Assembly (NCBI RefSeq): GCF_009911265.1
Contig: NZ_QXXA01000007.1
Coordinates: 1-64,000, forward strand
Source of the DNA: Senegalia massiliensis
GTDB lineage: Bacteria; Bacillota; Clostridia; Tissierellales; SIT17
Direction of reading: 5' to 3'
DNA: 64,000 nucleotides
Below, in pieces: positions 1 to 64,000 of this stretch (position 1 is its first letter; each line of letters begins with the position of its first letter). The translations under genes were made by a program, and so were the position numbers. A model generated the notes under the pieces. It was not told the DNA's origin, made no database searches, and saw only the letters and a program-made list of their open reading frames with translations.

Positions 1-63
1 ATCAGGAGAAGCTACTAATATTCCTATTATAATTAATAATAATGCAATAATCCATATTTCCAT
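1..63 (-). CDS. Partial N-terminus of a membrane or secreted protein
   Basis: An ATG at 61-63 on the minus strand follows a good SD (AAGGAG, about 7 nt away). The 21 visible codons start MEIWIIALLLIII and form one hydrophobic segment, either a signal peptide or an N-terminal anchor. The gene runs off the left edge, so the family cannot be named. Confidence 0.5.
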   Translation of the reverse strand, partial: MEIWIIALLLIIIGILVASPD

Positions 64-138
64 ATCAAATCTCCTTATTATTTTTATTTTCAATTATTAA
101 ATCTGAGTTTTACTCATTTTATTATTAAGACAAACTAA

Positions 139-660
139 TCACTTAATAAATTCTTCAAAATTTACAACATCAATTACTCCTGACCAATGTAGAACGGTCG
201 ATACAAAGTCGTTAATATCCAATCCAGGCATTTCATATGTTTCATCGTTATTTACAGTTCCTATCGCATCTTCAATGTAAGTTGTTTTAAAACCACGATC
301 GTTTGATACTATCGCATTAAATAGCCCACAATACTCTGTATTGAATCCACAAATAATTAGGTCTGTTAAAGACTCATCTTTTAAAAAATTAGTGAAATTA
401 GTGTTTGAAAACACACTTGGAACTGTTTTTTCAAACACTTTATCACAAGATTTTAATATGTGATTGTCTAGTTTTGAGTTTTCTGAATTTGAGTAAATAA
501 TACTATCAGGGTTTTCATCTATATGCTTGGTACCAAGGATCAAGTCATTATTTTCATTAAAAATTTCTATCATCTTTTTAATGACTTTATATTCTTTATC
601 TAAATCAGCATGTTTAAAAAATCCTTTTTGTGCGTCTAATATTAAGAGTGCTTTTCTCAT
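139..660 (-). CDS. Isochorismatase-family cysteine hydrolase
   Basis: A 173-residue protein of the isochorismatase-like (cysteine hydrolase/nicotinamidase) superfamily, cytosolic. The visible triad candidates are an Asp in LILDAQKGF near the N-terminus, a Lys in FEKTVPSVF, and the nucleophile Cys in NTEYCGLFNA. Family members hydrolyse amides or vinyl ethers; the substrate here cannot be told. I place the start at the ATG at 658-660 because a GGAGG lies 8 nt upstream; an upstream ATG five codons earlier overlaps that SD. It sits alone among small membrane-protein genes, with no obvious pathway context. Confidence 0.8.
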   Translation of the reverse strand: MRKALLILDAQKGFFKHADLDKEYKVIKKMIEIFNENNDLILGTKHIDENPDSIIYSNSENSKLDNHILKSCDKVFEKTVPSVFSNTNFTNFLKDESLTDLIICGFNTEYCGLFNAIVSNDRGFKTTYIEDAIGTVNNDETYEMPGLDINDFVSTVLHWSGVIDVVNFEEFIK

Positions 661-883
661 ACATATTGCCTCCATCCTTTAAAATAATTCTTATGATAAA
701 AAATGATGTCATAATAATGTATCCATAAAGTATAGTCATTTGTTCAGTCATAATATTTTATCCTTTAACTATTTTTATTTTGGAGAAGATCACCAATTAG
801 ATGTATAAAAATATTCCTCAAAATTTCTTCCTCAGTAAACTTTAGAAACATATTTAAATTGTATTTTTGAATTATATTGTCTA

Positions 884-1186
884 TTATATTATATGAATTA
901 TATTTTCAATAAATAAAAATAACATTAGCAATATTAAAAAAACACCCAATATACTATAAATAAATTTTATAAATGGTTTTTTTTGAGAATCCTTAAATGT
1001 ATTCTTAAGTAATTTTATAATCTTTATTATTACATAGGCATTTAACCCTGTAAACACTAATCTTAAAGCCATATATACATAAGGAATATCCTTTATTCTC
1101 TCATTATTATTTAAACTCACAATTATAATTAAAAAGATATAAAATAACAAATCTGATAGATATATCATTTTCTCTTTATTAAACAT
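884..1186 (-). CDS. Small membrane protein, paralogue A
   Basis: A 100-residue protein with three or four predicted transmembrane helices and no family I recognise. It is clearly homologous to the product of 2286-2627. Both share an NNNE(R/K)I..IPYVY(M/I)A(L/F)R core, a K(N/D)TFK(D/E).QK segment and a final helix ending in IE(N/S)IIH. The two copies flank other small membrane genes on the same strand, so a local duplication is likely. A GGGAGG sits about 13 nt before the ATG. The function is unknown; an immunity or stress role would be speculation. Confidence 0.6.
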   Translation of the reverse strand: MFNKEKMIYLSDLLFYIFLIIIVSLNNNERIKDIPYVYMALRLVFTGLNAYVIIKIIKLLKNTFKDSQKKPFIKFIYSILGVFLILLMLFLFIENIIHII

Positions 1187-1250
1187 ATTCCTTGTCTGAC
1201 CTCCCTGATTTATTCAATAATCTCAGTTACTTAACAACTGATTTTAGTTA

Positions 1251-1616
1251 CTAAAATAAAGAGATTATCCAAGAGAATGGGATAATTGGTAAAATCATTT
1301 TGATGATTAGGGCCCATGGAACTCCACTTCCTCCCATCATAGATACAAACATTAAAAATAAAATAATAAATACATTAATTAGTACTATTAATATATTTAT
1401 TAAACTTATACCAACAAAATAAATTAAAATAATAGAGGTATAAAATCCTATCCACATTAATAACATTGGATTCAAAATTTCCATATTAAGAATACCATTA
1501 AAACCTAATACAAATATTGTAGGATATATTAATGCTGAAATCATTATAATTAATTTCAAAAAAATGCTATCTTGAATTGAGTTTTTTAAAGAGTTTATAT
1601 TTTCTATAATAACCAT
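1251..1616 (-). CDS. Small multi-pass membrane protein
   Basis: A 121-residue, very hydrophobic protein with about three transmembrane helices, a short charged N-terminus (IENINSLKNSIQDS) and a GGSGVPW loop. An AGGAGG lies 11 nt before the ATG. No family recognised. It belongs to a run of unlinked small membrane genes with intergenic gaps of 60-100 bp, so they may be transcribed separately. Confidence 0.5.
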   Translation of the reverse strand: MVIIENINSLKNSIQDSIFLKLIIMISALIYPTIFVLGFNGILNMEILNPMLLMWIGFYTSIILIYFVGISLINILIVLINVFIILFLMFVSMMGGSGVPWALIIKMILPIIPFSWIISLF

Positions 1617-1705
1617 ATTAATTAGTACCTCCTATACAGTTTTCTATATGTCATAGTCTGTAATATTAAAAATTAGTGAGTTTATTATATATAAATTTCA
1701 CTTTA

Positions 1706-1927
1706 TTAATTCCTAAAATATGCTTCATATGCACATATTATAGTTCCTACTAATGCCATGATAACAAAAAATATAAGTGGAAATATAGTTCTTGAAACTA
1801 ATAGTGAACCAAGTAATCCAGGAATTTTATAATGAAAACCAGGGTTAAGTCCTACTACTATAAATGATGCTAAAATACCTATCATCCCACATATAAATAA
1901 GAGTGCACCAAAAATCATTTTTTTCAA
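1706..1927 (-). CDS. Small membrane protein, TTG start
   Basis: A protein of about 73 residues with two transmembrane helices and a GLNPGFHYKIPGLLGSLLVS loop between them. The reading frame opens further upstream. The best translation signal is GGAGG followed 9 nt later by TTG (1925-1927), two codons before an ATG, and I use that. No family recognised. Confidence 0.5.
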   Translation of the reverse strand: MKKMIFGALLFICGMIGILASFIVVGLNPGFHYKIPGLLGSLLVSRTIFPLIFFVIMALVGTIICAYEAYFRN

Positions 1928-2006
1928 ATTACTTAACCTCCTTAAATTTATTATAATTAATATTAAGTAAAACTCAGATTGCAGCATAATGCGTAGTTTA
2001 TAAAAA

Positions 2007-2183
2007 TCACGACTTATTATTTTTCTTCTGTGATTGTATTATAAAATAAATTATTAATATAATAATGACAATTATGCTTTTAATAATTGTAGTATTTACT
2101 CCAAATAAATCTAAAATAATTGATAATACAAAATAAGTTATAAAACCAATTATAAAACTCTTTATTGTATCTTTCTTGAACAT
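2007..2183 (-). CDS. Small membrane protein with Lys-rich tail
   Basis: A 58-residue protein with two transmembrane helices and a basic C-terminus (QSQKKNNKS). A GGAGGG lies 8 nt before the ATG at 2181-2183, which is preferred over an ATG three codons upstream that sits inside the spacing region. No family recognised. Confidence 0.5.
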   Translation of the reverse strand: MFKKDTIKSFIIGFITYFVLSIILDLFGVNTTIIKSIIVIIILIIYFIIQSQKKNNKS

Positions 2184-2285
2184 AAAATTCACCCTCCTAG
2201 ATGCAAATTCAATTCTATTAAATATAAACTTTCTAAAATCATCAAACTTGAGTCATAATATTTTACTTTCTTTAAACTAGCTTAT

Positions 2286-2627
2286 TTATACTAACTTAAA
2301 AACTTTATTAATATACGATGCTGTATGAATTATACTTTCAATCGTCACAAATAACATTACAATCATTAAAAAAACTATAAATACAATCTGCATTGTCTCT
2401 AGCAGCGTTCTTTTTTGTAGTTCTTTAAATGTGTCTTTTATAAGCATTATGACATTTAATGCTATATAGATGCTGAAAGTTATATTTATAACTCTAAAAG
2501 CTATATATACATAAGGGATAGTTGTTATTTTTTCATTATTATTTAAAGCCATAAGTGAAATTAGAAAAACAGTGTATATTAATAATGGCAAGGCACTTGT
2601 TTCCTTTTTATCAAATAAACTAGCCAT
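2286..2627 (-). CDS. Small membrane protein, paralogue B
   Basis: A 113-residue, four-helix membrane protein, homologous over its full length to the product of 884-1186 (shared LNNNE.I..IPYVY.A.R core and IE.IIH end). Its N-terminus (MASLFDKKET) is longer. A G-rich SD (GGGGGGA) precedes the ATG. The function is unknown; the duplication within 1.5 kb is the main thing to note. Confidence 0.6.
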   Translation of the reverse strand: MASLFDKKETSALPLLIYTVFLISLMALNNNEKITTIPYVYIAFRVINITFSIYIALNVIMLIKDTFKELQKRTLLETMQIVFIVFLMIVMLFVTIESIIHTASYINKVFKLV

Positions 2628-2760
2628 TTCATCCCCCCAAGAGATTAAGTTTATGACGCATAATTCTACTATTGCATCACTATAACTTTCTATTTAAGAC
2701 AATTTATCATACATAAGAATTATTTCAAAAATAACGTTCATTTAACTACTATTAATATTC

Positions 2761-2940
2761 TTATAGCATATATTTTCTTCTCCAGAGTAATGAAACTATT
2801 AAAAGTATTGCACCAATAAATACCCCTATCAGTTGATCTAATAGAAGTTCATTCATTCTAAAATAACGAATAGTAAAAACTCCACCAAAAATGATAATCA
2901 TCATATATGATAATCGAATTAAAAATTGATTGATTTTCAT
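2761..2940 (-). CDS. 59-residue two-helix membrane protein
   Basis: Read directly from the sequence. The ATG at 2938-2940 follows AAGGAG, and the frame stays open to a TAA at 2761-2763. The product starts MKINQFLIRLSYMM and ends LLWRRKYML, with two hydrophobic helices separated by FRMNELLLDQ. The SD, uninterrupted frame and membrane pattern support it as real; no family recognised. Confidence 0.5.
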   Translation of the reverse strand: MKINQFLIRLSYMMIIIFGGVFTIRYFRMNELLLDQLIGVFIGAILLIVSLLWRRKYML

Positions 2941-3253
2941 GTTATAATACTCCTTTATTAAACATTCTGCCTAAATTATATCCATATCTATGTAATATCT
3001 TAAAATTTTCTTTTAGTTCTTATATTGAATATAAATATTAATTGCTTATATTAAATAATTACAAAACTTATGAACTAACATATTTTGTATTAAAATCTTC
3101 TCTCTTACTGAGAGTATATATAATTATCACACTATAAAATATAGTAGAAAATATTAACTTCCAATGAACATTTTGTAAAATTCAATCTGGAGTATCATAT
3201 TACGTAGTTTATAAAAACTGTGAAACATTCCACTTTCAAGTTATATACATAAC
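2941..3253. other. Intergenic stretch, no gene seen
   Basis: An AT-rich gap of about 313 bp with no open frame with a plausible SD. Near its right end (around 3193-3212) it contains a short segment resembling others at 1986-2003 and 4055-4075 (core GTAGTTTATAAAAA). These look like degenerate intergenic repeats of the accessory region. Confidence 0.3.
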
Positions 3254-3838
3254 TTAACGAATAGCACCATTTCTAAAATTATTATACCATTCTTCCATTT
3301 CTTCATCACTATCTACTTTTAGTATTTTAAATATGTTATAAGCAAATTCTACAGACGCAGTTTCATTTGCTGTGATAAAACCTCCATCAACAACTACTTG
3401 AGCAGGTACATAAAATGATTGCCCTTTATAATTCTTCTGCTTTAAAAATAGTTCTAAAGAATCTCCTGTATGTTTTATCTCATTAAGAAAGCCATGCTTG
3501 CATAAAAAAAGAGTTGCTCCACATATTGCCGCAACAGGTATATCTGACTTTACAGCACTTTGAATAAATTCTGCAATTTCATCATAATCATTTACTTCCC
3601 AAGAAAGACCACCAGGAATAATAATCATAGCAAGGTTATCAAAATTTTGATAATCACCTATACAATAATCAATTTCTGATTTGATACCTCCCATTGATAC
3701 CTTTGGAATAGTATCACTTGAAATTGTTTTTACTACATAGTCCGAAAAAGAATTAATCACCGCAATTGCATAGCTTGCTTCCCAATCGCACCAACGATCT
3801 GTTAATAAAACTAATACTTGATTTCTGCTATTTAACAT
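3254..3838 (-). CDS. DJ-1/PfpI family protein
   Basis: A 194-residue protein with the class I glutamine amidotransferase-like fold of the DJ-1/PfpI family. Visible features are VLVLLTDRWCDWEAS at the first strand (the Glu normally contacts the nucleophile), MIIIPGG, and the nucleophile elbow AAICGAT with its Cys, followed by GFLN and a C-terminal VEFA helix. Such proteins act as deglycases, chaperones or amidases; this one resembles small clostridial PfpI members of unknown substrate. I use the ATG at 3836-3838, 9 nt after GGGAGG, rather than an upstream start that would place the SD inside the gene. Confidence 0.8.
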   Translation of the reverse strand: MLNSRNQVLVLLTDRWCDWEASYAIAVINSFSDYVVKTISSDTIPKVSMGGIKSEIDYCIGDYQNFDNLAMIIIPGGLSWEVNDYDEIAEFIQSAVKSDIPVAAICGATLFLCKHGFLNEIKHTGDSLELFLKQKNYKGQSFYVPAQVVVDGGFITANETASVEFAYNIFKILKVDSDEEMEEWYNNFRNGAIR

Positions 3839-4247
3839 AGTCATTTTCCTCCCAAATTCTATAAATAATTTCTGAGTTTCAATCGAATACACTTATTTCA
3901 TATTTTTCTACTACCACGTCATTATAAAATTCTATAAATATGTATAAAATCCTTTATTTAAATATATGTATTTTACTATATATGATACTTCTTAACTATG
4001 ATTCAAATGAGTTTATTATATTTAATATTAAGTAAACTCAGTTTTACGTTATAATACTAAGTAGTTTTATAAAGAGAGAGTATTAATTCGTTTAGATAAT
4101 TAATGTATTCCATGTGCCCGATACATTAAATAAGTAAACGTGTGTTAACATCTAACCATAAGTGATATTTACTCATAATAAATGATATCTAATTTTACTT
4201 CATTCTTTTTTCCAAAATTATCTGAAAAAGAACCAATAGATAATTGA
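3839..4247. other. Intergenic stretch with degenerate repeats
   Basis: About 400 bp without a supportable gene. The segment near 4020-4075 (a TTAATATTAAGTAAACTCAG core followed by GTAGTTTTATAAAG) resembles 1955-2005 and, in part, the inverted sequence near 105-120. It may be a decayed small mobile repeat. Confidence 0.3.
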
Positions 4248-5021
4248 TTATTTTTTATTATACTTTCTATACTCTGTTAACATCTTTAAAAACGTTAAAT
4301 AAAAATTAGGATTACGTGGCAATCTAAGTTTTGTAAATAAATTTAAAGTATAAGATCTTCTCTTTTTTTGATTGGTGAGATTTAAAATAAAATCTTCTCC
4401 TTCTGTTTCTTTTATCCTATTAAATATTAAATTCATAGCTTTTTTATAATCATCATTTTTAAAAATAGGTTTATCCATCATATTACCGCTTACCCTATTA
4501 TAACCATTTGGAGCCAATGAATTATAAGCAATTATTGCACAGCCTTCTAGCTCATTTAAAGATGAAAATGATGTCTCTATCAAAGGTATCAAACTAATAA
4601 TAAATTCATTTCCTGCATTATAATCAAAATATATTTCAGGAAAATTATATTCAACAGTGAGGTTATACCTCCCTTCTATAGCTTCTGGATTTACAATAAA
4701 GTGCATATAAGCTCTATCTAAAACTCTTTTTGATTGTCCAACATAATAAATATCTTTTATACGATTATGTATTATATATATCCCCTCAAAATTTTTAATT
4801 TTCCGACTCTCTCTTACACTTTTATCTTTTAATTCAAGTAAATCTTTTGGAGTTGTTTTTAACATTTCTTTTCTTAATTTATCTAACTCTTGTCTTACTT
4901 TTGTTTTATTTTTAAGCCATTCCATCTTTTTCTTTCGTCTATAAAAATATGAAGGAGATATTTTCATAGAATCATCTACTAAAACGCTCCTTATCCACTT
5001 TAGCTCATCTTCTGTTAGCAC
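4248..5021 (-). CDS. GIY-YIG nuclease-domain protein
   Basis: A 257-residue protein. A basic helical N-terminus (about residues 20-75) precedes a GIY-YIG-like core: GIYIIHN, then IYYVGQSK about 12 residues later, R(V)LDRAYMHF, and further on LNELEGCAIIAYN..APNGYN, matching the conserved Glu/Asn end of the fold. Known members are homing endonucleases, UvrC-type nucleases and phage-associated nucleases. The start is GTG with an AGAAGGTGA SD. It lies next to a serine-recombinase remnant, fitting a mobile or decayed island; whether it is active cannot be judged. Confidence 0.65.
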   Translation of the reverse strand: MLTEDELKWIRSVLVDDSMKISPSYFYRRKKKMEWLKNKTKVRQELDKLRKEMLKTTPKDLLELKDKSVRESRKIKNFEGIYIIHNRIKDIYYVGQSKRVLDRAYMHFIVNPEAIEGRYNLTVEYNFPEIYFDYNAGNEFIISLIPLIETSFSSLNELEGCAIIAYNSLAPNGYNRVSGNMMDKPIFKNDDYKKAMNLIFNRIKETEGEDFILNLTNQKKRRSYTLNLFTKLRLPRNPNFYLTFLKMLTEYRKYNKK

Positions 5022-5304
5022 ATGATCACCTTCTTACTTGTTATATCCTTACTTAATTTTATTTCAAAATATTAATATTACCGTCTTAACAGTTACCTCT
5101 CATTATAGGCCACGTATCCTTATGGATATATTTTCTATTTGTTCAAGCTATACTTATTTTACCATATCTAATGTTTAGTTTGTACTATAAATGTCAATAA
5201 ATGTAGAACTTAGTAATCAAATAAATATAATTACTTGTCTATAGGTAACTTTTCTTATATTTTTTATTTATTCGACAAGAAATTACAATATTTTTAGATG
5301 TTTT

Positions 5305-5532
5305 CTTGAAAAAGTAAAAGAGTATCTATTAGATTTTAAAAACACCTATGAGTATTTAGATGTGAATGAGAAAAGAAAGATGTTGCAATCTATAATTAAA
5401 AAAATTAAAATTGATAGAGAAAAAGTTTTTATGAAGCTATATTTTGACATTCAAGATGAGGACAAACAAGCTTTTTGCTTACGCAAGGAGAAGCTTGTGT
5501 CAGTAAAAAACGATAATAAATTTTGCAAGTGA
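5305..5532 (+). pseudogene. C-terminal remnant of a large serine recombinase
   Basis: On the plus strand, 75 codons run to TGA at 5530-5532 with no start codon and a stop just upstream. The frame reads LEKVKEYLLDF, then LDVNEKRKMLQSIIKKIKI and REKVFMKLYF. This pattern is typical of the C-terminal domain of clostridial large serine recombinases, where a coiled coil is followed by a basic beta strand. The catalytic and zinc-ribbon domains are missing. It marks an old, now lost integrative element. Confidence 0.6.
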
Positions 5533-6137
5533 GGACTAACTGTCCTGATTTGTTTTTATAAAAAAGATACATTATCAGTGCTTTACTTTGCAAATGCTGT
5601 ATTTCTTGCTCTCTATTTTTCTAGTGCTATTTCTAACTAAAATTCATAAATACTAAATGTAATGATAATTAGTAACCACCATTTAATCCAATCACCAAAC
5701 AACCCCAAAGTTGAAACTGTAAATTTTTAACCTTCTATCCTCTACTCCCCTATGATTAATTATCCATCCTAATATGATCTCTTCAATTAATTTAAATAAA
5801 TCTCCATCAAAATAAGATATGATTTCTGATTTTTTATTTATTTCTTTTGTTTTTTAAACTTCATATTTATTATCAATTATGATAATATTTATTATGTTAC
5901 TTACCATTTACTACATCTGTTGCTATAATTCATTCAATTTAATATCATACGCCTCAATCTTTAAAATTTACATAAATGATTTAAGTTATAACATATTTAT
6001 AGTATCTAAAAGTACTTCTTCAGAATATAATTACCTTGTAAAATTTGTAATTAATAGTGATAAATATATATATTTTTAATATATTTTATGTTATCATTAA
6101 AATATATATTTAAATACATAACATAGGGGGAATATAA
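5533..6137. other. Intergenic stretch before the aminotransferase
   Basis: About 600 bp with no convincing gene. A 66-codon open frame at 5879-6079 lacks an SD. A copy of a dyad (TTATCA-ATTA-TGATAA, extended on the right) lies at about 5870-5897 and recurs near 35828 and 36128. The promoter of the aminotransferase is probably in the last 80 bp, but no clear -35/-10 pair stands out. Confidence 0.3.
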
Positions 6138-7337
6138 ATGGAATTTTCTAAAAGAATTGATCAAATGCAAGAATCACCTATCAGAAAGTTAGTACCTGTG
6201 GCAGAAGAAGCAAAGAAAAATGGTAAAAAAGTTTATCACCTTAACATAGGACAACCAGACATAAAAACACCTCCAGAATTTATGAATTCAATAAAAAAAT
6301 ATGATGAAGAGGTTTTATCTTATTCATTTTCTGAAGGATTACCTCAACTTATAGAAAGTTTTATTAAGTATTATAAAACTTATAACCTCGAATTTGAAAA
6401 AGATGAAATTTTAATCACTAATGGTGGAAGTGAAGCAATATTATTTTCTTTATTAGCAGTAACAGATACTGACGATGAAATTCTTGTCCCTGAACCATTT
6501 TATACTAATTATAATGGATTTAGCAGTGCAGCAGGGGTAAAAGTAGTCCCAATTACTACTAAGGCTGAAAATGGCTTTAAATTACCCTCAAAAGACTTCA
6601 TCCAAAGTTTAGTCACTAAAAAAACAAAAGCAATTTTATTATCAAATCCTGGCAACCCTACAGGTGCAGTTTATACTAGGGATGAAATGAATGCATTAAC
6701 AGACATAGCTAAGGAAAACGATTTATATATTATATCTGATGAAGTATATAGAGAATTTATTTATGATGGATTTGAATATAAAAGTTTTGCTTCCTTTGAA
6801 AATATAAAAGATAGAGTGATATTAACAGATAGTATATCAAAGAGATATAGTGCTTGTGGAGCAAGAATTGGAATGATCGCTTGTAAAAACAAAGATTTAA
6901 TTAAGCAAATATTAAAGCTTTGTCAAGGAAGACTGTGCGTTCCTACATTAGAACAAATCGGAGCAACTGAGCTTATAAAAGTAAGTAAAGAGTATCTTGA
7001 TGATGTAGTAGAAGAATACAAAAAAAGAAGAGACATAGTTTATAACGAACTTAAAAATATTGAGGGTGTTATATGTGAAAAACCTCATGGAGCTTTCTAT
7101 GTTATAGCAAAATTACCAGTAGATAATGCAGAAGATTTTGTGAAATGGTTGTTAACAGATTTTGATATAGATGGTGAAACTATAATGTTAGCACCTGCAG
7201 AAGGATTCTATGCTACTCCTGGTTTAGGTATAGATGAAGTAAGAATATCATATGTATTAAATGAAAATTCATTAAAAAAATCAATGAATATATTAAAAGT
7301 AGGTTTAAAAAAATATAAAAAAAATAACACCCTATAG
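6138..7337 (+). CDS. Class I/II PLP-dependent aminotransferase
   Basis: A 399-residue cytosolic fold-type I aminotransferase of the aspartate/aromatic family. Visible landmarks are the N-terminal LNIGQPDIKTP, TNGGSEAI (cofactor phosphate region), LLSNPGNPTG, ISDEVYREF with the pyridine-ring Asp, the Schiff-base Lys in SISKRYSACGARIG, and the C-terminal substrate Arg in DEVRISYVL. The length is typical. The ATG follows an AGGGGG SD. It is monocistronic, ending in the hairpin at 7350-7376. The amino-donor specificity cannot be assigned. Confidence 0.9.
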   Translation: MEFSKRIDQMQESPIRKLVPVAEEAKKNGKKVYHLNIGQPDIKTPPEFMNSIKKYDEEVLSYSFSEGLPQLIESFIKYYKTYNLEFEKDEILITNGGSEAILFSLLAVTDTDDEILVPEPFYTNYNGFSSAAGVKVVPITTKAENGFKLPSKDFIQSLVTKKTKAILLSNPGNPTGAVYTRDEMNALTDIAKENDLYIISDEVYREFIYDGFEYKSFASFENIKDRVILTDSISKRYSACGARIGMIACKNKDLIKQILKLCQGRLCVPTLEQIGATELIKVSKEYLDDVVEEYKKRRDIVYNELKNIEGVICEKPHGAFYVIAKLPVDNAEDFVKWLLTDFDIDGETIMLAPAEGFYATPGLGIDEVRISYVLNENSLKKSMNILKVGLKKYKKNNTL

Positions 7338-7349
7338 GTGTTAACCATT

Positions 7350-7376
7350 AGAGGAAGAATTTCTTCCTCTTTTTCT
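7350..7376 (+). terminator. Intrinsic terminator of the aminotransferase gene
   Basis: A GAGGAAGAA/TTCTTCCTC hairpin followed by a TTTTTCTT run, 13 bp after the stop codon. Confidence 0.85.
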
Positions 7377-7381
7377 TATGC

Positions 7382-7531
7382 TTAATACTCTTGTTTTAAC
7401 ATTCTCTCATACATTTCACATTTATCAGTGTTACAATATCCATCAATATTCTGTATACATGTTATAGCTCCACACTTTTTAAGTCTACTTATTTGCTCTC
7501 TTTTATTAGTTTTGATAATATTTTCGTTCAT
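7382..7531 (-). CDS. 49-residue four-cysteine small protein
   Basis: Read directly from the sequence. An ATG at 7529-7531 follows a GGAGGAG SD, and the frame runs to TAA at 7382-7384. The product contains KKCGAITC and, after 8 residues, CNTDKC: two CX4C pairs that could bind zinc or form disulfides. There is no signal peptide. The SD quality and regular Cys spacing argue for a genuine small protein; the family is not recognised. Confidence 0.55.
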   Translation of the reverse strand: MNENIIKTNKREQISRLKKCGAITCIQNIDGYCNTDKCEMYERMLKQEY

Positions 7532-7709
7532 CTTTACTCCTCCTTATTTTAATTATACTAAATTTTGAATTTAATGTCAACAATAATTCAGAATTATGCA
7601 ATGTAATGTTATTTAAAATTCATATTTATATTATTATATTAATTATACCCTTAAATAATGCATAATAATCAAATAAATGTTGCAAAAAAAATGAAATAGA
7701 ATAATTATT

Positions 7710-8435
7710 CTATTTCATAAAATCACATGCTGTAAAGGAACCATAGTTATTTTTACATAATATTTCAATTATTTTGTACATTATATACTCATCATCTTTT
7801 ATTATTTTAGAATTAGCTTTGTTGGTATTTATTTTAGTTAAATAAAACTCTATTTTTCTATCTTCATTTTGATAGATCTTTAAAATACCCTTTTCATATA
7901 ACTTAATATTTGCTAAGACTAAACTTGGTAAATTTATTTCCCCAAACTTTCTTTTGTCTATATTACTCAATTCAAATTCACTAAATTTTATGATTAAATA
8001 TATCAATTTTTCTAATGTTTTTTCTGATATATAAGAAAATCTAAAGTCTTCTGACTCTTTAACTTGAGTAATATATTTTTTTATTGAAAGTTTGGGATAT
8101 ATAACTATATATTTATTGTTTAAGTTTATTGGTTTAAAAACATCATAAAATTTATTTATTAACTTTATGCTTAGATTAAATAATTCATTATCTTCTTCAT
8201 AAGTTTTATTTATATTTTTTAAATACTCTGTGCAAACTAAGTATAGTAATTTAAAAATATTTTTTTCTTTAAATAAAACATTAAAATACTTGTTTTTTTC
8301 AAGATATAGTGGTGGAAGATAATCAATAATATTTATTAATTTATTAAATTCATAAATATCTTTTCTTATAATGTCTTTTTCGTTTTCATTTAAAAAGTTA
8401 CATAATTCTTTTTTAAAAATGTTATAAGAATACAT
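7710..8435 (-). CDS. Hypothetical protein divergent from a K+ channel
   Basis: A 241-residue soluble protein, rich in Lys, Ile, Asn and Leu, with no membrane segment and no motif I recognise. It looks largely alpha-helical with many YL/LI pairs, and ends SFTACDFMK. The ATG follows AAGGAGGG. It is divergently transcribed from the K+ channel at 8607, and the shared intergenic region has a strong inverted repeat (8471-8509), so the two may be co-regulated. Confidence 0.6.
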   Translation of the reverse strand: MYSYNIFKKELCNFLNENEKDIIRKDIYEFNKLINIIDYLPPLYLEKNKYFNVLFKEKNIFKLLYLVCTEYLKNINKTYEEDNELFNLSIKLINKFYDVFKPINLNNKYIVIYPKLSIKKYITQVKESEDFRFSYISEKTLEKLIYLIIKFSEFELSNIDKRKFGEINLPSLVLANIKLYEKGILKIYQNEDRKIEFYLTKINTNKANSKIIKDDEYIMYKIIEILCKNNYGSFTACDFMK

Positions 8436-8470
8436 CTTATCCCTCCTTCTATATTATTCTTTGTAAGATT

Positions 8471-8530
8471 AAAGTAAATATAGTAATACAATAATTCTAT
8501 ATTTACTTTAAATTCTTATCTAAAGTAAAT
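8471..8530. promoter_or_regulatory. Inverted repeat in a divergent promoter region
   Basis: AAAGTAAATATAG at 8471-8483 is repeated in perfect inversion at 8497-8509. A third partial copy, AAAGTAAAT in direct orientation, lies at 8522-8530. The arrangement is typical of a dimeric repressor or activator operator between divergent genes. The regulator is unknown. Confidence 0.5.
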
Positions 8531-8606
8531 ATTTCTAAATACTATAGAAAATAATGTAAAGAAAGGTTGATGACTTATTTTTTTTATTAAAAAATTACAT
8601 ATTCTA

Positions 8607-9602
8607 ATGAAAAATGCTAAACTTTATAAATCATTAATTATAGTAATTATATTTATATTGAGTTTATCAATAATTTTTTATGTTGTTGAAACAGAAAATA
8701 ATTCTAAAATAAATAATTTAGGAGATGCTATTTGGTGGGGTTTTGTCACTAGTACTACTGTTGGATATGGAGATATATTTCCAATAACTTATTTAGGCAG
8801 AATAATAGCAATAATTTTAATGTTAATTGGTATAGGTATATTTGGATTTATAACTGCTTCATTTGCATCAATATTTGTAGAAAAAAATTTTAAAAAAGGG
8901 ATGGGATTAATGGATGTAAATTTTAAAAATCACATAGTTATAATTGGATGGAACTATAGGTCGAAATCTATTATTAAAGAATTAATTAACGAAAATAAAG
9001 ATATAAATATAGTTTTAATTGATAATATAGATCAAAATCCTTATACCAAAAAGAATATATCATATATAAAAGGAAATCCTTGGAATGACAATGTTTTAAA
9101 AAGAGCTAATATATCTTATGCTAAAACAGCAATAGTATTAGCTGATAGAAAATTAGATAGCTTAGAAATGATGGATGCAAAATCTGTATTTACATGTTTA
9201 GCAATAGAAAAAACTAATAATAATATATATTTAATATCCGAAGTAGTAAATCCCGAAAATTCAAATCACTTTTTAAGAGTAAATGTAAATGATATTATCG
9301 TAAGTAATCAAATAGAAAGTAAAGTATTAGTAAGAAGCATATTATATAAGACAGTAAATAAAGCAATTAAGGAGCTTATAACAAATTCTTATGGCTCTGA
9401 ATTATATGAAATGTTAGCTCCTAAATACTATATTAATAAAAAATATATTGATGTTTCTTTAGAATTACTTAAAAAGAATATTACTTTAATAGGAATTTAT
9501 AGAAAAGGACAAACAAATTTAAACCCTGAAAAAAGTACTATAATAAAAGACAAAGATATATTAATATATATATCTAAAGAAAAATATCAAAAATCAAAAT
9601 AA
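8607..9602 (+). CDS. Potassium channel with RCK (TrkA-N/TrkA-C) domain
   Basis: A 331-residue membrane protein. The first transmembrane helix is at about 9-27. The pore helix and selectivity filter TTVGYGD lie at about 50-56, and the second helix at about 65-90. A Rossmann RCK domain (HIVIIGWNYRSKSIIKEL) follows from about 108, with a C-terminal TrkA-C-like part ending KDILIYIS. The two-helix pore plus RCK layout matches MthK/Kch-type ligand-gated K+ channels. There is no good SD directly before the ATG (AAAGAAAGG lies about 40 nt upstream), so the leader may be regulated. The last 16 bp overlap the convergent MocR gene. Confidence 0.85.
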   Translation: MKNAKLYKSLIIVIIFILSLSIIFYVVETENNSKINNLGDAIWWGFVTSTTVGYGDIFPITYLGRIIAIILMLIGIGIFGFITASFASIFVEKNFKKGMGLMDVNFKNHIVIIGWNYRSKSIIKELINENKDINIVLIDNIDQNPYTKKNISYIKGNPWNDNVLKRANISYAKTAIVLADRKLDSLEMMDAKSVFTCLAIEKTNNNIYLISEVVNPENSNHFLRVNVNDIIVSNQIESKVLVRSILYKTVNKAIKELITNSYGSELYEMLAPKYYINKKYIDVSLELLKKNITLIGIYRKGQTNLNPEKSTIIKDKDILIYISKEKYQKSK

Positions 9603-11023
9603 TTAATTGGATGTATAAGTGTCTTATTATTTTTATTTTTTATAAACTTATTAATATATTTAAATAATAATATAATAGACTTTTCAATCTCTTTTATTTC
9701 TATTGATGATATATTTATTCTAAAATATTCTGTATCATTATTGCTAGAATAAAATCTTGATCCACAAGATATTAAAATTCCTTTTTCCTTTAAATAAATT
9801 TCTAGTTTTTTTGAAGAGTAACCATCAGGAAGTGCAAACCAGAAATTAAGACCTCCATCTGGTCTATAGTATCTTAGATATAGTGGTATATATTTTTTAA
9901 TATATTTTTTTGTTAAATCATATTTCATTTTATATATACTAGACAATTTTTTTATATGATTATCCCACATTTTTTCTTTTAAATATAGTTCAAATATTCT
10001 TTGAATAAAACCTGACGTAGATATGTCAGAAAAATGTTTTCCTAATAAAAAGTTTTGACTGAGTTTTATAGGTAGAACAGCAAAACCTAACCTAATTCCT
10101 GGCATAAAAGTTTTTGAAAAACTTTTTAAGTATATGACTCTATTATTATCATCTAAAGATTTAAGTAACTTTACCTTTTTATTATTAAAATTAATATCAC
10201 TTATATAATCATCTTCTATAATATATGTATTATATTTTTCAGCTAATTCCAATATTTTTTTCATCGTATTTAAAGAATAAGAAAATCCAGTAGGATTTTG
10301 AAAATTTGGCATTGTATATATTACACGAGGTTTAAAATTTTTAATTTTATGTTCTAATATAGTAATGTCTATTCCATCTCTATCAACGGGTATTTCAATA
10401 ATTTTAGCAGATCTTGATTTAAATGAGTATAAAGCACCAGGATAAGTAGGAGCTTCTGTAATTACAATGTCACCATAATCTAATATTGTTTTACTTAATA
10501 TATCTATGCCTTGCTGAGTTCCAGATATTATTTGAATAGATTCTAAAGGTGTAAAAATATTTTTTTCTTCTAAATGGCTTTTAATCACTTTTCTAAGAGG
10601 TAAATATCCTATACTTTCATGATAATCAAAGGCACTGCCTCCATCTCTATCTATAACTACATTCATTAACTCTTTAAACTCTGATACAGGAAATAATTTT
10701 GAATCAGCTGTTAAGTTTTGAAAATCATAAATAATATTTAAATTTTTTTTATTATCTAAAGTGTTATCTACATCAATATTCTTTATATAAGTTCCACTAC
10801 CAGTTTTTTTATATACATAACCCTCTTTTTCCAATAAATTATATGCACTTACAACAGTAGAACTATTTATATTAAATATTTTACAGGTTTCTCTAATAGA
10901 AGGTAATTTAGTATTGACCTCTATTCTATTATCAATAATTAGATCTTTTATTCCTTTATACAATTGTTTATATAAAGGATATTTCTTGTCCTTATCTAAT
11001 TTTATTTCATTTAATACAATCAT
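9587..11023 (-). CDS. MocR/PdxR-type regulator (GntR HTH + aminotransferase domain)
   Basis: A 478-residue transcription factor. Residues about 10-75 form a GntR winged helix (YPLYKQLYKGIKDLI, LPSIRETCKIFNINSSTVVSAYNLLEKEGYV). The rest is a class I aminotransferase-like domain with ISGTQQGIDIL, NFQNPTG, IIEDDYISD, the PLP Lys in LKSFSKTFMPGIRLGF, and FWFALP near the end. MocR regulators sense PLP or amino compounds and often control nearby amino-acid or vitamin genes. The adjacent aminopeptidases are plausible targets, but that is inference. The ATG follows GGAGGAG. Confidence 0.88.
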   Translation of the reverse strand: MIVLNEIKLDKDKKYPLYKQLYKGIKDLIIDNRIEVNTKLPSIRETCKIFNINSSTVVSAYNLLEKEGYVYKKTGSGTYIKNIDVDNTLDNKKNLNIIYDFQNLTADSKLFPVSEFKELMNVVIDRDGGSAFDYHESIGYLPLRKVIKSHLEEKNIFTPLESIQIISGTQQGIDILSKTILDYGDIVITEAPTYPGALYSFKSRSAKIIEIPVDRDGIDITILEHKIKNFKPRVIYTMPNFQNPTGFSYSLNTMKKILELAEKYNTYIIEDDYISDINFNNKKVKLLKSLDDNNRVIYLKSFSKTFMPGIRLGFAVLPIKLSQNFLLGKHFSDISTSGFIQRIFELYLKEKMWDNHIKKLSSIYKMKYDLTKKYIKKYIPLYLRYYRPDGGLNFWFALPDGYSSKKLEIYLKEKGILISCGSRFYSSNNDTEYFRINISSIEIKEIEKSIILLFKYINKFIKNKNNKTLIHPINYFDF

Positions 11024-11064
11024 AAAACTCCTCCATTAATATAAATGAGCTATATATAGCTCAT

Positions 11065-12063
11065 TTATATTTTGAATTCATGATTCAATACTGTTTTAAG
11101 TAACTCAATAGAACTTATCACATCTTTTTTGTATACTGTTTCATTTGAAGAATGAATATATCTAGTAGGAATAGATATTACACCTGAAGGAACACCTTCT
11201 CTACTTAAGTGTATACTACCTGAATCTGTCCCACCATACTCTAAAACTTCTCTTTGATATTCTATATTATTTTTTTCAGCCATATCAATTAGTATATCTT
11301 TTAATTTAGGATGTACTATTAAGGACTTATCCATAATTTTTATGGCAGTACCTTTACCTAAAGTTACTGATAATCTTTTAGACTTAGGAGTACCTCCTGC
11401 TGGAGTAACATCAATTGCTATGCCTATATCTGGCTCTATTTTATAAGCAGATGTTTTAGCACCTCTTATACCTAACTCTTCTTGAACAGTAAAGACAAAA
11501 TAAAGATCATTATCTACATTCTTCATTTTTTTCAAAGCCTCAATCATTACAAAACAACCTACTCTATCATCAAGACATCTAGAAATAACCTTATCATTAT
11601 CTTCATAAAAACTATTTAAATATACACAGGTATCTCCAATTCCAATTTTCCCCTCTGCATCTTTTTTATCTTTAGCTCCAATATCTATATATAAATTATC
11701 TAATTTCAATTTATTTTTATCATCTATATCTTCACTTGATATTACTCCTACAATACCATTTTCAAATATAACTCTTTGATTTATACTTAAAAAAGGAGAA
11801 ATTCCTCCAATATTTGTAAACCTTAAAAAACCTTTATCATCTATATCTATAATCATAAGTCCAATTTGATCCATATGACCAGCAATCATTACTTTCTTAC
11901 CATTTCCTTTCTTTCTAGCTATAAGATTTCCTAAGTTATCAATCTTTATTTCATCTACATAATCCTCAATTTCTTCTATAATTAATTTTCTTACATTATT
12001 TTCATTACCTGATGGTGAAAATGAATCTACAAGTTTTCTTAATAACACACTATTAAATTCCAT
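11065..12063 (-). CDS. M42-family aminopeptidase, third of three
   Basis: A 332-residue M42 (FrvX/PepA-like) metallopeptidase, a cytosolic enzyme normally assembled as a tetrahedral dodecamer. Metal and catalytic landmarks are AGHMDQIG (His, Asp), SRCLDDRVGC (bridging Asp), VQEELGIRGA (general-base and metal Glu), AIDVTPAG, and the C-terminal RYIHSSNETV (His). The start ATG shares a base with the stop of the upstream gene (TAATG), indicating translational coupling. It is one of three consecutive paralogues; sequence differences suggest different substrate ranges. Confidence 0.9.
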   Translation of the reverse strand: MEFNSVLLRKLVDSFSPSGNENNVRKLIIEEIEDYVDEIKIDNLGNLIARKKGNGKKVMIAGHMDQIGLMIIDIDDKGFLRFTNIGGISPFLSINQRVIFENGIVGVISSEDIDDKNKLKLDNLYIDIGAKDKKDAEGKIGIGDTCVYLNSFYEDNDKVISRCLDDRVGCFVMIEALKKMKNVDNDLYFVFTVQEELGIRGAKTSAYKIEPDIGIAIDVTPAGGTPKSKRLSVTLGKGTAIKIMDKSLIVHPKLKDILIDMAEKNNIEYQREVLEYGGTDSGSIHLSREGVPSGVISIPTRYIHSSNETVYKKDVISSIELLKTVLNHEFKI

Positions 12064-13088
12064 TATTTATTCTCTCCTTCTAATATTTTTCCTATAAATT
12101 TATTTAATAATATTTTAGTAGATTTATAGTCTTTTTTACTCATGATGCTAATTGGAGAATGGATATTTCTACATGGTACAGATAAAGTTGCTGTTTTTAC
12201 TCCTTCTCTTGATAAATGAATACTACCTGAATCGTTTCCTCCTACACTTGTTTTTCTAAACTGATAAGGAATATTATTTTCTTCAGCAGTATTTACAAGC
12301 ATATTTCTTAAATTTTCATCATAATAAGTTGTTCTATCTATTAATGATATTGCTACTCCTTTACCTAATATTGTAGCTTTTTTATGGTCATCAATATCCT
12401 CTAAATCAGCACATGTAGTACCTTCTAAGATTATTGATATATCAGGTTGTATTTTATATGCAGCAGGTCCCGCACCACGAAGTCCTATTTCTTCCATAAC
12501 AGTAAATGCTACATGTAAGTCATATGGGATATCTGATTTCAATAATTCAATTAATAAAGTACAACCTACTCTATTGTCTAAAGCTTTAGCTTTTATCAGA
12601 TCATCTCCAAATTCCATATAGTTACTATCAAATACAATATAATCTCCTATATTAACCTTTTTTTCTGTTTCAGCTTTTGTATATGTTCCAATGTCTATAT
12701 ATAATTGTTTTAAATCTAAAGCTTTTTTACGATCACTAGGTTTTTGAAGATGAATAGGTTTTGCACCTATAACACCTAAAACTTTATTTTTTCCTATTTT
12801 TACTCTTTTCGAAACAAGTACCCTCTTGTCGATTCCACCTACTGTCATAAATTTAATTAATCCCATATCATCAATATCAGAAACTATTAAACCTACTTCA
12901 TCCATATGTGCCGTTATTAATATTTTTTTATTGTTATTTTTTTGCCCCTTTTTATAAGCAATTACATTTCCTATTTTATCTACTTTATAATTATCAACAT
13001 AATTTTTTATCTCATTTATAATAATATCCCTTACTTCTTTTTCATTTCCAGAAACCCCACTAGCTTCTGTAAGATTTTTTAATAACAT
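12063..13088 (-). CDS. M42-family aminopeptidase, second of three
   Basis: A 341-residue M42 metallopeptidase with TAHMDEVGLIV, AKALDNRVGC, TVMEEIGLRGAGPAAY, ILEGTTCAD, GGNDSGSIHLSREGV and CRNIHSP in the expected order. It has Glu where the flanking paralogues carry Asp in the (A/I)ID metal motif (ILEGT). It overlaps the upstream M42 gene by 10 bp and is coupled by TAATG to the downstream one, so the three are one operon. Confidence 0.9.
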   Translation of the reverse strand: MLLKNLTEASGVSGNEKEVRDIIINEIKNYVDNYKVDKIGNVIAYKKGQKNNNKKILITAHMDEVGLIVSDIDDMGLIKFMTVGGIDKRVLVSKRVKIGKNKVLGVIGAKPIHLQKPSDRKKALDLKQLYIDIGTYTKAETEKKVNIGDYIVFDSNYMEFGDDLIKAKALDNRVGCTLLIELLKSDIPYDLHVAFTVMEEIGLRGAGPAAYKIQPDISIILEGTTCADLEDIDDHKKATILGKGVAISLIDRTTYYDENLRNMLVNTAEENNIPYQFRKTSVGGNDSGSIHLSREGVKTATLSVPCRNIHSPISIMSKKDYKSTKILLNKFIGKILEGENK

Positions 13089-14134
13089 AGATATCCCTCC
13101 AGATTGTTACTATCAATTTCAGATATAAATCTAGCTATAAGTTTAGCAGTATTTTTTATGTCATCTATATTAATTGTTTCAACTGAAGTATGCATATATC
13201 TTAAGGGTATAGATATAACTAAAGTAGGTATACCAGCTCTAGATATTTGTATACTTCTTCCATCAGTACCTGTTGGTCCAGGATCTAATTCTGTTTGATA
13301 GGGAATATTATATTTTTCAGCTATTACAATCAGTTTTTTTCTAAGTTGTGGATGAATATTTCCGCCAAGTGTAATAGCAGGACCTTTTCCCATCTTAATT
13401 GAATCAGCATCTTCTAACTCTGGAGTTTTACCAAAACCTACATCAATTGCAATTCCAATATCAGGATCTATTTTATATGTACTTGTTATCGCACCTCTTG
13501 TCCCAACTTCTTCTTGTACTGTAAAAACATTGTATACATCTGCTTGGTGTTTAAGTTTTTTTAATTCTTTAACACATTCTAATAATGTAGCTACTCCTGC
13601 TTTATCATCTAATGATTTACTTGTAACAGTATTAGATTCTAATACTTTAAACTCTCTTTTAATAGTGATTATATCACCAATAGATATTAATTCTTTAGCT
13701 TTTACTTCATCATAACCTATATCAATATATAAATCTTCCATTTTAAAAGCATTATCTTTGGAATCAGAATCTTGTAAATGAGGCGGTAATGTTCCTATCA
13801 CACCATATATCTCTTTTTCAGAATGAATAATAACTTCTTGAGCAACTAAAGTTCTTGGATCAACACCTCCTACAGAAGTAAATTTAATAGATCCATTTTC
13901 TGCTATTCCAGTTACCATTAATCCTATCTCATCTATATGTGCTGCAAGCATTATTTTAATATTTTGATAATTTTTTTCACCATTTTTTATAGCTATTAAG
14001 CTTCCTAACTTATCATAAGTTATATCATCTGTATATTTTTGAAAAACATTATGAATATACTTTGACAAATTTTGTTCATAACCAGAGACACTATTATAAT
14101 TAGATAATTCTTTTAAAAATTCTATTGTATCCAT
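13079..14134 (-). CDS. M42-family aminopeptidase, first of three
   Basis: A 351-residue M42 metallopeptidase, first in the operon, with its ATG after AGGAGG. Motifs are AAHIDEIGLMV, SKSLDDKAGVATLL, VQEEVGTRGA, GIAIDVGFGKTPE, GPTGTDGRSIQISRAGIPT and RYMHTSVET. It appears more diverged from the other two in the TDGRS loop. The trio probably trims peptides for amino-acid fermentation, which is inference from family knowledge. Confidence 0.9.
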   Translation of the reverse strand: MDTIEFLKELSNYNSVSGYEQNLSKYIHNVFQKYTDDITYDKLGSLIAIKNGEKNYQNIKIMLAAHIDEIGLMVTGIAENGSIKFTSVGGVDPRTLVAQEVIIHSEKEIYGVIGTLPPHLQDSDSKDNAFKMEDLYIDIGYDEVKAKELISIGDIITIKREFKVLESNTVTSKSLDDKAGVATLLECVKELKKLKHQADVYNVFTVQEEVGTRGAITSTYKIDPDIGIAIDVGFGKTPELEDADSIKMGKGPAITLGGNIHPQLRKKLIVIAEKYNIPYQTELDPGPTGTDGRSIQISRAGIPTLVISIPLRYMHTSVETINIDDIKNTAKLIARFISEIDSNNLEGYLCY

Positions 14135-14165
14135 TATATTCCTCCTATTTTATCTTATTTCACTA

Positions 14166-14939
14166 TTATGATTTCTTTCTATAGAAAAAAGTTTTTACAG
14201 ACTCTAAATTATATTTATGAGAATATATTATTTGTTCTGTACTACCTACAAATAATATTCCATTATCTGAAAGTGCATTATAAAATTTATTATACATTAC
14301 CGATTTTGCTTCTTCAGTAAAATAAATCATAACATTTCTACAAAATATCAAATCGCAATTTTTAGGGTATTCATCTTTTAAAAGATTTATATTTTGGAAT
14401 TTAACTTTATTTTTTATTTCATCTTTAATTTTATATGTATTTTGAATTTTTTCAAAATACTTAGTTTTAAACTCATTAGGTAATTCTTTTAAACTCTTTT
14501 CTGAATAAATTCCTATTTTGGCTTTATTTATTGCTGAGTTATCAATATCCGTAGCTAATATTGAAATGTCATCAATGTTTATAAATTTAGATAATAACAT
14601 AACTATTGAATAAGGTTCTTCTCCTGTAGAACATGCACTACTCCATACCTTTATCTTTTTCTTCTGTTTTAACAAATCAGGAATAATTTGATTTTCTAAA
14701 ATATTCCATTGTTCTTTATTTCTATAAAATTCTGATACATTTATAGTCAAATAATTTAAAAATTCATTTAATAAATTTTTATCTTCTTTTAATCCTTTAA
14801 TATAATCTTCAAAACCAGAAAATTTATTTCTAGATATTAAAGATAATATTCTTCTTTTCATTTGTTTTTCCTTATAACTTGATAAATCTATATTTATTAA
14901 ATTATAAATTTCATTTTTAAACTTTTCGTAGTTATCCAT
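14166..14939 (-). CDS. cheR: CheR-type chemoreceptor glutamate methyltransferase
   Basis: A 257-residue SAM-dependent protein-glutamate methyltransferase. The N-terminal helical domain has YKEKQMKRRILSLISR. The catalytic domain has TINVSEFYRN, IKVWSSACSTGEEPYSIVMLL (SAM loop), ILATDID, and DLIFCRNVMIYF followed by LFVGSTEQI. It methylates receptor glutamates in chemotaxis. No other che gene lies in the window, so it is a solitary copy here. The ATG follows AAGGAG. Confidence 0.9.
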   Translation of the reverse strand: MDNYEKFKNEIYNLINIDLSSYKEKQMKRRILSLISRNKFSGFEDYIKGLKEDKNLLNEFLNYLTINVSEFYRNKEQWNILENQIIPDLLKQKKKIKVWSSACSTGEEPYSIVMLLSKFINIDDISILATDIDNSAINKAKIGIYSEKSLKELPNEFKTKYFEKIQNTYKIKDEIKNKVKFQNINLLKDEYPKNCDLIFCRNVMIYFTEEAKSVMYNKFYNALSDNGILFVGSTEQIIYSHKYNLESVKTFFYRKKS

Positions 14940-14965
14940 ATATTTCTCCTTATTATTTGATATAG

Positions 14966-14994
14966 TAAAACAAGGAAGGTTTGCCTTCCTTGTT
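14966..14994 (-). terminator. Intrinsic terminator after ispH-rpsA
   Basis: A perfect 11-bp stem (AACAAGGAAGG and its complement) with a TTTG/CAAA loop, then TTTTA on the minus strand, just downstream of the stop at 15005. Confidence 0.85.
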
Positions 14995-15004
14995 AAGATG
15001 AATA

Positions 15005-16963
15005 TTAATTATCTTTATTTACCATATCTCCAATACTTAATTCACTATCTTCAGTTTGATAACTAATTTCTTCTTTCTCTTGAGTTTCTTTTATGCTTAA
15101 ACTCAATCTATTATTTTCTTCATCAATATCTAAAATTTTCACTTTAACAACTTCACCTTTTGAAAGTTTTTCTGAAGGTTTTGCAATATGCTCCTCTGAA
15201 ATTTCAGATATATGAACTAATCCATCTAAACCTGGTAATAATTCTACAAATGCACCAAAGTCAACTAATTTAACAACTTTTCCTTCTACAATATCGCCAA
15301 TATTATATTTTTCTTTTATATTATTCCACGGATGATCTTTAGTTTGTTTATAACCTAAAGAAATTCTTTCTTTAGCTTTATCAAAATCTAATACAACTAC
15401 TTCTACTTTATCTCCTACATTAACAATTTCAGAAGGATGATTTGTTCTCCCCCAAGAAAGTTCAGATATATGGACTAATCCATCAACTCCTCCAATATCT
15501 ACAAAAGCACCAAAGTTAGTAAGTCTTTTTACTTCACCTTCAATTTTCATATCTTTCTCTATGCTATTCCATAGTTCTTCTTTTTCTTCTTGTATTTCTT
15601 TAAGTTCTACATTTTTTCTAGATAAGACTAATTTCTTTTTAGACTTATTAAATTCAATGATTTTTAGTGATAATTCTTTACCCAAATATGCATTTAAATC
15701 TTCAACGTAATTTGTTGACATATGAGAAGCTGGTATAAATCCTCTTATACCTTTTACTAATACTATAACTCCACCTTTTACAACTTCTACAATATTACCT
15801 TTTACTAATTCTTCACTTTCAAATATATCTAATAGTTCTTCCCAACCTTTTATATCTTCAACTCTCTTTTTAGATAGTAAAACATTGCCTTCTCCATCAT
15901 CAAGTTTTAAAATATAAACTTCAATTTCATCTCCTAAGTTAAACTCTTTTTCTAAATCTATATTATTATCATTAGATACTTCATTTCTTTTAATTATACC
16001 ATCTGACTTATAACCTATATTAACCATTAACTCATCTTTATTTATTGAGATAATATTCCCTTCTACAATATCACCTTTTTTAAAGTCTACTAAAGTTTTT
16101 TCAATCTCTTCCATCATTTTGTTCATTTCATTATCAATATTACTCACTCTATTTACAACCTCCTTAATTATCCAGTCAGGTGTAGATGCACCAGCTGTAA
16201 TTCCAACTACATTATATTTTTTTAATTTCTCTAAATTTAAATCATCAACAGTTTCTATATGATAAGTATCCTTACATATTTCTTTGCTTATTTCTACTAA
16301 TTTCTGAGTGTTAGAACTATGATATCCACCAATAACTATCATAGCATCTACATCACTTGCAACTTCCCTACAAGAAGTTTGTCTTAGTTTAGTAGCGTTG
16401 CAAATAGTATTATATATTAAAACTTCTTCTGCATTTTTACTAACAATATCTGATAATAATTTAAACTTTTCATAATTCATAGTAGTTTGTGCCACAATAC
16501 ATATTTTATCATATTTCTTACTATTATCAATATCATCTTTGGAGTTAAATATATCAGCACTATTTTCACACCATCCATTTATACCAATAACTTCAGGATG
16601 ATTCGGGTCACCAATTATAATTATATTATATCCTTTATTATAAAATTTCTGTACTTTCTTTTGAATCTTTCTTACAAAAGGACAAGTAAGATCTAGAATT
16701 TCTATATTTCTTGAACTAAGTTTTTCATGAATATCTTTAGAGATACCATGAGATCTAATTATAATAGTACCATTATTTATAGTGTCTATATCACTAATAG
16801 TATTTAATCCTTTTTTCTTAAGATCATCTGTAACTTGTTTGTTGTGAATTAAAGGTCCTAAAGAACTTACATTCTTTTTAATATTTATTGCGTCTAATGT
16901 ACTATCCATAGCCCTTTCTACTCCAAAACAAAATCCAGAGTTCTTAGCAAGAATTACTTTCAA
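15005..16963 (-). CDS. ispH-rpsA: IspH-ribosomal protein S1 fusion
   Basis: A 652-residue fusion. Residues 1-280 are IspH (LytB), the last enzyme of the MEP isoprenoid pathway, with Fe-S cysteines in NSGFCFGVERA, LDLTCPFV and YNTICNAT, and the active-site motif TAGASTPDW. Residues about 298-640 carry four S1 RNA-binding repeats, the third and fourth with classic GAFVDIGGVDGLVHISE and GAFVELLPGLDGLVHISE. Such fusions are known in Clostridia. TTG is the start, with GGAGGG 6 nt upstream; its TTGA overlaps the plsC stop. dxs and ispA of the same pathway lie in the other half of the window. Confidence 0.93.
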   Translation of the reverse strand: MKVILAKNSGFCFGVERAMDSTLDAINIKKNVSSLGPLIHNKQVTDDLKKKGLNTISDIDTINNGTIIIRSHGISKDIHEKLSSRNIEILDLTCPFVRKIQKKVQKFYNKGYNIIIIGDPNHPEVIGINGWCENSADIFNSKDDIDNSKKYDKICIVAQTTMNYEKFKLLSDIVSKNAEEVLIYNTICNATKLRQTSCREVASDVDAMIVIGGYHSSNTQKLVEISKEICKDTYHIETVDDLNLEKLKKYNVVGITAGASTPDWIIKEVVNRVSNIDNEMNKMMEEIEKTLVDFKKGDIVEGNIISINKDELMVNIGYKSDGIIKRNEVSNDNNIDLEKEFNLGDEIEVYILKLDDGEGNVLLSKKRVEDIKGWEELLDIFESEELVKGNIVEVVKGGVIVLVKGIRGFIPASHMSTNYVEDLNAYLGKELSLKIIEFNKSKKKLVLSRKNVELKEIQEEKEELWNSIEKDMKIEGEVKRLTNFGAFVDIGGVDGLVHISELSWGRTNHPSEIVNVGDKVEVVVLDFDKAKERISLGYKQTKDHPWNNIKEKYNIGDIVEGKVVKLVDFGAFVELLPGLDGLVHISEISEEHIAKPSEKLSKGEVVKVKILDIDEENNRLSLSIKETQEKEEISYQTEDSELSIGDMVNKDN

Positions 16964-17565
16964 TTTTCACCCTCCCTAAATTCATCTTTTAAACTATATA
17001 TTTTTTTTAAAATTTTATCACTTAAAATTTTATAATCCTCAATAGTATTTTTTTGCTTTTTATAAATAGATAAATCTATAGGTTGTCCTATATATACATT
17101 TATTTTAGTGAAAATTTTATAGTTTGTATCAATATATACAGGGATTACTGGTGATTTAGATTTTACTGCTATCATGGCAACCCCAGGTTTAGCCTCTGAT
17201 TTTTTATCATTAATAACTCTAGTACCTTCTGGAAATATACCTAATGCTTTATCTTCTTTTAGTATTTTTAAAGCTTTTTTTATTGCACTTAGATCTGAAC
17301 CCTCTCTATCAACTGGAAAAGTGCCTAGTTTTTTTATAAATGCTCCTATAAGTTTATATTTAAAAAGTCCTTTTTTTGCCATAAAATGAAGTTGCCTTTC
17401 ATCGAAAGCTTTAGCTAAAATTATAGGATCAAAATAATTTGTATGATTTGAACAAACTATAATTTTTGAATTTTTAATTATATTTTCTTTTCCATGATAA
17501 TTTATTCTATAAAAAATTTTTAATATAGCACCTGTAATATTTTTAAAAAAATGATAAAAATTCAT
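16960..17565 (-). CDS. plsC: 1-acyl-sn-glycerol-3-phosphate acyltransferase
   Basis: A 201-residue PlsC-family acyltransferase that makes phosphatidic acid at the membrane. The HX4D motif is SNHTNYFDP, the acceptor-binding motif is FPEGTR, with GVAMIAVKSKSPVIPVYI downstream. An N-terminal amphipathic segment probably anchors it. It overlaps ispH-rpsA by 4 bp and follows cmk by 1 bp. The cmk-plsC-ispH-rpsA order is common in Clostridia. Confidence 0.92.
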   Translation of the reverse strand: MNFYHFFKNITGAILKIFYRINYHGKENIIKNSKIIVCSNHTNYFDPIILAKAFDERQLHFMAKKGLFKYKLIGAFIKKLGTFPVDREGSDLSAIKKALKILKEDKALGIFPEGTRVINDKKSEAKPGVAMIAVKSKSPVIPVYIDTNYKIFTKINVYIGQPIDLSIYKKQKNTIEDYKILSDKILKKIYSLKDEFREGEN

Positions 17566-17566
17566 A

Positions 17567-18220
17567 TTATCTCCTCTTTACATAACTAATAATAAAATCT
17601 ACTACTTCATCAATTGATTTATTTGTAGTATCTATTTCCACAGCATCCTCTGTTTTTATCAGAGGAGAAATTTCCCTAGTACTGTCAATTTTATCTCTTT
17701 CTTTCATATCTTTTATAACATCTTCTAAAGATATATTATTATTGTTTTTAGTTAATTCCTTATATCTTCTTTTTCCTCTTTCTTCAGGAGTAGCACTTAA
17801 ATAAAATTTGAAATCTGCATTAGGTAGCACATGACTAGCTATATCTCTACCATCCATGATAACACTTTTATTTTTTGCAATTTCCCTCTGAATTTCTACT
17901 AATTTTAATCGTACATCTTTTATTTTAGCAACATTAGATACATTTTTGTTAATAATATTTGTTCTAATTTCATCATCAACTATCGCCTCATCTAAATATA
18001 TATGATTATTTTTAAAATCTATATGGGTTTGCCTCAATACCTTTTTTATTTTTGACAAATCTGAAAAGTCTATTTTATTCATTAGTAACTTATAAGTTAG
18101 TGCCCTATACATAGCACCTGTATCAATGTAAACAATATTTAATTTTTTTGCTATTAATTTTGCAATAGTACTTTTACCAGCTCCTGAAGGGCCATCTATT
18201 GCTATTACTAAATTATTCAA
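17567..18220 (-). CDS. cmk: Cytidylate kinase
   Basis: A 217-residue CMP/dCMP kinase. The Walker A is IDGPSGAGKSTIAKLIA at the N-terminus, followed by YIDTGAMYRALTY, MDGRDIASHVLP, YLSATPEERGKRRYKEL and DSTREISPL. I start at TTG 18218-18220, 7 nt after AAAGGAAG; the longer frame from an ATG at 18238 would put that SD inside the gene. It leads the cmk-plsC-ispH operon. Confidence 0.92.
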   Translation of the reverse strand: MNNLVIAIDGPSGAGKSTIAKLIAKKLNIVYIDTGAMYRALTYKLLMNKIDFSDLSKIKKVLRQTHIDFKNNHIYLDEAIVDDEIRTNIINKNVSNVAKIKDVRLKLVEIQREIAKNKSVIMDGRDIASHVLPNADFKFYLSATPEERGKRRYKELTKNNNNISLEDVIKDMKERDKIDSTREISPLIKTEDAVEIDTTNKSIDEVVDFIISYVKRR

Positions 18221-18247
18221 TTTTTTTCTTCCTTTCATACAAACACT

Positions 18248-18604
18248 TTAAATATCCTTTCTTAACACTTTTGCTTCCTTTAAATATATATGATTAACTT
18301 CAGTTTGACTTTTGATAGAATTTAACATTAATAATACTCTTATGCATCTACTCAAGCTATCCTTAACATACATTTCTTGAAAACATAATAAACTACAATC
18401 AAGTAATCCCATCTGTCTAGCTGCCTTTGCAGGATAAGCAGAATCTATATCACTTGTAGCAGTAAATAACACTGATATTATATCTTTACTCTTAATATTA
18501 TTTTTTTTTATTATTGTCTCAAGCAACTTTGTTGTGTTATCTAAGATATTTTCAGAAGTGTTTTTTTCTACAGTAATTGCTCCTCTTATGCTTATAACCC
18601 TCAT
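18248..18604 (-). CDS. aroH: Chorismate mutase, AroH class
   Basis: A 118-residue monofunctional AroH-type chorismate mutase (trimeric, Bacillus fold) that converts chorismate to prephenate for Phe/Tyr synthesis. Key residues are the Arg in ISIRGAITVE, the Glu in CFQEMYV, and the Arg in SRCIRVLLML. Length and start are typical. It lies 27 bp upstream of cmk, probably in the same transcript. Confidence 0.92.
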   Translation of the reverse strand: MRVISIRGAITVEKNTSENILDNTTKLLETIIKKNNIKSKDIISVLFTATSDIDSAYPAKAARQMGLLDCSLLCFQEMYVKDSLSRCIRVLLMLNSIKSQTEVNHIYLKEAKVLRKDI

Positions 18605-18664
18605 AAAAGTTCACCTCTATCTATATATTATATATTAATTTAACTTTATGCTCAACATTTAAAA

Positions 18665-19903
18665 TTACTGATTATCCCCAGCAAGATATCCTGTTGAGTA
18701 ACTAATTTGCAAATTAAATCCTCCAGTATAGGCATCTACATCTAAAACTTCTCCACAAAAAAATAAACCTTCAACAATTTTTGATTCCATAGTAGATGGG
18801 TTTATTTGATTAATATCTATCCCACCAGAAGTTACATAAGCTTCTTCAATAGACCTTAAATCAGCTATATTTAAGGTTATTGATTTAAGTAACCTAACTA
18901 GCTTTCTTCTATGTTCTTTTGTAAAATTAGATGCTTTTAAAGATATGTTGATTTGTAATAAATTTAATATTGCTAAAACAAAATTATATTTTAATATAAT
19001 TGATAAAACATTAATTATATTTTTATTAGGATTAGAACCCAATAATTCAATTATTTTTTCATCTAATTCTTTTAGATTTAAACTTGGAAATAAATCTATA
19101 TCTAATTTAAATCTATCCTTAGCATTTATTTTTCTATTGTTTCTAGATGTAATATTAAATATAGCAGGTCCTGAAATTCCAAAGTGTGTAAAAATAATAT
19201 CTCCAATTTCATAATCAATTATTTTATCATCTGAACTTAAAACTATTTTAACATTTTTAAAACTTAATCCTTTATTTTGTTTTATCCAATTTTCTTTAAT
19301 ATTTATAGGTACAATAGAAGGTTTAGTTGATATAATATTGTGTCCAAATTTTTTCCCAAATTTATATCCATCTCCTGTTGAGCCTGTAGAAGGATAAGAT
19401 TTTCCTCCTGTAGCTATTATTAGACTATCACTTTCAATTATTTCTTTCCTATTATTTTTTGTATACTCTGTAATAAACTTATTTTTATACTTTTCAACAT
19501 TTATGACATTACAGTTTAAAGATAATATAACACCATTATCTAATAAATATGTTTTTAAAGCATTTGTAACATCAATTGATTTATCTGATTTAGGGAAACA
19601 CCTACCATCATTTTCTACTTTAATTTCTACATCATACTTTTGCAAAATATCAATTATATCTTTATTAGAAAAGCTATAAAAAGAGGAGTATAAAAAATTC
19701 CTATTTCTAGTTACATTTTCAATTAAATCTTCTATCTCACAATTATTAGTAATATTACATCTACCATTACCTGTAATAAGCATTTTCTTACCTATAATAC
19801 TATTTTTATCTAAAAGTATTACTTTATTACCTTTTTTACTCGCTGTAGCTGCTGCAATTATTCCAGCAGGTCCTCCACCAATAACTAAAACTTTTTTCGA
19901 CAT
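18665..19903 (-). CDS. HI0933/BaiN-like flavoprotein
   Basis: A 412-residue NAD(P)/FAD-dependent oxidoreductase of the HI0933 family, annotated elsewhere as aminoacetone oxidase-like or BaiN. It has the FAD dinucleotide fold VLVIGGGPAGIIAA, then ITGNGRCNITN, ATGGKSYPSTGSTGDGY, a THFGISGPAIFN insertion, EAYVTSGGID and the terminal GEVLDVDAYTGGFNLQ(I)SYSTG. The physiological substrate is uncertain. It lies at the head of the aroH-cmk-plsC-ispH gene run. Confidence 0.88.
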   Translation of the reverse strand: MSKKVLVIGGGPAGIIAAATASKKGNKVILLDKNSIIGKKMLITGNGRCNITNNCEIEDLIENVTRNRNFLYSSFYSFSNKDIIDILQKYDVEIKVENDGRCFPKSDKSIDVTNALKTYLLDNGVILSLNCNVINVEKYKNKFITEYTKNNRKEIIESDSLIIATGGKSYPSTGSTGDGYKFGKKFGHNIISTKPSIVPINIKENWIKQNKGLSFKNVKIVLSSDDKIIDYEIGDIIFTHFGISGPAIFNITSRNNRKINAKDRFKLDIDLFPSLNLKELDEKIIELLGSNPNKNIINVLSIILKYNFVLAILNLLQINISLKASNFTKEHRRKLVRLLKSITLNIADLRSIEEAYVTSGGIDINQINPSTMESKIVEGLFFCGEVLDVDAYTGGFNLQISYSTGYLAGDNQ

Positions 19904-19924
19904 AATTTTCTCCTTTTACACCAA

Positions 19925-19952
19925 AGAAAAAAGTAGCTAAGCTACTTTTTTT
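19925..19952 (-). terminator. Terminator at the 3' end of the kor-rpiR operon
   Basis: An AGTAGCT/AGCTACT stem extended by an A-run and T-run on either side. It overlaps the last codons and stop of the RpiR gene and carries a T-run on the minus strand. It could work in both directions. Confidence 0.75.
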
Positions 19953-20811
19953 CTTTCTCTTCATATATATCATATTCTTGCCATAAATTCTCTAGTTTAG
20001 AAAGATATGTACTAACGTCCTTTTTATTTTTTATTCCTACTCCAATTATTAAAGCGTTTATGATACTCAAAGGAGCAACTAAAGAATCTATAAACGAAAT
20101 CATATTACTTTTTACTTCTATAATATAGTCAGCCCATTTAGCTATAGGAGATAATTTACCATCTGATATTCCTATAATTGTAGAACCTTGTTCTTTTACA
20201 TACTTAAGTGCATCCAGTGTTTTTTTTGAATATCTTGGATAACTAATTCCTATTACTACATCATCTTCTGAAACTTGTAGCAATTGTTCAAATATATCAC
20301 TCATTCCAAAACTAACTACCTTTACATTATCGAGAATAAAACTTAAATAGAAGCCTAAATACCCTGCTAATGCTGTAGAACTTCTAAGACCTAAAATATA
20401 TACTCTTTTAGCATTTGAGATTTCCTCTATTGCCTCATAGAATATTTTATTATCTAGATTTTCTAATGTAGTCTTCATATTATTAATATCTGTTGTTACA
20501 ACTTGTTTTACCAAATTTTCTTTATCTGAAAAATCTTCCATTCCTAATCTTTGAACCGTTGTTAATTTGTTTTTTATAAGTTCTTGTAAAGATTTCTGAA
20601 GACTAGGATAACCAGAAAATCCTAAAGCGTTAGCAAATCTAACAACTGTAGATTCACTAACGCCAACCATTTCTCCTAATTTAGATGCTGTCATAAATGC
20701 TGCTTTATCATAATCTGAAGTTATGTATTCTGCTATAAGCTTTTGTCCTTTACTTAAACGAGAATAGTTAGATTGAATTAATTCATTTAAATCTCTTTTG
20801 TGTTCATCCAT
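19942..20811 (-). CDS. MurR/RpiR-family transcription regulator
   Basis: A 289-residue regulator. The N-terminal HTH_6 domain (residues about 8-80) contains LSKGQKLIAEYI, MVGVSESTVVRFANALGFSGYPSLQKSL. A SIS domain (about 130-260) follows, with VYILGLRSSTALAGYLGF, DVVIGISYPRYSKKTLDAL and GISDGKLSPIAKWADY. SIS domains bind phosphosugars. It is co-directional with korDABC and 14 bp downstream, so it is probably part of that operon and may bind the direct repeats at 23570-23627 (inference). The usual sugar ligand does not fit an oxoacid oxidoreductase operon obviously. Confidence 0.87.
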   Translation of the reverse strand: MDEHKRDLNELIQSNYSRLSKGQKLIAEYITSDYDKAAFMTASKLGEMVGVSESTVVRFANALGFSGYPSLQKSLQELIKNKLTTVQRLGMEDFSDKENLVKQVVTTDINNMKTTLENLDNKIFYEAIEEISNAKRVYILGLRSSTALAGYLGFYLSFILDNVKVVSFGMSDIFEQLLQVSEDDVVIGISYPRYSKKTLDALKYVKEQGSTIIGISDGKLSPIAKWADYIIEVKSNMISFIDSLVAPLSIINALIIGVGIKNKKDVSTYLSKLENLWQEYDIYEEKEKK

Positions 20812-20825
20812 AGATATCTTCCTTA

Positions 20826-21353
20826 TTAAAAAATATTTAATCCATATTCATATGCTTTTTCATTTTTTTCTTCTGTTCCAGGAGGTACTCTATTTAATAT
20901 AGCTTGTTTTAAAATCTCTTTATCTACTAATTTTGTTATACCATTAATAGCTCCTAATGCAACAATATTAGAGACTAGTGATGTTCCTACATCTTTTTTA
21001 GCTTTATCAAGAATTGGTACTTGATAAATTTTAACATCACTTCTATTAGGTCTTTCTACTCCACTATCTATAATAAGGATACCATCTTTTTTTAAGGAAT
21101 CCAAGTACTTATCACAAGATTTTTGAGTTAAACTTAATAATATATCACATTTAGATACTTTAGGGTAATTAATATCAGTATTACTTATTATTACCTCAGC
21201 CTTACTAGCTCCTCCTCTAGCTTCTGGACCATAAGATTGAGATTGAATTGCATTCTTACCATCATTTAATGCACCTTCTGCTAAAATTATACCTGCTAAA
21301 ATTAACCCTTGACCTCCAGAACCACTTAACCTAATTTCAGTTTGACTATTCAT
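20826..21353 (-). CDS. korC: 2-oxoacid:ferredoxin oxidoreductase, gamma subunit
   Basis: A 175-residue gamma subunit with SGSGGQGLILAGIILAEGA, QSQSYGPEARGG and the DILLSLTQKS segment typical of Kor/Por gamma. It completes a four-subunit KorDABC enzyme that oxidises a 2-oxoacid to acyl-CoA with ferredoxin reduction. It starts 1 bp after korB. Confidence 0.92.
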   Translation of the reverse strand: MNSQTEIRLSGSGGQGLILAGIILAEGALNDGKNAIQSQSYGPEARGGASKAEVIISNTDINYPKVSKCDILLSLTQKSCDKYLDSLKKDGILIIDSGVERPNRSDVKIYQVPILDKAKKDVGTSLVSNIVALGAINGITKLVDKEILKQAILNRVPPGTEEKNEKAYEYGLNIF

Positions 21354-21354
21354 G

Positions 21355-22176
21355 CTATACCTCCTGCCTAAACATTTCTATAATCTTTTGATATTCTTCA
21401 GTATATTCTGCTTCTTCATTTTTATATAACTCACCAATCACTATCTTATCTTTTAAATCATCTTTTGGAAGTTTATTTAATGCCTTTACATTTATTGAAT
21501 TATCTTTTAAATATTTCATCATATCAGGTGATTCACCTTTTTTATTTTTTCTTCCATAGTATGTAGGGCATATACTTATAGATTCAACAAATGAAAAGCC
21601 TTTGTTTTTTACCCCTTTTACAACTAAATCTTTAATCATTTTTGCATGATAAGCAGTGGCTCTTGCAGTATAAGTTGCACCTGATGCTTTAGCTAGTTCA
21701 CATAAATCAAAGTTTTTATCAATATTACCATAAGGAGCTGTAGTACCTTTTTCTCTTGTAGGAGTAGTAGGAGAATACTGACCTCCAGTCATTCCATAAA
21801 TATTATTGTTGAAGACAACTGTAGTAATATCTATATTTCTTCTAGCAGCATGAATTAAATGATTTCCACCTATTGCAGCAGAGTCACCATCTCCAGTAAC
21901 TACAATTACATGTAACTCAGGATTAGCCATTTTAATACCCGTTGCAAATGCTAAAGCTCTTCCGTGAGTAGTGTGAAGTGTATTAAAATCCATATATCCA
22001 GGAGCTCTCGAAGAACATCCTATACCAGATACTATACAGACTTTATCTTTTTCTAAACCCAATTCATCTATAGCTTCAACTACAGATTTCATTATTATAC
22101 CGTGACCACACCCCGGACACCATATATGAGGCAATTTATCCATTCTAAAATATTTTTGTAATAACTTACTAGGCAT
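21355..22176 (-). CDS. korB: 2-oxoacid:ferredoxin oxidoreductase, beta subunit (TPP)
   Basis: A 273-residue subunit with the thiamine pyrophosphate site VTGDGDSAAIGGNH...NNNIYGMTGGQYSPTTP and the Fe-S/TPP N-terminal motif HIWCPGCGHGI. The architecture matches 2-oxoglutarate or branched-chain oxoacid oxidoreductases (KorB/VorB) rather than pyruvate synthase, which has a different C-terminus; exact specificity is uncertain. It overlaps korA by 8 bp. Confidence 0.92.
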   Translation of the reverse strand: MPSKLLQKYFRMDKLPHIWCPGCGHGIIMKSVVEAIDELGLEKDKVCIVSGIGCSSRAPGYMDFNTLHTTHGRALAFATGIKMANPELHVIVVTGDGDSAAIGGNHLIHAARRNIDITTVVFNNNIYGMTGGQYSPTTPTREKGTTAPYGNIDKNFDLCELAKASGATYTARATAYHAKMIKDLVVKGVKNKGFSFVESISICPTYYGRKNKKGESPDMMKYLKDNSINVKALNKLPKDDLKDKIVIGELYKNEEAEYTEEYQKIIEMFRQEV

Positions 22177-23311
22177 ATATATCCTCCTTAATTTTTTTGA
22201 TTATTTCATCCGGAGATATTAATTGTCCATTTATTTTATTATATCTATATATTGTTGCTCCTTTATCTGCAGCTCTTTCTACTTCTATTAAATATTGTCC
22301 TAAATTCATTTCTACAACTAAAATTTTCTTTACTTTTTTTGTTAACTCTTTAATCTGTTTAGTTAAAAATGGCCATATAGTTATTGGTCTAAATAAACCT
22401 ACTTTTAGTCCATTTTCTCTAGCTTCATTTACTGCACTTTTTGCTGATCTTGCAGTAGCTCCATATGCAACTATAGCAATATCTGCATCATCTAACATAT
22501 ATTCTTCATAATTAGCTATGTCTTCTATATTGTCTTCTACCTTATTCACTAACCTATTTACAAGTTCTTCAGCAATTTTAGAGTCATTACTTGGGAAACC
22601 GGTTTCATCATGAACTAAACCTGTTACATGATATCTATACCCTTCACCAAAAGAAGCCATTTTAGGAACTAAATCATTTTCCTCAACTCTATATGGCTTA
22701 TAATCTTTAGGCTCACAACTAGGTTTTACTCTATCAAATATCTCAATTTCTTCTTTATTCGGAATCTCTATTTTTTCTCTTAAATGCCCGATAACTTCAT
22801 CTAATAAAAGAATTACAGGAGTTCTATATTTTTCTGCATAATTAAATGCTTTTATCGTTAAATCAAATGTCTCTCTAACGGAATATGGAGTTAGTGCAAT
22901 CATAGGATGATCACCATGAGTTCCCCATTTAGCTTGCATTACATCTCCTTGTGAAGGCGATGTAGGAAGTCCTGTACTTGGGCCTCCTCTTTGAACATTT
23001 ACTATAACACAAGGGATTTCAGTTATTGTAGCATACCCAATATTCTCTTGTTTCAATGAAAACCCTGGTCCACTAGTAGCTGTCATAGATTTTAGCCCAG
23101 CTAATGAACCTCCTATTACTGCAGCCATACCAGCAATCTCATCTTCCATTTGAATAAATTTTCCCCCTACTCTTGGAAGTCTTAAAGAAGATATCTCTGC
23201 AATTTCTGTAGATGGAGTTATTGGATACCCTGCATAAAATTTCATTCCTGCTGCAAGTGCACCTTCTACACATGCTTCATTTCCTTGCATTAACTTAACT
23301 TTATTTTCCAT
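22169..23311 (-). CDS. korA: 2-oxoacid:ferredoxin oxidoreductase, alpha subunit
   Basis: A 380-residue alpha subunit: LMQGNEACVEGALAAGMKFYAGYPITPSTEIAE, ATSGPGFSLKQENIG, QRGGPSTGLPTSPSQGDVMQA and a C-terminal domain with VEMNLGQ. I take the ATG at 23309-23311, 9 nt after GGAG; a longer frame runs into the ferredoxin gene. It overlaps korD by 11 bp, a sign of tight translational coupling. Confidence 0.92.
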   Translation of the reverse strand: MENKVKLMQGNEACVEGALAAGMKFYAGYPITPSTEIAEISSLRLPRVGGKFIQMEDEIAGMAAVIGGSLAGLKSMTATSGPGFSLKQENIGYATITEIPCVIVNVQRGGPSTGLPTSPSQGDVMQAKWGTHGDHPMIALTPYSVRETFDLTIKAFNYAEKYRTPVILLLDEVIGHLREKIEIPNKEEIEIFDRVKPSCEPKDYKPYRVEENDLVPKMASFGEGYRYHVTGLVHDETGFPSNDSKIAEELVNRLVNKVEDNIEDIANYEEYMLDDADIAIVAYGATARSAKSAVNEARENGLKVGLFRPITIWPFLTKQIKELTKKVKKILVVEMNLGQYLIEVERAADKGATIYRYNKINGQLISPDEIIKKIKEDIYA

Positions 23312-23516
23312 CTTCTTCATCTCCTTTAATATAAATAGCGTAATCAGGACACCTAAGTTCACATAAACCACATTTTATACATATATCTTCATTATCTATG
23401 TTAATCACACCATTTTCTAAAGTTAAAACACCTTTGGGACATAACTCAACACAAATCCCACAACCTTTACACCAATCTTTATTTACCACTAATTTTTTAT
23501 TAATTTTTGTGGTCAC
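23301..23516 (-). CDS. korD: 2-oxoacid:ferredoxin oxidoreductase, ferredoxin-like delta subunit
   Basis: A 71-residue 2x[4Fe-4S] ferredoxin with clusters CKGCGICVELCPKGVL and CIKCGLCELRCPDYAI. It is the electron-transfer subunit of the Kor complex. The GTG start follows GGGGGC. First gene of korDABC-rpiR. Confidence 0.92.
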   Translation of the reverse strand: MTTKINKKLVVNKDWCKGCGICVELCPKGVLTLENGVINIDNEDICIKCGLCELRCPDYAIYIKGDEEDGK

Positions 23517-23546
23517 TATAAAGCCCCCTTTAATATTGTTAATTAA

Positions 23547-23627
23547 ATATTATCAAAAATATATCCTGCATGCAAGTTTTATTTCATTTTTTTGTTATAT
23601 TTAATCAATATGCAAGTTTTATTTCAT
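23547..23627 (-). promoter_or_regulatory. kor promoter overlapped by an 18-bp direct repeat
   Basis: On the minus strand, a -35 TTGCAT (23570-23575) and -10 TAATAT (23547-23552) are separated by 17 bp. The -35 lies inside an exact 18-bp repeat, ATGCAAGTTTTATTTCAT on the plus strand, found at 23570-23587 and 23610-23627 (40-bp period). A degenerate third copy lies near 23732-23757. This layout suggests operator sites controlling korDABC-rpiR. Confidence 0.6.
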
Positions 23628-23761
23628 ATTATGCATATTTTAAATAACTTTTATTTGTTTTGAATTTCGGTTAAAGCTTTTAAACAAGTAGTTTAACAAG
23701 AATTTAAAAATATTATAGAAAATATATATTGCAAGAATTATTTATTTAATTTCATTTTATA

Positions 23762-23805
23762 ATAATCCCCTTATTATATTTTATAAAATATAATAAGGGG
23801 ATTAT
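23762..23805 (-). terminator. Perfect 44-bp palindrome after the carboxyltransferase gene
   Basis: An uninterrupted palindrome (half-site ATAATCCCCTTATTATATTT plus two bases) lies 35 bp downstream of the stop at 23841. The CCCC/GGGG block near the ends makes it a strong hairpin. The T-run is weak, so it may terminate inefficiently or serve as an RNA-stabilising structure. Confidence 0.6.
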
Positions 23806-23840
23806 ATCTATCAAGTAATCTTAATATTATATATACTTAT

Positions 23841-25241
23841 TTATACAACAGGATAAGTATTTTCATCTTTATTTAATAAATTACTATCTATATTATACTT
23901 TTGAGCTTGACGATATTTAAAGTATTTTATAGCTACTTGTGGGAATAATGCATATGATAATATATCTTCCTCTTGTTCAATATATTCTTTAATTTCTTCT
24001 CTATAATTATCAAGTTCAGGTTTCAGTAAATCTGCAGGTCGTCCAGTGTAAATTTCTTCGTTTCCTATTATCTTTTTTATTATATCATCTTTTATTGGAG
24101 TTGTAGGTTTTCCATATAAACCTTTTACATAGTTTTTAATCTCAGTAGGTATCATTTTATATCTCTCACCTAAAACTACATTAAATACAGCTTGTGTTCC
24201 TACCATTTGACTCATTGGAGTAACTAATGGTGGATATCCAAGATCTTCTCTCACCTTTGGAACCTCTTCTAACACTTCTTCAAATTTATCAATAGCTCCT
24301 TGACCTTCTAATTGAGAAACTAAATTAGATAACATGCCTCCTGGTACTTGATAAATCAAAGTTTTAGTATTAACTCCTAATACTTTTGATTTTAATAATC
24401 CTTCTTTTTCATATTTATTTCGAAGCTTTGTAAAATATTCAGCAATTTCATTTAAATTATTCATATTATACTCTGGTTCTCTTCCAGAGCCCTTTAAAGA
24501 AGATAACATAGGTTCTGTTGCTGGTTGACTTGTACCATTTCCTAAAGGTGATAATGCAGTATCAATAATATCAACACCTGCTTCTACACCTTTCATGTAT
24601 GTTTGATTTGCTATACCACTAGTAAAGTGAGAGTGTAACTGAATTGGTATTTTTATTGATTGTTTCATTTTTGTTATTAAATCATAGGCATTATAGGGAA
24701 GTAATATCCCTGACATATCTTTAATACATATAGAATCTGCACCCATACTTTCCATTTCTTTTGCTAGATTTAAATAATAATCAATATCATGAACTGGACT
24801 TGTAGTAAAAGATATTGCAGTTTGTGCATGTCCTCCTGCTTTTTTTGTAGCATTCAATGCAGTTTTTAAATTTCTTGTATCATTTAAAGCATCAAATATC
24901 CTAACTATATCTATTCCATTTTCAATTGCTTTTTTAACAAACTCTTCTACTACATCATCAGGATAATTTTTATAGCCTAAAATATTCTGACCTCTCAATA
25001 ACATTTGCAACTTCGTATTTTTAATAACTTTTCTTAATTTCCTTAACCTTTCCCATGGATCTTCATTTAAAAACCTCAAACAAGCATCAAAAGTAGCACC
25101 TCCCCACATCTCTAAAGAATGATAACCAACTTTATCAAGCTTTTCAGCAATTGGTAGCATTTCTTCTGTTTTCATTCTAGTTGCCATTAAAGATTGATGA
25201 GCATCTCTTAAAATTGTTTCTGTAAATTTTACACTTCCCAT
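23841..25241 (-). CDS. Oxaloacetate/pyruvate carboxyltransferase subunit (OadA/PycB type)
   Basis: A 466-residue protein with the HMGL-like carboxyltransferase domain: KFTETILRDAHQSLMATRM, LEMWGGATFDACLRFL, MLLRGQN.LGY, ICIKDMSGIL with the metal and carboxylation Lys, and LHSHFTSG (His metal ligands), then the conserved PycB C-terminal domain (YGKPTTPI, GRPADLL). It ends after that domain and lacks a biotinyl domain, so a separate biotin carrier would be needed. The ATG at 25239-25241 follows AAGGAGG. It may work in oxaloacetate decarboxylation or transcarboxylation. Confidence 0.9.
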   Translation of the reverse strand: MGSVKFTETILRDAHQSLMATRMKTEEMLPIAEKLDKVGYHSLEMWGGATFDACLRFLNEDPWERLRKLRKVIKNTKLQMLLRGQNILGYKNYPDDVVEEFVKKAIENGIDIVRIFDALNDTRNLKTALNATKKAGGHAQTAISFTTSPVHDIDYYLNLAKEMESMGADSICIKDMSGILLPYNAYDLITKMKQSIKIPIQLHSHFTSGIANQTYMKGVEAGVDIIDTALSPLGNGTSQPATEPMLSSLKGSGREPEYNMNNLNEIAEYFTKLRNKYEKEGLLKSKVLGVNTKTLIYQVPGGMLSNLVSQLEGQGAIDKFEEVLEEVPKVREDLGYPPLVTPMSQMVGTQAVFNVVLGERYKMIPTEIKNYVKGLYGKPTTPIKDDIIKKIIGNEEIYTGRPADLLKPELDNYREEIKEYIEQEEDILSYALFPQVAIKYFKYRQAQKYNIDSNLLNKDENTYPVV

Positions 25242-25252
25242 TATGAGCCTCC

Positions 25253-25825
25253 TTAAGATATTTTTTCGATACAAAAAATAATAGGTGGATTATTAATTTG
25301 ATTCAAAAAATTCATTTTCAATACAGTGAATTTTTTTTGATTTAATATAGTTAAATAATTTTCAATTTCATTTTTTTCTTTAATTCCGCCTTTATGTCCA
25401 TAATATGATACTACAATTAGTATACCGTTTATATGTAAAAAAGACAATATTGATTTAATTGCTTCTATTGTAGAGTCCGGTTTAGTAATTATAGAATGAT
25501 CACCTTTAGGTAAATACCCTAAATTAAATATAGCAAAATCTATTTTATCTCTAATATAATTGCTAATATTTGCATGACTATCATGTATTAAACTTACTCT
25601 ATTATAAAATCTATTTTTATTTAAAAGATCAGTAGTGTTATCTATAGCTAATTTCTGAATATCAAAACCATAAACCTTACCCGATTCCCCTACTTTTTGA
25701 GCTAATTTCAATGTATCATTCCCATTGCCCACTGTAGCGTCAACTACTATCATACCTTCTTTTACTTTTTGATTTATAATATTATTTGAAATATTAATAG
25801 CATTTGATAAAAAGTTATTTTTCAT
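25253..25825 (-). CDS. SAM-dependent methyltransferase, YtqB-like
   Basis: A 190-residue class I methyltransferase with DATVGNGNDTLKLAQKVG (SAM loop I), VYGFDIQKLAID, and NLGYLPKGDHSI in the catalytic NXGY position, followed by VSYYGHKGG. It matches the YtqB family of putative rRNA or tRNA methylases. It overlaps rluB by 11 bp. Confidence 0.85.
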   Translation of the reverse strand: MKNNFLSNAINISNNIINQKVKEGMIVVDATVGNGNDTLKLAQKVGESGKVYGFDIQKLAIDNTTDLLNKNRFYNRVSLIHDSHANISNYIRDKIDFAIFNLGYLPKGDHSIITKPDSTIEAIKSILSFLHINGILIVVSYYGHKGGIKEKNEIENYLTILNQKKFTVLKMNFLNQINNPPIIFCIEKIS

Positions 25826-26534
25826 TTATTTCATCCTTAATGTATCTTATTTCTTTATCTGTTAAGAACCTATAATCCCCTTCTCTTAAATCATTTAATC
25901 TTATATCTCCAAAACTAACTCTTTTTAATTTAATAACAGGGTGATTAATTTTTTCACACATTTTTCTAACCTGTCTATTCTTACCTTCATGAATAGTTAT
26001 TTTAACTGTTGATTTACCTTTATCCTTTTTAATAATATTAATATCTGCTGGAGAAGTTATATAGTCTTCAATTTTTAATCCTTCTTTAAATTGTTTTAAT
26101 TCTTCATTGTTTGGAATACCTTTAACTTCTGCTATATAAGTTTTATTAACTTCATGACTAGGATGAGTCATTTTATAAGTTAAATCTCCATCATTGGTTA
26201 ATAACAATAAACCTGATGTATCATAATCGAGTCTACCAACAGGATATATTCTTTGATCTACTTTAGAAACTAAGTCAATAACTGTTTTTCTATTAAATTG
26301 ATCTGAAACACTTGTTATATAACCAACAGGTTTATTTAAAATTATATATATTTTTTCTTTTTCTAAAAATATTTTTTTATTATCTACTTTTATAATATCT
26401 TTTTTAGGGTCAACTTTAAATCCTAACTCTTTAATCATTGTATTATTTATAGTTACCCTTCCATCTAATATTATTTTTTCTGATTTTCTTCTAGATGCTA
26501 TCCCAGCTTTTGCCATAAATTTTTGTAATCTCAT
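25815..26534 (-). CDS. rluB: Pseudouridine synthase RluB/RsuA family
   Basis: A 239-residue pseudouridine synthase. An N-terminal S4 RNA-binding domain (RLQKFMAKAGIASRRKSEKII) precedes the RsuA-type catalytic domain with the active-site Asp in VGRLDYDTSGLLLLTNDG, the GKNRQVRKM motif and LKRVSFGDI. It probably modifies 23S rRNA near the peptidyl-transferase centre. It overlaps the methyltransferase gene that follows it in the transcript. Confidence 0.92.
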   Translation of the reverse strand: MRLQKFMAKAGIASRRKSEKIILDGRVTINNTMIKELGFKVDPKKDIIKVDNKKIFLEKEKIYIILNKPVGYITSVSDQFNRKTVIDLVSKVDQRIYPVGRLDYDTSGLLLLTNDGDLTYKMTHPSHEVNKTYIAEVKGIPNNEELKQFKEGLKIEDYITSPADINIIKKDKGKSTVKITIHEGKNRQVRKMCEKINHPVIKLKRVSFGDIRLNDLREGDYRFLTDKEIRYIKDEINEK

Positions 26535-26603
26535 ATCAACCTACCTTTTATTATATAAATATATATATATCATAACATAGTTTTATATTTATTATAAATC
26601 AAT

Positions 26604-26636
26604 TTTATAATAAAAGGACTTTTAAACTAAAAGTCC
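26604..26636 (-). terminator. Terminator overlapping the 3' end of a dac gene
   Basis: An AAAGGACTTTT/AAAAGTCCTTT stem with a 5-nt loop, followed by TTATT on the minus strand. It includes the stop codon of the carboxypeptidase gene. Confidence 0.75.
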
Positions 26637-27751
26637 TTTGAGAAAAAATATTCTATTTTATCATTTAATTTTGTAAATATAGATTTTTGTTTCAGTTTTT
26701 CATTAAGAATAATATTACTCTTATAAATAATATTATTTTTTAACTTTATTACAATATTAGAAACTACATAACCCTTTTCCACGGGAGCAATTAAATTATC
26801 TTTTGAATTCACTAATATATCGACATCTTCTAATTCATTTTCTTGTAAGGGATAAGTAAAATCTTCAGGAATAAAAATAGGTAACTGCTGAATACTACTA
26901 TTTTTAATATCTAAGTACTTAATAAAAGTATCTTTTCTTATAATTGTTGTTTTTTTATAATTTTCAAATCCATAATCAAACAATTTATAACTATTTTCAA
27001 ACCAATTATTATCATCTAATACAACTGCAATAAGTTGCATATTATCCCTTGTAGCACTTGCAACTAAGCAGCGGCCTGCCAATTTAGTATATCCTATTTT
27101 AACTCCATCACCACCTTTGTATTGAGATAATGTTTTGTTTTTATTATAAAAATGTGATGGAGTTTCTCTATCTGGAACATAATCATTAGTTTTTGATATT
27201 TCTCTAAAAATGTCATTTTTTAATGCTTCTCTAGTAATAATCGATAAATCATAAGCTGTGCTATAATGATCTTCAGAATGTAATCCATGTGGATTTGTAA
27301 AATTTGTATTTTTAGCACCAATTTCTTTAGCTTTTTTATTCATTAATACTGAAAAGTTTTCAATACTACCTGCTATTTCATGTGCAATTGCAACTGCAGC
27401 ATCATTTCCTGATCTAAGCATAAGACCAAAAATTAAATCTTTTAATTTAATTTTTTCATTGGGTTTTAAATAAATGCTAGATCCTTCTATTTCAGTCCAT
27501 TCCTTTTTTATAGTTACTACTTTATTTAAATCTCCTTTTTCAATAGCAATTAAAGCTGTCATTATTTTTGTAGTGCTTGCTATGGGGAGCTTTTGAGAAA
27601 TATTTTTAGAGTAAAGAATTCTTCCACTATCTCTTTCTATGAGTATGGCACTTTTTGCAGATATATTTTCATTAATTGCAAATACCGTAGTTGAAATCAT
27701 AGATATCATTATAGTTATTAATATGGTTAATAAAATTGTTTTCTTATACAA
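26627..27751 (-). CDS. D-alanyl-D-alanine carboxypeptidase with altered KTG box
   Basis: A 374-residue penicillin-binding carboxypeptidase (peptidase S11), exported. An N-terminal signal segment precedes PIASTTKIMTALIA (SXXK nucleophile Ser/Lys), RSGNDAAVA (SXN), then a third box reading KIGYTKLAGRC where KTG is usual, and a C-terminal PBP5-like domain. Thr-to-Ile at this position is unusual for the KTG motif and could change activity. TTG at 27749-27751 with GAGGTG upstream is the likely start. It lies near ytfJ, hinting at a sporulation DacB/DacF-like role. Confidence 0.85.
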   Translation of the reverse strand: MYKKTILLTILITIMISMISTTVFAINENISAKSAILIERDSGRILYSKNISQKLPIASTTKIMTALIAIEKGDLNKVVTIKKEWTEIEGSSIYLKPNEKIKLKDLIFGLMLRSGNDAAVAIAHEIAGSIENFSVLMNKKAKEIGAKNTNFTNPHGLHSEDHYSTAYDLSIITREALKNDIFREISKTNDYVPDRETPSHFYNKNKTLSQYKGGDGVKIGYTKLAGRCLVASATRDNMQLIAVVLDDNNWFENSYKLFDYGFENYKKTTIIRKDTFIKYLDIKNSSIQQLPIFIPEDFTYPLQENELEDVDILVNSKDNLIAPVEKGYVVSNIVIKLKNNIIYKSNIILNEKLKQKSIFTKLNDKIEYFFSKDF

Positions 27752-27780
27752 ATAATCACCTCTCATTAAACTGAATGATA

Positions 27781-28203
27781 TTAATTTTTTTCACTATCGA
27801 TATTTTGATTGTTTTTAGATTTATCTTTAAATGAACTACTTACTTTTGGTAAAAGCTCTAATATGCTATTTACTATATTAGTACCTTGATCTACAGGTAG
27901 TAATTTCATTTTACCATTTCCTGCAACTATAAAAGCTACAGGTTGAACTGATACACCAGCACCTGACCCTCCACCAAAAGGCATTTTAGAATTTGTATTT
28001 TCAGCTTCTTTTTCAGATATATTTTTTTCTCTCCCAAATTCACTACCTCCAGATGCAAATCCCAATGAAACTTTAGATATTGGTATAATAACTAATCCAT
28101 CAGGAGTTTCAACTGGATCTCCTACTATGGTATTTACATCTACCATTTCTTTAAGTGATTCCATTGTTGAATTCATTAATCCTTCAATAGGATGATTAGC
28201 CAT
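27781..28203 (-). CDS. ytfJ: Sporulation protein YtfJ (GerW family)
   Basis: A 140-residue YtfJ/GerW protein: HPIEGLMNSTMESLKEMVD, VGDPVETPDGLVIIPISKVS, GFASGGSEF, PFGGGSGAGVSVQPVAFIV and LLPVDQGTN. The family is needed for normal spore germination in bacilli. It sits between a DUF2953 gene and a D,D-carboxypeptidase, as in many Clostridia. Confidence 0.92.
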   Translation of the reverse strand: MANHPIEGLMNSTMESLKEMVDVNTIVGDPVETPDGLVIIPISKVSLGFASGGSEFGREKNISEKEAENTNSKMPFGGGSGAGVSVQPVAFIVAGNGKMKLLPVDQGTNIVNSILELLPKVSSSFKDKSKNNQNIDSEKN

Positions 28204-28206
28204 AGT

Positions 28207-28815
28207 TTATTCACCACCTTTTATCTTTAATGATAATATTGATTTAATTATATAAATAATTTTAATTTTAAATAGACAATTAAATTCAAATTCAAAAACA
28301 TTTCTATTGTAAATAGTGTTTACTAAATAATTTAAATTTATTATATAAAATTTAGAATCTAAATAATAAAATAAATTAGAATATAAGGAATATATTAATC
28401 CATTTAAAATAGCACTAGTAAATGCATCTTTATTACCTATATTTGTAGTTAATAATATATTATGTATTCTTATATATCTTTTAATTTCGTTATATAATAT
28501 TGAAAAAAATTTTCTTTTTAAATTTTTTTCAATATTATATAATTTATCATTTAATTTAAATTGTTTTTTCTTTTCATTTAATATTTTTTTATATAATATT
28601 ACTTTTTGATAAAACTCAATATAAATATTATCATCTTTTATTTTAAAATATAGAAATGGAATTTTTATAGTAAAAATTTTAAACTTATAAATGCTAATAA
28701 TTATTTCTAATTTATTAACATTATTATTTCTAGATATCATTATATTAATTGATATAGAAATATTTAAAAAAATTATTACTAATAAAAAAAATAATAAAAA
28801 ATACAAGTTTATCAC
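28207..28815 (-). CDS. DUF2953 membrane-anchored protein
   Basis: A 202-residue protein with an N-terminal transmembrane helix (about 3-25) and a low-complexity Ile/Lys/Tyr-rich body. I assign it to the DUF2953 family from the conserved pairing with ytfJ and scpAB, and from the pattern I.T..G..DA....GL.Y....N in the C-terminal half. The function is unknown. The start is GTG 28815 or a TTG three codons later with a better-spaced GGAG. Confidence 0.65.
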   Translation of the reverse strand: MINLYFLLFFLLVIIFLNISISINIMISRNNNVNKLEIIISIYKFKIFTIKIPFLYFKIKDDNIYIEFYQKVILYKKILNEKKKQFKLNDKLYNIEKNLKRKFFSILYNEIKRYIRIHNILLTTNIGNKDAFTSAILNGLIYSLYSNLFYYLDSKFYIINLNYLVNTIYNRNVFEFEFNCLFKIKIIYIIKSILSLKIKGGE

Positions 28816-28843
28816 TCCATTTTATTATTTTGCGTATATAAAA

Positions 28844-28875
28844 AGAAAATAATACATTAAAATGTATTATTTTCT
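28844..28875 (-). terminator. Terminator after scpB
   Basis: An AGAAAATAATACATT stem with its complement, then a TTTTCTTTTTAT run on the minus strand. It overlaps the scpB stop codon. Confidence 0.7.
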
Positions 28876-29393
28876 TCTAATATAACATCTTTTAATTTAG
28901 GTAACTCACTTATATCTTTTAATCCAAAATGTCTTAAAAAATTATCTGTAGTTCCATAAATAATTGGCTTACCTGTTCTATCAAGTCTTCCTTTTTCTTC
29001 TACTAAACCTTTATCTATGAGTGTAGATATAGATTTATCACATTTAACCCCTCTAATATTTTCAATTTCTACCCTAGTTATTGGTTGTTTATAAGAAATT
29101 ATAGATAATGTTTCAAGAGCTGCATTTGATAAACCTTTATTAGTTTTCTCTGGCATTAGTTTTTTTATATAATCATAATGTATAGGTCTTGTAGCAAGTT
29201 GATAGCTATTTTTTATTTTTATTATTTGTAAACCTCGTCTATTATAATCAAATTCATCTATCATTTCTTCTATTATGCATTTTATATCCTTTTTATTTAT
29301 TTCAAGTATTTTATGTAAAGAATCAATAGATAGAGGTTCCCCCCATATATAAAGTACTCCTTCAATTATTCCTTTAACCTGTGTTTTATCCAT
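28857..29393 (-). CDS. scpB: Segregation and condensation protein B
   Basis: A 178-residue ScpB, the kleisin-associated winged-helix subunit of SMC-ScpAB. It has IIEGVLYIWGEPLSIDSL, LATRPIHYDYI, LSNAALETLSIISYKQPITRVEIENIRGVKCDKSI and GRPIIYGTT-like KPIIYGTTDNFLRHFG. It starts 4 bp after scpA ends. Acts in chromosome condensation. Confidence 0.93.
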   Translation of the reverse strand: MDKTQVKGIIEGVLYIWGEPLSIDSLHKILEINKKDIKCIIEEMIDEFDYNRRGLQIIKIKNSYQLATRPIHYDYIKKLMPEKTNKGLSNAALETLSIISYKQPITRVEIENIRGVKCDKSISTLIDKGLVEEKGRLDRTGKPIIYGTTDNFLRHFGLKDISELPKLKDVILEENNTF

Positions 29394-29397
29394 ATAA

Positions 29398-30132
29398 TCA
29401 CCTATGTTTTTTTCTTATACTTATATCTGTAAAATTATTTTCTTGAATTATATCTATTTTTTTTAATTTAAGTAATTCTAATATTGCAACAAATATTGCA
29501 ACAATGTTTGTTCTAGTTAACTTATCTTCAAATAAATTAGTAAACTCTATCTTCTCTATATTATCTAGTTTATTCTGCACAAATTTCATTGCCTGTTCAA
29601 TACTCATTTCTTCTTTTTTTATTTCATGAAATTTTAAATCATTTTTTTTAAAGTTATTACTTTTTAAAATTCTATCAAATGCTTTTACTAAATTATTTAA
29701 ATCTATTCCTTCAATTGTTATATCCTTATTTTCAGGATATGAAATTTCTTCCTTAGGTTTATAAAAAACTTTACCATGTATATCAAACTTATTTTTCAAC
29801 TCATTTGCAGCATTTTTATATTTTTTATAAATTATCAACCTTTCTATAAGTTCCTCTCGTGGATCTATACCTTCCATTTCCATTTGATCATCTTTAATAT
29901 CATTTTTTGGCAATAACATTTTAGACTTTATTTCTAATAAGGTTGCTGCCATAAGTAAAAATTCACTTGTTACTTCTAAATCTAACTCTTGCATTTTAGA
30001 TATAAATTCTATATACTGTTCAGCAATTTTAGCAATAGAAACGTCGTAAATATCTACTTCTGATTTTTCTATGAGATGATACAGCAAATCAAATGGTCCT
30101 TCAAAACTTTCCAGTGTAATATTATATTTCAT
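29398..30132 (-). CDS. scpA: Segregation and condensation protein A
   Basis: A 244-residue kleisin. It has the N-terminal FEGPFDLLYHLIEKSEVDIYDVSIAKI, LVTSEFLLMAATLLEIKSKMLLP-like segment, and the C-terminal winged helix ending VAIFVAILELLKLKKIDIIQ. I place the start at ATG 30130-30132, 8 nt from AGGAG. First gene of scpA-scpB. Confidence 0.93.
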   Translation of the reverse strand: MKYNITLESFEGPFDLLYHLIEKSEVDIYDVSIAKIAEQYIEFISKMQELDLEVTSEFLLMAATLLEIKSKMLLPKNDIKDDQMEMEGIDPREELIERLIIYKKYKNAANELKNKFDIHGKVFYKPKEEISYPENKDITIEGIDLNNLVKAFDRILKSNNFKKNDLKFHEIKKEEMSIEQAMKFVQNKLDNIEKIEFTNLFEDKLTRTNIVAIFVAILELLKLKKIDIIQENNFTDISIRKKHR

Positions 30133-30484
30133 ATTAATTGCTCCTATCAATTAAGCTAATAACTCAATTAAATTCTTATATTAAAAATTGTTAATGGTAT
30201 ATATAATTAAACTATATTCAAATTTACCTGATAATAAGATAGTAAGTATTTTAGATTAATCTAAAAAAAGTAAAAACAATAAGTTAAATGATGCTAGTAC
30301 AATATTATATCATATAAAAATGAAATGAAAACTAATATATTATTTATGCTAGAAATAGAATTTAATACTAATTAAATAGTTAATTTATGTATTAATTCAT
30401 AAAATGTAATATTTAATAATAAAAAAGCTAAATATATTTTATAATTTATATATTAAAATTACAAATATATTTAGCATAATCAAA
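30133..30484. other. Intergenic stretch between dacF and scpA
   Basis: 352 bp, very AT-rich. It contains the dacF terminator at its right-hand transcription end (30420-30475) and presumably the scpA promoter nearer 30150-30250; no clear gene. Confidence 0.4.
30420..30475 (-). terminator. Terminator of dacF
   Basis: A GCTAAATATATTT stem (30463-30475 with 30427-30439), a long AT loop, then TTTTTT on the minus strand. Confidence 0.7.
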
Positions 30485-31642
30485 TCATTTAGTTGTTAAA
30501 TTTTTAAATAATTTAGCTAATATGTTTAAAATATTAGCTTTTTTTATGTCTGTATCAATAATTAATTCTTCCTTTAACAATATTTCACCTTCAGATTTTA
30601 CAATTATTTCTCCTACTTTATCACCTTTCTTTATAGGAGCTTTAACTGTATCTAATAATTTAATTTCTTTCTTTATATCACTTTCATTATCTTTTTTCAT
30701 AAGTATATCTATATCATCTTTAACTCTTATTTTTGCATATTCTTTTTTTCCTTTTTCTATTGATATCTTATCCACTATATCTCCTTTTTTATTAAGGGAT
30801 ATAGATTTATAATTAGAAAATCCGTGATCAAGCAATTTTTTTGAATCCTCATTTCTAATTTTTGAAGATTTAGAACCTAATATTACACTTATAAAAGTAG
30901 TATTATCTTTAGTTGCTGAAGCAGCTAAACAATACCCTGCCTTTTGAGTAAATCCAGTTTTAATTCCATTTGCACCAGGATAAAAACGAATAAGTTTATT
31001 TGTATTAACAAGATCCTGAGTAACATCTCTATCTTTTCCAACTTTTATAGAAGTAGTCCACATTGAAAGCCATTTATGAACTATTTCATGTTTTAAAAGT
31101 TCTCTTCCCATAAGAGCAATATCATATGCAGTAGTTAAATGTTCTTCATCTGGCAAACCAGTAAGATTTTTGAACTTTGTATTTTTCATATTTAATTGTT
31201 TTGCTTTTTTATTCATCATTTCTAAAAATAACTCTTCACTTCCTGCAATATATTCACCCATAGCAACAGAAGCATCATTTGCAGACCTTAAACAAATAGC
31301 CTTAAATAGTTCTTCTACTGTATTCGTTCCTCCTGCCTCTAAATATACTTGGCTTCCTCCCATACTAGCAGCATTTTCACTTATTAAAACTTGATCATCT
31401 AGATTTATTTTTCTACTTTCTAATGCTTCACTTGCTAAGATTAAAACCATAATTTTAGTTATACTAGCAGGTTCTAGTTTCTTATTAGGATTTTTTTCAT
31501 ATATTACCTTACCAGATTTAAAATCCATAAGTATAGCAGCTTTTCCATCCACTTCAAAAGGTTCCATAGCATAAATATTAAATGGCAATACTGATACTAT
31601 AATAAATAATATTACTAATATATTTAAGATTTTTTTAATCAT
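30485..31642 (-). CDS. dacF: D-alanyl-D-alanine carboxypeptidase DacF
   Basis: A 385-residue S11 carboxypeptidase with an N-terminal signal peptide (to about residue 25), then LEPASITKIM (SXXK), LRSANDASVA (SXN), GIKTGFTQKAGYC (KTG), and a C-terminal beta-rich domain. It trims D-Ala from peptidoglycan stem peptides. Position after pdp and near scpAB matches dacF of sporulating clostridia. ATG follows AGGAGG. It keeps a canonical KTG, unlike the paralogue at 26627. Confidence 0.9.
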   Translation of the reverse strand: MIKKILNILVILFIIVSVLPFNIYAMEPFEVDGKAAILMDFKSGKVIYEKNPNKKLEPASITKIMVLILASEALESRKINLDDQVLISENAASMGGSQVYLEAGGTNTVEELFKAICLRSANDASVAMGEYIAGSEELFLEMMNKKAKQLNMKNTKFKNLTGLPDEEHLTTAYDIALMGRELLKHEIVHKWLSMWTTSIKVGKDRDVTQDLVNTNKLIRFYPGANGIKTGFTQKAGYCLAASATKDNTTFISVILGSKSSKIRNEDSKKLLDHGFSNYKSISLNKKGDIVDKISIEKGKKEYAKIRVKDDIDILMKKDNESDIKKEIKLLDTVKAPIKKGDKVGEIIVKSEGEILLKEELIIDTDIKKANILNILAKLFKNLTTK

Positions 31643-31692
31643 AAAAATCCTCCTCGTATAATTATATTTTCCATGTAGTTTATTATTATACG

Positions 31693-31725
31693 AAAAAAAC
31701 TACTAATAGTATTAGTAGTTTTTCG
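31693..31725 (-). terminator. Terminator after pdp
   Basis: An AAAAACTACTAAT/ATTAGTAGTTTTT stem with a 3-nt loop and a T-run on the minus strand, directly after the pdp stop. Confidence 0.85.
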
Positions 31726-31727
31726 TT

Positions 31728-33053
31728 TTATATCTTTTTAATTCCATCTTTATCAACTGTACCATAAATTATTTTCTTTTCACCTATTTTTTCAGATGAA
31801 ATTTTTATGATTTTTTCAAGTCTATTTAATGTATCTTTAAGTTTATCTTTATCATTTCCATGTAAAGATGCAATTATTTCGCCTTTTTTTATTTTTTCAA
31901 ATTTCTTTTTATTTAGTACTATACCTGCAGACATGTCTATTTCACTTTCTATTGTCTTTCTCCCAGCTCCTAATAAAAGTGCACATCTACCAATCTCTTC
32001 TGCATTCATTTGTGAAATATATCCAGTTTTTTTAGCTTTAAAGTGCATAACATTATTTGATTTTGGTAGTAAATCTAAATTTTCAATTTGTTCTACATTG
32101 CCACCTTGATTTTTAATAAATTGCTTAAATTTATTAAAAGCACTTCCATCTTCTATTTTGCTCATTAAAAGTTTTCTTCCTTCTTCAAGATTTTTAACTT
32201 TTTTACCTAGTAATAGCAATCTAGAACCTAATGAAAGACAAAGCTCAACCAAGTCCTCTGGACCATGTCCTTTTAATGTTTGTACTGCTTCTTTTACTTC
32301 AAGTGCATTACCTACTGCATATCCTAAAGGTTCATCCATATCAGATATTATGGCCATTGTATCTCGATTCATGCCATTGCCTATATCTACCATTTCTTTT
32401 GCTAATTCAAAAGCATCCTCTAATGTTTTCATGAAAGCTCCACTACCAACTTTAACATCAAGTACAATTGCATCAGAACCTGAGGCTAATTTTTTACTCA
32501 TAATACTACTAGCAATAAGAGATATATTATCTACAGTGGCAGTAACATCTCTTAATGCATATAATTTTTTATCAGCAGGTGCTATATTAGAAGTTTGCCC
32601 AGCAACAGCTAGTTTGATATCATTTACATTTTTAATAAATTCACCTTTACTAAGATCAATTGAAAAATTTTCAATTGATTCTAATTTATCTAATGTACCT
32701 CCAGTATGACCTAATCCCCTTCCAGACATTTTAGCAACAGGCAAATTACATGCAGCAACCATAGGTGCTAATACAAGAGTAGTTTTATCACCTACTCCTC
32801 CTGTGCTATGTTTATCAACTTTTATTCCATTAATAGAAGAAAGATCTATTTCCTCCCCTGATTTTAACATTGCATTAGTTAAGTTTAAAGTTTCAGCTTT
32901 ATTCATTTTATTAAAAAATATAGCCATAAGTAGAGCAGATGCTTGATAATCAGGTATATTTCCTTTAGTATAATTTTTTACAAAATATTTGATATCTTCA
33001 CTGGTTAATTCATTTCCATCTCTTTTTTTCTTTATGATCTCATACATATCCAT
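31728..33053 (-). CDS. pdp: Pyrimidine-nucleoside phosphorylase
   Basis: A 441-residue thymidine/pyrimidine-nucleoside phosphorylase: IIKKKRDGNELT, YQASALLMAIFF, VDKHSTGGVGDKTTLVLAP (phosphate/Ser region), KMSGRGLGHTGGTLDKLE signature, and KVGSGAFMKTLEDA. It splits pyrimidine nucleosides with phosphate, for salvage. ATG with AGGTATCG, a moderate SD. Confidence 0.92.
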   Translation of the reverse strand: MDMYEIIKKKRDGNELTSEDIKYFVKNYTKGNIPDYQASALLMAIFFNKMNKAETLNLTNAMLKSGEEIDLSSINGIKVDKHSTGGVGDKTTLVLAPMVAACNLPVAKMSGRGLGHTGGTLDKLESIENFSIDLSKGEFIKNVNDIKLAVAGQTSNIAPADKKLYALRDVTATVDNISLIASSIMSKKLASGSDAIVLDVKVGSGAFMKTLEDAFELAKEMVDIGNGMNRDTMAIISDMDEPLGYAVGNALEVKEAVQTLKGHGPEDLVELCLSLGSRLLLLGKKVKNLEEGRKLLMSKIEDGSAFNKFKQFIKNQGGNVEQIENLDLLPKSNNVMHFKAKKTGYISQMNAEEIGRCALLLGAGRKTIESEIDMSAGIVLNKKKFEKIKKGEIIASLHGNDKDKLKDTLNRLEKIIKISSEKIGEKKIIYGTVDKDGIKKI

Positions 33054-33167
33054 TATTTCGATACCTCCTGTGAATTATGTTTTATATAAAATAGAATGAA
33101 ATTTATTTAGTTTTATATTTACCCATAATATTAAATAATATTGTTAATAATCAAGGTAATTATTATA

Positions 33168-34058
33168 TTATGCTCTTGGATGTGCTCTCTTATAAACTTC
33201 ATTTAAGCGTTTATTATCTGTATTGGCATATATTTGAGTAGAAGATATATCAGCATGTCCTAATAAAGTTTGTACAGATTTTAAGTCAGCTCCGTTTTCA
33301 AGTAAATGGGAAGCAAATGAATGCCTTAATATACGAGGAGTTATTTTTTTATCTATAGATGCTTTCTTCTTGTAATATTTTATTATTTTCCAAAATCCCT
33401 GCCTTGTTAGTGGGTTACCATTGTAATTTAAAAACAAATAATTTTGATCTTTATCTTTTACGAACTTTCTTCTAAATTCATTTAAATATAATTTTAATGA
33501 ATTTAGAGCAATATTACCAATAGGTATTACTCTTTCATTTGTAAACTCTTTAGATGTTATAACTAATCCTAAATCTAAATCTATATCTTCTATCTTTAAC
33601 TTTAATAATTCACTAACTTTTAAGCCTGTTGCATAAAGCAATTCTAGCATTGCTTTATCTCTTATTCCTTTTGTTGTTGATATGTTTGGCTGTTCTAAAA
33701 ACATATCAACTTCTTTTAAAGTTAAAGTCTCAGGAATTTTTTTATTTTTTTTAGGTGATTTCAAGTTCAAAGTAGGATCTTTTTTAATTAAATTTTTATT
33801 TAATAAATATTGATAAAATGCTCTTATAGATGCTAATCTACGAGATATTGTTGAAGAAGCTCTTCCTTTTCTTTCTAAATAAAGCATATATGTAATTATA
33901 GTAGTTTGTGAAATTTCTTTTAAATCTTCCGTCACATCATTTTCATTTAAATAATTAATAAATTGATTTAGGTCTCTTGTATAACATTCTATCGTATTTT
34001 GAGATAATTCTTTATCCCATTTTATATAGTCTATAAATTCTGTCGTTAATATATTCAT
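33168..34058 (-). CDS. xerD: Tyrosine recombinase XerD
   Basis: A 296-residue Xer recombinase. A SAM-like N-terminal domain (FIDYIKWDKELSQNTIECYTRDL) precedes the catalytic Arg in LLYATGLKVSELL (position occupied by Lys-Val: the usual motif is TG(L/M)R), HSFASHLLENGADL (H-X-X-R is RILRHSFASH), LLGHADISSTQIYA with the Tyr nucleophile. It resolves chromosome dimers at dif. The TGLKVSEL form is common in XerD. It is unrelated to the element integrase at 52350, which is a separate family member. Confidence 0.9.
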   Translation of the reverse strand: MNILTTEFIDYIKWDKELSQNTIECYTRDLNQFINYLNENDVTEDLKEISQTTIITYMLYLERKGRASSTISRRLASIRAFYQYLLNKNLIKKDPTLNLKSPKKNKKIPETLTLKEVDMFLEQPNISTTKGIRDKAMLELLYATGLKVSELLKLKIEDIDLDLGLVITSKEFTNERVIPIGNIALNSLKLYLNEFRRKFVKDKDQNYLFLNYNGNPLTRQGFWKIIKYYKKKASIDKKITPRILRHSFASHLLENGADLKSVQTLLGHADISSTQIYANTDNKRLNEVYKRAHPRA

Positions 34059-34128
34059 TTCATACTCCTTAAATGGATTTAAAATACTTTGTTTTTATAT
34101 TCTACATTAACATTTAAAATCCTTCATT

Positions 34129-34341
34129 TTAAATGTTAAAATAAAAATATATTATTTTGATAAAATAATATATTGAATTCATCTTTATATACCTATATGA
34201 AAAAACTAATATAGAATTAGATGGAGGTGGTTCATTTATACTGTTGATATATTTATATTCTTCTATAAATATTTTAATAGTAACTAATAATATTAATATT
34301 ATTAGTATTATTTTTATTTTTTTTGAAAAATTGTATTTCAT
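34129..34341 (-). CDS. 70-residue membrane-anchored small protein
   Basis: An N-terminal transmembrane helix (KIKIILIILILLVTIKIFI) is followed by a short extracytoplasmic Tyr/Ile-rich tail. AAGGAG precedes the ATG with a rather long spacing. It lies between spoIIM and xerD on the same strand. The family is not recognised. A hairpin (34110-34136) overlaps its stop and may terminate the transcript. Confidence 0.45.
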   Translation of the reverse strand: MKYNFSKKIKIILIILILLVTIKIFIEEYKYINSINEPPPSNSILVFSYRYIKMNSIYYFIKIIYFYFNI

Positions 34342-34367
34342 AAATTATCTACTCCTTATTTAAAAAA

Positions 34368-34985
34368 TTATAAAATTATTTTAATAAGATAAGGAGTAAT
34401 ATAGGCTTCTATTATTCCTGCAAACAAAAAAGCAATTAAAGACAAAAAAACAAAGAATGAAAATCTAAAAATTTCTTTTAATGTATTTTCCCTTTGTGGT
34501 TTTTTTCTATTTTTTATGAAATTAATGCTATAAATTGTTGATAAAGAAGATACTATAATAAGTCCAGGTATTATAAATATATTAGGTGGAATTAAAGTTA
34601 AAAAAGATAATAAAAAACCTTTAAATCCAAAATTATCAATCATAAAACCAATTGTGAATCCAATTGTAAATCCTCTTAATAAAATAATTGTAAAAGTAAT
34701 AGGGAGTCCTATTACAATTATACCCATTACCCAAATAATAATGGTAGTCTTAAGATTGTTCATAATTGAATCTTTAAGCAACATAGTATTTTGTACTTCT
34801 TCATTTTCAATAATCTCAAAAAAATTATTTAAAAAACTATATAAATCACTTGTTTGTGATTCAGACATTATTTTTATAGTAATAACACCAGCAGATATTC
34901 CTATCATTATTGTAATTATAATTGATAAATAAACAAAAATATTTTTCTTAAAGTGTTTTATAAATTCATTTTTAAAATTAGACAA
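34368..34985 (-). CDS. spoIIM: Stage II sporulation protein M
   Basis: A 205-residue polytopic membrane protein with about five helices. FKKNIFVYLSIIITIMIGISAGVI and the HN(F)-like FLTLIPPNIFIIPGLII segment match SpoIIM (DUF95). With SpoIID and SpoIIP it remodels septal peptidoglycan during engulfment. The TTG start follows GGAGGATTTTTAA. In Clostridia it is typically found near spo0A, which fits the ancestral order here. Confidence 0.9.
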   Translation of the reverse strand: MSNFKNEFIKHFKKNIFVYLSIIITIMIGISAGVITIKIMSESQTSDLYSFLNNFFEIIENEEVQNTMLLKDSIMNNLKTTIIIWVMGIIVIGLPITFTIILLRGFTIGFTIGFMIDNFGFKGFLLSFLTLIPPNIFIIPGLIIVSSLSTIYSINFIKNRKKPQRENTLKEIFRFSFFVFLSLIAFLFAGIIEAYITPYLIKIIL

Positions 34986-34986
34986 T

Positions 34987-35043
34987 TAAAAATCCTCCTT
35001 TATACAAGCTATACAAAATATTATGCTTTTAAGGAGGATTTTA
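34987..35043 (-). terminator. Terminator after the NUDIX gene
   Basis: An AAAATCCTCCTT arm (34989-35000) pairs with AAGGAGGATTTT (35031-35042), with a T-run on the minus strand. The downstream arm also contains the spoIIM SD, so the hairpin would hide that site in a read-through transcript. Confidence 0.7.
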
Positions 35044-35047
35044 TTAC

Positions 35048-35593
35048 TTATTCATTTTTACTAGCAAATGTAGCATTAATCATTTGAATGCCAATAATTG
35101 TTTTACCATCACTTATTTCTCCAATTTGAATCATATGGAGTAATTCATCCAACGAATATGTTTTTACATCAATATATTCATCAATATCTGGAGTAGCAAT
35201 CCCTTCTTCTAATTCTCTAGCAAAAAATAAATGAATTTTCTCATTACAAAATCCTGGTGAAGTATAAAACTCAGTCATATATTCATATTTATTAGCTGTC
35301 AGACCAGTTTCTTCTTTTAATTCTCTAATAGCACATTCCTTGGGTTCTTCTCCAATCTCTATTTTACCTGCAGGTAATTCAAGAATTTCTTTATCAATAG
35401 ATTTTCTATATTGATTAACCAAATATATTTTATTATCTGAAGTTATAGGAACAATACATACAGCACCAGGATGTTCTACAATTTCTCTTTTTGAGTATTT
35501 TTTATCTGGTAATTCAACAGTATCTATTCTTAAATTTAATACTTTCCCTTCATATACTTTTTCAGATTTCATAGTTCTCTCAATATAACTCAT
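35048..35593 (-). CDS. NUDIX hydrolase, ADP-ribose pyrophosphatase type
   Basis: A 181-residue NUDIX enzyme. The Nudix box is GKIEIGEEPKECAIRELKEETGL, complete with the REXXEE core, preceded by LELPA and followed by EFYTSPGFCNEKIHLFFA, which is typical of ADP-ribose pyrophosphatases (NudF). ATG at 35591-35593 follows AGGAGG. It was the next gene downstream of spo0A before the element inserted. Confidence 0.9.
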   Translation of the reverse strand: MSYIERTMKSEKVYEGKVLNLRIDTVELPDKKYSKREIVEHPGAVCIVPITSDNKIYLVNQYRKSIDKEILELPAGKIEIGEEPKECAIRELKEETGLTANKYEYMTEFYTSPGFCNEKIHLFFARELEEGIATPDIDEYIDVKTYSLDELLHMIQIGEISDGKTIIGIQMINATFASKNE

Positions 35594-35695
35594 CAAAAAC
35601 CTCCTAAAATAATAAGAATATTTTATAGGTACTTACATATACTTAACTATATTATATATATTTTTTCAAATTTGTAAAGCTTGGAGGCTATTAAT

Positions 35696-35827
35696 ATGTA
35701 TAAAACATTTACTGATAAACATTTATTATTAATTGGTAATATTGATGATGTACACAAAAAACTCAAATATTATTCTTTTAAATTTCAAACTTTAGGTGAA
35801 TTAATTTCTTATTTAAATAATTCTTAA
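35696..35827 (+). CDS. 43-residue small protein convergent with ancestral spo0A
   Basis: Read directly from the sequence. An ATG at 35696-35698 sits 8 nt after TTGGAGG, and the frame runs to TAA at 35825-35827. The product starts MYKTFTDKHLLLIGNIDDV and ends LISYLNNS, soluble and mixed charge. The SD and position are convincing for a small gene; the family is unknown. It is the only plus-strand gene in this neighbourhood and pointed toward the end of spo0A before the insertion. Confidence 0.5.
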   Translation: MYKTFTDKHLLLIGNIDDVHKKLKYYSFKFQTLGELISYLNNS

Positions 35828-35859
35828 TATCAATTATGATAAGATTTATTATGATATAA

Positions 35860-35893
35860 CTAAACAAAAAGAACAATTGTTCTTTTTGTTTAG
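35860..35893 (-). terminator. Displaced native terminator of spo0A
   Basis: A perfect 34-bp palindrome (CTAAACAAAAAGAAC stem, AATT loop) directly follows the duplicated spo0A stop codon at attL. At attR the homology ends inside its right arm, so the functional spo0A copy at 53484 does not have it. In the ancestor it would have terminated spo0A. Confidence 0.8.
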
Positions 35894-35977
35894 TTAGTCC
35901 TTTCTAACCTTAATTTATCAGCAACCATTGCTATAAATTCACTATTAGTAGGTTTTCCTTTATTATTTTGAACGGTA
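35888..35977. repeat. attL: 90-bp direct repeat of the spo0A 3' end
   Basis: 90 bp identical to 53482-53571. It covers the last 28 codons of spo0A, the stop codon and 2 bp beyond. It is the boundary on the NUDIX/spoIIM side. The identity shown by direct reading defines the element ends. Confidence 0.93.
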
Positions 35978-35988
35978 AGATTGTTCAT
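35890..35988 (-). pseudogene. Duplicated spo0A C-terminal fragment at attL
   Basis: A 33-codon frame reads MNNL followed by the 28 C-terminal Spo0A residues ([20 protein letters not shown]...) to the stop. The ATG comes from element DNA, with no SD. It is the original chromosomal end of spo0A, cut from the rest of the gene by the insertion. Expression as a peptide is unlikely but not excluded. Confidence 0.75.
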
Positions 35989-36160
35989 TTTTACACATTT
36001 ATTAAATTATATCGTATACCCTTCTATGACATCTTTATTGGTATAACTCTCTCTTATTTATCGGTATTATTATATTAAATATTATACCATACTTTTCTAT
36101 TTATACAACTATTTTTAAAATTATTTATTATCAATTATGATAACATTTGTTATGATTATA

Positions 36161-37270
36161 TTACCATGCACTTATAACTTCTATTTCTCTAGTTGTTATA
36201 ATACTATTATCTTCTATTAAAGTTGCAGTAATTGTAACTGTTCCTTTTGTTTCACCATAAACTTCAATTGAAGTTTCATCTTGACTATTAATTGATACAT
36301 TTGCATTAGATACATCCCATGTAACGCCCTTAGAAACTGATACACCTCCATTTGTAACATTAGCAGTATAAGTTCTAGTTTCCCATTGTTTTAAGATTGC
36401 ATCTCCTACTATTTCAATAGCATAACTTCCACCAGTTGCTACTTCTTCAATATTTAGTGCTATAGTATCTGTAACACCTTCATAATCAACCGTTATATCT
36501 ACACTACCAACTGAAACGCCTGTTACAAGTCCCGTATTATCAACAGTAGCAATAGTATTATCACTAATATTAAATGTTAATATGGGATTAGATACAGGCA
36601 TATCATTCTTCATAGCATCTACATTTATTTGTAAAGTATCACCTACATATAAATTAGTAGTTGTATTAGTTATAGTAACGCTATAAGTATCAATATTTAT
36701 TCTATCTGCATCGGCTATTTCATTTACTTTATCATCATTAGGAACAAATAAATCTTTATCTGCATAGATTTTATATATTCCCTTTTCCGCATTTGTAATA
36801 GATATTATTTTCCAGGCCGACTTCATTTTAATAAACCTTTCTCCTATTGGTATTTGACTTGTAATATCATCTTCTTTAATGTATATAATAATCTTACCTT
36901 CTCCAAGTGTAATATATTTATTTTCATCTAATCCAACACTACCCTCATCTACAATAGCAGGAATAGGATATACAGTTTCACCTATAATAAAGTTAATATC
37001 AAACCTTATACGTCTTATAGTGTATTTACTATATACATTATTAATGCTTTCTTCTTCATGGATAATCATATAATCTACACCTAGTATGTTTATAAAGTCG
37101 CCTTGTTTTACTTGTCTTAACTCTGCAAATAAATATTTATGATCTGTTAAAGATTTACCATCTTTTAACTCTTGCATAAATACCCTTATTGTTTCTGTAT
37201 TATTTAATGTTGCATTATAACCAAACTTTTTAAGATGTTGTTTGAATTGGTTTTTTAATGGATTCAACAA
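36161..37270 (-). CDS. Head-connector/adaptor-like protein with Ig-like (Big_2) domains
   Basis: A 369-residue protein. The N-terminal ~185 residues resemble small phage head-tail adaptor proteins (MLNPLKNQFKQHLKKFGYNAT, then a beta-rich domain with YMIIHEE, SAWKIISI). Residues about 190-280 form a Big_2 Ig-like domain (NPILTFNISDNTIATVDNTGLVTGVSVGSVDITV), and about 285-369 a second Ig-like repeat (VTWDVSNANVSI, GTVTITATL). The TTG start follows GAGGTG. It is the last element gene before attL. Ig-like domains on virion parts are thought to aid attachment to surfaces. Confidence 0.65.
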   Translation of the reverse strand: MLNPLKNQFKQHLKKFGYNATLNNTETIRVFMQELKDGKSLTDHKYLFAELRQVKQGDFINILGVDYMIIHEEESINNVYSKYTIRRIRFDINFIIGETVYPIPAIVDEGSVGLDENKYITLGEGKIIIYIKEDDITSQIPIGERFIKMKSAWKIISITNAEKGIYKIYADKDLFVPNDDKVNEIADADRINIDTYSVTITNTTTNLYVGDTLQINVDAMKNDMPVSNPILTFNISDNTIATVDNTGLVTGVSVGSVDITVDYEGVTDTIALNIEEVATGGSYAIEIVGDAILKQWETRTYTANVTNGGVSVSKGVTWDVSNANVSINSQDETSIEVYGETKGTVTITATLIEDNSIITTREIEVISAW

Positions 37271-37357
37271 ATAATCACCTCTTTCAAAAAAATAAGGACT
37301 TTATATTTTAGTTTTAAGCCCTTTAAATAAATAAAGGAATACAATAGCACCCCCTTA

Positions 37358-37696
37358 TTATCCTCTTGTAAATAATAAACTTACATTTGTACTTAATTCT
37401 TCTGTTTCGGGAATATTTAATATTCTATTTCTGATTCTATCTATCCTATCATTTAAAAATCTTATTGCCTCACTCGTTGTAGAAAATTCTGTTTCTACCT
37501 TTCTCATCAAATCAACATCATTAGCAACCGACTCTAATATATCTGTAACTGTATACAATAAGTCCCTTTGCATACTAATTTTTATATATACATCTGTATC
37601 TACAAGATTATTTTCTTCTAAGTAAACCTTATACTCTGCATTTGTAAAATATTCTTTGTTGTTAAGTTCTAACTTTAATCGCTCTAATACTGTCAT
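37358..37696 (-). CDS. Probable small head-tail connector protein
   Basis: A 112-residue, helix-rich acidic protein (TVLERLKLELNNKEYFTNAEYKVYLEENNL) with the size and N-terminal pattern of phage DNA-packaging or connector proteins that follow the portal and capsid. AAAAAGGAG precedes the ATG. It is paired with the downstream adaptor-like gene. The assignment rests on size, context and weak sequence resemblance. Confidence 0.45.
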   Translation of the reverse strand: MTVLERLKLELNNKEYFTNAEYKVYLEENNLVDTDVYIKISMQRDLLYTVTDILESVANDVDLMRKVETEFSTTSEAIRFLNDRIDRIRNRILNIPETEELSTNVSLLFTRG

Positions 37697-37724
37697 GGTC
37701 TCAACTCCTTTTTAATTTTATGTA

Positions 37725-37753
37725 TAAAAAAATACTGGTAAATTCCAGTATTT
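37725..37753 (-). terminator. Terminator after the cargo gene pair
   Basis: An AAATACTGG/CCAGTATTT stem with a 6-nt loop, then TTTTTTTAT on the minus strand, between the cargo gene at 37783 and the connector gene. Confidence 0.85.
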
Positions 37754-37782
37754 AAAAACTTTTTTAAATTTTATTTTTTAGT

Positions 37783-38454
37783 TTACTTATTTTTATTACT
37801 AAAGTATCTACCATATATATTTTTTTGTTGTTTTTTAATTATTTTAATATTTTTTTCTATTCTCTCGTTTATTTTCTTATGATTTTTATCTATTAGATCT
37901 TGAATATAGTCATAATCTTCCCTTCTATTCTTGGAAAATTCATTATTTAAGTTATACTCATTTTTAAATTCAATTATATTATTCATACTAACTTTACTAA
38001 TTTCTTTTGTTTTTTCTATAATCTCTTTACCTTCAAATATAAAATTTTTAAAATCATCCATGTAATTAAACAGTATTAATTCATTAGTATCAATATAATA
38101 CTGAAAATTGTTAATTTTTATTTTTAGTTCTCCTTTAATATGGTCAATTTTTATTTTATATTCGCTTAAATCATTGAATATCTCATTTATATTATCTTTA
38201 TCATTCTTATTATATGGAAATATAATTGGCGAATAAAATATAAAAATCTTGTTTTGATATATTTCAATTTTGTTTTTTATTCTTTCAAGTAAATAAGATA
38301 TTTCTTCAATGTGATTTTTAGTTTTTATATAATTCTCTTGTTGCAACTCATATACTATTTTTTTCTTTTGTATAATACAATTGCTCCAGTATGTTATTAT
38401 TCCTCCTACAATTACTCCAATAGTTCCTGAAAGTACATTTGATAATACGTTCAC
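37783..38454 (-). CDS. Element cargo protein: N-terminal membrane helix, helical body
   Basis: A 223-residue protein with one N-terminal transmembrane helix (VLSGTIGVIVGGIITYW, about residues 7-25) and a long charged alpha-helical or coiled-coil body rich in Lys, Glu, Ile and Asn. No enzymatic motif seen. GTG start after AGGTGGG. It is bounded by its partner 10 bp upstream and a terminator downstream, and interrupts the structural genes, so it looks like cargo. Defence, superinfection exclusion or immunity are possible but unproven. Confidence 0.5.
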   Translation of the reverse strand: MNVLSNVLSGTIGVIVGGIITYWSNCIIQKKKIVYELQQENYIKTKNHIEEISYLLERIKNKIEIYQNKIFIFYSPIIFPYNKNDKDNINEIFNDLSEYKIKIDHIKGELKIKINNFQYYIDTNELILFNYMDDFKNFIFEGKEIIEKTKEISKVSMNNIIEFKNEYNLNNEFSKNRREDYDYIQDLIDKNHKKINERIEKNIKIIKKQQKNIYGRYFSNKNK

Positions 38455-38464
38455 TATATCCCAC

Positions 38465-39304
38465 CTAATTTATTTTATCTAATAATTCTTTCTTTTTAAA
38501 TCTAAATTCTTCTTCTGTTAAAATTCCTTCATCTCTGAGTAAAGATAATCTTTTTATTTTATCAATGGCATCATTTTCTTTTTTATTTACTTGATCTATT
38601 AAATAATCGTTTTTTATACTCTCATAATCTTTATCAGGTATTAATTCTTTTAATGATTGATATGCATTATTATTAAAAATTATATCATATTTTTTGCTAT
38701 CTAAATTAATTCTTAAAAGCACCTCTCTATTGTCATGTGTAATTGTTTCTGACTTAATTGGGTCGCCTTTCACACTTTTTCTACTTCCGACAACTGCACC
38801 AACACCACCTGCTATAAGTCCTCCTGCAACTGCACCACCTACAGAAGTGCCACCACCAGAAACACCACCACCAGATATCTTATTTTCTCTATATACTTCA
38901 CCTCTCATGTTGAAGTATTCTATATCATCTAATGGTATTACTATTTTACCAACTCCACCTTCAGTTTTATCGAATAAACATAAATTATCTTCAGTAACCC
39001 AAGTTTTGAGATGAAAATTTTTCTTATCAATAAGTGGATGTCCATGCTTATACTTAATAGATTTTGTCTCTTCGGGTACTTCATACTTTTCCATTAATAC
39101 CTTTAATCTTTGTTCTTCTTTTTCCTTTTTCTCTTCTTGAATTCTTTGCTCTTCTTTCATCTTCTCCATTCTTTTTTTGTCAGTTGCCATCCCGTATGTA
39201 ATAAGTATAATAATAAATAATACTAAACTTACTATTCCTATAATAGGTGAAGAAAGGAACAAAAGAAATACAATTAAACCCAACATTATAAAACCCCAAC
39301 CCAT
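38465..39304 (-). CDS. Element cargo membrane protein with C-terminal SHOCT motif
   Basis: A 279-residue protein. Two N-terminal transmembrane helices (MLGLIVFLLFL; IVSLVLFIIILI) are followed by a Glu/Lys coiled coil (about 45-70), a beta-rich middle with a Gly-rich AGGLIAGGVGAVVG segment, and a C-terminal SHOCT domain (KRLSLLRDEGILTEEEF..KK). SHOCT motifs are short oligomerisation modules of membrane or secreted proteins. The real start is ATG 39302-39304, 10 nt after AAAGGGGG, not the upstream extension. It is paired with the 37783 gene. Confidence 0.6.
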   Translation of the reverse strand: MGWGFIMLGLIVFLLFLSSPIIGIVSLVLFIIILITYGMATDKKRMEKMKEEQRIQEEKKEKEEQRLKVLMEKYEVPEETKSIKYKHGHPLIDKKNFHLKTWVTEDNLCLFDKTEGGVGKIVIPLDDIEYFNMRGEVYRENKISGGGVSGGGTSVGGAVAGGLIAGGVGAVVGSRKSVKGDPIKSETITHDNREVLLRINLDSKKYDIIFNNNAYQSLKELIPDKDYESIKNDYLIDQVNKKENDAIDKIKRLSLLRDEGILTEEEFRFKKKELLDKIN

Positions 39305-39549
39305 AAAACAACCCCCTTTTTCTTTTCTATATTTTATCATATTTGTTATTAAATTTTCAATATTCAACATTTTTTTGATACTATCCTAATCTAAACATAT
39401 ATAATACGAATCTCAGATGTAGTAATATAAAGGTTTAATATCTAGTTTAAAGTAAATAATGAACAGAGATTATATTAGAAACTTTAAATTTTTGTTTGTA
39501 GAAAAAAAGTGTACTTACTCCCCGTACCCAACCAAATAAGGGGTAATCG

Positions 39550-39589
39550 ATTCTAATGTCGCAAAATAAATATTTTGCGACATTAGAAT
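39550..39589. other. Perfect 18-bp stem hairpin
   Basis: ATTCTAATGTCGCAAAAT and its complement with an AAAT loop. Neither side has a T-run, so it is not a standard terminator. The two CG dinucleotides in so AT-rich a background stand out. Confidence 0.6.
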
Positions 39590-39652
39590 AAAGCTATATA
39601 ATTTATGTCAAACCCTTATAAATGTGTTAATCATGTATATTATAACTCATTT

Positions 39653-39688
39653 TAAAAGGTAGATATAATTATTATTATATCTACCTTT
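39653..39688 (-). terminator. Hairpin downstream of the portal gene
   Basis: An AAAGGTAGATATAA/TTATATCTACCTTT stem with a TTATTA loop and TTTTA on the minus strand; probable terminator of the terminase-portal transcript. Confidence 0.65.
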
Positions 39689-39818
39689 GTATATTTATAG
39701 TATTATGTAAACTGTATAGGGTATATTTTAAGTCATCAAAATATAGTATAACATTACTTAAAATGGATTAATTTAGACATTTACTCTATAACAGAGATTT
39801 TTAAGTGTCCTAATTTCA

Positions 39819-39912
39819 TACACTACTATACCTATTTTGTTACACTATACTATATCCCTACACTCTATACCCTTTGTCTATTGCTTATTAACTAATCTTT
39901 ATACACTATACC
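39819..39912. repeat. Iteron-like TACACTATACC repeats
   Basis: Four related copies on the plus strand: TACACTACTATACC (39819-39832), TACACTATAC (39841-39850), TACACTCTATACCC (39859-39872) and TACACTATACC (39902-39912). They sit in a non-coding stretch, with spacings of 22, 18 and 43 bp. An origin or a regulator-binding array is possible. Confidence 0.5.
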
Positions 39913-39976
39913 CCACACCATGAGTAATGTTATAATTTTATAAATTTCTAACATTTTACTATGATATACCTACTAC

Positions 39977-41287
39977 CTATTCACCTTCAGTTTTACTATC
40001 TTTACTTTCATGTTCAATTCTCTTTATCTCACTGTCAACATTATTAGTTAATGGACTCTTTTCAATATATGTACGTCTACTAATAACACCATCTTGATAT
40101 TGCTTGCTTAACTGCTCTATCACTTCAGAACTATCTATAGGTCTATTATAATTAAATTCTATATCAATGTAATCATCATCATTAAACTTAATTCCTTTTT
40201 TATTTAATAATAATTCTAACTTCTCAAATCTTTCTTCTAGTCCATCCCTAAGATATACTTCTAACTCCCTAGCCATTGCATCTAAATTCTGATATAGTAT
40301 CTTTAAACTAACCTCTGATACATTAGCTATATTAGATTGTCCAAACATATGAGAAGGAACTCCACTTATAATAACCAACTGCTCTATCAAAGCATTGTAT
40401 AATATCTTAATACTATTACTGTCTAACTCGGCAACTGCATATTTAAACTCTGCTCCATCTTCTAAATTAATCATATAACCTATACCATCTGCATCAATAG
40501 TACCTGAAACCCTTTGTCCTGATACATAAGGAATAGGATTTAAACTTAATATTGTAATAGCATCATCCATTTTATTTAATAGATATTCCAATTTCTCTAA
40601 TATAGGTTTTATATCCTCTAATAAACTTCTACCAAAGTTTTCTTCCTCGGTATTCTGTCCATTAATGTAATGAATAGGTAGACCTGTTATATTTGCTTTA
40701 GTATCCTCTAAGATATAGTTACCACATGCATTAGTCCACTTTTCAACTATATTAGGTTTATATACTATGTAATATGATATACTACTTACGGCATCTGTCC
40801 AATGTTCTATAAAGCCGATATAATCCCCTTCATCACTATATATAGGGTATCCATCTTCAGAACTGATAAGTTTACTTGTTCCCTTACCATTACTATAATA
40901 CACATATTCAAATATATCTCCATATTGATTAAGGTCTTTTACTACCTTATAATTAATACTATTATACTTACCTTTTCTGAATACCTTGTTATATTCCTTT
41001 ACCATGTTATCTGTACCTGTTAAACTAACCTTCTTACCCATTATATAAGAATTATGAGTCCTTAGAATTGCCTTTGCAGTTTGTAATATCATCTTAGATA
41101 CCTTTAGTTCTTTATCTTTATATGTTATATCTTCTCGTTCTAGTACCTTATGTAACTTTCCATTCAAGTATTGTTTATTATTTAATACTTTACTAATCCT
41201 CCCTATATGATGAGCTTGTTGTATTTCCTCTGCAAACCAATAAGGATTGTTACTATAATGATCTTGTATGTATTTATCTAATTTCAT
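39977..41287 (-). CDS. Phage portal protein (SPP1 gp6-like)
   Basis: A 436-residue portal of the SPP1/phage_prot_Gp6 type. It starts LDKYIQDHYSNNPYWFAEEIQQAHHIGRI, then has LQTAKAILRTHNSYIMGKKVSLTG, KDLNQYGDIFEYVYY, LPIHYINGQNTEEENFGRSLLEDI (typical portal wing-stem region), SGVPSHMFGQSNIANVSEVSLKILYQNL and a C-terminal RPIDSSEVIEQL...GVISRRTYIE. It forms the dodecameric DNA gate at one capsid vertex. ATG after AGGAGG; terminator hairpin upstream at 41307-41334. Confidence 0.88.
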   Translation of the reverse strand: MKLDKYIQDHYSNNPYWFAEEIQQAHHIGRISKVLNNKQYLNGKLHKVLEREDITYKDKELKVSKMILQTAKAILRTHNSYIMGKKVSLTGTDNMVKEYNKVFRKGKYNSINYKVVKDLNQYGDIFEYVYYSNGKGTSKLISSEDGYPIYSDEGDYIGFIEHWTDAVSSISYYIVYKPNIVEKWTNACGNYILEDTKANITGLPIHYINGQNTEEENFGRSLLEDIKPILEKLEYLLNKMDDAITILSLNPIPYVSGQRVSGTIDADGIGYMINLEDGAEFKYAVAELDSNSIKILYNALIEQLVIISGVPSHMFGQSNIANVSEVSLKILYQNLDAMARELEVYLRDGLEERFEKLELLLNKKGIKFNDDDYIDIEFNYNRPIDSSEVIEQLSKQYQDGVISRRTYIEKSPLTNNVDSEIKRIEHESKDSKTEGE

Positions 41288-41306
41288 AATATAACCTCCT
41301 ATATTA

Positions 41307-41334
41307 AAATAGAAAGGTCTTTTAGACCTTTCTA
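41307..41334 (-). terminator. Hairpin between the ART-like and portal genes
   Basis: An AGAAAGGTC/GACCTTTCT stem with a 5-nt loop and ATTTTAAT downstream on the minus strand, overlapping the stop at 41332. Confidence 0.65.
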
Positions 41335-42504
41335 TAAGTTAATTAATTCTTCTTTACTTAACTCTCTAATGATTTCTCCATCATTACAAAGATATATATT
41401 TTCAATATCATTAGATGATATTTTCCCCCATATAACATATTCTTGTGATGTTATATAGTTATATACCTGATGATTATTTAAGTTTATTTTAAATATAATA
41501 TAATCTCCTTGTTTAAAGTTTTTATCATCGCTTATATAATTTATTTTAGTATGATCCATTCCACCAATTATCCCATAAGTTTTACAGTAATTAATATCTG
41601 GACTTAAGAATATCTTATTATACTTTTCATCATCAATATTCTTATTTATTCTTTCTATATTTCCATTCTTTAATATTTCTTTTGCAGCCCAAACAGAAGT
41701 GCCATGGTATTGACTATCAATTAAACCATCTAAAGGATATATAGTTTTTGTAGATTTCATTTTTAAATCTCCACCACTGACAATATAAATATCCTTATTC
41801 TTCTCCACTTTGTATAATCCTTTATTATTGAGATAGTCGTAATGTTCATAGATGTTAGAAAACTCTCTACGTGGCTTTTCAACTTCTTTCTCTATCCCTT
41901 TAATATTAAACATTTTATTAATTTCTTCTTTAGTAAAACCTTCCTTAGCATAATATTCATACATATCCTCAAACCATTTATCTAATTTAGCCATTTCTCT
42001 TCTCTTTTCAACTAAATCTTTTCTTACTCTTATTACTTTTTCTGTCAATTCATCTTGAATATATTCAATTTTTTCTTGTTTGAGTTCATTAAGAGATATT
42101 TCTTTTACTTCTCCACCTTCTAATAGATAGATTTTAAGTAGATTTTCTATTAATGGTATTTCCTTAGAATTTACAAAGAATAAGTTTCCCTGTCTATTCA
42201 CTAGTAAATGTTCTCTTTTATAAAGTTTGAATTTACTTAAATCTAACTGAAATATAATATGTTTTTGGTAAATCGACCATCTAGTCGCATATTTAATAGA
42301 TTCTTTGAGTTTATCCGTAAAGAATATCTTACCAATATTAAAATAATTATTTCTTCTAGTACCTAAATCAAACATATCCTTACTTAATAATTTATCAGTC
42401 CCTAGAATATTCTTTGCCGACTCAATATCTGTTCCATGATAAAGATAAGAATCATCAAGTATAATAGAAGATTTATAATCCCAGAATATAGGTTGTTTTT
42501 TCAC
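41332..42504 (-). CDS. Tandem ADP-ribosyltransferase-like protein (probably 5'-frameshifted)
   Basis: 390 residues from a GTG. Two halves share a pattern: YHGTDIESAKNIL (22-34), GKIFFTD, HIIFQLDL, NSKE and again YHGTSVWAAKEIL (266-278), NKIFLSPD, YIIFKINL, SQEY. The YHGT motif, the strand with IF(F/L), and a late (S/Q)E resemble the PARP/KptA-like ADP-ribosyltransferase fold. A coiled linker (about 150-215) lies between. ART domains occur next to portals in other phages. The reading frame is open about 32 codons upstream of the GTG with coding-like sequence but no start codon, and joins the frame of the 42552 gene by a -1 shift, so the true gene was probably longer. Confidence 0.55.
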   Translation of the reverse strand: MKKQPIFWDYKSSIILDDSYLYHGTDIESAKNILGTDKLLSKDMFDLGTRRNNYFNIGKIFFTDKLKESIKYATRWSIYQKHIIFQLDLSKFKLYKREHLLVNRQGNLFFVNSKEIPLIENLLKIYLLEGGEVKEISLNELKQEKIEYIQDELTEKVIRVRKDLVEKRREMAKLDKWFEDMYEYYAKEGFTKEEINKMFNIKGIEKEVEKPRREFSNIYEHYDYLNNKGLYKVEKNKDIYIVSGGDLKMKSTKTIYPLDGLIDSQYHGTSVWAAKEILKNGNIERINKNIDDEKYNKIFLSPDINYCKTYGIIGGMDHTKINYISDDKNFKQGDYIIFKINLNNHQVYNYITSQEYVIWGKISSNDIENIYLCNDGEIIRELSKEELINL

Positions 42505-42551
42505 TTGATATTCTACTCTATCTCCTTTATCTATTTCCTGTAAATTATCCT

Positions 42552-42692
42552 CTAATTTAGTAATGTTACAATCTTTAATACCTTCATGTAATCAATATTA
42601 TCTCTGTATTCTCTTATTAATTGAATCTTGTTGTTTTTATACTCTATAAATACCTTATCCCATATTTCTTGTAAATAATCTCTCATATCCAT
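42552..42692 (-). CDS. Short gene after terL, probable 5' part of the ART-like gene
   Basis: 46 residues from ATG 42690-42692, 10 nt after AGGAGG: MDMRDYLQEIWDKVFIEYK and a Lys/Ile-rich continuation ending VLKIVTLLN. After codon ~33 (IDYM) the alternative -1 frame reads HEGIKDCNITKLEDNLQEIDKG and continues without a stop into the ART-like protein. I therefore suspect a frameshifted gene, rather than an independent peptide. Confidence 0.5.
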   Translation of the reverse strand: MDMRDYLQEIWDKVFIEYKNNKIQLIREYRDNIDYMKVLKIVTLLN

Positions 42693-42711
42693 ATTAATCA
42701 ATCCTCCTATT

Positions 42712-44259
42712 TTATCCTTTATACCAAATTCCTGTATTAAGTCCTTCAAGGGCTAAACATATTGCCATTACTGTATCATCATGTTGTCCACTAATAGCAC
42801 CCATTTTCCCATTTTTTGACTTAAATACTTTCATTTCTTCTAACAGTATTTTACTATTAATGAGTATCTGTCCTTCTTCAAATAATTCCCTTAATCTATC
42901 CACCATAATTGGCTTAGTTTTACCATTAGTTACAAAGCCGACTTTCTTCTTAGCCCTACCCCTAGCATCATAATCCTTATGTTTATGTAGGTTTGGATAT
43001 TTATAGTCATATTTGAGTTTAGTTATAATCGAATGTCCACTGGATGCCTTTTCTATTGTCATATAACCTGTATTATAGTAAGTCCCTATTTGATAGCATA
43101 CCTCTGCGAAAGTATGTGGGGCTAACTTGTTATGTCTAAACTCTGCAACTTGTATTCCTTCTTCAGATACCACTTCTATTACAGAATAGTCCTGCCCTAT
43201 ACCTTCCCCACTATCTACACCTATATAATATCTAGTGTCGGGCTTAGGTTTTTCCCATATAAAAAGCGTCCTATTCAAGTAAAATTTCAGATTACTTGAT
43301 AAGTCGCCTAATTTATTATTATTTATTGTTTTAGGAAGGTATCTTGTACGTTCTAGTATCTTTTTACTATCAAATACATTATTTCCTGTTGAAACGAATG
43401 CTTCAACATCATCAAAGGGAAATTCTTGTGCAAACTGATCTCTGCTTGAATTTGCTATTTTCATTCTACGCCATGTAAGAATATCTAAATTAAATCTACT
43501 ATCTAATTCTAATAGATGTAATTCTTCTGTAGTTAAATCATCTTTAGTTAAATCTCTACCATGAATATTCCTATATATTTTCTTTTGCTTTGCATGGTCT
43601 TTCTTGAACATTTCTAAAGTATCAAGATAATTAAAAAAGAATGGCTTATATGAGTTCTCGCCATCCTTTGCTTTACCATAAAGTTGATGATAAAAATTTC
43701 CTATACCATTGGCAGTTGATTCAATAAAAATCTTTCCACTTGGTACTAATGCTTGTTCTAAGGATAATAATTGTCCTTTTGCTTGATCTCCAACAAATGC
43801 CAACTCTGATATATGTATAAGTTTTAAACTTGATCCTCTGCCTAAATCCTTCTTACCCATAGTTTCACAATTAATACTACTACCATTCTCAAATGCTAAT
43901 TCCTGTCTATTATTTCTTTTGAGTTTAGGTTTTATAGCATCAGGAATAGTATAGTATATAGTTTTTAATTTATTAAATATAGACCTTGTACTCTCTATTC
44001 TATGACTAACCATTAAACAATGAGTATGTGGAGTTGTAAGTGCATAATATAATGCTAATGCACCTATAAATACACTTCCTCCCCCTTGTCGTGCCTTTAA
44101 GATAATATTATAATCATCCATTCCATCATTTATAGCCCGTTGCATTGTATTTAATTTAAAGGGTACTATTACACCATCTTTATTAGGTAAACTCATAAAA
44201 TTTTCTATGTATAGTTTAGGATCGCTTAATACCTTTCTTAATTTATCTGCTTTTTTCAT
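42712..44259 (-). CDS. terL: Terminase large subunit
   Basis: A 515-residue packaging ATPase-nuclease. The N-terminal ATPase has an atypical Walker A (KARQGGGSVFIGA, residues 55-67), Walker B LIHISELAF, and a coupling motif IFIESTANG. The C-terminal RNase H-like nuclease shows IGVDSGEGIGQDYSV and the late DDTVMAI acidic pair. It overlaps terS by 1 bp (ATGA-type junction). It drives packaging through the portal encoded downstream. Confidence 0.9.
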   Translation of the reverse strand: MKKADKLRKVLSDPKLYIENFMSLPNKDGVIVPFKLNTMQRAINDGMDDYNIILKARQGGGSVFIGALALYYALTTPHTHCLMVSHRIESTRSIFNKLKTIYYTIPDAIKPKLKRNNRQELAFENGSSINCETMGKKDLGRGSSLKLIHISELAFVGDQAKGQLLSLEQALVPSGKIFIESTANGIGNFYHQLYGKAKDGENSYKPFFFNYLDTLEMFKKDHAKQKKIYRNIHGRDLTKDDLTTEELHLLELDSRFNLDILTWRRMKIANSSRDQFAQEFPFDDVEAFVSTGNNVFDSKKILERTRYLPKTINNNKLGDLSSNLKFYLNRTLFIWEKPKPDTRYYIGVDSGEGIGQDYSVIEVVSEEGIQVAEFRHNKLAPHTFAEVCYQIGTYYNTGYMTIEKASSGHSIITKLKYDYKYPNLHKHKDYDARGRAKKKVGFVTNGKTKPIMVDRLRELFEEGQILINSKILLEEMKVFKSKNGKMGAISGQHDDTVMAICLALEGLNTGIWYKG

Positions 44260-44654
44260 TATTCTTCAATCCCTAAATTTATATTATCTAATATACTTTC
44301 TAATTCATTCTTACCTTCAATGTCCTTGAAGAAGTCCTTTGAAAAGTCCATTAAATACTTAGCCGACTGAACATCTCCATCTAATGCCTGTTGATACATT
44401 TTATCGTATATATTCTTCATTTTTTCGGTATGTAATAACTTCATATAATATTGTATTCCCTTGCTAACATCTGGCTCTAATCTCCATTTCTCCACGTTCT
44501 CCCTCTGCAAATCGCCTAATACCTTTTTATTTAAATCTTCAAAGTCCTCTCTCTCATCTTCTGGTGTACAATACCATACAATGTAACGTGCTTTCTTATA
44601 GTTTGTCATATCCGTTAATATTTGCATAAATGTTCTGTTATCTGATCTACCCAT
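44259..44654 (-). CDS. terS: Terminase small subunit-like protein
   Basis: A 131-residue acidic, helical protein directly upstream of and overlapping terL. It has EDFEDLNKKVLGDLQRENVEKW, YYMKLLHTEKMKNIYDKMYQQALDGDVQSAKYLMDFSKDFF: the QALDGDVQSAKYL(M/L) segment recalls the C-terminal region of small terminases (NGDV.AA..LL). Assigned by this pattern and position. AGGTGAT precedes the ATG. Confidence 0.7.
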   Translation of the reverse strand: MGRSDNRTFMQILTDMTNYKKARYIVWYCTPEDEREDFEDLNKKVLGDLQRENVEKWRLEPDVSKGIQYYMKLLHTEKMKNIYDKMYQQALDGDVQSAKYLMDFSKDFFKDIEGKNELESILDNINLGIEE

Positions 44655-44792
44655 ACTATCACCTACTTTTAAATGATTACCCCCTAGGTCGGAAAAGAAA
44701 AGATTTTTCCTCCCTTCCCCCTAAGGGGGAATTTAATTTTTTTATTTATTATTTATGATTGCTTATGTAATCTTTAATTTTATGTTTACTAT

Positions 44793-44938
44793 GTACCTAA
44801 TTTATTTATGTAGAACAAAGAAGTAATTTACGGTCAAAAATATGAGTAAATACCTATATTTCAATGTTTATTAAGGTTTTTATTAGGTTCTATATGCACC
44901 TAATATCCCTATTATTAAGTTCCTATTTGCACCTAATA
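44793..44938. repeat. GCACCTAATA repeats beside the rep-like gene
   Basis: GTACCTAAT (44793-44801), GCACCTAATA (44896-44905) and GCACCTAATA (44929-44938), plus an inverted ATTAGGT at 44882-44888. They lie in the 278-bp gap after the RepL-like gene, the last copy running into its 3' end. Possible binding sites for that protein or an origin. Confidence 0.4.
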
Positions 44939-45514
44939 ACGAGTAATTGGTATATAATCCTTAAATAATTCCTTTGTATAGGTATATACTCTATCTCCTG
45001 CACACATTAAATGAGGATTGCAATATATTTCTCTAGACCTTGTTCCACCGACTCTTTTAATAAAATGTTTTTCTTCTAATTCATCAAGTGCATATACTAA
45101 TGCTTTTTTCTTAAGTCCTGTTATTTTCATTAAATCTTTATTATTAATTCTCTTACCATCTTTGAAAGCAATTCTGTTTGATATAAACTCGATATATACC
45201 TCTATAGAAAATAAAAAAGCCCTTGAATCAGGGCTTAACTCTATAGTATTCACATATTCTCTTAGTTCAGTTCTGTAAATTTTTATAAAATGGCAATCCT
45301 TTTTCCAGCTATAAATAATTTCTTCTTGTTCTTCTCCTACCATTTTCTTTACTTCTTTTTCTACCGCTTTATCTTCTTTGATATGTTTATCTAAATCTTT
45401 TAAAATATCCTTTATATCACTTTTATTTTCTACAATTTCACCTGTATCAATATCTATTATTTTATTATCTTCAAAATCAATATTATAATTGCCTATCTGA
45501 TATCCCTTTATCAT
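44933..45514 (-). CDS. RepL-like winged-helix replication protein
   Basis: A 193-residue protein. The N-terminal third is acidic and lysine-rich. Residues about 120-180 form a winged helix (NNKDLMKITGLKKKALVYALDELEEKHFIKRVGGTRSREIYCNPHLMCAGDRVYTYT) whose end resembles the Firmicutes RepL family (YxxNPxL..(R/G)G). RepL proteins initiate replication of small plasmids; similar domains occur in phages and satellites. Repeats just downstream support a Rep/ori unit, but a transcription-regulator role remains possible. Confidence 0.55.
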   Translation of the reverse strand: MIKGYQIGNYNIDFEDNKIIDIDTGEIVENKSDIKDILKDLDKHIKEDKAVEKEVKKMVGEEQEEIIYSWKKDCHFIKIYRTELREYVNTIELSPDSRAFLFSIEVYIEFISNRIAFKDGKRINNKDLMKITGLKKKALVYALDELEEKHFIKRVGGTRSREIYCNPHLMCAGDRVYTYTKELFKDYIPITRY

Positions 45515-45523
45515 AACCTACAC

Positions 45524-45733
45524 CTACTCTTGTATGCCTTGTTGTATTGCTCGTCTATGTAATTTCCATCTATTAATTATATCCTCTGTTTCTTGGTTAC
45601 GTTCAAAGAGTGCATAATAATCTCCATGCTTTCCTATTCCTACACGTTGGGGTTTTAATCCCTGTTCTAGTAACCAATTCACTTGCTCAAGATGATATAT
45701 GTAATAGTCATTTTTATAAATTTTATCATTCAT
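45524..45733 (-). CDS. DUF5659-like small phage protein
   Basis: A 69-residue protein: YYIYHLEQVNWLLEQGLKP followed by a beta hairpin (RVGIGKHGDYYALFE) and a helix with IINRWKLHR. The Y(I)..L..A..LL.(Q)G....VG......YY.FE...E....I..W pattern resembles small DUF5659-type proteins widespread in Firmicutes phages and plasmids. AGGAAG before the ATG. Function unknown. Confidence 0.5.
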   Translation of the reverse strand: MNDKIYKNDYYIYHLEQVNWLLEQGLKPQRVGIGKHGDYYALFERNQETEDIINRWKLHRRAIQQGIQE

Positions 45734-45748
45734 GTTTAATCTTCCTTT

Positions 45749-46543
45749 CTATAATGCCGAATACTTTAATGTATTTTTATAAATTAATGCACTACTAAAA
45801 ATCCTATTTCTTTCTTTTTCAAGTATTTTTATATTACCTGGACTTAGATTAATACCTTCATCAAAAAATCTATGAGTGACTTCAAATTTATCTTTTGGTA
45901 GAGTTAAATCTATATCAAATAAAAAAGACAAACCTTGAAGGTCTATCTCGGTATGTAAGAATCCATTTTTTAAATTTATATCTTTATGTAAATTGTACTT
46001 CCTAATAATATTATAAAAGTATTGTTTATTGTGTTTTCCTACTATTTTTGTAAATATAGGATATTGTAATATATCGTTATAATAATATTTGAATAAGTCC
46101 TTGTTAAAATAATATTGCTTAAAAGCTACATCTACACTAATTAATACTTCAAGTTGTTCTTCTGTAAAACTACTTAAATCTATATTATATAGAGAAAGTA
46201 TTGTTATAAGTGTTGATCCTGCAAACTTATTAGTATAATTTGCCCTTGTAATATCTTTATTGAGAGATACTACATCAGGATTTTTAAAATAAGTTACGTG
46301 ATTACCGAATACAGTTGCATTTTTAACTACTGCATCCATATCTACACCTATAAAACCTTTCCTATCAAAAGAGTTAGTATATCCTAGTTGTTTAAAATCG
46401 TAAAATCCCCTTACTTTACATCCAAACAATCTATTCAATACATAGCAACTAGCTAAACTGTCAATATCATTTGTTAATATTAATTTCTTATCTCTTAAAT
46501 CCTCGTACCATTTGTTAAATTTGTTCTTAAATTCTTTTTGCAT
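45749..46543 (-). CDS. DHH-phosphoesterase-like phage protein
   Basis: About 264 residues. The N-terminal part has LILTNDIDSLASCYVL, similar to the DxDxxxS/A motif I of DHH phosphoesterases, then VRGFYDF, FIGVDMDAV and, about 50 residues later, TNKFAGSTLITILSLYNI. A DHH/DHHA-type phosphodiesterase fold is possible, but the DHH triad itself is not evident. ATG 46541-46543 is used; the SD (AGAGATGG) is weak and an upstream GTG cannot be excluded. Confidence 0.4.
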   Translation of the reverse strand: MQKEFKNKFNKWYEDLRDKKLILTNDIDSLASCYVLNRLFGCKVRGFYDFKQLGYTNSFDRKGFIGVDMDAVVKNATVFGNHVTYFKNPDVVSLNKDITRANYTNKFAGSTLITILSLYNIDLSSFTEEQLEVLISVDVAFKQYYFNKDLFKYYYNDILQYPIFTKIVGKHNKQYFYNIIRKYNLHKDINLKNGFLHTEIDLQGLSFLFDIDLTLPKDKFEVTHRFFDEGINLSPGNIKILEKERNRIFSSALIYKNTLKYSAL

Positions 46544-46657
46544 TTGCCATCTCTGAAGTACAAGCAAACCAACAAACACCTTAAATTTTACTTATTTAAG
46601 AACCCCTTGTGTCCATTACCCCTAAATGATTCTCCTTCTAATTTACACCTCCACGTT

Positions 46658-46879
46658 TTATTTATTAGATTTTTTATTACTTCTTCTTTTTACTATTGCT
46701 CTTGCCTCTTTGCTATTTAAAAATTTAATCCATTTATTATACTTATCCTCTGGTATTTCTCTCTGTTCATTCTCTAACATAGATATATAATTTCTCTTTA
46801 CATCTAATTCCTTTGCAATGTCGTCTTGTATAAGTCCTTTTAATATTCTCATTCTCTTTAACTGATAACCTCGTAACAT
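46658..46879 (-). CDS. Small XRE-family HTH regulator
   Basis: A 73-residue protein with a Cro/CI-type helix-turn-helix: LKRMRILKGLIQDDIAKELDVKRNYISMLENEQREIPEDKY. The basic tail KRRSNKKSNK ends the protein. ATG 46877-46879, 8 nt after AAAGGA. A palindromic site (46906-46920) just upstream suggests autoregulation. It splits the capsid genes from the rep-terminase genes. Confidence 0.8.
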   Translation of the reverse strand: MLRGYQLKRMRILKGLIQDDIAKELDVKRNYISMLENEQREIPEDKYNKWIKFLNSKEARAIVKRRSNKKSNK

Positions 46880-46905
46880 AATATACATCCTTTCAATTTA
46901 TTATT

Positions 46906-46920
46906 GTGACAAATAGTCAC
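46906..46920. promoter_or_regulatory. Operator-like palindrome upstream of the small HTH gene
   Basis: GTGAC-AAATA-GTCAC, a 5-bp dyad with 5-nt spacer, between the capsid terminator and the HTH start. Typical size for a Cro/CI-type binding site. Confidence 0.45.
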
Positions 46921-46921
46921 T

Positions 46922-46947
46922 TAAAAAAGAAGGGAATCACCCTTCTT
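46922..46947 (-). terminator. Terminator of the scaffold-capsid operon
   Basis: An AAGAAGGG/CCCTTCTT stem with a 5-nt loop and TTTTTT on the minus strand, overlapping the capsid stop codon. Confidence 0.85.
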
Positions 46948-47776
46948 ATACATTAGTTGATTTAATTACAACTACACCATCATCTTTAACTAATGCAACT
47001 GCATACATCATGTCTGCATATATATTAGTTCTCTTGTAAGATGCTTCTCTTTCAAGCTCTATATCTAAATCTTTTGCAAACTTATACCCTAACGATCTTT
47101 TCTTTATAACAAAAGTAATACACTCATTATTTGTAGAATCATAAGTACCTTTATCTGTTACAAATACTGGTATTCCTCTGTAGTAACCTAAAAGACCATT
47201 TCTAATAAGTCCATTACCTGACACAGTTGTTGTGTTTTGTGCATCTGTAAACTCTGGCATAGCATAAAATGAAGGTATTAAAAGAGAATTAACTACAATA
47301 CCTGAAAATTCATCTATGTCCCTCTCATCACCATAGTTTAATAAAGCACTTTCTATTTCTCCTGAAGTTATTGCGTTAGGACTAGAACAAGTAGCTTGAA
47401 ATGGAGTTGTTTTTGCAACTTCTATCAAATCTGCATCGAGTTTTCTAGCCATAACTATTGAAGTTTGAGATGCACCTTCTTCTAATTGATTTCCTATACT
47501 AGTTTTATTCGAAGAATCATAACATCTAACTCCCTTACCTACCTGTTTGATTAACACAGATTGCTCTGTTTGTTGTAATTCTTCTGTAGAAATTTGATCT
47601 CCCTTTGCCATTTCATTAGGATCGCCTATCAAAGACCATTTGGGGAAAGTTATTTTCTCACCTTGCCCCATACCTTCTAAGTTACCCATATCATCGGCTA
47701 ATTGTAAGATTTTAACCTTGCCATCAAATTTTTCTCTGACAAGACCTGCGTAAATATCTTTTTTAATTAATGTCAT
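46946..47776 (-). CDS. Major capsid protein, HK97 fold
   Basis: A 276-residue capsid protein. It begins with an N-arm (TLIKKDIYAGLVREKFDGKVKILQLADD), followed by GEKITFPKW, the E-loop/P-domain region (GNQLEEGASQTSIVMARKLDADLIEVAK) and GLLGYYRGIPVFVTDKG near the A-domain, typical of phage capsids of the T7/N4-gp56-like HK97 family. It follows a scaffold gene. The short length fits a small head. Confidence 0.85.
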   Translation of the reverse strand: MTLIKKDIYAGLVREKFDGKVKILQLADDMGNLEGMGQGEKITFPKWSLIGDPNEMAKGDQISTEELQQTEQSVLIKQVGKGVRCYDSSNKTSIGNQLEEGASQTSIVMARKLDADLIEVAKTTPFQATCSSPNAITSGEIESALLNYGDERDIDEFSGIVVNSLLIPSFYAMPEFTDAQNTTTVSGNGLIRNGLLGYYRGIPVFVTDKGTYDSTNNECITFVIKKRSLGYKFAKDLDIELEREASYKRTNIYADMMYAVALVKDDGVVVIKSTNV

Positions 47777-47845
47777 ATGTAATCACACCTTTCCGTTTTT
47801 GTTATCTATGTAAAAAGAGTACCTAGAAAACTATTCTAAATACTC

Positions 47846-48316
47846 TTAGTTACTTAACTTTTTATATAAATCAGGATTACTATCATATAATTCTAATCTT
47901 TGTGTATAGTTCATTTTCTTAAAATCTTCTTTAGATATAGCATCACCTTTATTAACTTTCTTTTCAGGTTTATAAGAACTATCTAATACAAAATTATTGA
48001 TTATTTCTCCTAGCTCTTTTCCTACATCTTCAATATCTAATTCATCACTAATATTGATATACTTGCCTAAATCTTTTGGTAAGTTATGCTTTTCTAAAGT
48101 ATCCCTTACTTTGAATTGATTTTCCTTTGCAAGTAACTCTTTTTCTTTCTTCTCTAGTTCAAGTTCTTTTTCTGATTTTTGACTAGGTTTAAGACCTTCT
48201 AATTCAGTTTCTAAAGGTTTGATTTTCTCGCTATACAGTTGAGTCCTAACTCTGTCCTCTGCTCCTTGTATAGCTTTCTCATAATCCTCTTTTGTCATGT
48301 TTTCTTTCCAATCCAT
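47846..48316 (-). CDS. Capsid scaffolding protein
   Basis: A 156-residue, highly charged coiled-coil protein (EDYEKAIQGAEDRVRTQLYSEKIKPLE, then KSEKELELEKKEKELLAKENQFKVRDTL), followed by NLPKDLGKYINISD and EEIINNFV-like helices. This is the phage GP20-type minor structural/scaffold pattern (DUF4355), located just upstream of the capsid gene as usual. AAAGGATG before the ATG. Confidence 0.8.
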   Translation of the reverse strand: MDWKENMTKEDYEKAIQGAEDRVRTQLYSEKIKPLETELEGLKPSQKSEKELELEKKEKELLAKENQFKVRDTLEKHNLPKDLGKYINISDELDIEDVGKELGEIINNFVLDSSYKPEKKVNKGDAISKEDFKKMNYTQRLELYDSNPDLYKKLSN

Positions 48317-48406
48317 ATTTACACATCCTTTCAGTTTGCTATAATTAGCCCGAATAATCGTTCCAACTATGCACCCTAATTTTTTATATTAAAAATAGGA
48401 CTATCT

Positions 48407-48580
48407 CTAGTCCCATAAATAATCTATTAATCTATTCAATTTTTCTTCTGATAAATCTTTTTTACCATTTTTAAACTGTGATAGCATTGATCTTCCTACT
48501 CCAATTTGTTTAGCAATAAAATCATATTTGATACCTTTGCTTTTCACAGTTTCTATTAATCTTTCTCTTACAAAATCCAA
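48407..48580 (-). CDS. Small HTH repressor of the scaffold-capsid operon
   Basis: 57 residues from TTG 48578-48580 after AAGGTGG (8-nt spacer). It is a minimal HTH: FVRERLIETVKSKGIKYDFIAKQIGVGRSMLSQFKNGKKDLSEEKLNRLIDYL. A longer frame to 48721 crosses the leader terminator and promoter, so it is not used. It heads the scaffold-capsid genes and has a perfect dyad (48661-48686) at the promoter. Confidence 0.75.
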   Translation of the reverse strand: MDFVRERLIETVKSKGIKYDFIAKQIGVGRSMLSQFKNGKKDLSEEKLNRLIDYLWD

Positions 48581-48613
48581 TACTATCACCACCTTAAAAG
48601 TAAATTTTTGTTT

Positions 48614-48650
48614 ACTAAAAAAAATAAAAGCCCTACCCAAAGATAGGGCA
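48614..48650 (-). terminator. Leader terminator before the HTH-scaffold-capsid genes
   Basis: A GCCCTA/TAGGGC-type stem (48630-48649) followed by a TTTTATTTTTTTT run on the minus strand. It lies only about 10 nt downstream of the predicted transcription start at about 48656 and upstream of the HTH SD, so transcription would stop unless anti-terminated. Confidence 0.8.
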
Positions 48651-48660
48651 TTAACGGGGA

Positions 48661-48690
48661 ATATTGTATCATGGCAAATACAATATACAA
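48661..48690 (-). promoter_or_regulatory. Promoter with overlapping perfect operator dyad
   Basis: On the minus strand, -35 TTGTAT (48685-48690), 16-bp spacer and -10 TACAAT (48663-48668) with a TG extension. ATATTGTAT-(8 nt)-ATACAATAT (48661-48686) is a perfect 9-bp dyad covering the -10 and spacer, a natural repressor site. Confidence 0.6.
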
Positions 48691-48898
48691 CAATATAATT
48701 ATTTGAGGAGATGTAATTCATCTCACAAAAGGAAAAAGGATATACATCCTTTAAATAATATTTAAGTTTTTAAACACTATTTAAAAAACATATATTTACA
48801 TAAAAGATTGATTTTATTGAAAAGTTATATTAATTCAATAAAAAGTATTGACTTTAGTTTTCCATATATGGTATACTTAAATTTTAAGAGATATTATT

Positions 48899-48951
48899 CA
48901 AAAAAATAATCCCTATGGATAAAGGATAGCTAATCCTCTAACCATTAGGGA
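48899..48951 (-). terminator. Branched-hairpin terminator after the RNA polymerase gene
   Basis: On the minus strand, CCCTAATGG pairs with CCATAGGG, enclosing an inner GGAT/ATCC hairpin, then ATTATTTTTTT. It lies 20-75 bp after the RNA polymerase stop. Plausible terminator or the 3' end of a structured RNA. Confidence 0.65.
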
Positions 48952-48973
48952 ACATTTTAATGTATTAAAACAC

Positions 48974-51688
48974 CTAACTTACAAGTATATCTTTATCCAC
49001 AGTTTCGACATTTTCCCTTATAATTTCCAGTTCTTTCTTTTTATTGCTCTTAAATATGTTTAAAAACATCTCTTTATCTAGTTTATAAAATGTGTTAAGT
49101 AGCTCTGTTTTATCCTTAAACCCTATTCTATATTTCTTCTTATTAGTAAATACTCTAAATACAATATCGCTCATAGTTTCCTCTTTGATCTTAAATTTAT
49201 TAATCTTATCTATATACTCTTTCTTTACATTATCAATTTCTTCATATCTTTCATCTTCATCTATAATATTTTCAATCGCACTTCTGATTCCGTTGCCCAT
49301 TTCTTCAACATATGAGAGTATTTTATCTCTTTGTCTAGCTTTAATATTAATGTTAGAATGAGAATTAAGCATTTTTTCCATTTTAATTGTCTCCCTACTT
49401 TGTGCCATATCAATATCATCTAATATCGTGTTTAAGTAATCAACTGGACAGTTATATATTCCATACTTATCTTCGTTCTTTTTAGTGCCTTTTGATTTAC
49501 TTTTCTTTTTATATTTGTTCTTGTTTTTATTGTTTTCTGATACAGATTTAAAAAATATAGGTTTTAATTTTTCTATCAAGTCACTTTTCTTTAATTCTCT
49601 AATTTGTTTATCAACATCAACTTCATACATCCTCTTCGCACTATCAATTGCAATTTCCGATAAAATAGTTGTTATGTCTATACCTTCAAGCAATCTATTA
49701 AGTTTATCACCTATGGTATGATTATTTATTAAATCCCAGTATGTACTCATATAGAATTGTCCTATATTTACCACTGTGCCAATATTTCTTTGACTTTCAG
49801 AAAGTATATTGTCAATTTTAGCCATATTTATTGGATCTACTATATATTGCCTACTATCTGTGTCTACTTCATTTACACAAACTCTGTATTTTCCAAAACA
49901 TTTTTTAGCATTTTTTAACAATATGCTATCAGAAAGCAATATCAAAGTGTCAGAATCGTAATCGCTACCCGATAGTATCCTCTGAAGAGGGAAGTCGATG
50001 GCATTAACACAGATAATGTTTTCTGATAAATTAAAATACTTACTAATAAAATCGTTATTTTTATTCTTGACTACTAGTACATTACTTGGACTTGTATGAG
50101 GATTTCTAAATGCCACATACTCTAATCCAAATGGATGTAATGTTGTATACACTTCATTTTCTTTTAATTTATACTTACTATCATCGACACCTATAGAATG
50201 ATAAAGAAAGCTAACAGGATTGCCAACTATAGTGCAATAATCACCAACTAATCTAATCTTCCCCCTCTTGCAATGAGAAATATAATTGTGTATATCTTTC
50301 TTTCTTTTGTTTTTAAATACCTTAGTATTAACTATATTATTATTCCTATTATAAATATCTACAAACATCATATTACTATTTACTTCATTATCATTATCTT
50401 TTAAAAACTCTATATATGTACTATCATCATTTTTTAATTTTTCTATATAATTAACCTCTAATTGACTCAGCTTTTTCATATCATTATAGGATATTGGCAT
50501 ACTATTTAACATTTGATAACTAGTTTGATTTAAAATATTTCCTTCTTGGTCTTTACCTCTTTTACTTTGTTTGTCGAATTTACATATACCAAATATACTA
50601 TCATCTTCTTTGACTTTCTTTTTCCAATGATTCCACATTTTCGGTCTACTACCTTTTATAAAACTGAATTTTAATGCTTTTAAAGAATTAGGAGTTATAA
50701 TCATATGTATATCTTTCGCATACATTTCTTCACCAAACATATTTTTAACTTTATATGTATTAAAATCTATTCCTTTTTTATTTGCATGATCTTTTAAAAA
50801 CTGTTGTATATTTGTATTAAAGACACAACTTTTAAACATATGTTGTCTTAATAGCATCATTCCTTTGTCTGTTTTACCTATACTCTTAAAATAACTACTA
50901 TCAAGTAGGCCTTCTCCATCATATAAATCATTTTCCATTATGTACTCTTTATTTCTAAAACTTTTCAAAATACCTTGTTCATTTGTTTTTACAACATTAG
51001 CATCAATTTTAAAATTGCTCTTCACATCATCAACTATTAAAATATTATCAGGATTAATTTTTATAATATCTTCTATACTACTACTAACCAAAGATTCGTA
51101 AGCAAGCAATGAAGGATAATCAATATCATTTCTATTACCTAGATTCATTCCCAATCTCGACCACTTTATCATCTTGTTTTTTAGTTGTTTTCTTATAAAT
51201 AGTACCTGCCCCGTTCTACTTTTTGCACCAGTACGTTTGTATACTACATATTCAATTTTCTTACCATTCCCAAAATCAAGTTTAAAACCTTCTGTATATA
51301 ACTTTTCCCTTAGTTTTTTACTGCTTATACCATTCCATCTTTCATCTTCTATTTCACTGTTTATTGTTTTTATAAATTCTAATAATTTTTCCTTATATTC
51401 TTCTTTTAATTCTTGCTTTTCAATTTTCTCCCTTAGTCCCTCAATTACCTTTTCACCTTTTTTAACTTTCCAATCAAACTTTACATTAATTAAATCCCTA
51501 GTCATTAACTTGTCATATTTTTTACTCTCTACAACCTTTAATCCAACTTCCCTTAATTTTCTTAGTTCTAAACTATAAGGGATCATTCCTATATACTTTT
51601 GTTTAATACTGTAGTTGTCATCATTCCTGTATTGATGCTCGTATATTTCTGTTCCTTCTAAAGACATTATGTATACATTGTTATTCAA
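48974..51688 (-). CDS. YonO-type single-subunit RNA polymerase
   Basis: A 904-residue protein. Residues 571-583 read ILSGSDYDSDTLI, i.e. the D-x-D-x-D metal triad (D576, D578, D580) of the double-psi beta-barrel RNA polymerases. Upstream are LVGDYCTIVGNPV (480-492) and AFRNPHTSPSN (526-536). NDLYDGEGLLDSS (254-265) resembles the DGxG loop of eukaryotic RNAi RdRPs and phage SPbeta YonO, which is of similar size. YonO is a known DNA-dependent RNA polymerase of the QDE-1-related family. The second triad position differs (DxDSD for DxDGD). Start TTG 51686-51688 after GGGGGG. It has its own strong promoter and terminator. Confidence 0.75.
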   Translation of the reverse strand: MNNNVYIMSLEGTEIYEHQYRNDDNYSIKQKYIGMIPYSLELRKLREVGLKVVESKKYDKLMTRDLINVKFDWKVKKGEKVIEGLREKIEKQELKEEYKEKLLEFIKTINSEIEDERWNGISSKKLREKLYTEGFKLDFGNGKKIEYVVYKRTGAKSRTGQVLFIRKQLKNKMIKWSRLGMNLGNRNDIDYPSLLAYESLVSSSIEDIIKINPDNILIVDDVKSNFKIDANVVKTNEQGILKSFRNKEYIMENDLYDGEGLLDSSYFKSIGKTDKGMMLLRQHMFKSCVFNTNIQQFLKDHANKKGIDFNTYKVKNMFGEEMYAKDIHMIITPNSLKALKFSFIKGSRPKMWNHWKKKVKEDDSIFGICKFDKQSKRGKDQEGNILNQTSYQMLNSMPISYNDMKKLSQLEVNYIEKLKNDDSTYIEFLKDNDNEVNSNMMFVDIYNRNNNIVNTKVFKNKRKKDIHNYISHCKRGKIRLVGDYCTIVGNPVSFLYHSIGVDDSKYKLKENEVYTTLHPFGLEYVAFRNPHTSPSNVLVVKNKNNDFISKYFNLSENIICVNAIDFPLQRILSGSDYDSDTLILLSDSILLKNAKKCFGKYRVCVNEVDTDSRQYIVDPINMAKIDNILSESQRNIGTVVNIGQFYMSTYWDLINNHTIGDKLNRLLEGIDITTILSEIAIDSAKRMYEVDVDKQIRELKKSDLIEKLKPIFFKSVSENNKNKNKYKKKSKSKGTKKNEDKYGIYNCPVDYLNTILDDIDMAQSRETIKMEKMLNSHSNINIKARQRDKILSYVEEMGNGIRSAIENIIDEDERYEEIDNVKKEYIDKINKFKIKEETMSDIVFRVFTNKKKYRIGFKDKTELLNTFYKLDKEMFLNIFKSNKKKELEIIRENVETVDKDILVS

Positions 51689-51774
51689 TAGTATTCCCCC
51701 CGTATTTTTTTAAAATTTATACTTGACACTATAGTTTTTTTCTGATAAACTTGATTTAGATGAAAATAGTGAGA

Positions 51775-51792
51775 TTATGGATAATTGTGCAT
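51775..51792 (-). CDS. Five-codon leader ORF (MHNYP) before the RNA polymerase gene
   Basis: ATG CAC AAT TAT CCA TAA, placed 7 nt after a near-perfect GAGGAGG SD and just downstream of the promoter at 51814-51841. It is too short for a structured product. It may act as a leader peptide or standby site, or be the remnant of a deleted gene start. Confidence 0.35.
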   Translation of the reverse strand: MHNYP

Positions 51793-51813
51793 ACGCAGAC
51801 CTCCTCGTTAATT

Positions 51814-51841
51814 ATTATATCATGGATATAGGGTTTGTCAA
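51814..51841 (-). promoter_or_regulatory. Strong promoter of the RNA polymerase gene
   Basis: TTGACA (51836-51841), 16-bp spacer, TATAAT (51814-51819) on the minus strand, both consensus for the vegetative sigma factor. The transcript would start near 51807 with a ~120-nt leader. Confidence 0.7.
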
Positions 51842-51883
51842 TGTATTATTTGTTTTGTAATGAAAATGTAACATAAAATTGTT

Positions 51884-51912
51884 AAACAATAGATTTTATC
51901 TATTGTTTTTTT
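51884..51912 (+). terminator. Hairpin with T-run on the plus strand
   Basis: An AAACAATAGAT/ATCTATTGTTT stem with TTT loop followed by TTTT. Its T-run faces the plus strand, opposite to all element genes, so it may end an antisense transcript through the RNA polymerase gene, or be bidirectional. Confidence 0.5.
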
Positions 51913-52048
51913 ATTGCCTGATTTCTCGCCCTTCTAAGCACCCTTAAATTTAAGGTATGTCTCTTTGTTCCTATAATATATTTAAAACATTCCTAACCTA
52001 CCATATCAAGCTCATACAAGCTATATTATAAAGATTAACTTATCTTAA

Positions 52049-52084
52049 TAGGACTGTATTAGTATTTTTACTAATACAGTCCTA
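52049..52084. terminator. Perfect 16-bp stem hairpin after the 75-residue gene
   Basis: TAGGACTGTATTAGTA and its complement, 4-nt T loop, 7 bp after the stop at 52091. The T-run is better on the plus strand (TTTTAATT), so it may be bidirectional. It insulates the int transcript from the RNA polymerase gene. Confidence 0.65.
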
Positions 52085-52090
52085 TTTTAA

Positions 52091-52318
52091 TTAGTATAAT
52101 AAATCTAACTTGTAAAAAACTATATCTAATCTAGATTCTTCGTCACATATAGACCAAAATCTCATTTTTTTATGAATATCTAACTCTAAATATTTCCTAT
52201 AAAAATATTCAGTCCAATCTTCAGAATTTCTAATTCCCATATTTTTTACAAATTCTTTAATACTTTCTTTGCCTTCTGTTTCTGTAATTCCATACACATC
52301 TTCCATAGTTTTTTTCAT
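52091..52318 (-). CDS. 75-residue hypothetical protein next to the integrase
   Basis: A soluble, acidic, helical protein (MEDVYGITETEGKESIKEFVKNMGIRNSEDWTEYF...) with an aromatic-rich C-terminus. It lies 32 bp downstream of int, probably co-transcribed. Small genes at this position are often excisionases, but there is no clear HTH, so I do not name it. Confidence 0.45.
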   Translation of the reverse strand: MKKTMEDVYGITETEGKESIKEFVKNMGIRNSEDWTEYFYRKYLELDIHKKMRFWSICDEESRLDIVFYKLDLLY

Positions 52319-52349
52319 TTAAATCTCTCCTTTATTATTTAATATAATA

Positions 52350-53342
52350 CTAACTTATTATATTCCACTTACTTAATGGGCTATGCCTACAATATTTCTT
52401 TTTTATATCTTCTGTGGTTAAATCTAAATATGCTTGTTCTGTTATTTTGACTGAACTATGCCCCAATATTCGTGATAGAGTGTATAAATCTCCCCCATTT
52501 AAAAGATATTGTTTAGCGAACTGATTTCTTAATTGATGAGGATGTATAGAGATTCCTACGCTATTTCCGACTTTTTTCAAATTCTTTTCAAAGTTACCAA
52601 CCTTTAAAAAAGTATTTCTATTAGTAGGAAACAATAAATAACTTTCTATATATCTATCTTTATAATTTATCCACTTTCTTAATTCAGATGCCATTTTGAA
52701 AGATAAGTATACATATCTTTCCTTATTTCCTTTTACATTTTTAGATATCAGAATCACTTTGTTTTTTATGTCTATATCTTCAGTAGTTAATGATAAACAT
52801 TCTCCTATTCTCATTCCTGTGTCTAATAAAATTATCGTTATAATATAATCTCTATAACCTGTATACTTTGTTAAGTCAAAACCTCTTAATAAAGTTCTAA
52901 ACTCTTCTTGTGATATAGTTTCTTTCATCTTTCTTTTAGTTTTTAAATATTTAATTCTGTTACAAGGATTAACTCTAATAATTCTTTCTTCTTGTAGAAA
53001 GCTAAAAAACACTTTTATATTTCTTAGATAATTATTTATTGTTGTTTCAGATATTTGTTTTCCATAATCGTTCCTATTTTCTGGATTATTGATATACTTA
53101 TTATTTTTGATCTTAATAGTATCTGTATATTTACCTCTTTCCTGAAGATATTTGACATAATTTCTTATATGTGATGTTTTCACTTCTTCTATTTCATCAA
53201 TATTATGTTCATGGTATAAATATCTAAGAAATAACTTAACTGTTTGCTCATATGCTTTAATGGTTTTAGATGATAAATTTTTACTAGTACAATATAACAT
53301 AAAATTTTCTAACTCAAATTCTAAATTCTTAATAAAAAACAC
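52350..53342 (-). CDS. int: Element tyrosine integrase
   Basis: A 330-residue tyrosine recombinase. N-terminal SAM-like domain (ENFMLYCTSKNLSSKTIKAYEQTVKLFLRYL), catalytic Arg in DTGMRIGECLSL, the beta-strand Lys in KGNKERYVYL, HPHQLRNQFAKQYLLNGG (H-X-X-R present), GHSSVKITEQAYLD with the Tyr. It lies beside attR as integrases do. GTG 53340-53342 abuts the GGAGG, too close for normal initiation; an ATT at 53331-53333 is better spaced (10 nt). Transcription could come from spo0A read-through. Confidence 0.88.
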   Translation of the reverse strand: MFFIKNLEFELENFMLYCTSKNLSSKTIKAYEQTVKLFLRYLYHEHNIDEIEEVKTSHIRNYVKYLQERGKYTDTIKIKNNKYINNPENRNDYGKQISETTINNYLRNIKVFFSFLQEERIIRVNPCNRIKYLKTKRKMKETISQEEFRTLLRGFDLTKYTGYRDYIITIILLDTGMRIGECLSLTTEDIDIKNKVILISKNVKGNKERYVYLSFKMASELRKWINYKDRYIESYLLFPTNRNTFLKVGNFEKNLKKVGNSVGISIHPHQLRNQFAKQYLLNGGDLYTLSRILGHSSVKITEQAYLDLTTEDIKKKYCRHSPLSKWNIIS

Positions 53343-53461
53343 ACCTCCAATCTATTAGATTTAATATCCAATAAATAAGAGATGTATTTTATATAGTCGT
53401 ACCATATATATAGATATATTTTCATGTTTATAGGTATTTTAATATAAGTATAATTCCTCAT

Positions 53462-53472
53462 AAATGTGTAAA
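53462..53472. repeat. Integrase arm-type site candidate, right end
   Basis: AAATGTGTAAA lies 10 bp inside attR. The same 11 bp in inverse orientation (TTTACACATTT, 35990-36000) lies 13 bp inside attL, giving an inverted pair around the core in circular attP. Confidence 0.5.
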
Positions 53473-53481
53473 TCTAGCCAA

Positions 53482-53571
53482 GTTTAGTTAGTCCTTTCTA
53501 ACCTTAATTTATCAGCAACCATTGCTATAAATTCACTATTAGTAGGTTTTCCTTTATTATTTTGAACGGTA
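53482..53571. repeat. attR: 90-bp direct repeat forming the live end of spo0A
   Basis: Identical to 35888-35977. It supplies the last 28 codons and stop of the functional spo0A. The copy came in with the element, so the coding sequence is restored exactly. Confidence 0.93.
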
Positions 53572-54293
53572 TATCCAAATAAGTTATTTATAGTATCTAT
53601 TTTTCCTCTGCTCCAAGCTACTTCAATTGCATGTCTTATTGCTCTTTCAACTCTACTTGGAGTTGTATTAAATTTTTTTGCTATTTCGGGATATAATTCT
53701 TTTGTTACAGCACTTAATAAATCTATTCTTTCTACTACCATACCTATAGCTTCTCTCAAATATAAATATCCTTTTATATGAGCAGGAACCCCAATTTCAT
53801 GTATTATATTAGTTATATTAGCTTCTAAGGTCTTAGTTTTATTATAAGTAGTTCTATTTATTATTCCATTTGCTTTATTAGTGTTAATATTCCTCTTATT
53901 TGTTTCTCCCATACCACCATTTAACTGTCTAATCCTTTTCATAAAAACTTCAAAATCAAAAGGCTTTACAACATAATAATCTGCACCTAAACTTATTGCT
54001 CTTTGAGTTATTTTATCTTCACCTACTGCAGATAATACTATAATTTTAGGATATTTATCTAAATTAATAGAGTTTAGTTTTTCTAAAACTCCTAAGCCAT
54101 CTAAATGTGGCATTATAATATCTAGTACTAATACATCTGGAATCTTATCTGAGATTAAGTCTAATGCTTCTAATCCATCATTTGCTATGCCAATAACATT
54201 GACATCATTCTGTGTAGATAAATATTCATTAAGTATATTGCAAAAATCTTTATTATCATCTGCAATCAATATATCAATCTTAGAACTGTTCAT
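53484..54293 (-). CDS. spo0A: Sporulation master regulator Spo0A
   Basis: A 269-residue response regulator. The receiver domain (1-125) has DDNKDFC (acidic pocket), the phosphoacceptor D58 in [19 protein letters not shown] and VVKPFDFE. The effector domain (about 150-269) has [42 protein letters not shown] recognition-helix region and ends [19 protein letters not shown]. Phosphorylated Spo0A starts sporulation. The 3' end lies within the att repeat; no terminator separates it from the element integrase. SD AGGGGG-like upstream. Confidence 0.95.
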
Positions 54294-54337
54294 TTAAATT
54301 ACCCCCATTATTTTCTAATTTCATCCTTGTATATTAT

Positions 54338-54344
54338 TTCGACA
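54338..54344 (-). promoter_or_regulatory. Spo0A box (TGTCGAA) upstream of spo0A
   Basis: An exact TGTCGAA on the minus strand, 45-51 bp before the spo0A start, in TTTTGTCGAAATAA. This matches the 0A-box consensus and suggests autoregulation. Confidence 0.6.
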
Positions 54345-54378
54345 AAACTATGATAATTCCTTTTTATTTTTGATATTT

Positions 54379-55743
54379 TTATCTTATTTTTTTCTTGCAT
54401 TTTTCAACAAAAAAATAAGGGATTTCCCTTATTTTTTGCATTCCTATGTCGTTTTTTAATATTCCTGATTCTTCTAACATCCATTCAATATATAACCCAT
54501 AGCCTTTAGTTGGATCATTTACAAATACATGTGTTATAGCTCCAATTATTTTACCATCTTGTATTATAGGACTTCCACTCATCCCTTGAACAATTCCACC
54601 AGTCTTTGATAAAAGTTTTTTGTCTGTTATTTTTACCGTCATACTTTTTGGTGCAATATTAGCTTGTGTTTCTTTTTTCACTATTTCTACTTCATATTTA
54701 TTAACATCTTTATTTCCAATAGTACTTAGTATATATGCTTTTCCTTTTTTTACTTCATGCTGTAATGCTATTGGTATTGAATCTTTGTAATATGAATTAT
54801 TCATTTCTTTATTTATAGTACCATATATACCTAAAGATGTATTTTTCTCTATATTACCCAATAAATTTTGAGATTCAAAAAACATACCTTTTAATTCACC
54901 AGGATGCCCTTTAGTACCTTGCTCAATTGAAGAAATACTTGCTTCAAGTATCTCGCCTCCACTTATATTCATTAATTTACCAGTATCAATATCAGAAATT
55001 CCATGACCTAATGCTGCAAACTTTTTAGTTTTTTTATCATAAAAAGTTAAAGTTCCTATGCCCGCTGTTTTATCTCTTACCCAAAGACCAATCCTATATA
55101 TTCCATCTTCTTTACTTTTTATAGGGATTATATGTTTAATTAACTCTTCTTCATTTCTTTTAATTTTCAGTTTAATTTTACTATCTTGAATATCATTCAA
55201 TAAATCTATTACATGATAAGAATCTTTAACTTTAACATCGTTTATTTCCAATATTGAGTCTCCTATTTTTAAACCTGATTCTATACCAGGAGTGTAATTC
55301 TTACCATCTTCTCCTTTAATATCTGACAACGCTACAATTAATACACCTTCTGTTTTTAATTTTACTCCTATAGATTGACCACCAGGTTGTAATTTAATTC
55401 TATCCATAATGTTTACTTGAACTGTTTTTACAGGAAATAAACCTAATAATTTAATATTAAGATTTGTACTTCCAATTTTCTTGCTTTTTAAACTATATTT
55501 ATTACTAGTGTTAAATTTTGAATCATTTTTACTATTTTCTATTTTTAATATATTATTTTTAGAATCTAATTTATTATTAATAGTAAATGGTAATAATAAA
55601 TTAATATCTTTTTTTCCACCTTCAAAAATATTTACTTCTGATGGAATTTTATATAAATTCACTATCTGTAATAAATATATGCTACATGTTAATAAAATCA
55701 TATAGAATAGTAATTTTCTTTTGCTTAAATTATTAGAATCCAA
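54379..55743 (-). CDS. spoIVB: SpoIVB serine peptidase
   Basis: About 454 residues. N-terminal transmembrane anchor, PDZ domain (about 145-215: GVKLKTEGVLIVALSDI, IGDSILEINDVKVKD), and the S55 peptidase domain with the catalytic His in ALGHGISD and Ser in GMSGSPIIQDGKIIGAITHV, ending KGYGLYIEWMLEESG. It is secreted from the forespore and triggers sigma-K processing. TTG 55741-55743, 8 nt from GGAGAG, is the likely start. An inverted repeat with T-run lies inside its last 20 codons. Confidence 0.92.
   Translation of the reverse strand: MDSNNLSKRKLLFYMILLTCSIYLLQIVNLYKIPSEVNIFEGGKKDINLLLPFTINNKLDSKNNILKIENSKNDSKFNTSNKYSLKSKKIGSTNLNIKLLGLFPVKTVQVNIMDRIKLQPGGQSIGVKLKTEGVLIVALSDIKGEDGKNYTPGIESGLKIGDSILEINDVKVKDSYHVIDLLNDIQDSKIKLKIKRNEEELIKHIIPIKSKEDGIYRIGLWVRDKTAGIGTLTFYDKKTKKFAALGHGISDIDTGKLMNISGGEILEASISSIEQGTKGHPGELKGMFFESQNLLGNIEKNTSLGIYGTINKEMNNSYYKDSIPIALQHEVKKGKAYILSTIGNKDVNKYEVEIVKKETQANIAPKSMTVKITDKKLLSKTGGIVQGMSGSPIIQDGKIIGAITHVFVNDPTKGYGLYIEWMLEESGILKNDIGMQKIREIPYFFVEKCKKKIR
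54411..54436 (-). terminator. Terminator-like hairpin inside the 3' end of spoIVB
   Basis: On the minus strand, AAATAAGGG pairs with CCCTTATTT, with a 4-nt loop and a run of T. It lies 30-60 nt before the spoIVB stop, in the non-conserved C-terminal tail. Confidence 0.5.
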
Positions 55744-55880
55744 AGATAACACTCTCCAAATTCCACATTTCAAATTTTCTTCTATAATTTATTTTTCATC
55801 TTCTATATTAATTTGAGCTTAATACACTATAAATATTCTATATAATAATTTATTTAAATGTTAACATATGATTTATTTTT

Positions 55881-55912
55881 ATAAAAAAAAGAAGTATTTA
55901 AAATACTTCTTT
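55881..55912 (-). terminator. Terminator of the dxs-tlyA-argR-recN run
   Basis: An AAAGAAGTATTT/AAATACTTCTTT stem followed by TTTTTTTAT on the minus strand, at the recN stop codon. Confidence 0.85.
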
Positions 55913-57603
55913 TACTTGTATTTTTTTGACATTTTAATCATTTCTTCAGCATGAAGTCGTGTTGTATCTGTCAGATCTACACCTCCAAGTAATCTAGAAA
56001 GTTCTTCTATTTTAGAATTATAGTCTAATCTACTAACTATAGTTCTAACATTTCCATTGTTTTCTATTTTCTTTATTAAATAATGAGAATCTGACATAGC
56101 TGCTATTTGAGGTAAGTGAGTTATGCAAAGTACTTGATGATTTCTAGATATATTTACTATTTTTTCTCCCACTATTTGTGCAGTTCTCCCACTAATCCCA
56201 GAATCAATTTCATCAAAAATCATAGTAGAAATATTATCAACTCCTACAATTATTGATTTAAAAGCTAACATTATCCTTGACATTTCTCCTCCTGAAACTA
56301 TTTTTGATAATTTTCTAAGAGGCTCTCCTAAATTTGTAGATATTAAAAATTCAATTTTATCAATTCCATTTATATTTGAATTATTTAATATCTCATGACT
56401 AACTTTAAATTTTATGTTTTTCATATTAAGATTGTATAATTCATCTATCATTTTCTTTTCAAAAGCTTTTATAACTTTAATTCTTTTTTTTGATAAGATT
56501 TTTGACTCTTTTAAAATTTTTATATTTAATTGTTCAATATTTGATTTTAATACAGTTATTTGTTTTTTATTGTTAATAATTATATTAAGTTCTTCTTCTA
56601 TATTATCCCTATACTCTAAAATTTCATCTATAGTATTTCCATATTTTCTCTTTAATTTATTTATTAATTCCATTCTTTCTTCTAAAATAGATAATTTTTC
56701 AATATCATAATCTATATTTTCATAATAATTTCTTATATCTCTTATTAAATCTTGAATTTGATATATTGTCTCATTTATATTTGTTTCATATTCTTTAATA
56801 TTATTATCAAATTTAGAAATATTATTTAATATATTTGAAACTTTATTTAATTCATCAATAACTGATGAATTATTATAATCATTAGAGTCTAAAATTGAAT
56901 GGATAGAATTTAATTTTTTTGCTATTTCTTCTAAGTTAGATAATTTTGTATATTCATTTATAAGTTCATTTTCCTCATTTGATTTTAAACTTCCAGAATC
57001 TATTTCATCTATCTGAAATTTCAATAAATCAATTTTTCTTTCTCTTTCTTTTTCGTCAGTAACAATCTTTGATAATTTATTTTTTAGTTCGTTTAATTGT
57101 AAATAATTTCTACGAATTTCTTTTTTGTGCAAAAGCAAATCATTATCTCCTAATAAATCAATCAGTTCAATATGATTTTCTGAGTTTAAAAGTGATTGAT
57201 GCTCATGTTGTCCATAAATGTCAACTAGAGAACTTGTTATTTTTCTTAACATATTTAAAGTTATAGTATGTCCATTAACTCTAGAAAAACTTCTACCATT
57301 CTTATGAATTTCTCTTGTTATCAAAAGAGTATCATCTAATTCATATTGTATACCATAACTCCTTAATAATTCTTTTACATGACTTGAATTTTCTAAATAG
57401 AACAATGCTTCAATTATAGATTTATCTTGTCCAATTTTTATAAAGTCCTTATTTGATCTATCACCTAAAATAAGTCCTACTGCATCAATTATTATTGATT
57501 TACCTGCTCCTGTTTCACCAGTTAAAACATTGAATCCTTTTGTAAAGGAAATCTTCAGATCATTAATTATAGCAAAATTTTTAATATTTAGCTCTAAAAT
57601 CAT
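55912..57603 (-). CDS. recN: DNA repair ATPase RecN
   Basis: A 563-residue SMC-like ATPase. Walker A VLTGETGAGKSIIIDAVGLILG, signature LSKIVSGGEMSRIMLAFKSI, Walker B STMIFDEIDSGISGRTAQ, and the H-loop VLCITHLPQIAAM, with two coiled-coil arms between. It acts in double-strand break repair. The argR-recN-spoIVB-spo0A order is standard in Firmicutes. Confidence 0.94.
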   Translation of the reverse strand: MILELNIKNFAIINDLKISFTKGFNVLTGETGAGKSIIIDAVGLILGDRSNKDFIKIGQDKSIIEALFYLENSSHVKELLRSYGIQYELDDTLLITREIHKNGRSFSRVNGHTITLNMLRKITSSLVDIYGQHEHQSLLNSENHIELIDLLGDNDLLLHKKEIRRNYLQLNELKNKLSKIVTDEKERERKIDLLKFQIDEIDSGSLKSNEENELINEYTKLSNLEEIAKKLNSIHSILDSNDYNNSSVIDELNKVSNILNNISKFDNNIKEYETNINETIYQIQDLIRDIRNYYENIDYDIEKLSILEERMELINKLKRKYGNTIDEILEYRDNIEEELNIIINNKKQITVLKSNIEQLNIKILKESKILSKKRIKVIKAFEKKMIDELYNLNMKNIKFKVSHEILNNSNINGIDKIEFLISTNLGEPLRKLSKIVSGGEMSRIMLAFKSIIVGVDNISTMIFDEIDSGISGRTAQIVGEKIVNISRNHQVLCITHLPQIAAMSDSHYLIKKIENNGNVRTIVSRLDYNSKIEELSRLLGGVDLTDTTRLHAEEMIKMSKKYK

Positions 57604-57616
57604 AATTATTCCTCCG

Positions 57617-58069
57617 CTATTCCAACATTTTATAGAATGTATCTAATATATCATCAATTTTATCTACATCTGTAATAGCAACAAATACAGTATCATCACC
57701 AGCAATTGTCCCTATTATTTCTTTTACATTTAAATTATCAATAGCAGAAGCTGATATTTGTGCTGCCCCAGGTATTGTTTTTAATACTAATATATGACCT
57801 GCTACTTTTATTGAAACTATAGAATTTTTAAAAATATTAACTAATCTTTCTGTTATTCCATCCTGATTTTGTCCAATAGCAGCATATTTATATTTACCAG
57901 CTTTAGACATAACTTTTACAAGTCTTAATTCTTTTATATCTCTTGACACTGTTGCTTGTGTCACTTCAATACCAGATTCTCTTAAAAATTTAGCCAATTC
58001 TTCTTGTGTTTCTATTTCATTATGATTTATTAAATCGATTATTTTACTTTGTCTAACATATTTTTTCAT
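57617..58069 (-). CDS. argR: Arginine repressor ArgR
   Basis: 150 residues. N-terminal winged helix (RQSKIIDLINHNEIETQEELAKFLRESGIEVTQATVSRDIKELRLVKV) and C-terminal arginine-binding/oligomerisation domain with the GTIAGDDTVFVAI motif. ATG 58067-58069 after GAGGGGGC. Confidence 0.94.
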   Translation of the reverse strand: MKKYVRQSKIIDLINHNEIETQEELAKFLRESGIEVTQATVSRDIKELRLVKVMSKAGKYKYAAIGQNQDGITERLVNIFKNSIVSIKVAGHILVLKTIPGAAQISASAIDNLNVKEIIGTIAGDDTVFVAITDVDKIDDILDTFYKMLE

Positions 58070-58080
58070 GTGTTGCCCCC

Positions 58081-58881
58081 TCAATAATTACTAATATGAG
58101 AATTATTTATGATTTCTTTTATTTTTTTATCTATATCAAATGTAGGATTAGAAGTACTAATTAATGCTAAAAATTCTATATTACCTCTTGATCCTTTTAT
58201 TGGAGAATAATCAATATCTACTAAATTAAGTTTCGTAGTTTTTAAAAAGTCCTTTATAGTATTTACTGCTTTTAAATGATACTTTTTATCTTTGACAATA
58301 GCTTTCTTACCTAAAAACTGCCTTCCAATTTCAAATTGAGGTTTAATTAAGGCAACTATCTTTCCATCATTATTTAATAATTTTTCAGCTACATTTAAAA
58401 TCTTAGTTATTGAAATAAATGATACATCAATAGATATAAAATCAATGTCATCTTCTATCTTATTTAAATCTAAGTACCTTATATTTATATTCTCCATATT
58501 AATTACTTTAGAATTATTAATTAACTTTTCATCAAGTTGAGAATGTCCTACATCTATAGAATATACCTTTTTTATTCCATTTTGAAGCATACAATCAGTA
58601 AAACCGCCTGTAGATGCCCCCATATCTATTGCAATTTTATTCTTTAAATCAATATTAAAAGTGTTTATTGCCTTTTCTAATTTATAACCTGCTCGACTAA
58701 CATATTTTAGTGGTTCATCTATTAGTTCTAAATTAGCATTAATAGGAACTTTCATTGATGCCTTTTTTATAAAAGTTCCATTATATTTAACAATCTTTTT
58801 TGATATGGCTTTCTGAGCTAATTCTCTACTTTTAACTAACCCTTTCTCTTTTAACAAAATATCTATACGCTTAAGTTCCAT
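58081..58881 (-). CDS. tlyA: TlyA-type rRNA 2'-O-methyltransferase
   Basis: 266 residues. S4 domain (RIDILLKEKGLVKSRELAQKAI) and FtsJ-like methyltransferase (AIDMGASTGGFTDCMLQNGIKKVYSIDVG, FISIDVSFISI, VALIKPQFE). Known as hemolysin A/TlyA, which methylates 16S and 23S rRNA. ATG 58879-58881. Upstream of argR by 11 bp, without the NAD kinase gene often found between them. Confidence 0.92.
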   Translation of the reverse strand: MELKRIDILLKEKGLVKSRELAQKAISKKIVKYNGTFIKKASMKVPINANLELIDEPLKYVSRAGYKLEKAINTFNIDLKNKIAIDMGASTGGFTDCMLQNGIKKVYSIDVGHSQLDEKLINNSKVINMENINIRYLDLNKIEDDIDFISIDVSFISITKILNVAEKLLNNDGKIVALIKPQFEIGRQFLGKKAIVKDKKYHLKAVNTIKDFLKTTKLNLVDIDYSPIKGSRGNIEFLALISTSNPTFDIDKKIKEIINNSHISNY

Positions 58882-58893
58882 GATTAACACCTA

Positions 58894-60762
58894 TTATTTA
58901 ATATAGTTTAAAATAGTTTCAAATATACTATTAGAATCTAGTTTGTATTTTTCAAACAGTTTATCAGTATCACCGTGTTCAATAAATCTATCAGGTAAAC
59001 CAATGTTTAATACTTTACCTCTATAATTACTTTTAATTAAAGTTTGATTTACAGTTGTTCCAAGACCACCATTTATAACATTATCTTCTACAGTTATAAT
59101 TAATTTATATTTGTTGGAAAGTCTTTCAATTAAGTTTTCATCAATTGGTTTCAAAAATCTTATATTTATAAGTGTAGGATTAATATTATTGTTATTCAAT
59201 TTAATACATGCTTCATAACTTATCTCTACCATTTTCCCAATTGATATAATTGCAATATCTTTCCCTTCTATAAGCGTCTCACCTTTACCTAAAATTAATT
59301 CATTATTTGTAGTTAATTCATTTTTTACTACGCTTATTCCTCTAGGATATCTTAAAGCAATAGGACCTTTGTCATATTCGCTACTAAATTCTATCATTTT
59401 TTCTAGTTCAAGTTTATCCTTTGGAGCCATTATTATAAGATTGGGTATGTGACTTAAATAAGAAAAATCAAAAACACCATGATGTGTCTCGCCATCATTT
59501 CCAACAAGTCCACCTCTATCAATGGCAAATACCACAGGTAAGTTTTGTAAAGCTACATCATGTACTATTTGATCATAACCTCTTTGTAAAAATGTAGAAT
59601 ATACAGCAAAAAAAGGTTTCAACCCTTGAGATGCAAGTCCTGCAGCAAGTGTTACAGCATGTTGTTCTGCTATACCTACATCAATAAACTTTTGAGGTAA
59701 CTTTTCTTTAAATTTCTCTAATCCAGTTCCTGAAGGCATAGCTGCAGTTATAGCAACAATACTTTTATTTTTTAGAGCAAGTTCATATAATTTATCTCCA
59801 AATACTTGAGAATACTTAATTCCTTTAGATTTCTTCAAAGCTTTACCAGTATCTAAATTAAATGCTGAAGTTCCATGAAATTTATCAGGGTTTTGTTCAG
59901 CATATTTATATCCTTTTCCCTTCTTTGTACGTACATGAACAATAACCGGCCCATTTACTCTCTTTGCTCGATTCAAAGTTTTAATAAGAGATTGTATGTT
60001 ATGACCATCAATAGGACCAAGATAAGTGAAACCTAGTTCTTCAAAAAGCACTCCTGGGACAACAAAATATTTAAAACTATCCTTAGCTTTTTCTGCTGTT
60101 CTTACCATAGTTTTACCTATAGCAGGGATACTATTCAATATATTTTCAAAATCATCTTTCATCCTTCCATAAGTTGGTGCTGTTCTGATTCTATCAAGAT
60201 ATTTAGATAAGCCTCCAACATTTTCAGATATGGACATTTCATTGTCATTTAATATTACTATCATTTTACTTTTAATATCACCAGCATGGTTTAAAGCTTC
60301 AAATGCCATTCCAGCTGTCATAGAACCATCACCTATAATTGAAACAATATCATGTTTTTCTCCCTTTATATCTCTTGCCATTGCCATACCAAGAGCTGCA
60401 GATATTGAAGTAGAACTATGTCCAGTTTCAAAAGTATCATGAGAAGACTCGCACCTTTTTGGAAATCCACTTAATCCATCAAGTTGCCTTATACTTGATA
60501 GTTGTTTTTTCCTTCCAGTTAAAATCTTATGTATATAAGATTGATGTCCTACATCCCAAATAATCTTATCTTTAGGACTATTGAATACTTTGTGAATTGC
60601 AATGGTAAGCTCAACAACTCCTAAATTAGAAGCTAGATGCCCACCAGTTTTGGAAATATTATCTAGTAAATACTTTCTAATTTCACTACTTAATATATTT
60701 AATTCAGAATTATTTAGTTTTTTTAAGTCTGATATATAATCTACCTTTTCTAAAACATTCAT
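58894..60762 (-). CDS. dxs: 1-deoxy-D-xylulose-5-phosphate synthase
   Basis: 622 residues. First MEP-pathway enzyme (TPP-dependent). It has GHQSYIHKILTGR, the TPP motif GDGSMTAGMAFEALNHAG...NDNEMSIS, RVRTKKGKGY-like HVRTKKGKGYKYAE, DVGIAEQHAVTLAAGLA, FAIDRGGLVGNDGETHHG, and a C-terminal transketolase domain ending DRFIEHGD. ATG 60760-60762 preferred to a GTG overlapping the SD. Confidence 0.95.
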   Translation of the reverse strand: MNVLEKVDYISDLKKLNNSELNILSSEIRKYLLDNISKTGGHLASNLGVVELTIAIHKVFNSPKDKIIWDVGHQSYIHKILTGRKKQLSSIRQLDGLSGFPKRCESSHDTFETGHSSTSISAALGMAMARDIKGEKHDIVSIIGDGSMTAGMAFEALNHAGDIKSKMIVILNDNEMSISENVGGLSKYLDRIRTAPTYGRMKDDFENILNSIPAIGKTMVRTAEKAKDSFKYFVVPGVLFEELGFTYLGPIDGHNIQSLIKTLNRAKRVNGPVIVHVRTKKGKGYKYAEQNPDKFHGTSAFNLDTGKALKKSKGIKYSQVFGDKLYELALKNKSIVAITAAMPSGTGLEKFKEKLPQKFIDVGIAEQHAVTLAAGLASQGLKPFFAVYSTFLQRGYDQIVHDVALQNLPVVFAIDRGGLVGNDGETHHGVFDFSYLSHIPNLIIMAPKDKLELEKMIEFSSEYDKGPIALRYPRGISVVKNELTTNNELILGKGETLIEGKDIAIISIGKMVEISYEACIKLNNNNINPTLINIRFLKPIDENLIERLSNKYKLIITVEDNVINGGLGTTVNQTLIKSNYRGKVLNIGLPDRFIEHGDTDKLFEKYKLDSNSIFETILNYIK

Positions 60763-60785
60763 ATAAAGGTCACTCACCTTCTCTT

Positions 60786-61358
60786 TTATTTGTCTAGTAT
60801 TTTTAAATTTAATTTATTATCAAAAAACATTACTATTTTCCCAGTATAATACATTATATTTTTAGAATAATTTATAGCTATTTCTTTACCAATAGCCTTG
60901 CCTCCTACAGTTAAAGAAGCAATAAATCCACTCATTACAACGCTTAGTGTTGTCAATTCTTTTATATTATAAAAATTAGTTATCTTGAATACTATTATAG
61001 ATCCTGCAGCACCACTTATTATCCCACATATATCTCCAATTACATCATTACAAAAGTTAGAAACCACCCCTGCATTCTTAATTAATTTTATAGAATATCT
61101 TGCAGCTTTATTATTTTGAGCAGCCATAGAATGGAATGGCTTTTCTCTAGCAGCAGCAACAGCTATTCCAATAGTATCAAAGAAAACACCTAATAAAATA
61201 ATAAATATCAATGTTATAAAAGCAAATAATATATTAAAATTTCTCATTACATTTTCTGCTAATAAACTTACTGCTATGGCAAGAAAAAATGTCCATATAG
61301 TAATAATTATAATCCATTTATAATTTGTTTTAGCTTTCATTTTTTTTGATTTCGACAA
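60786..61358 (-). CDS. oapA: OLE-associated membrane protein OapA
   Basis: About 190 residues from TTG 61356-61358, 6 nt after GGAGG. Predicted transmembrane segments: WIIIITIWTFFLAIAVSLLAE, FAFITLIFIILLGVFF, GFIASLTVGG region; with FFDTIGIAVAAAREKPFHSMAAQNNKAARYSIKLIKNAGVVSNFCNDVIGDICGI as the conserved soluble/loop part, similar to the DUF21/CNNM-like core. OapA binds OLE RNA at the membrane. It directly follows the OLE gene, as in other Firmicutes. Confidence 0.85.
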   Translation of the reverse strand: MSKSKKMKAKTNYKWIIIITIWTFFLAIAVSLLAENVMRNFNILFAFITLIFIILLGVFFDTIGIAVAAAREKPFHSMAAQNNKAARYSIKLIKNAGVVSNFCNDVIGDICGIISGAAGSIIVFKITNFYNIKELTTLSVVMSGFIASLTVGGKAIGKEIAINYSKNIMYYTGKIVMFFDNKLNLKILDK

Positions 61359-61379
61359 AACATACCTCCATAATTTTAT

Positions 61380-61990
61380 ACTGTCAGCTTTATTTAAATA
61401 TATATTTAAATAAAGCTGACAGCACAAAAGCTATCAGCTTTAGAATGGTAGTATTTTGAGTAAATTTTGCGGCTTGAGGTCTGGCAGGATTTCCCGATTG
61501 AGAGCTGTATGTCGCCATAACAGAGGTTTCCCTTTAATCTCATCCTATCTAATAAGATAGAGCCAGATTGCCATTTAGTCCGCACTGCAATCCTCAACAT
61601 ACTTACAAAGAACAGTCTAGGAGTTTTCCTCAACAGTCATGCCAATCCCTAGCCTCTTTTGCAAAATAGGTTTCAATAGCAATGCTATTCCTTCTTAGGG
61701 CCCCTCAAATTCATAACTACAACTATTATCTCCCTATTTCACTCAAGGCAGGCTACACTGCACATAGCTTTCACCACATTGCAGGTTATCCTAATATTAG
61801 GTCTCCACGGAGGCAGGGTCAACGCCCACATGCCATTGTGGATCGCCCCATCCTCCTTAACTCCCAGAAATGACCCCTGACTGGGCGTCACAAGCCATAA
61901 CCAGGAACTTCATCGATATGCCCTTTGACGGATTTTTAGCCCCGCCTTCAAAATTGGCTGCTCTGACTAGAATACTGCACCATTCATAGC
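61380..61990 (-). ncRNA. ole: OLE RNA (ornate, large, extremophilic)
   Basis: A ~610-nt non-coding block, clearly more GC-rich than its surroundings, between ispA and oapA on the minus strand. Size, neighbours (xseA-xseB-ispA-OLE-oapA-dxs) and the adjacent OapA gene match the established OLE locus. A consensus promoter lies upstream (TTGTAT-17-TATAAT, 61997-62025), placing the 5' end near 61990. The 3' side ends in a perfect 42-bp palindrome (61381-61422). OLE forms a membrane RNP with OapA and others. Boundaries are approximate. Confidence 0.85.
61381..61422 (-). other. Perfect 42-bp palindrome at the OLE 3' end
   Basis: CTGTCAGCTTTATTTAAATAT joined directly to its inverse complement. No T-run follows; TATAAAATTATGGAGG leads into oapA. 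It may be a processing or stability structure between OLE and the oapA mRNA. Confidence 0.65.
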
Positions 61991-61996
61991 AAATTT

Positions 61997-62025
61997 ATTA
62001 TATCACATGATTTTTTAATATACAA
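61997..62025 (-). promoter_or_regulatory. OLE promoter
   Basis: -35 TTGTAT (62020-62025), 17-bp spacer, -10 TATAAT (61997-62002) on the minus strand. It overlaps a 16-bp stem hairpin (62005-62042) that includes the ispA stop. Confidence 0.6.
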
Positions 62026-62042
62026 ATATTAAAAAATCATGT
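62005..62042 (-). terminator. Hairpin at the ispA 3' end
   Basis: ACATGATTTTTTAATA and its inverse complement with a 6-nt loop, immediately after ispA. There is no T-run, so termination may be partial and ispA/OLE read-through is likely. Confidence 0.5.
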
Positions 62043-62933
62043 TTAATTCACTCTTTTAGTTAGATATTCTGCTAAATCTATGAAAAAAAACGACTCATCT
62101 GATTCAAATTTTCTCATTATATTAACAGCTTTTTCTTTATACATATTTAAATCAGATTTGGCTCTTTCCATTCCATAAATAGAGACATAAGTACTTTTTT
62201 TCTTATCTATATCACTTCCAATATCCTTTCCTAAAATGTTTTTATCTCCTACTATATCCAATATATCATCTTTTATTTGAAATGATATTCCAATATATTC
62301 GCTGTATTTTTTTAAAGTATTTATTTCTTGAGTATTTGCCCCACCTATAATAGAACCTGCTATTATAGAAGCTTCTATTAATTTTGAAGTTTTATATTTA
62401 TGGATAAAATTCAATGTTTTATCATCAATTTGTTTTTTTTCTGATATTATATCAACTACTTGTCCGCCTATCATACCTTTATATCCAGATGATTTAGCTA
62501 TTATATTCATTGCATCAACATATTTTTTTGAATAGTCATTTGCTATTACTTCATCTATCATTAATTCATATGCATAATTTAAAAGGGAATCTCCTGCTAA
62601 TATAGCAATTGATTCATCATATACTTTGTGATTAGTGAGTTGTCCTCGTCGATAATCATCATCATCCATAGCTGGTAAATCATCATGTATTAATGAATAG
62701 GTATGTATCATCTCCATAGCAATTGAAAGTTTTATTGCTGATTTTATATTTCCACCAAATAACTCACAACTTTTAATTAAAAGTATAGGTCTCAACCTTT
62801 TACCACCTGATAATAAGCTATATCTCATTGATTCAACAATTTCTTGTTGAGGTAAATCTAGTTCATTCAATACTTTTTTTAATTCATTTTCAACAATATT
62901 TTTATACTTTTCTAATTCATTGTAAAAATCCAA
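62043..62933 (-). CDS. ispA: Polyprenyl (farnesyl/geranyl) diphosphate synthase
   Basis: 296 residues. Trans-prenyltransferase with GGKRLRPIL, first Asp-rich motif LIHDDLPAMDDDDYRRG, GGQVVDI, KTSKLIEASI and the second Asp-rich motif FQIKDDILDIVGD. It makes C15/C20 isoprenoid diphosphates. TTG start at 62931-62933 after AGGTGGGAG. Downstream of xseB by 11 bp. Confidence 0.94.
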   Translation of the reverse strand: MDFYNELEKYKNIVENELKKVLNELDLPQQEIVESMRYSLLSGGKRLRPILLIKSCELFGGNIKSAIKLSIAMEMIHTYSLIHDDLPAMDDDDYRRGQLTNHKVYDESIAILAGDSLLNYAYELMIDEVIANDYSKKYVDAMNIIAKSSGYKGMIGGQVVDIISEKKQIDDKTLNFIHKYKTSKLIEASIIAGSIIGGANTQEINTLKKYSEYIGISFQIKDDILDIVGDKNILGKDIGSDIDKKKSTYVSIYGMERAKSDLNMYKEKAVNIMRKFESDESFFFIDLAEYLTKRVN

Positions 62934-62944
62934 ATTTCTCCCAC

Positions 62945-63181
62945 CTATTCTACGTTTTCAAAATCAGTTTCTTTTATATTTTTATCGCTGTCTTCTAATA
63001 TTAATCTTATCTTTCCTTCTGTTTCTTCAATTTTTTTATAACAATGTTTATATAAATCAATACCTTTTTTAAATTCATCTAAAGCACTATCAATTGTTAT
63101 ATCTCCATTTTCTAACTTTTCAATTATATTATCCAATTCATTTATAGCTTCTTCAAATTTTAATTCATTATAATTAACCAC
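62945..63181 (-). CDS. xseB: Exodeoxyribonuclease VII small subunit
   Basis: 78 residues: FEEAINELDNIIEKLENGDITIDSALDEFKKGIDLYKHC, the XseB helical hairpin. GTG start directly after the xseA stop, with AAGGAGG 8 nt upstream. Confidence 0.94.
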   Translation of the reverse strand: MVNYNELKFEEAINELDNIIEKLENGDITIDSALDEFKKGIDLYKHCYKKIEETEGKIRLILEDSDKNIKETDFENVE

Positions 63182-64000
63182 TTAAAATTCCTCCTTCAAT
63201 AGAGACTTTATTACTTTAGCTTTTATTTGACCATCTTTAAAATTAATTTTTATCATATCTCCACAATTAATATCTTTAACAGATTTCAATACATGTTTTT
63301 GATTATCTTCAACATAAGAAAAGCCTCTATCTAATACATTTAATGGATTAAGTGAATTTAATTTTTGTCTCATATTATCTAATTTCACTTTTTTATCCTT
63401 CAAAATACTATCTTTAGCAGCTACTAATCTTCTTAGTTCAAAGTCTAATGTTTGTTTATATTGATCAATATAATAAATTGGTTCAGTAAAAATTCTAGTT
63501 TTTTTATAATAACTTAATTCATTCTTTTTACTTTCTATAAATCTATTTATAGAAGTATTTAAATCTTTATTTAATTTTTCAAGTCTTTGTTCTATAAAAT
63601 TTATATCTTCCACTGCTAATTCACCTGCAGAAGAAGGAGTAGGTGCTCTTAAATCTGAAACAAAATCAGAAATAGTAAAATCAGTTTCATGACCTACTGC
63701 AGATATAATTGGAATTTTAGAATTATATATAGCCCTCGCAACATCTTCTTCATTAAATGACCATAATTCTTCTATGGATCCTCCACCTCTACCTATTATT
63801 ATAGTATCTATATCATTTCTAGAATTAAAATATTTAATACCTCTACATATTTCATCTCTAGAATAGATACCTTGAACATGAACAGAATATATTAAGATAT
63901 TTATATTAGGATTTCTCCTTTTAATAACAGTTATTATATCCTTTACTGCTGCACCAGTAGAAGAAGTTATAACCCCTATGGTTTTAGGCATTGTATTTAT
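63182..64000 (-). CDS. xseA: Exodeoxyribonuclease VII large subunit (partial, 5' end outside window)
   Basis: The C-terminal ~272 residues of XseA. It contains IGVITSSTGAAVKDIITVIKRRNP, IIIGRGGGSIEELWSFNEEDVARAIYNSKIPIISAVGHETDFTISDFVSDLRAPTPSSAGE, then the coiled-coil domain and a DRGFSYV C-terminal motif. The frame stays open past 64000, so the OB-fold N-terminus lies outside; the ATG at 63989-63991 is internal. Confidence 0.93.
   Translation of the reverse strand: MNTMPKTIGVITSSTGAAVKDIITVIKRRNPNINILIYSVHVQGIYSRDEICRGIKYFNSRNDIDTIIIGRGGGSIEELWSFNEEDVARAIYNSKIPIISAVGHETDFTISDFVSDLRAPTPSSAGELAVEDINFIEQRLEKLNKDLNTSINRFIESKKNELSYYKKTRIFTEPIYYIDQYKQTLDFELRRLVAAKDSILKDKKVKLDNMRQKLNSLNPLNVLDRGFSYVEDNQKHVLKSVKDINCGDMIKINFKDGQIKAKVIKSLLKEEF

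What the first reader, a model, noticed from the sequence alone, without database searches (positions are those of the whole stretch)
48974..51688. YonO-family RNA polymerase encoded by a compact element
The 904-aa protein carries the D-x-D-x-D triad (D576/D578/D580), the DGxG-like loop and the NP segment typical of double-psi beta-barrel single-subunit polymerases. YonO of SPbeta (134 kb) transcribes late phage genes. Finding a homologue in a ~17-kb element, with its own consensus host promoter and terminator, suggests a two-tier programme: host RNAP makes the phage RNAP, which then transcribes the morphogenesis genes. The triad's Ser in place of the usual Gly is a variation to test.
Basis: partly seen in the sequence, partly recalled or inferred. 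Interest (0 to 1): 0.88.

Follow-up and report, generated by a model that had tools for sequence, protein, structure and literature searches.

The report
Satellite element carrying phage RNA polymerase
A 17.6-kb capsid-encoding mobile element without recognisable tail genes, inserted at the end of the sporulation gene spo0A in a clostridial chromosome, carries its own single-chain RNA polymerase of the family known from the phage SPbeta (YonO).

Summary
The 904-aa ORF (minus strand) is an intact YonO-family polymerase: it hits phrog_8308, the PHROG of SPbeta YonO, full length at E 4.8e-175. The D-x-D-S-D motif is invariant in 32 of 32 aligned sequences, so the Ser is normal for this clade. A confident AlphaFold model (pLDDT 88) matches QDE-1 and RDR2, the only PDB hits below E 0.001. 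A 12/12 sigma-A promoter and a terminator frame the gene.

It has integrase, terminase, portal, capsid and scaffold but no recognisable tail or lysis genes. It belongs to a family of small capsid-forming satellites: 27 portal relatives, 26 on contigs up to 18.8 kb. No polymerase was found in any, nor in six genomic copies whose slot is fully held. Four elements carry a perhaps sigma-70-like protein there instead. The polymerase's closest kin sit mostly on 29-38-kb viral contigs.

[quoted passage not shown] is the best mechanism, but inferred; sister satellites have the same capsid genes without it. Verdict: known enzyme family, new kind of carrier.

The parts
48974..51688 (-). YonO-family single-chain RNA polymerase gene (904 aa); triad D576/D578/D580 in the motif DYDSD
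   Evidence: phrog_8308 E 4.8e-175, the same PHROG as SPbeta YonO at 1220 bits; BLASTP to YonO E 1e-9, reversed-sequence control E 4.8; AF2 model and QDE-1/RDR2 matches
51814..51841 (-). sigma-A-type promoter, TTGACA-16-TATAAT with TG extension, 126 bp upstream of the polymerase start
   Evidence: 12 of 12; only one in the element, 0.063 expected
48630..48649 (-). intrinsic terminator after the polymerase gene
   Evidence: fold -13.8 kcal/mol, z -3.7
53482..53571 (.). att repeat at the spo0A side (3' end of intact spo0A)
   Evidence: exact 90-bp direct repeat; empty site in same-genus genome G001
35888..35977 (.). att repeat at the far side (second copy of the spo0A 3' end)
52350..53342 (-). 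tyrosine integrase; 50% identical to the integrase of the spo0A-inserted satellite in G057
   Evidence: Pfam Phage_integrase E 5.6e-34
52091..52318 (-). 75-aa ORF of unknown function between integrase and polymerase
48407..48721 (-). xre1, small HTH regulator (real start probably nearer 48580, my reading), with relatives in several sister satellites
47846..48316 (-). scaffolding protein
   Evidence: phrog_172 E 2.9e-5; relatives in satellites
46946..47776 (-). major capsid protein
   Evidence: phrog_544 E 3.8e-30; 173 phage records
46658..46888 (-). xre2, small HTH regulator, with relatives in satellites
45749..46579 (-). 276-aa protein of unknown function, with relatives in satellites
44933..45514 (-). 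replication-initiator-like protein (O-like); 49% identical to the one in the G057 satellite
   Evidence: phrog_678 E 1.3e-5
44259..44654 (-). small terminase, by position and by conservation in satellites
   Evidence: no profile match (best PHROG E 0.13); conserved next to TerL
42712..44259 (-). large terminase
   Evidence: Terminase_6C E 3.4e-11
39977..41287 (-). portal protein; marker of the satellite family
   Evidence: SPP1_portal E 2.4e-55; 27 relatives
37358..37696 (-). 112-aa protein conserved in satellites; head-tail adaptor by position only
36161..37270 (-). Ig-domain virion protein; candidate head-completion protein
   Evidence: phrog_215 E 2.9e-9, phrog_16444 E 4.7e-48; fold search dominated by Ig domains

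Best explanation
The gene encodes a probably active, single-chain, DNA-dependent RNA polymerase of the YonO family, carried by a 17.6-kb, spo0A-integrated, capsid-forming satellite without recognisable tail genes. SHOWN by sequence or computation: family membership, intact catalytic motif, polymerase fold, a host-type promoter and a terminator around the gene, the exact element ends, the gene content, and the position of the gene in a slot whose content varies between sister satellites. INFERRED: on induction, host RNA polymerase transcribes the gene from the sigma-A promoter; the enzyme then transcribes satellite genes, most likely the downstream block from scaffold to Ig protein, from a promoter that host RNAP does not read well; the packaged heads are finished with tails of a co-resident or infecting phage. 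The gene was probably acquired from the lineage of small tailed phages in which its nearest relatives lie.
For: Identity; fold. Transcription unit. Element ends and empty site. Satellite family: 14, then 27 portal relatives, gene maps, tally. A sister satellite at the same spo0A site in G057; spo0A-end copies in L119, L130 and L168. Tree: the polymerase falls in a clade of 9 (99/99) with six viral contigs of 29-38 kb and two cellular contigs. Function by homology: YonO transcribes SPbeta late genes (PMC5467207, text parts 1 and 2 of 5 read; PMC8270828, one passage). Possible tail donors: four tape-measure genes elsewhere in the same genome.
Against: No expression, activity or promoter data. 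No polymerase in 27 of 27 viral-contig relatives (many partial) or six of six genomic copies, so the capsid module does not in general need it. No distinct promoter could be assigned: no host-type site of 10/12 or better lies within 700 bp upstream of scaffold in the window element, but the same is true of L117, L119 (658 bp held) and L124, in which no polymerase was found. No helper has been shown; only one YonO-type gene, this one, was found in the host genome, so the resident tailed prophages do not look like YonO phages.
Confidence: 0.6

Rival explanations
1. The polymerase acts on the helper phage rather than on the satellite: it transcribes (or mis-transcribes) late genes of a YonO-type helper so that tails and lysis proteins are made, or it competes with the helper's own polymerase.
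For: The satellites lack recognisable tail and lysis genes and must get them elsewhere. Several sister satellites share genes with YonO-encoding phages, e.g. 84% identity between the L120 slot protein and the gene just upstream of the polymerase in the G011 prophage.
Against: Only one YonO-type gene, the satellite's, was found in the host genome, although three other contigs hold both a terminase and a tape measure. Sharing is not specific: relatives of the L124 619-689-aa-type protein also occur in L152 and L153 without a polymerase in the stretch held and in 3 Staphylococcus/Enterococcus phage records that are not among the 11 records with a polymerase match.
Confidence: 0.2
2. The element is a decayed prophage and the polymerase a passenger without present function.
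For: No recognisable tail or lysis genes; capsid and scaffold genes lie upstream of the terminase, an unusual order.
Against: The same order recurs in many elements, with portals down to 33-36% identity. L119 has integrase next to the Ig gene across a spo0A-end copy, as in an excised circle or concatemer. The ORF is intact with all catalytic residues.
Confidence: 0.08
3. The enzyme makes RNA for replication or an early step (for example primers) rather than late mRNA.
For: On many 29-40 kb viral contigs the gene lies downstream of an ORF of about 200-660 aa that I take for a replication protein (the label is recalled, and the one member scanned in Pfam, from a satellite, gave no match); the satellite's own replication protein is small (193 aa).
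Against: YonO, the member studied in the paper read, serves late transcription (PMC5467207).
Confidence: 0.1
4. It is an RNA-dependent RNA polymerase, as homologues are labelled in some phage records.
For: Best fold matches are eukaryotic RDR2 and QDE-1; record labels.
Against: YonO strongly prefers DNA templates (PMC5467207); QDE-1 structures with DNA template also exist; I know of no RNA stage for such elements.
Confidence: 0.03

Closest known systems
YonO of Bacillus phage SPbeta (phrog_8308)
   Same: Same PHROG over the full length, aligned triad, BLASTP E 1e-9, similar size (904 versus 839 aa)
   Different: About 20% identity; DxDSD instead of DxDGD; carried by a 17.6-kb element without recognisable tail genes instead of a 134-kb phage; followed by a terminator and the xre1/scaffold genes
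Capsid-forming PICIs (cf-PICIs)
   Same: Similar size; integrase; own terminase, portal, capsid and possible connectors; no recognisable tails
   Different: A scaffolding protein, no head protease or HNH nuclease found; SPP1-type portal; spo0A attachment site; RNA polymerase present. Sequence relation to published cf-PICIs was not tested
QDE-1 / RDR2 polymerases
   Same: Whole-length fold match, Z 20-27 for 13 of 14 listed entries
   Different: Cellular RNA-silencing enzymes; 10-14% identity
Phage polymerases P32 gp64, P74 gp62, P23-45 gp96 and crAss-like phi14:2 virion RNAP
   Same: Match the model at Z 15.4, 15.3, 11.0 and 8.6
   Different: Other phage groups; the phi14:2 enzyme is larger and virion-packaged; matches weaker than to QDE-1

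Membership tests
YonO-like single-chain RNA polymerase | Full-length homology to YonO | tested here: met
   phrog_8308, residues 1-892, E 4.8e-175; YonO hits it at 1220 bits; BLASTP E 1e-9, 7e-9 among 48 SPbeta ORFs, reversed control 4.8
YonO-like single-chain RNA polymerase | Catalytic triad DxDxD | tested here: met
   32 of 32 and 7 of 7 aligned sequences
YonO-like single-chain RNA polymerase | Double-psi beta-barrel holding the triad | tested here: met
   Model 479-600 on B. subtilis beta' (Z 8.3, 2.5 A over 93 residues) and 481-587 on a designed DPBB (Z 7.8)
YonO-like single-chain RNA polymerase | Second double-psi beta-barrel | tested here: inconclusive
   Covered only by the whole-length alignment to QDE-1 (635 residues, 4.0 A); not folded or measured alone
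YonO-like single-chain RNA polymerase | DNA-dependent RNA synthesis | not testable with these tools
   Needs an assay
YonO-like single-chain RNA polymerase | Required for late gene transcription | not testable with these tools
   Needs RNA-seq; no polymerase found in sister elements
Capsid-forming satellite, cf-PICI type (definition from passages of PMC10690885 and PMC10803314) | Own capsid, portal and terminase genes | tested here: met
   small terminase by position and conservation only
Capsid-forming satellite, cf-PICI type (definition from passages of PMC10690885 and PMC10803314) | No tail genes | tested here: met
   PHROG scans of 17 element ORFs; the integrase was scanned, ORFs under 65 aa and the 65-aa ORF 42552-42749 were not scanned. 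Only the Ig-domain protein touches tail PHROGs, weakly (best 4.6e-5). Longest ORF in 27 portal relatives 689 aa
Capsid-forming satellite, cf-PICI type (definition from passages of PMC10690885 and PMC10803314) | Head maturation protease and HNH endonuclease | tested here: not met
   None among the ORFs scanned (limits as above); a scaffolding protein is present instead. So it works like a cf-PICI but is not filed as one
Capsid-forming satellite, cf-PICI type (definition from passages of PMC10690885 and PMC10803314) | Mobilised with tails of a helper phage | not testable with these tools
   Four tape-measure genes in the same genome; dependence not tested
SPbeta-like phage | Large tailed phage genome | tested here: not met
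   17,594 bp, no recognisable tail

The most novel reading that the evidence does not exclude
In this family of clostridial satellites, several of which use the spo0A 3' end, the slot between integrase and the capsid operon is an exchangeable transcription-control cassette: a sigma-70-like factor in some (L120/G015, L121, G030, G057) and, in this element, a complete RNA polymerase taken from a tailed phage. This satellite would then transcribe its own capsid operon without the late transcription machinery of host or helper: the first satellite known to me with its own RNA polymerase.
Probability: 0.3. Interest if true: 0.8.

Novelty: new variant of a known kind. Interest (0 to 1): 0.62.

Why it matters
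As far as I know (recalled), described satellites use host or helper RNA polymerase; a satellite with its own polymerase would uncouple its gene expression from both. The compact setting (one polymerase gene, one capsid block, 17.6 kb), with relatives in which no polymerase was found, gives a natural plus/minus comparison for finding the YonO-family promoter, which the YonO paper left open (PMC5467207). It also points to a family of capsid-forming satellites in Clostridia, for which I found no name, that repeatedly uses the 3' end of the sporulation regulator gene spo0A as attachment site.

Tried and rejected
Considered and rejected: (1) Artefact ORF: rejected by homology and fold. (2) Ser in the triad as a special change: rejected, S579 in 32 of 32. 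(3) Small genome as the surprise: rejected, 19 of 35 viral relatives lie on contigs of 29-40 kb. (4) Decayed prophage: unlikely given recurrence of the layout. (5) Slot proteins as remote polymerases: hhalign of the slot family against the YonO family gave probability 0.2. (6) Slot proteins as sigma factors: suggestive only; NCBIfam sigma70-ECF matches 2 of 4 members, one at E 7.4e-5 and L121 at 0.16, with L121 below the curated cut-off (the other member's score was not shown); Pfam shows weak HTH hits, PHROGs at best an HTH protein at 0.028, the PDB profile search nothing relevant.

Led nowhere: PDB sequence searches with the protein, with YonO and with the profile (one chance hit at E 2.7); plasmid collection; portal, Ig protein and 112-aa protein in the annotated phage collection (no match); Ig-protein fold search, dominated by Ig domains, so the head-completion reading stays inconclusive; promoter comparison across satellites, not discriminating; leader folding of the polymerase mRNA, no signal (z 0.9). 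In one search my script reported no polymerase in the SPbeta locus L010; repeating the comparison with a looser cut-off found YonO there at E 7.1e-9, so that line is a miss of the script.

Rows dropped: of 38 loci with a polymerase hit the 32-row alignment holds the window and 31; left out were near-duplicates L083, L084, L085, L090, L103 and the truncated L114 and L116. The tree has those 32 rows plus L053, L055, L006 and YonO.
Full report
OBSERVATION. The ORF 48974-51688 is on the minus strand, 904 aa, TTG start. It has no Pfam, NCBIfam or PDB-sequence match but matches phrog_8308 over residues 1-892 at E 4.8e-175. That PHROG has no function label, but SPbeta YonO hits it at 1220 bits, so it is the YonO family. 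Direct BLASTP with YonO gives E 1e-9 and aligns the triads; the reversed sequence gives E 4.8. In a broad alignment of 7, D576, D578 and D580 are invariant; in 32 closer sequences D, D, S, D are 32 of 32. The Ser is therefore a clade state; Gly appears in YonO and TR-TP1.

FOLD. AlphaFold2 on the 32-row alignment gives pLDDT 87.7 and pTM 0.82. Foldseek against the PDB returns 18 hits with E below 0.001, all QDE-1 or RDR2. VIA-align gives Z 27.2 (maize RDR2) and Z 23.7 with 635 residues at 4.0 A (QDE-1), then phage polymerases P32 gp64, P74 gp62, P23-45 gp96 and phi14:2. Among predicted viral structures the best match is a protein labelled RNA-dependent RNA polymerase of Podoviridae sp. ctxqo3 (E 2.7e-60). 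The triad-bearing segment 479-600 matches the B. subtilis beta' barrel at 2.5 A over 93 residues. I did not measure the Asp distances or fold the first barrel alone; the second barrel rests on the whole-length QDE-1 alignment.

TRANSCRIPTION UNIT. A 12/12 sigma-A-type promoter with TG extension lies 126 bp upstream (51841-51814). It is the only 12/12 site in the element; 0.063 are expected. A terminator hairpin at 48649-48630 follows the gene. So the polymerase is probably made by host RNA polymerase as a single-gene message (inference).

ELEMENT ENDS. An exact 90-bp direct repeat at 35888-35977 and 53482-53571 equals the 3' end of spo0A. Genome G001, same genus, has the empty site: its sequence matches 34963-35977 and 53484-54455 with an 88-bp overlap. 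The insertion is 17,594 bp and leaves spo0A with its full 269 codons.

WHAT THE ELEMENT IS. The genes named here all face one way: integrase, 75-aa ORF, polymerase, xre1, scaffold, capsid, xre2, 276-aa protein, 69-aa protein, O-like replication protein, small and large terminase, 390-aa protein, portal, two accessory ORFs, 112-aa protein, Ig protein. No tail or lysis gene was recognised among 17 ORFs scanned against PHROGs; the Ig protein touches tail PHROGs weakly through its Ig part (best 4.6e-5), and the accessory ORF 38465-39370 touches spanin PHROGs only at E 0.006 and above. A scan with the portal found 14 relatives in IMG/VR, and with a portal alignment 27; 26 of the 27 contigs are 4.0-18.8 kb and one is 28.7 kb. 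Short metagenome contigs may be truncated, but in genomic copies the same block lies between ordinary chromosomal genes. The layout scaffold-capsid-xre2-276 aa-replication-TerS-TerL-portal-112 aa-Ig recurs, with losses and replacements. In genome surveys the portal occurs in 3 of 391 class genomes and 5 of 249 order genomes, this genome included in both. L120 and the G015 copy are the same element, and L141 and the G441 copy appear to be; L117, L118, L119 and L125 are close to each other; so copies are not all independent.

ATTACHMENT SITE. The G057 satellite (36% portal identity, another family of the order) also sits at the spo0A 3' end, with a 75-bp 97% repeat 16,958 bp apart (my subtraction) and a 50% identical integrase. 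Copies of the spo0A end also occur in L119, L130 and the G439 satellite L168. In L119 this copy lies between the Ig gene and the integrase, as expected of an excised circle or concatemer; no terminal repeat was found in that contig. Other satellites showed no such copy, so they use other sites or the end is not held.

THE POLYMERASE IS THE ODD GENE. tblastn finds no polymerase in 27 of 27 viral-contig relatives, in 10 loci from six genomic satellites, or in L150 and L151 (L149, also listed there, is the L124 contig again). Many of the 27 are partial: 10 hold at least 2 kb upstream of the scaffold or capsid gene (L117, L120, L121, L124, L125, L127-L130, L141). In the six genomic copies integrase, or its end, and scaffold region are both held, so their slot is fully seen. 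In that slot, between integrase and the capsid block, four elements (L120/G015, L121, G030, G057) carry mutually homologous proteins of 441-504 aa. A sigma-70 superfamily model matches 2 of the 4, one at E 7.4e-5 and L121 at 0.16; Pfam gives weak HTH matches only. L130 has a DEAD helicase there; others have HTH proteins or little. A maximum-likelihood tree of 36 polymerases puts this one in a clade of 9 (99/99) with six viral contigs of 29-38 kb and two cellular contigs. Transfer from such a phage lineage is likely.

YONO FAMILY AT LARGE. phrog_8308 is found in 19 of 391 class genomes at E 1e-10 or better and, among 14 controls, only in B. subtilis; the relative survey with the protein gave 4 of 60 including this genome. 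The 35 IMG/VR relatives lie on contigs of 11-173 kb, 19 of them 29-40 kb. On many of the latter the gene follows an ORF of about 200-660 aa that I take for a replication protein; on large contigs it is often followed by a short HU-like ORF (both labels recalled). In G011 it lies in a contractile-tailed prophage (sheath E 1.6e-11, tape measure E 2.9e-5 below cut-off).

LINKS TO YONO PHAGES. Several satellites share genes with polymerase-carrying phages: 84% for the L120 256-aa protein and the gene upstream of the G011 polymerase, and 40-45% for the 619-647-aa proteins of L117, L119, L124 and L125 and the gene upstream of the L001 polymerase. This is not specific: relatives of the L124 protein also occur in L152 and L153 with no polymerase in the stretch held and in 3 annotated phage records that are not among the 11 with a polymerase match. 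The host genome has four tape-measure genes and three terminases besides the satellite's, hence possible helpers, but only one YonO-type gene was found in it.

MECHANISM. By analogy with SPbeta, where YonO transcribes the late genes (PMC5467207, parts 1 and 2 of 5 read; PMC8270828, one passage), the enzyme most likely transcribes the downstream capsid block. This is inferred. Against it, sister satellites have the same block without the gene, and no host-type promoter difference was seen.

KNOWN OR NEW. The family and its phage role are known. cf-PICIs (passages in PMC10803314 and PMC10690885; the original paper recalled, not read) are the functional parallel, but protease and HNH were not found here, so the element is not filed as one. 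Paper searches, seen as listings only, for YonO, cf-PICI, satellites with RNA polymerase and spo0A attachment with satellites or prophages showed no title or abstract on a satellite with its own RNA polymerase or on this satellite family; the library is open-access only and the papers listed were mostly not opened.

Noticed in passing
window 61429-61999 (-): OLE RNA (RF01071, 480.7 bits), next to ORF 60786-61427, which had no Pfam match.
   Followed up: partly
window 48317-48380 (-) and the same place in 11 satellites (e.g. L117:3007-3070, L127:2204-2258): A short leader just upstream of the scaffold gene; a GGGxTTA-N8-AACT-like pattern was found there in 8 of 9 sequences searched (not L141), twice in tandem in L117 and L127. 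Present with and without the polymerase; function unknown.
   Followed up: partly
L006 (MT835887.1) 4048-13243: A YonO-family polymerase near a MobL relaxase, an HTH_17/AlpA excisionase-like protein, an integrase and a second integrase-like ORF: looks like an integrative mobilisable element, not a phage.
   Followed up: partly
L067 (G338) 15208-18542: A YonO-family polymerase gene just downstream of a clear sigma-70 factor gene (Sigma70_r2 and r4); may bear on promoter recognition by this family.
   Followed up: partly
L119 9681-12123: Integrase directly after the Ig gene with a spo0A 3'-end copy between them: looks like an excised circular or concatemeric satellite with attP.
   Followed up: partly
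L171/L179 (G057), L168 (G439), L130: The spo0A 3' end recurs as attachment site in several satellites of this family.
   Followed up: partly
window 41332-42504 (-): 390-aa protein between terminase and portal with two segments resembling ADP-ribosyltransferase starts (recalled resemblance; no Pfam match, and no PHROG match better than 0.08); a 135-aa relative sits upstream of the terminase genes in L134.
   Followed up: no
window 51775-51792 (-): Five-codon ORF (MHNYP) with a strong ribosome site between the sigma-A promoter and the polymerase start; possible leader peptide, read from the sequence.
   Followed up: no
G000 contigs C26, C19, C25, C4: Four tape-measure genes, three with a terminase on the same contig: further tailed prophages in the host.
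   Followed up: partly
L087 2696-5583: In this 29.3-kb prophage contig the polymerase reading frame is split into two ORFs.
   Followed up: no
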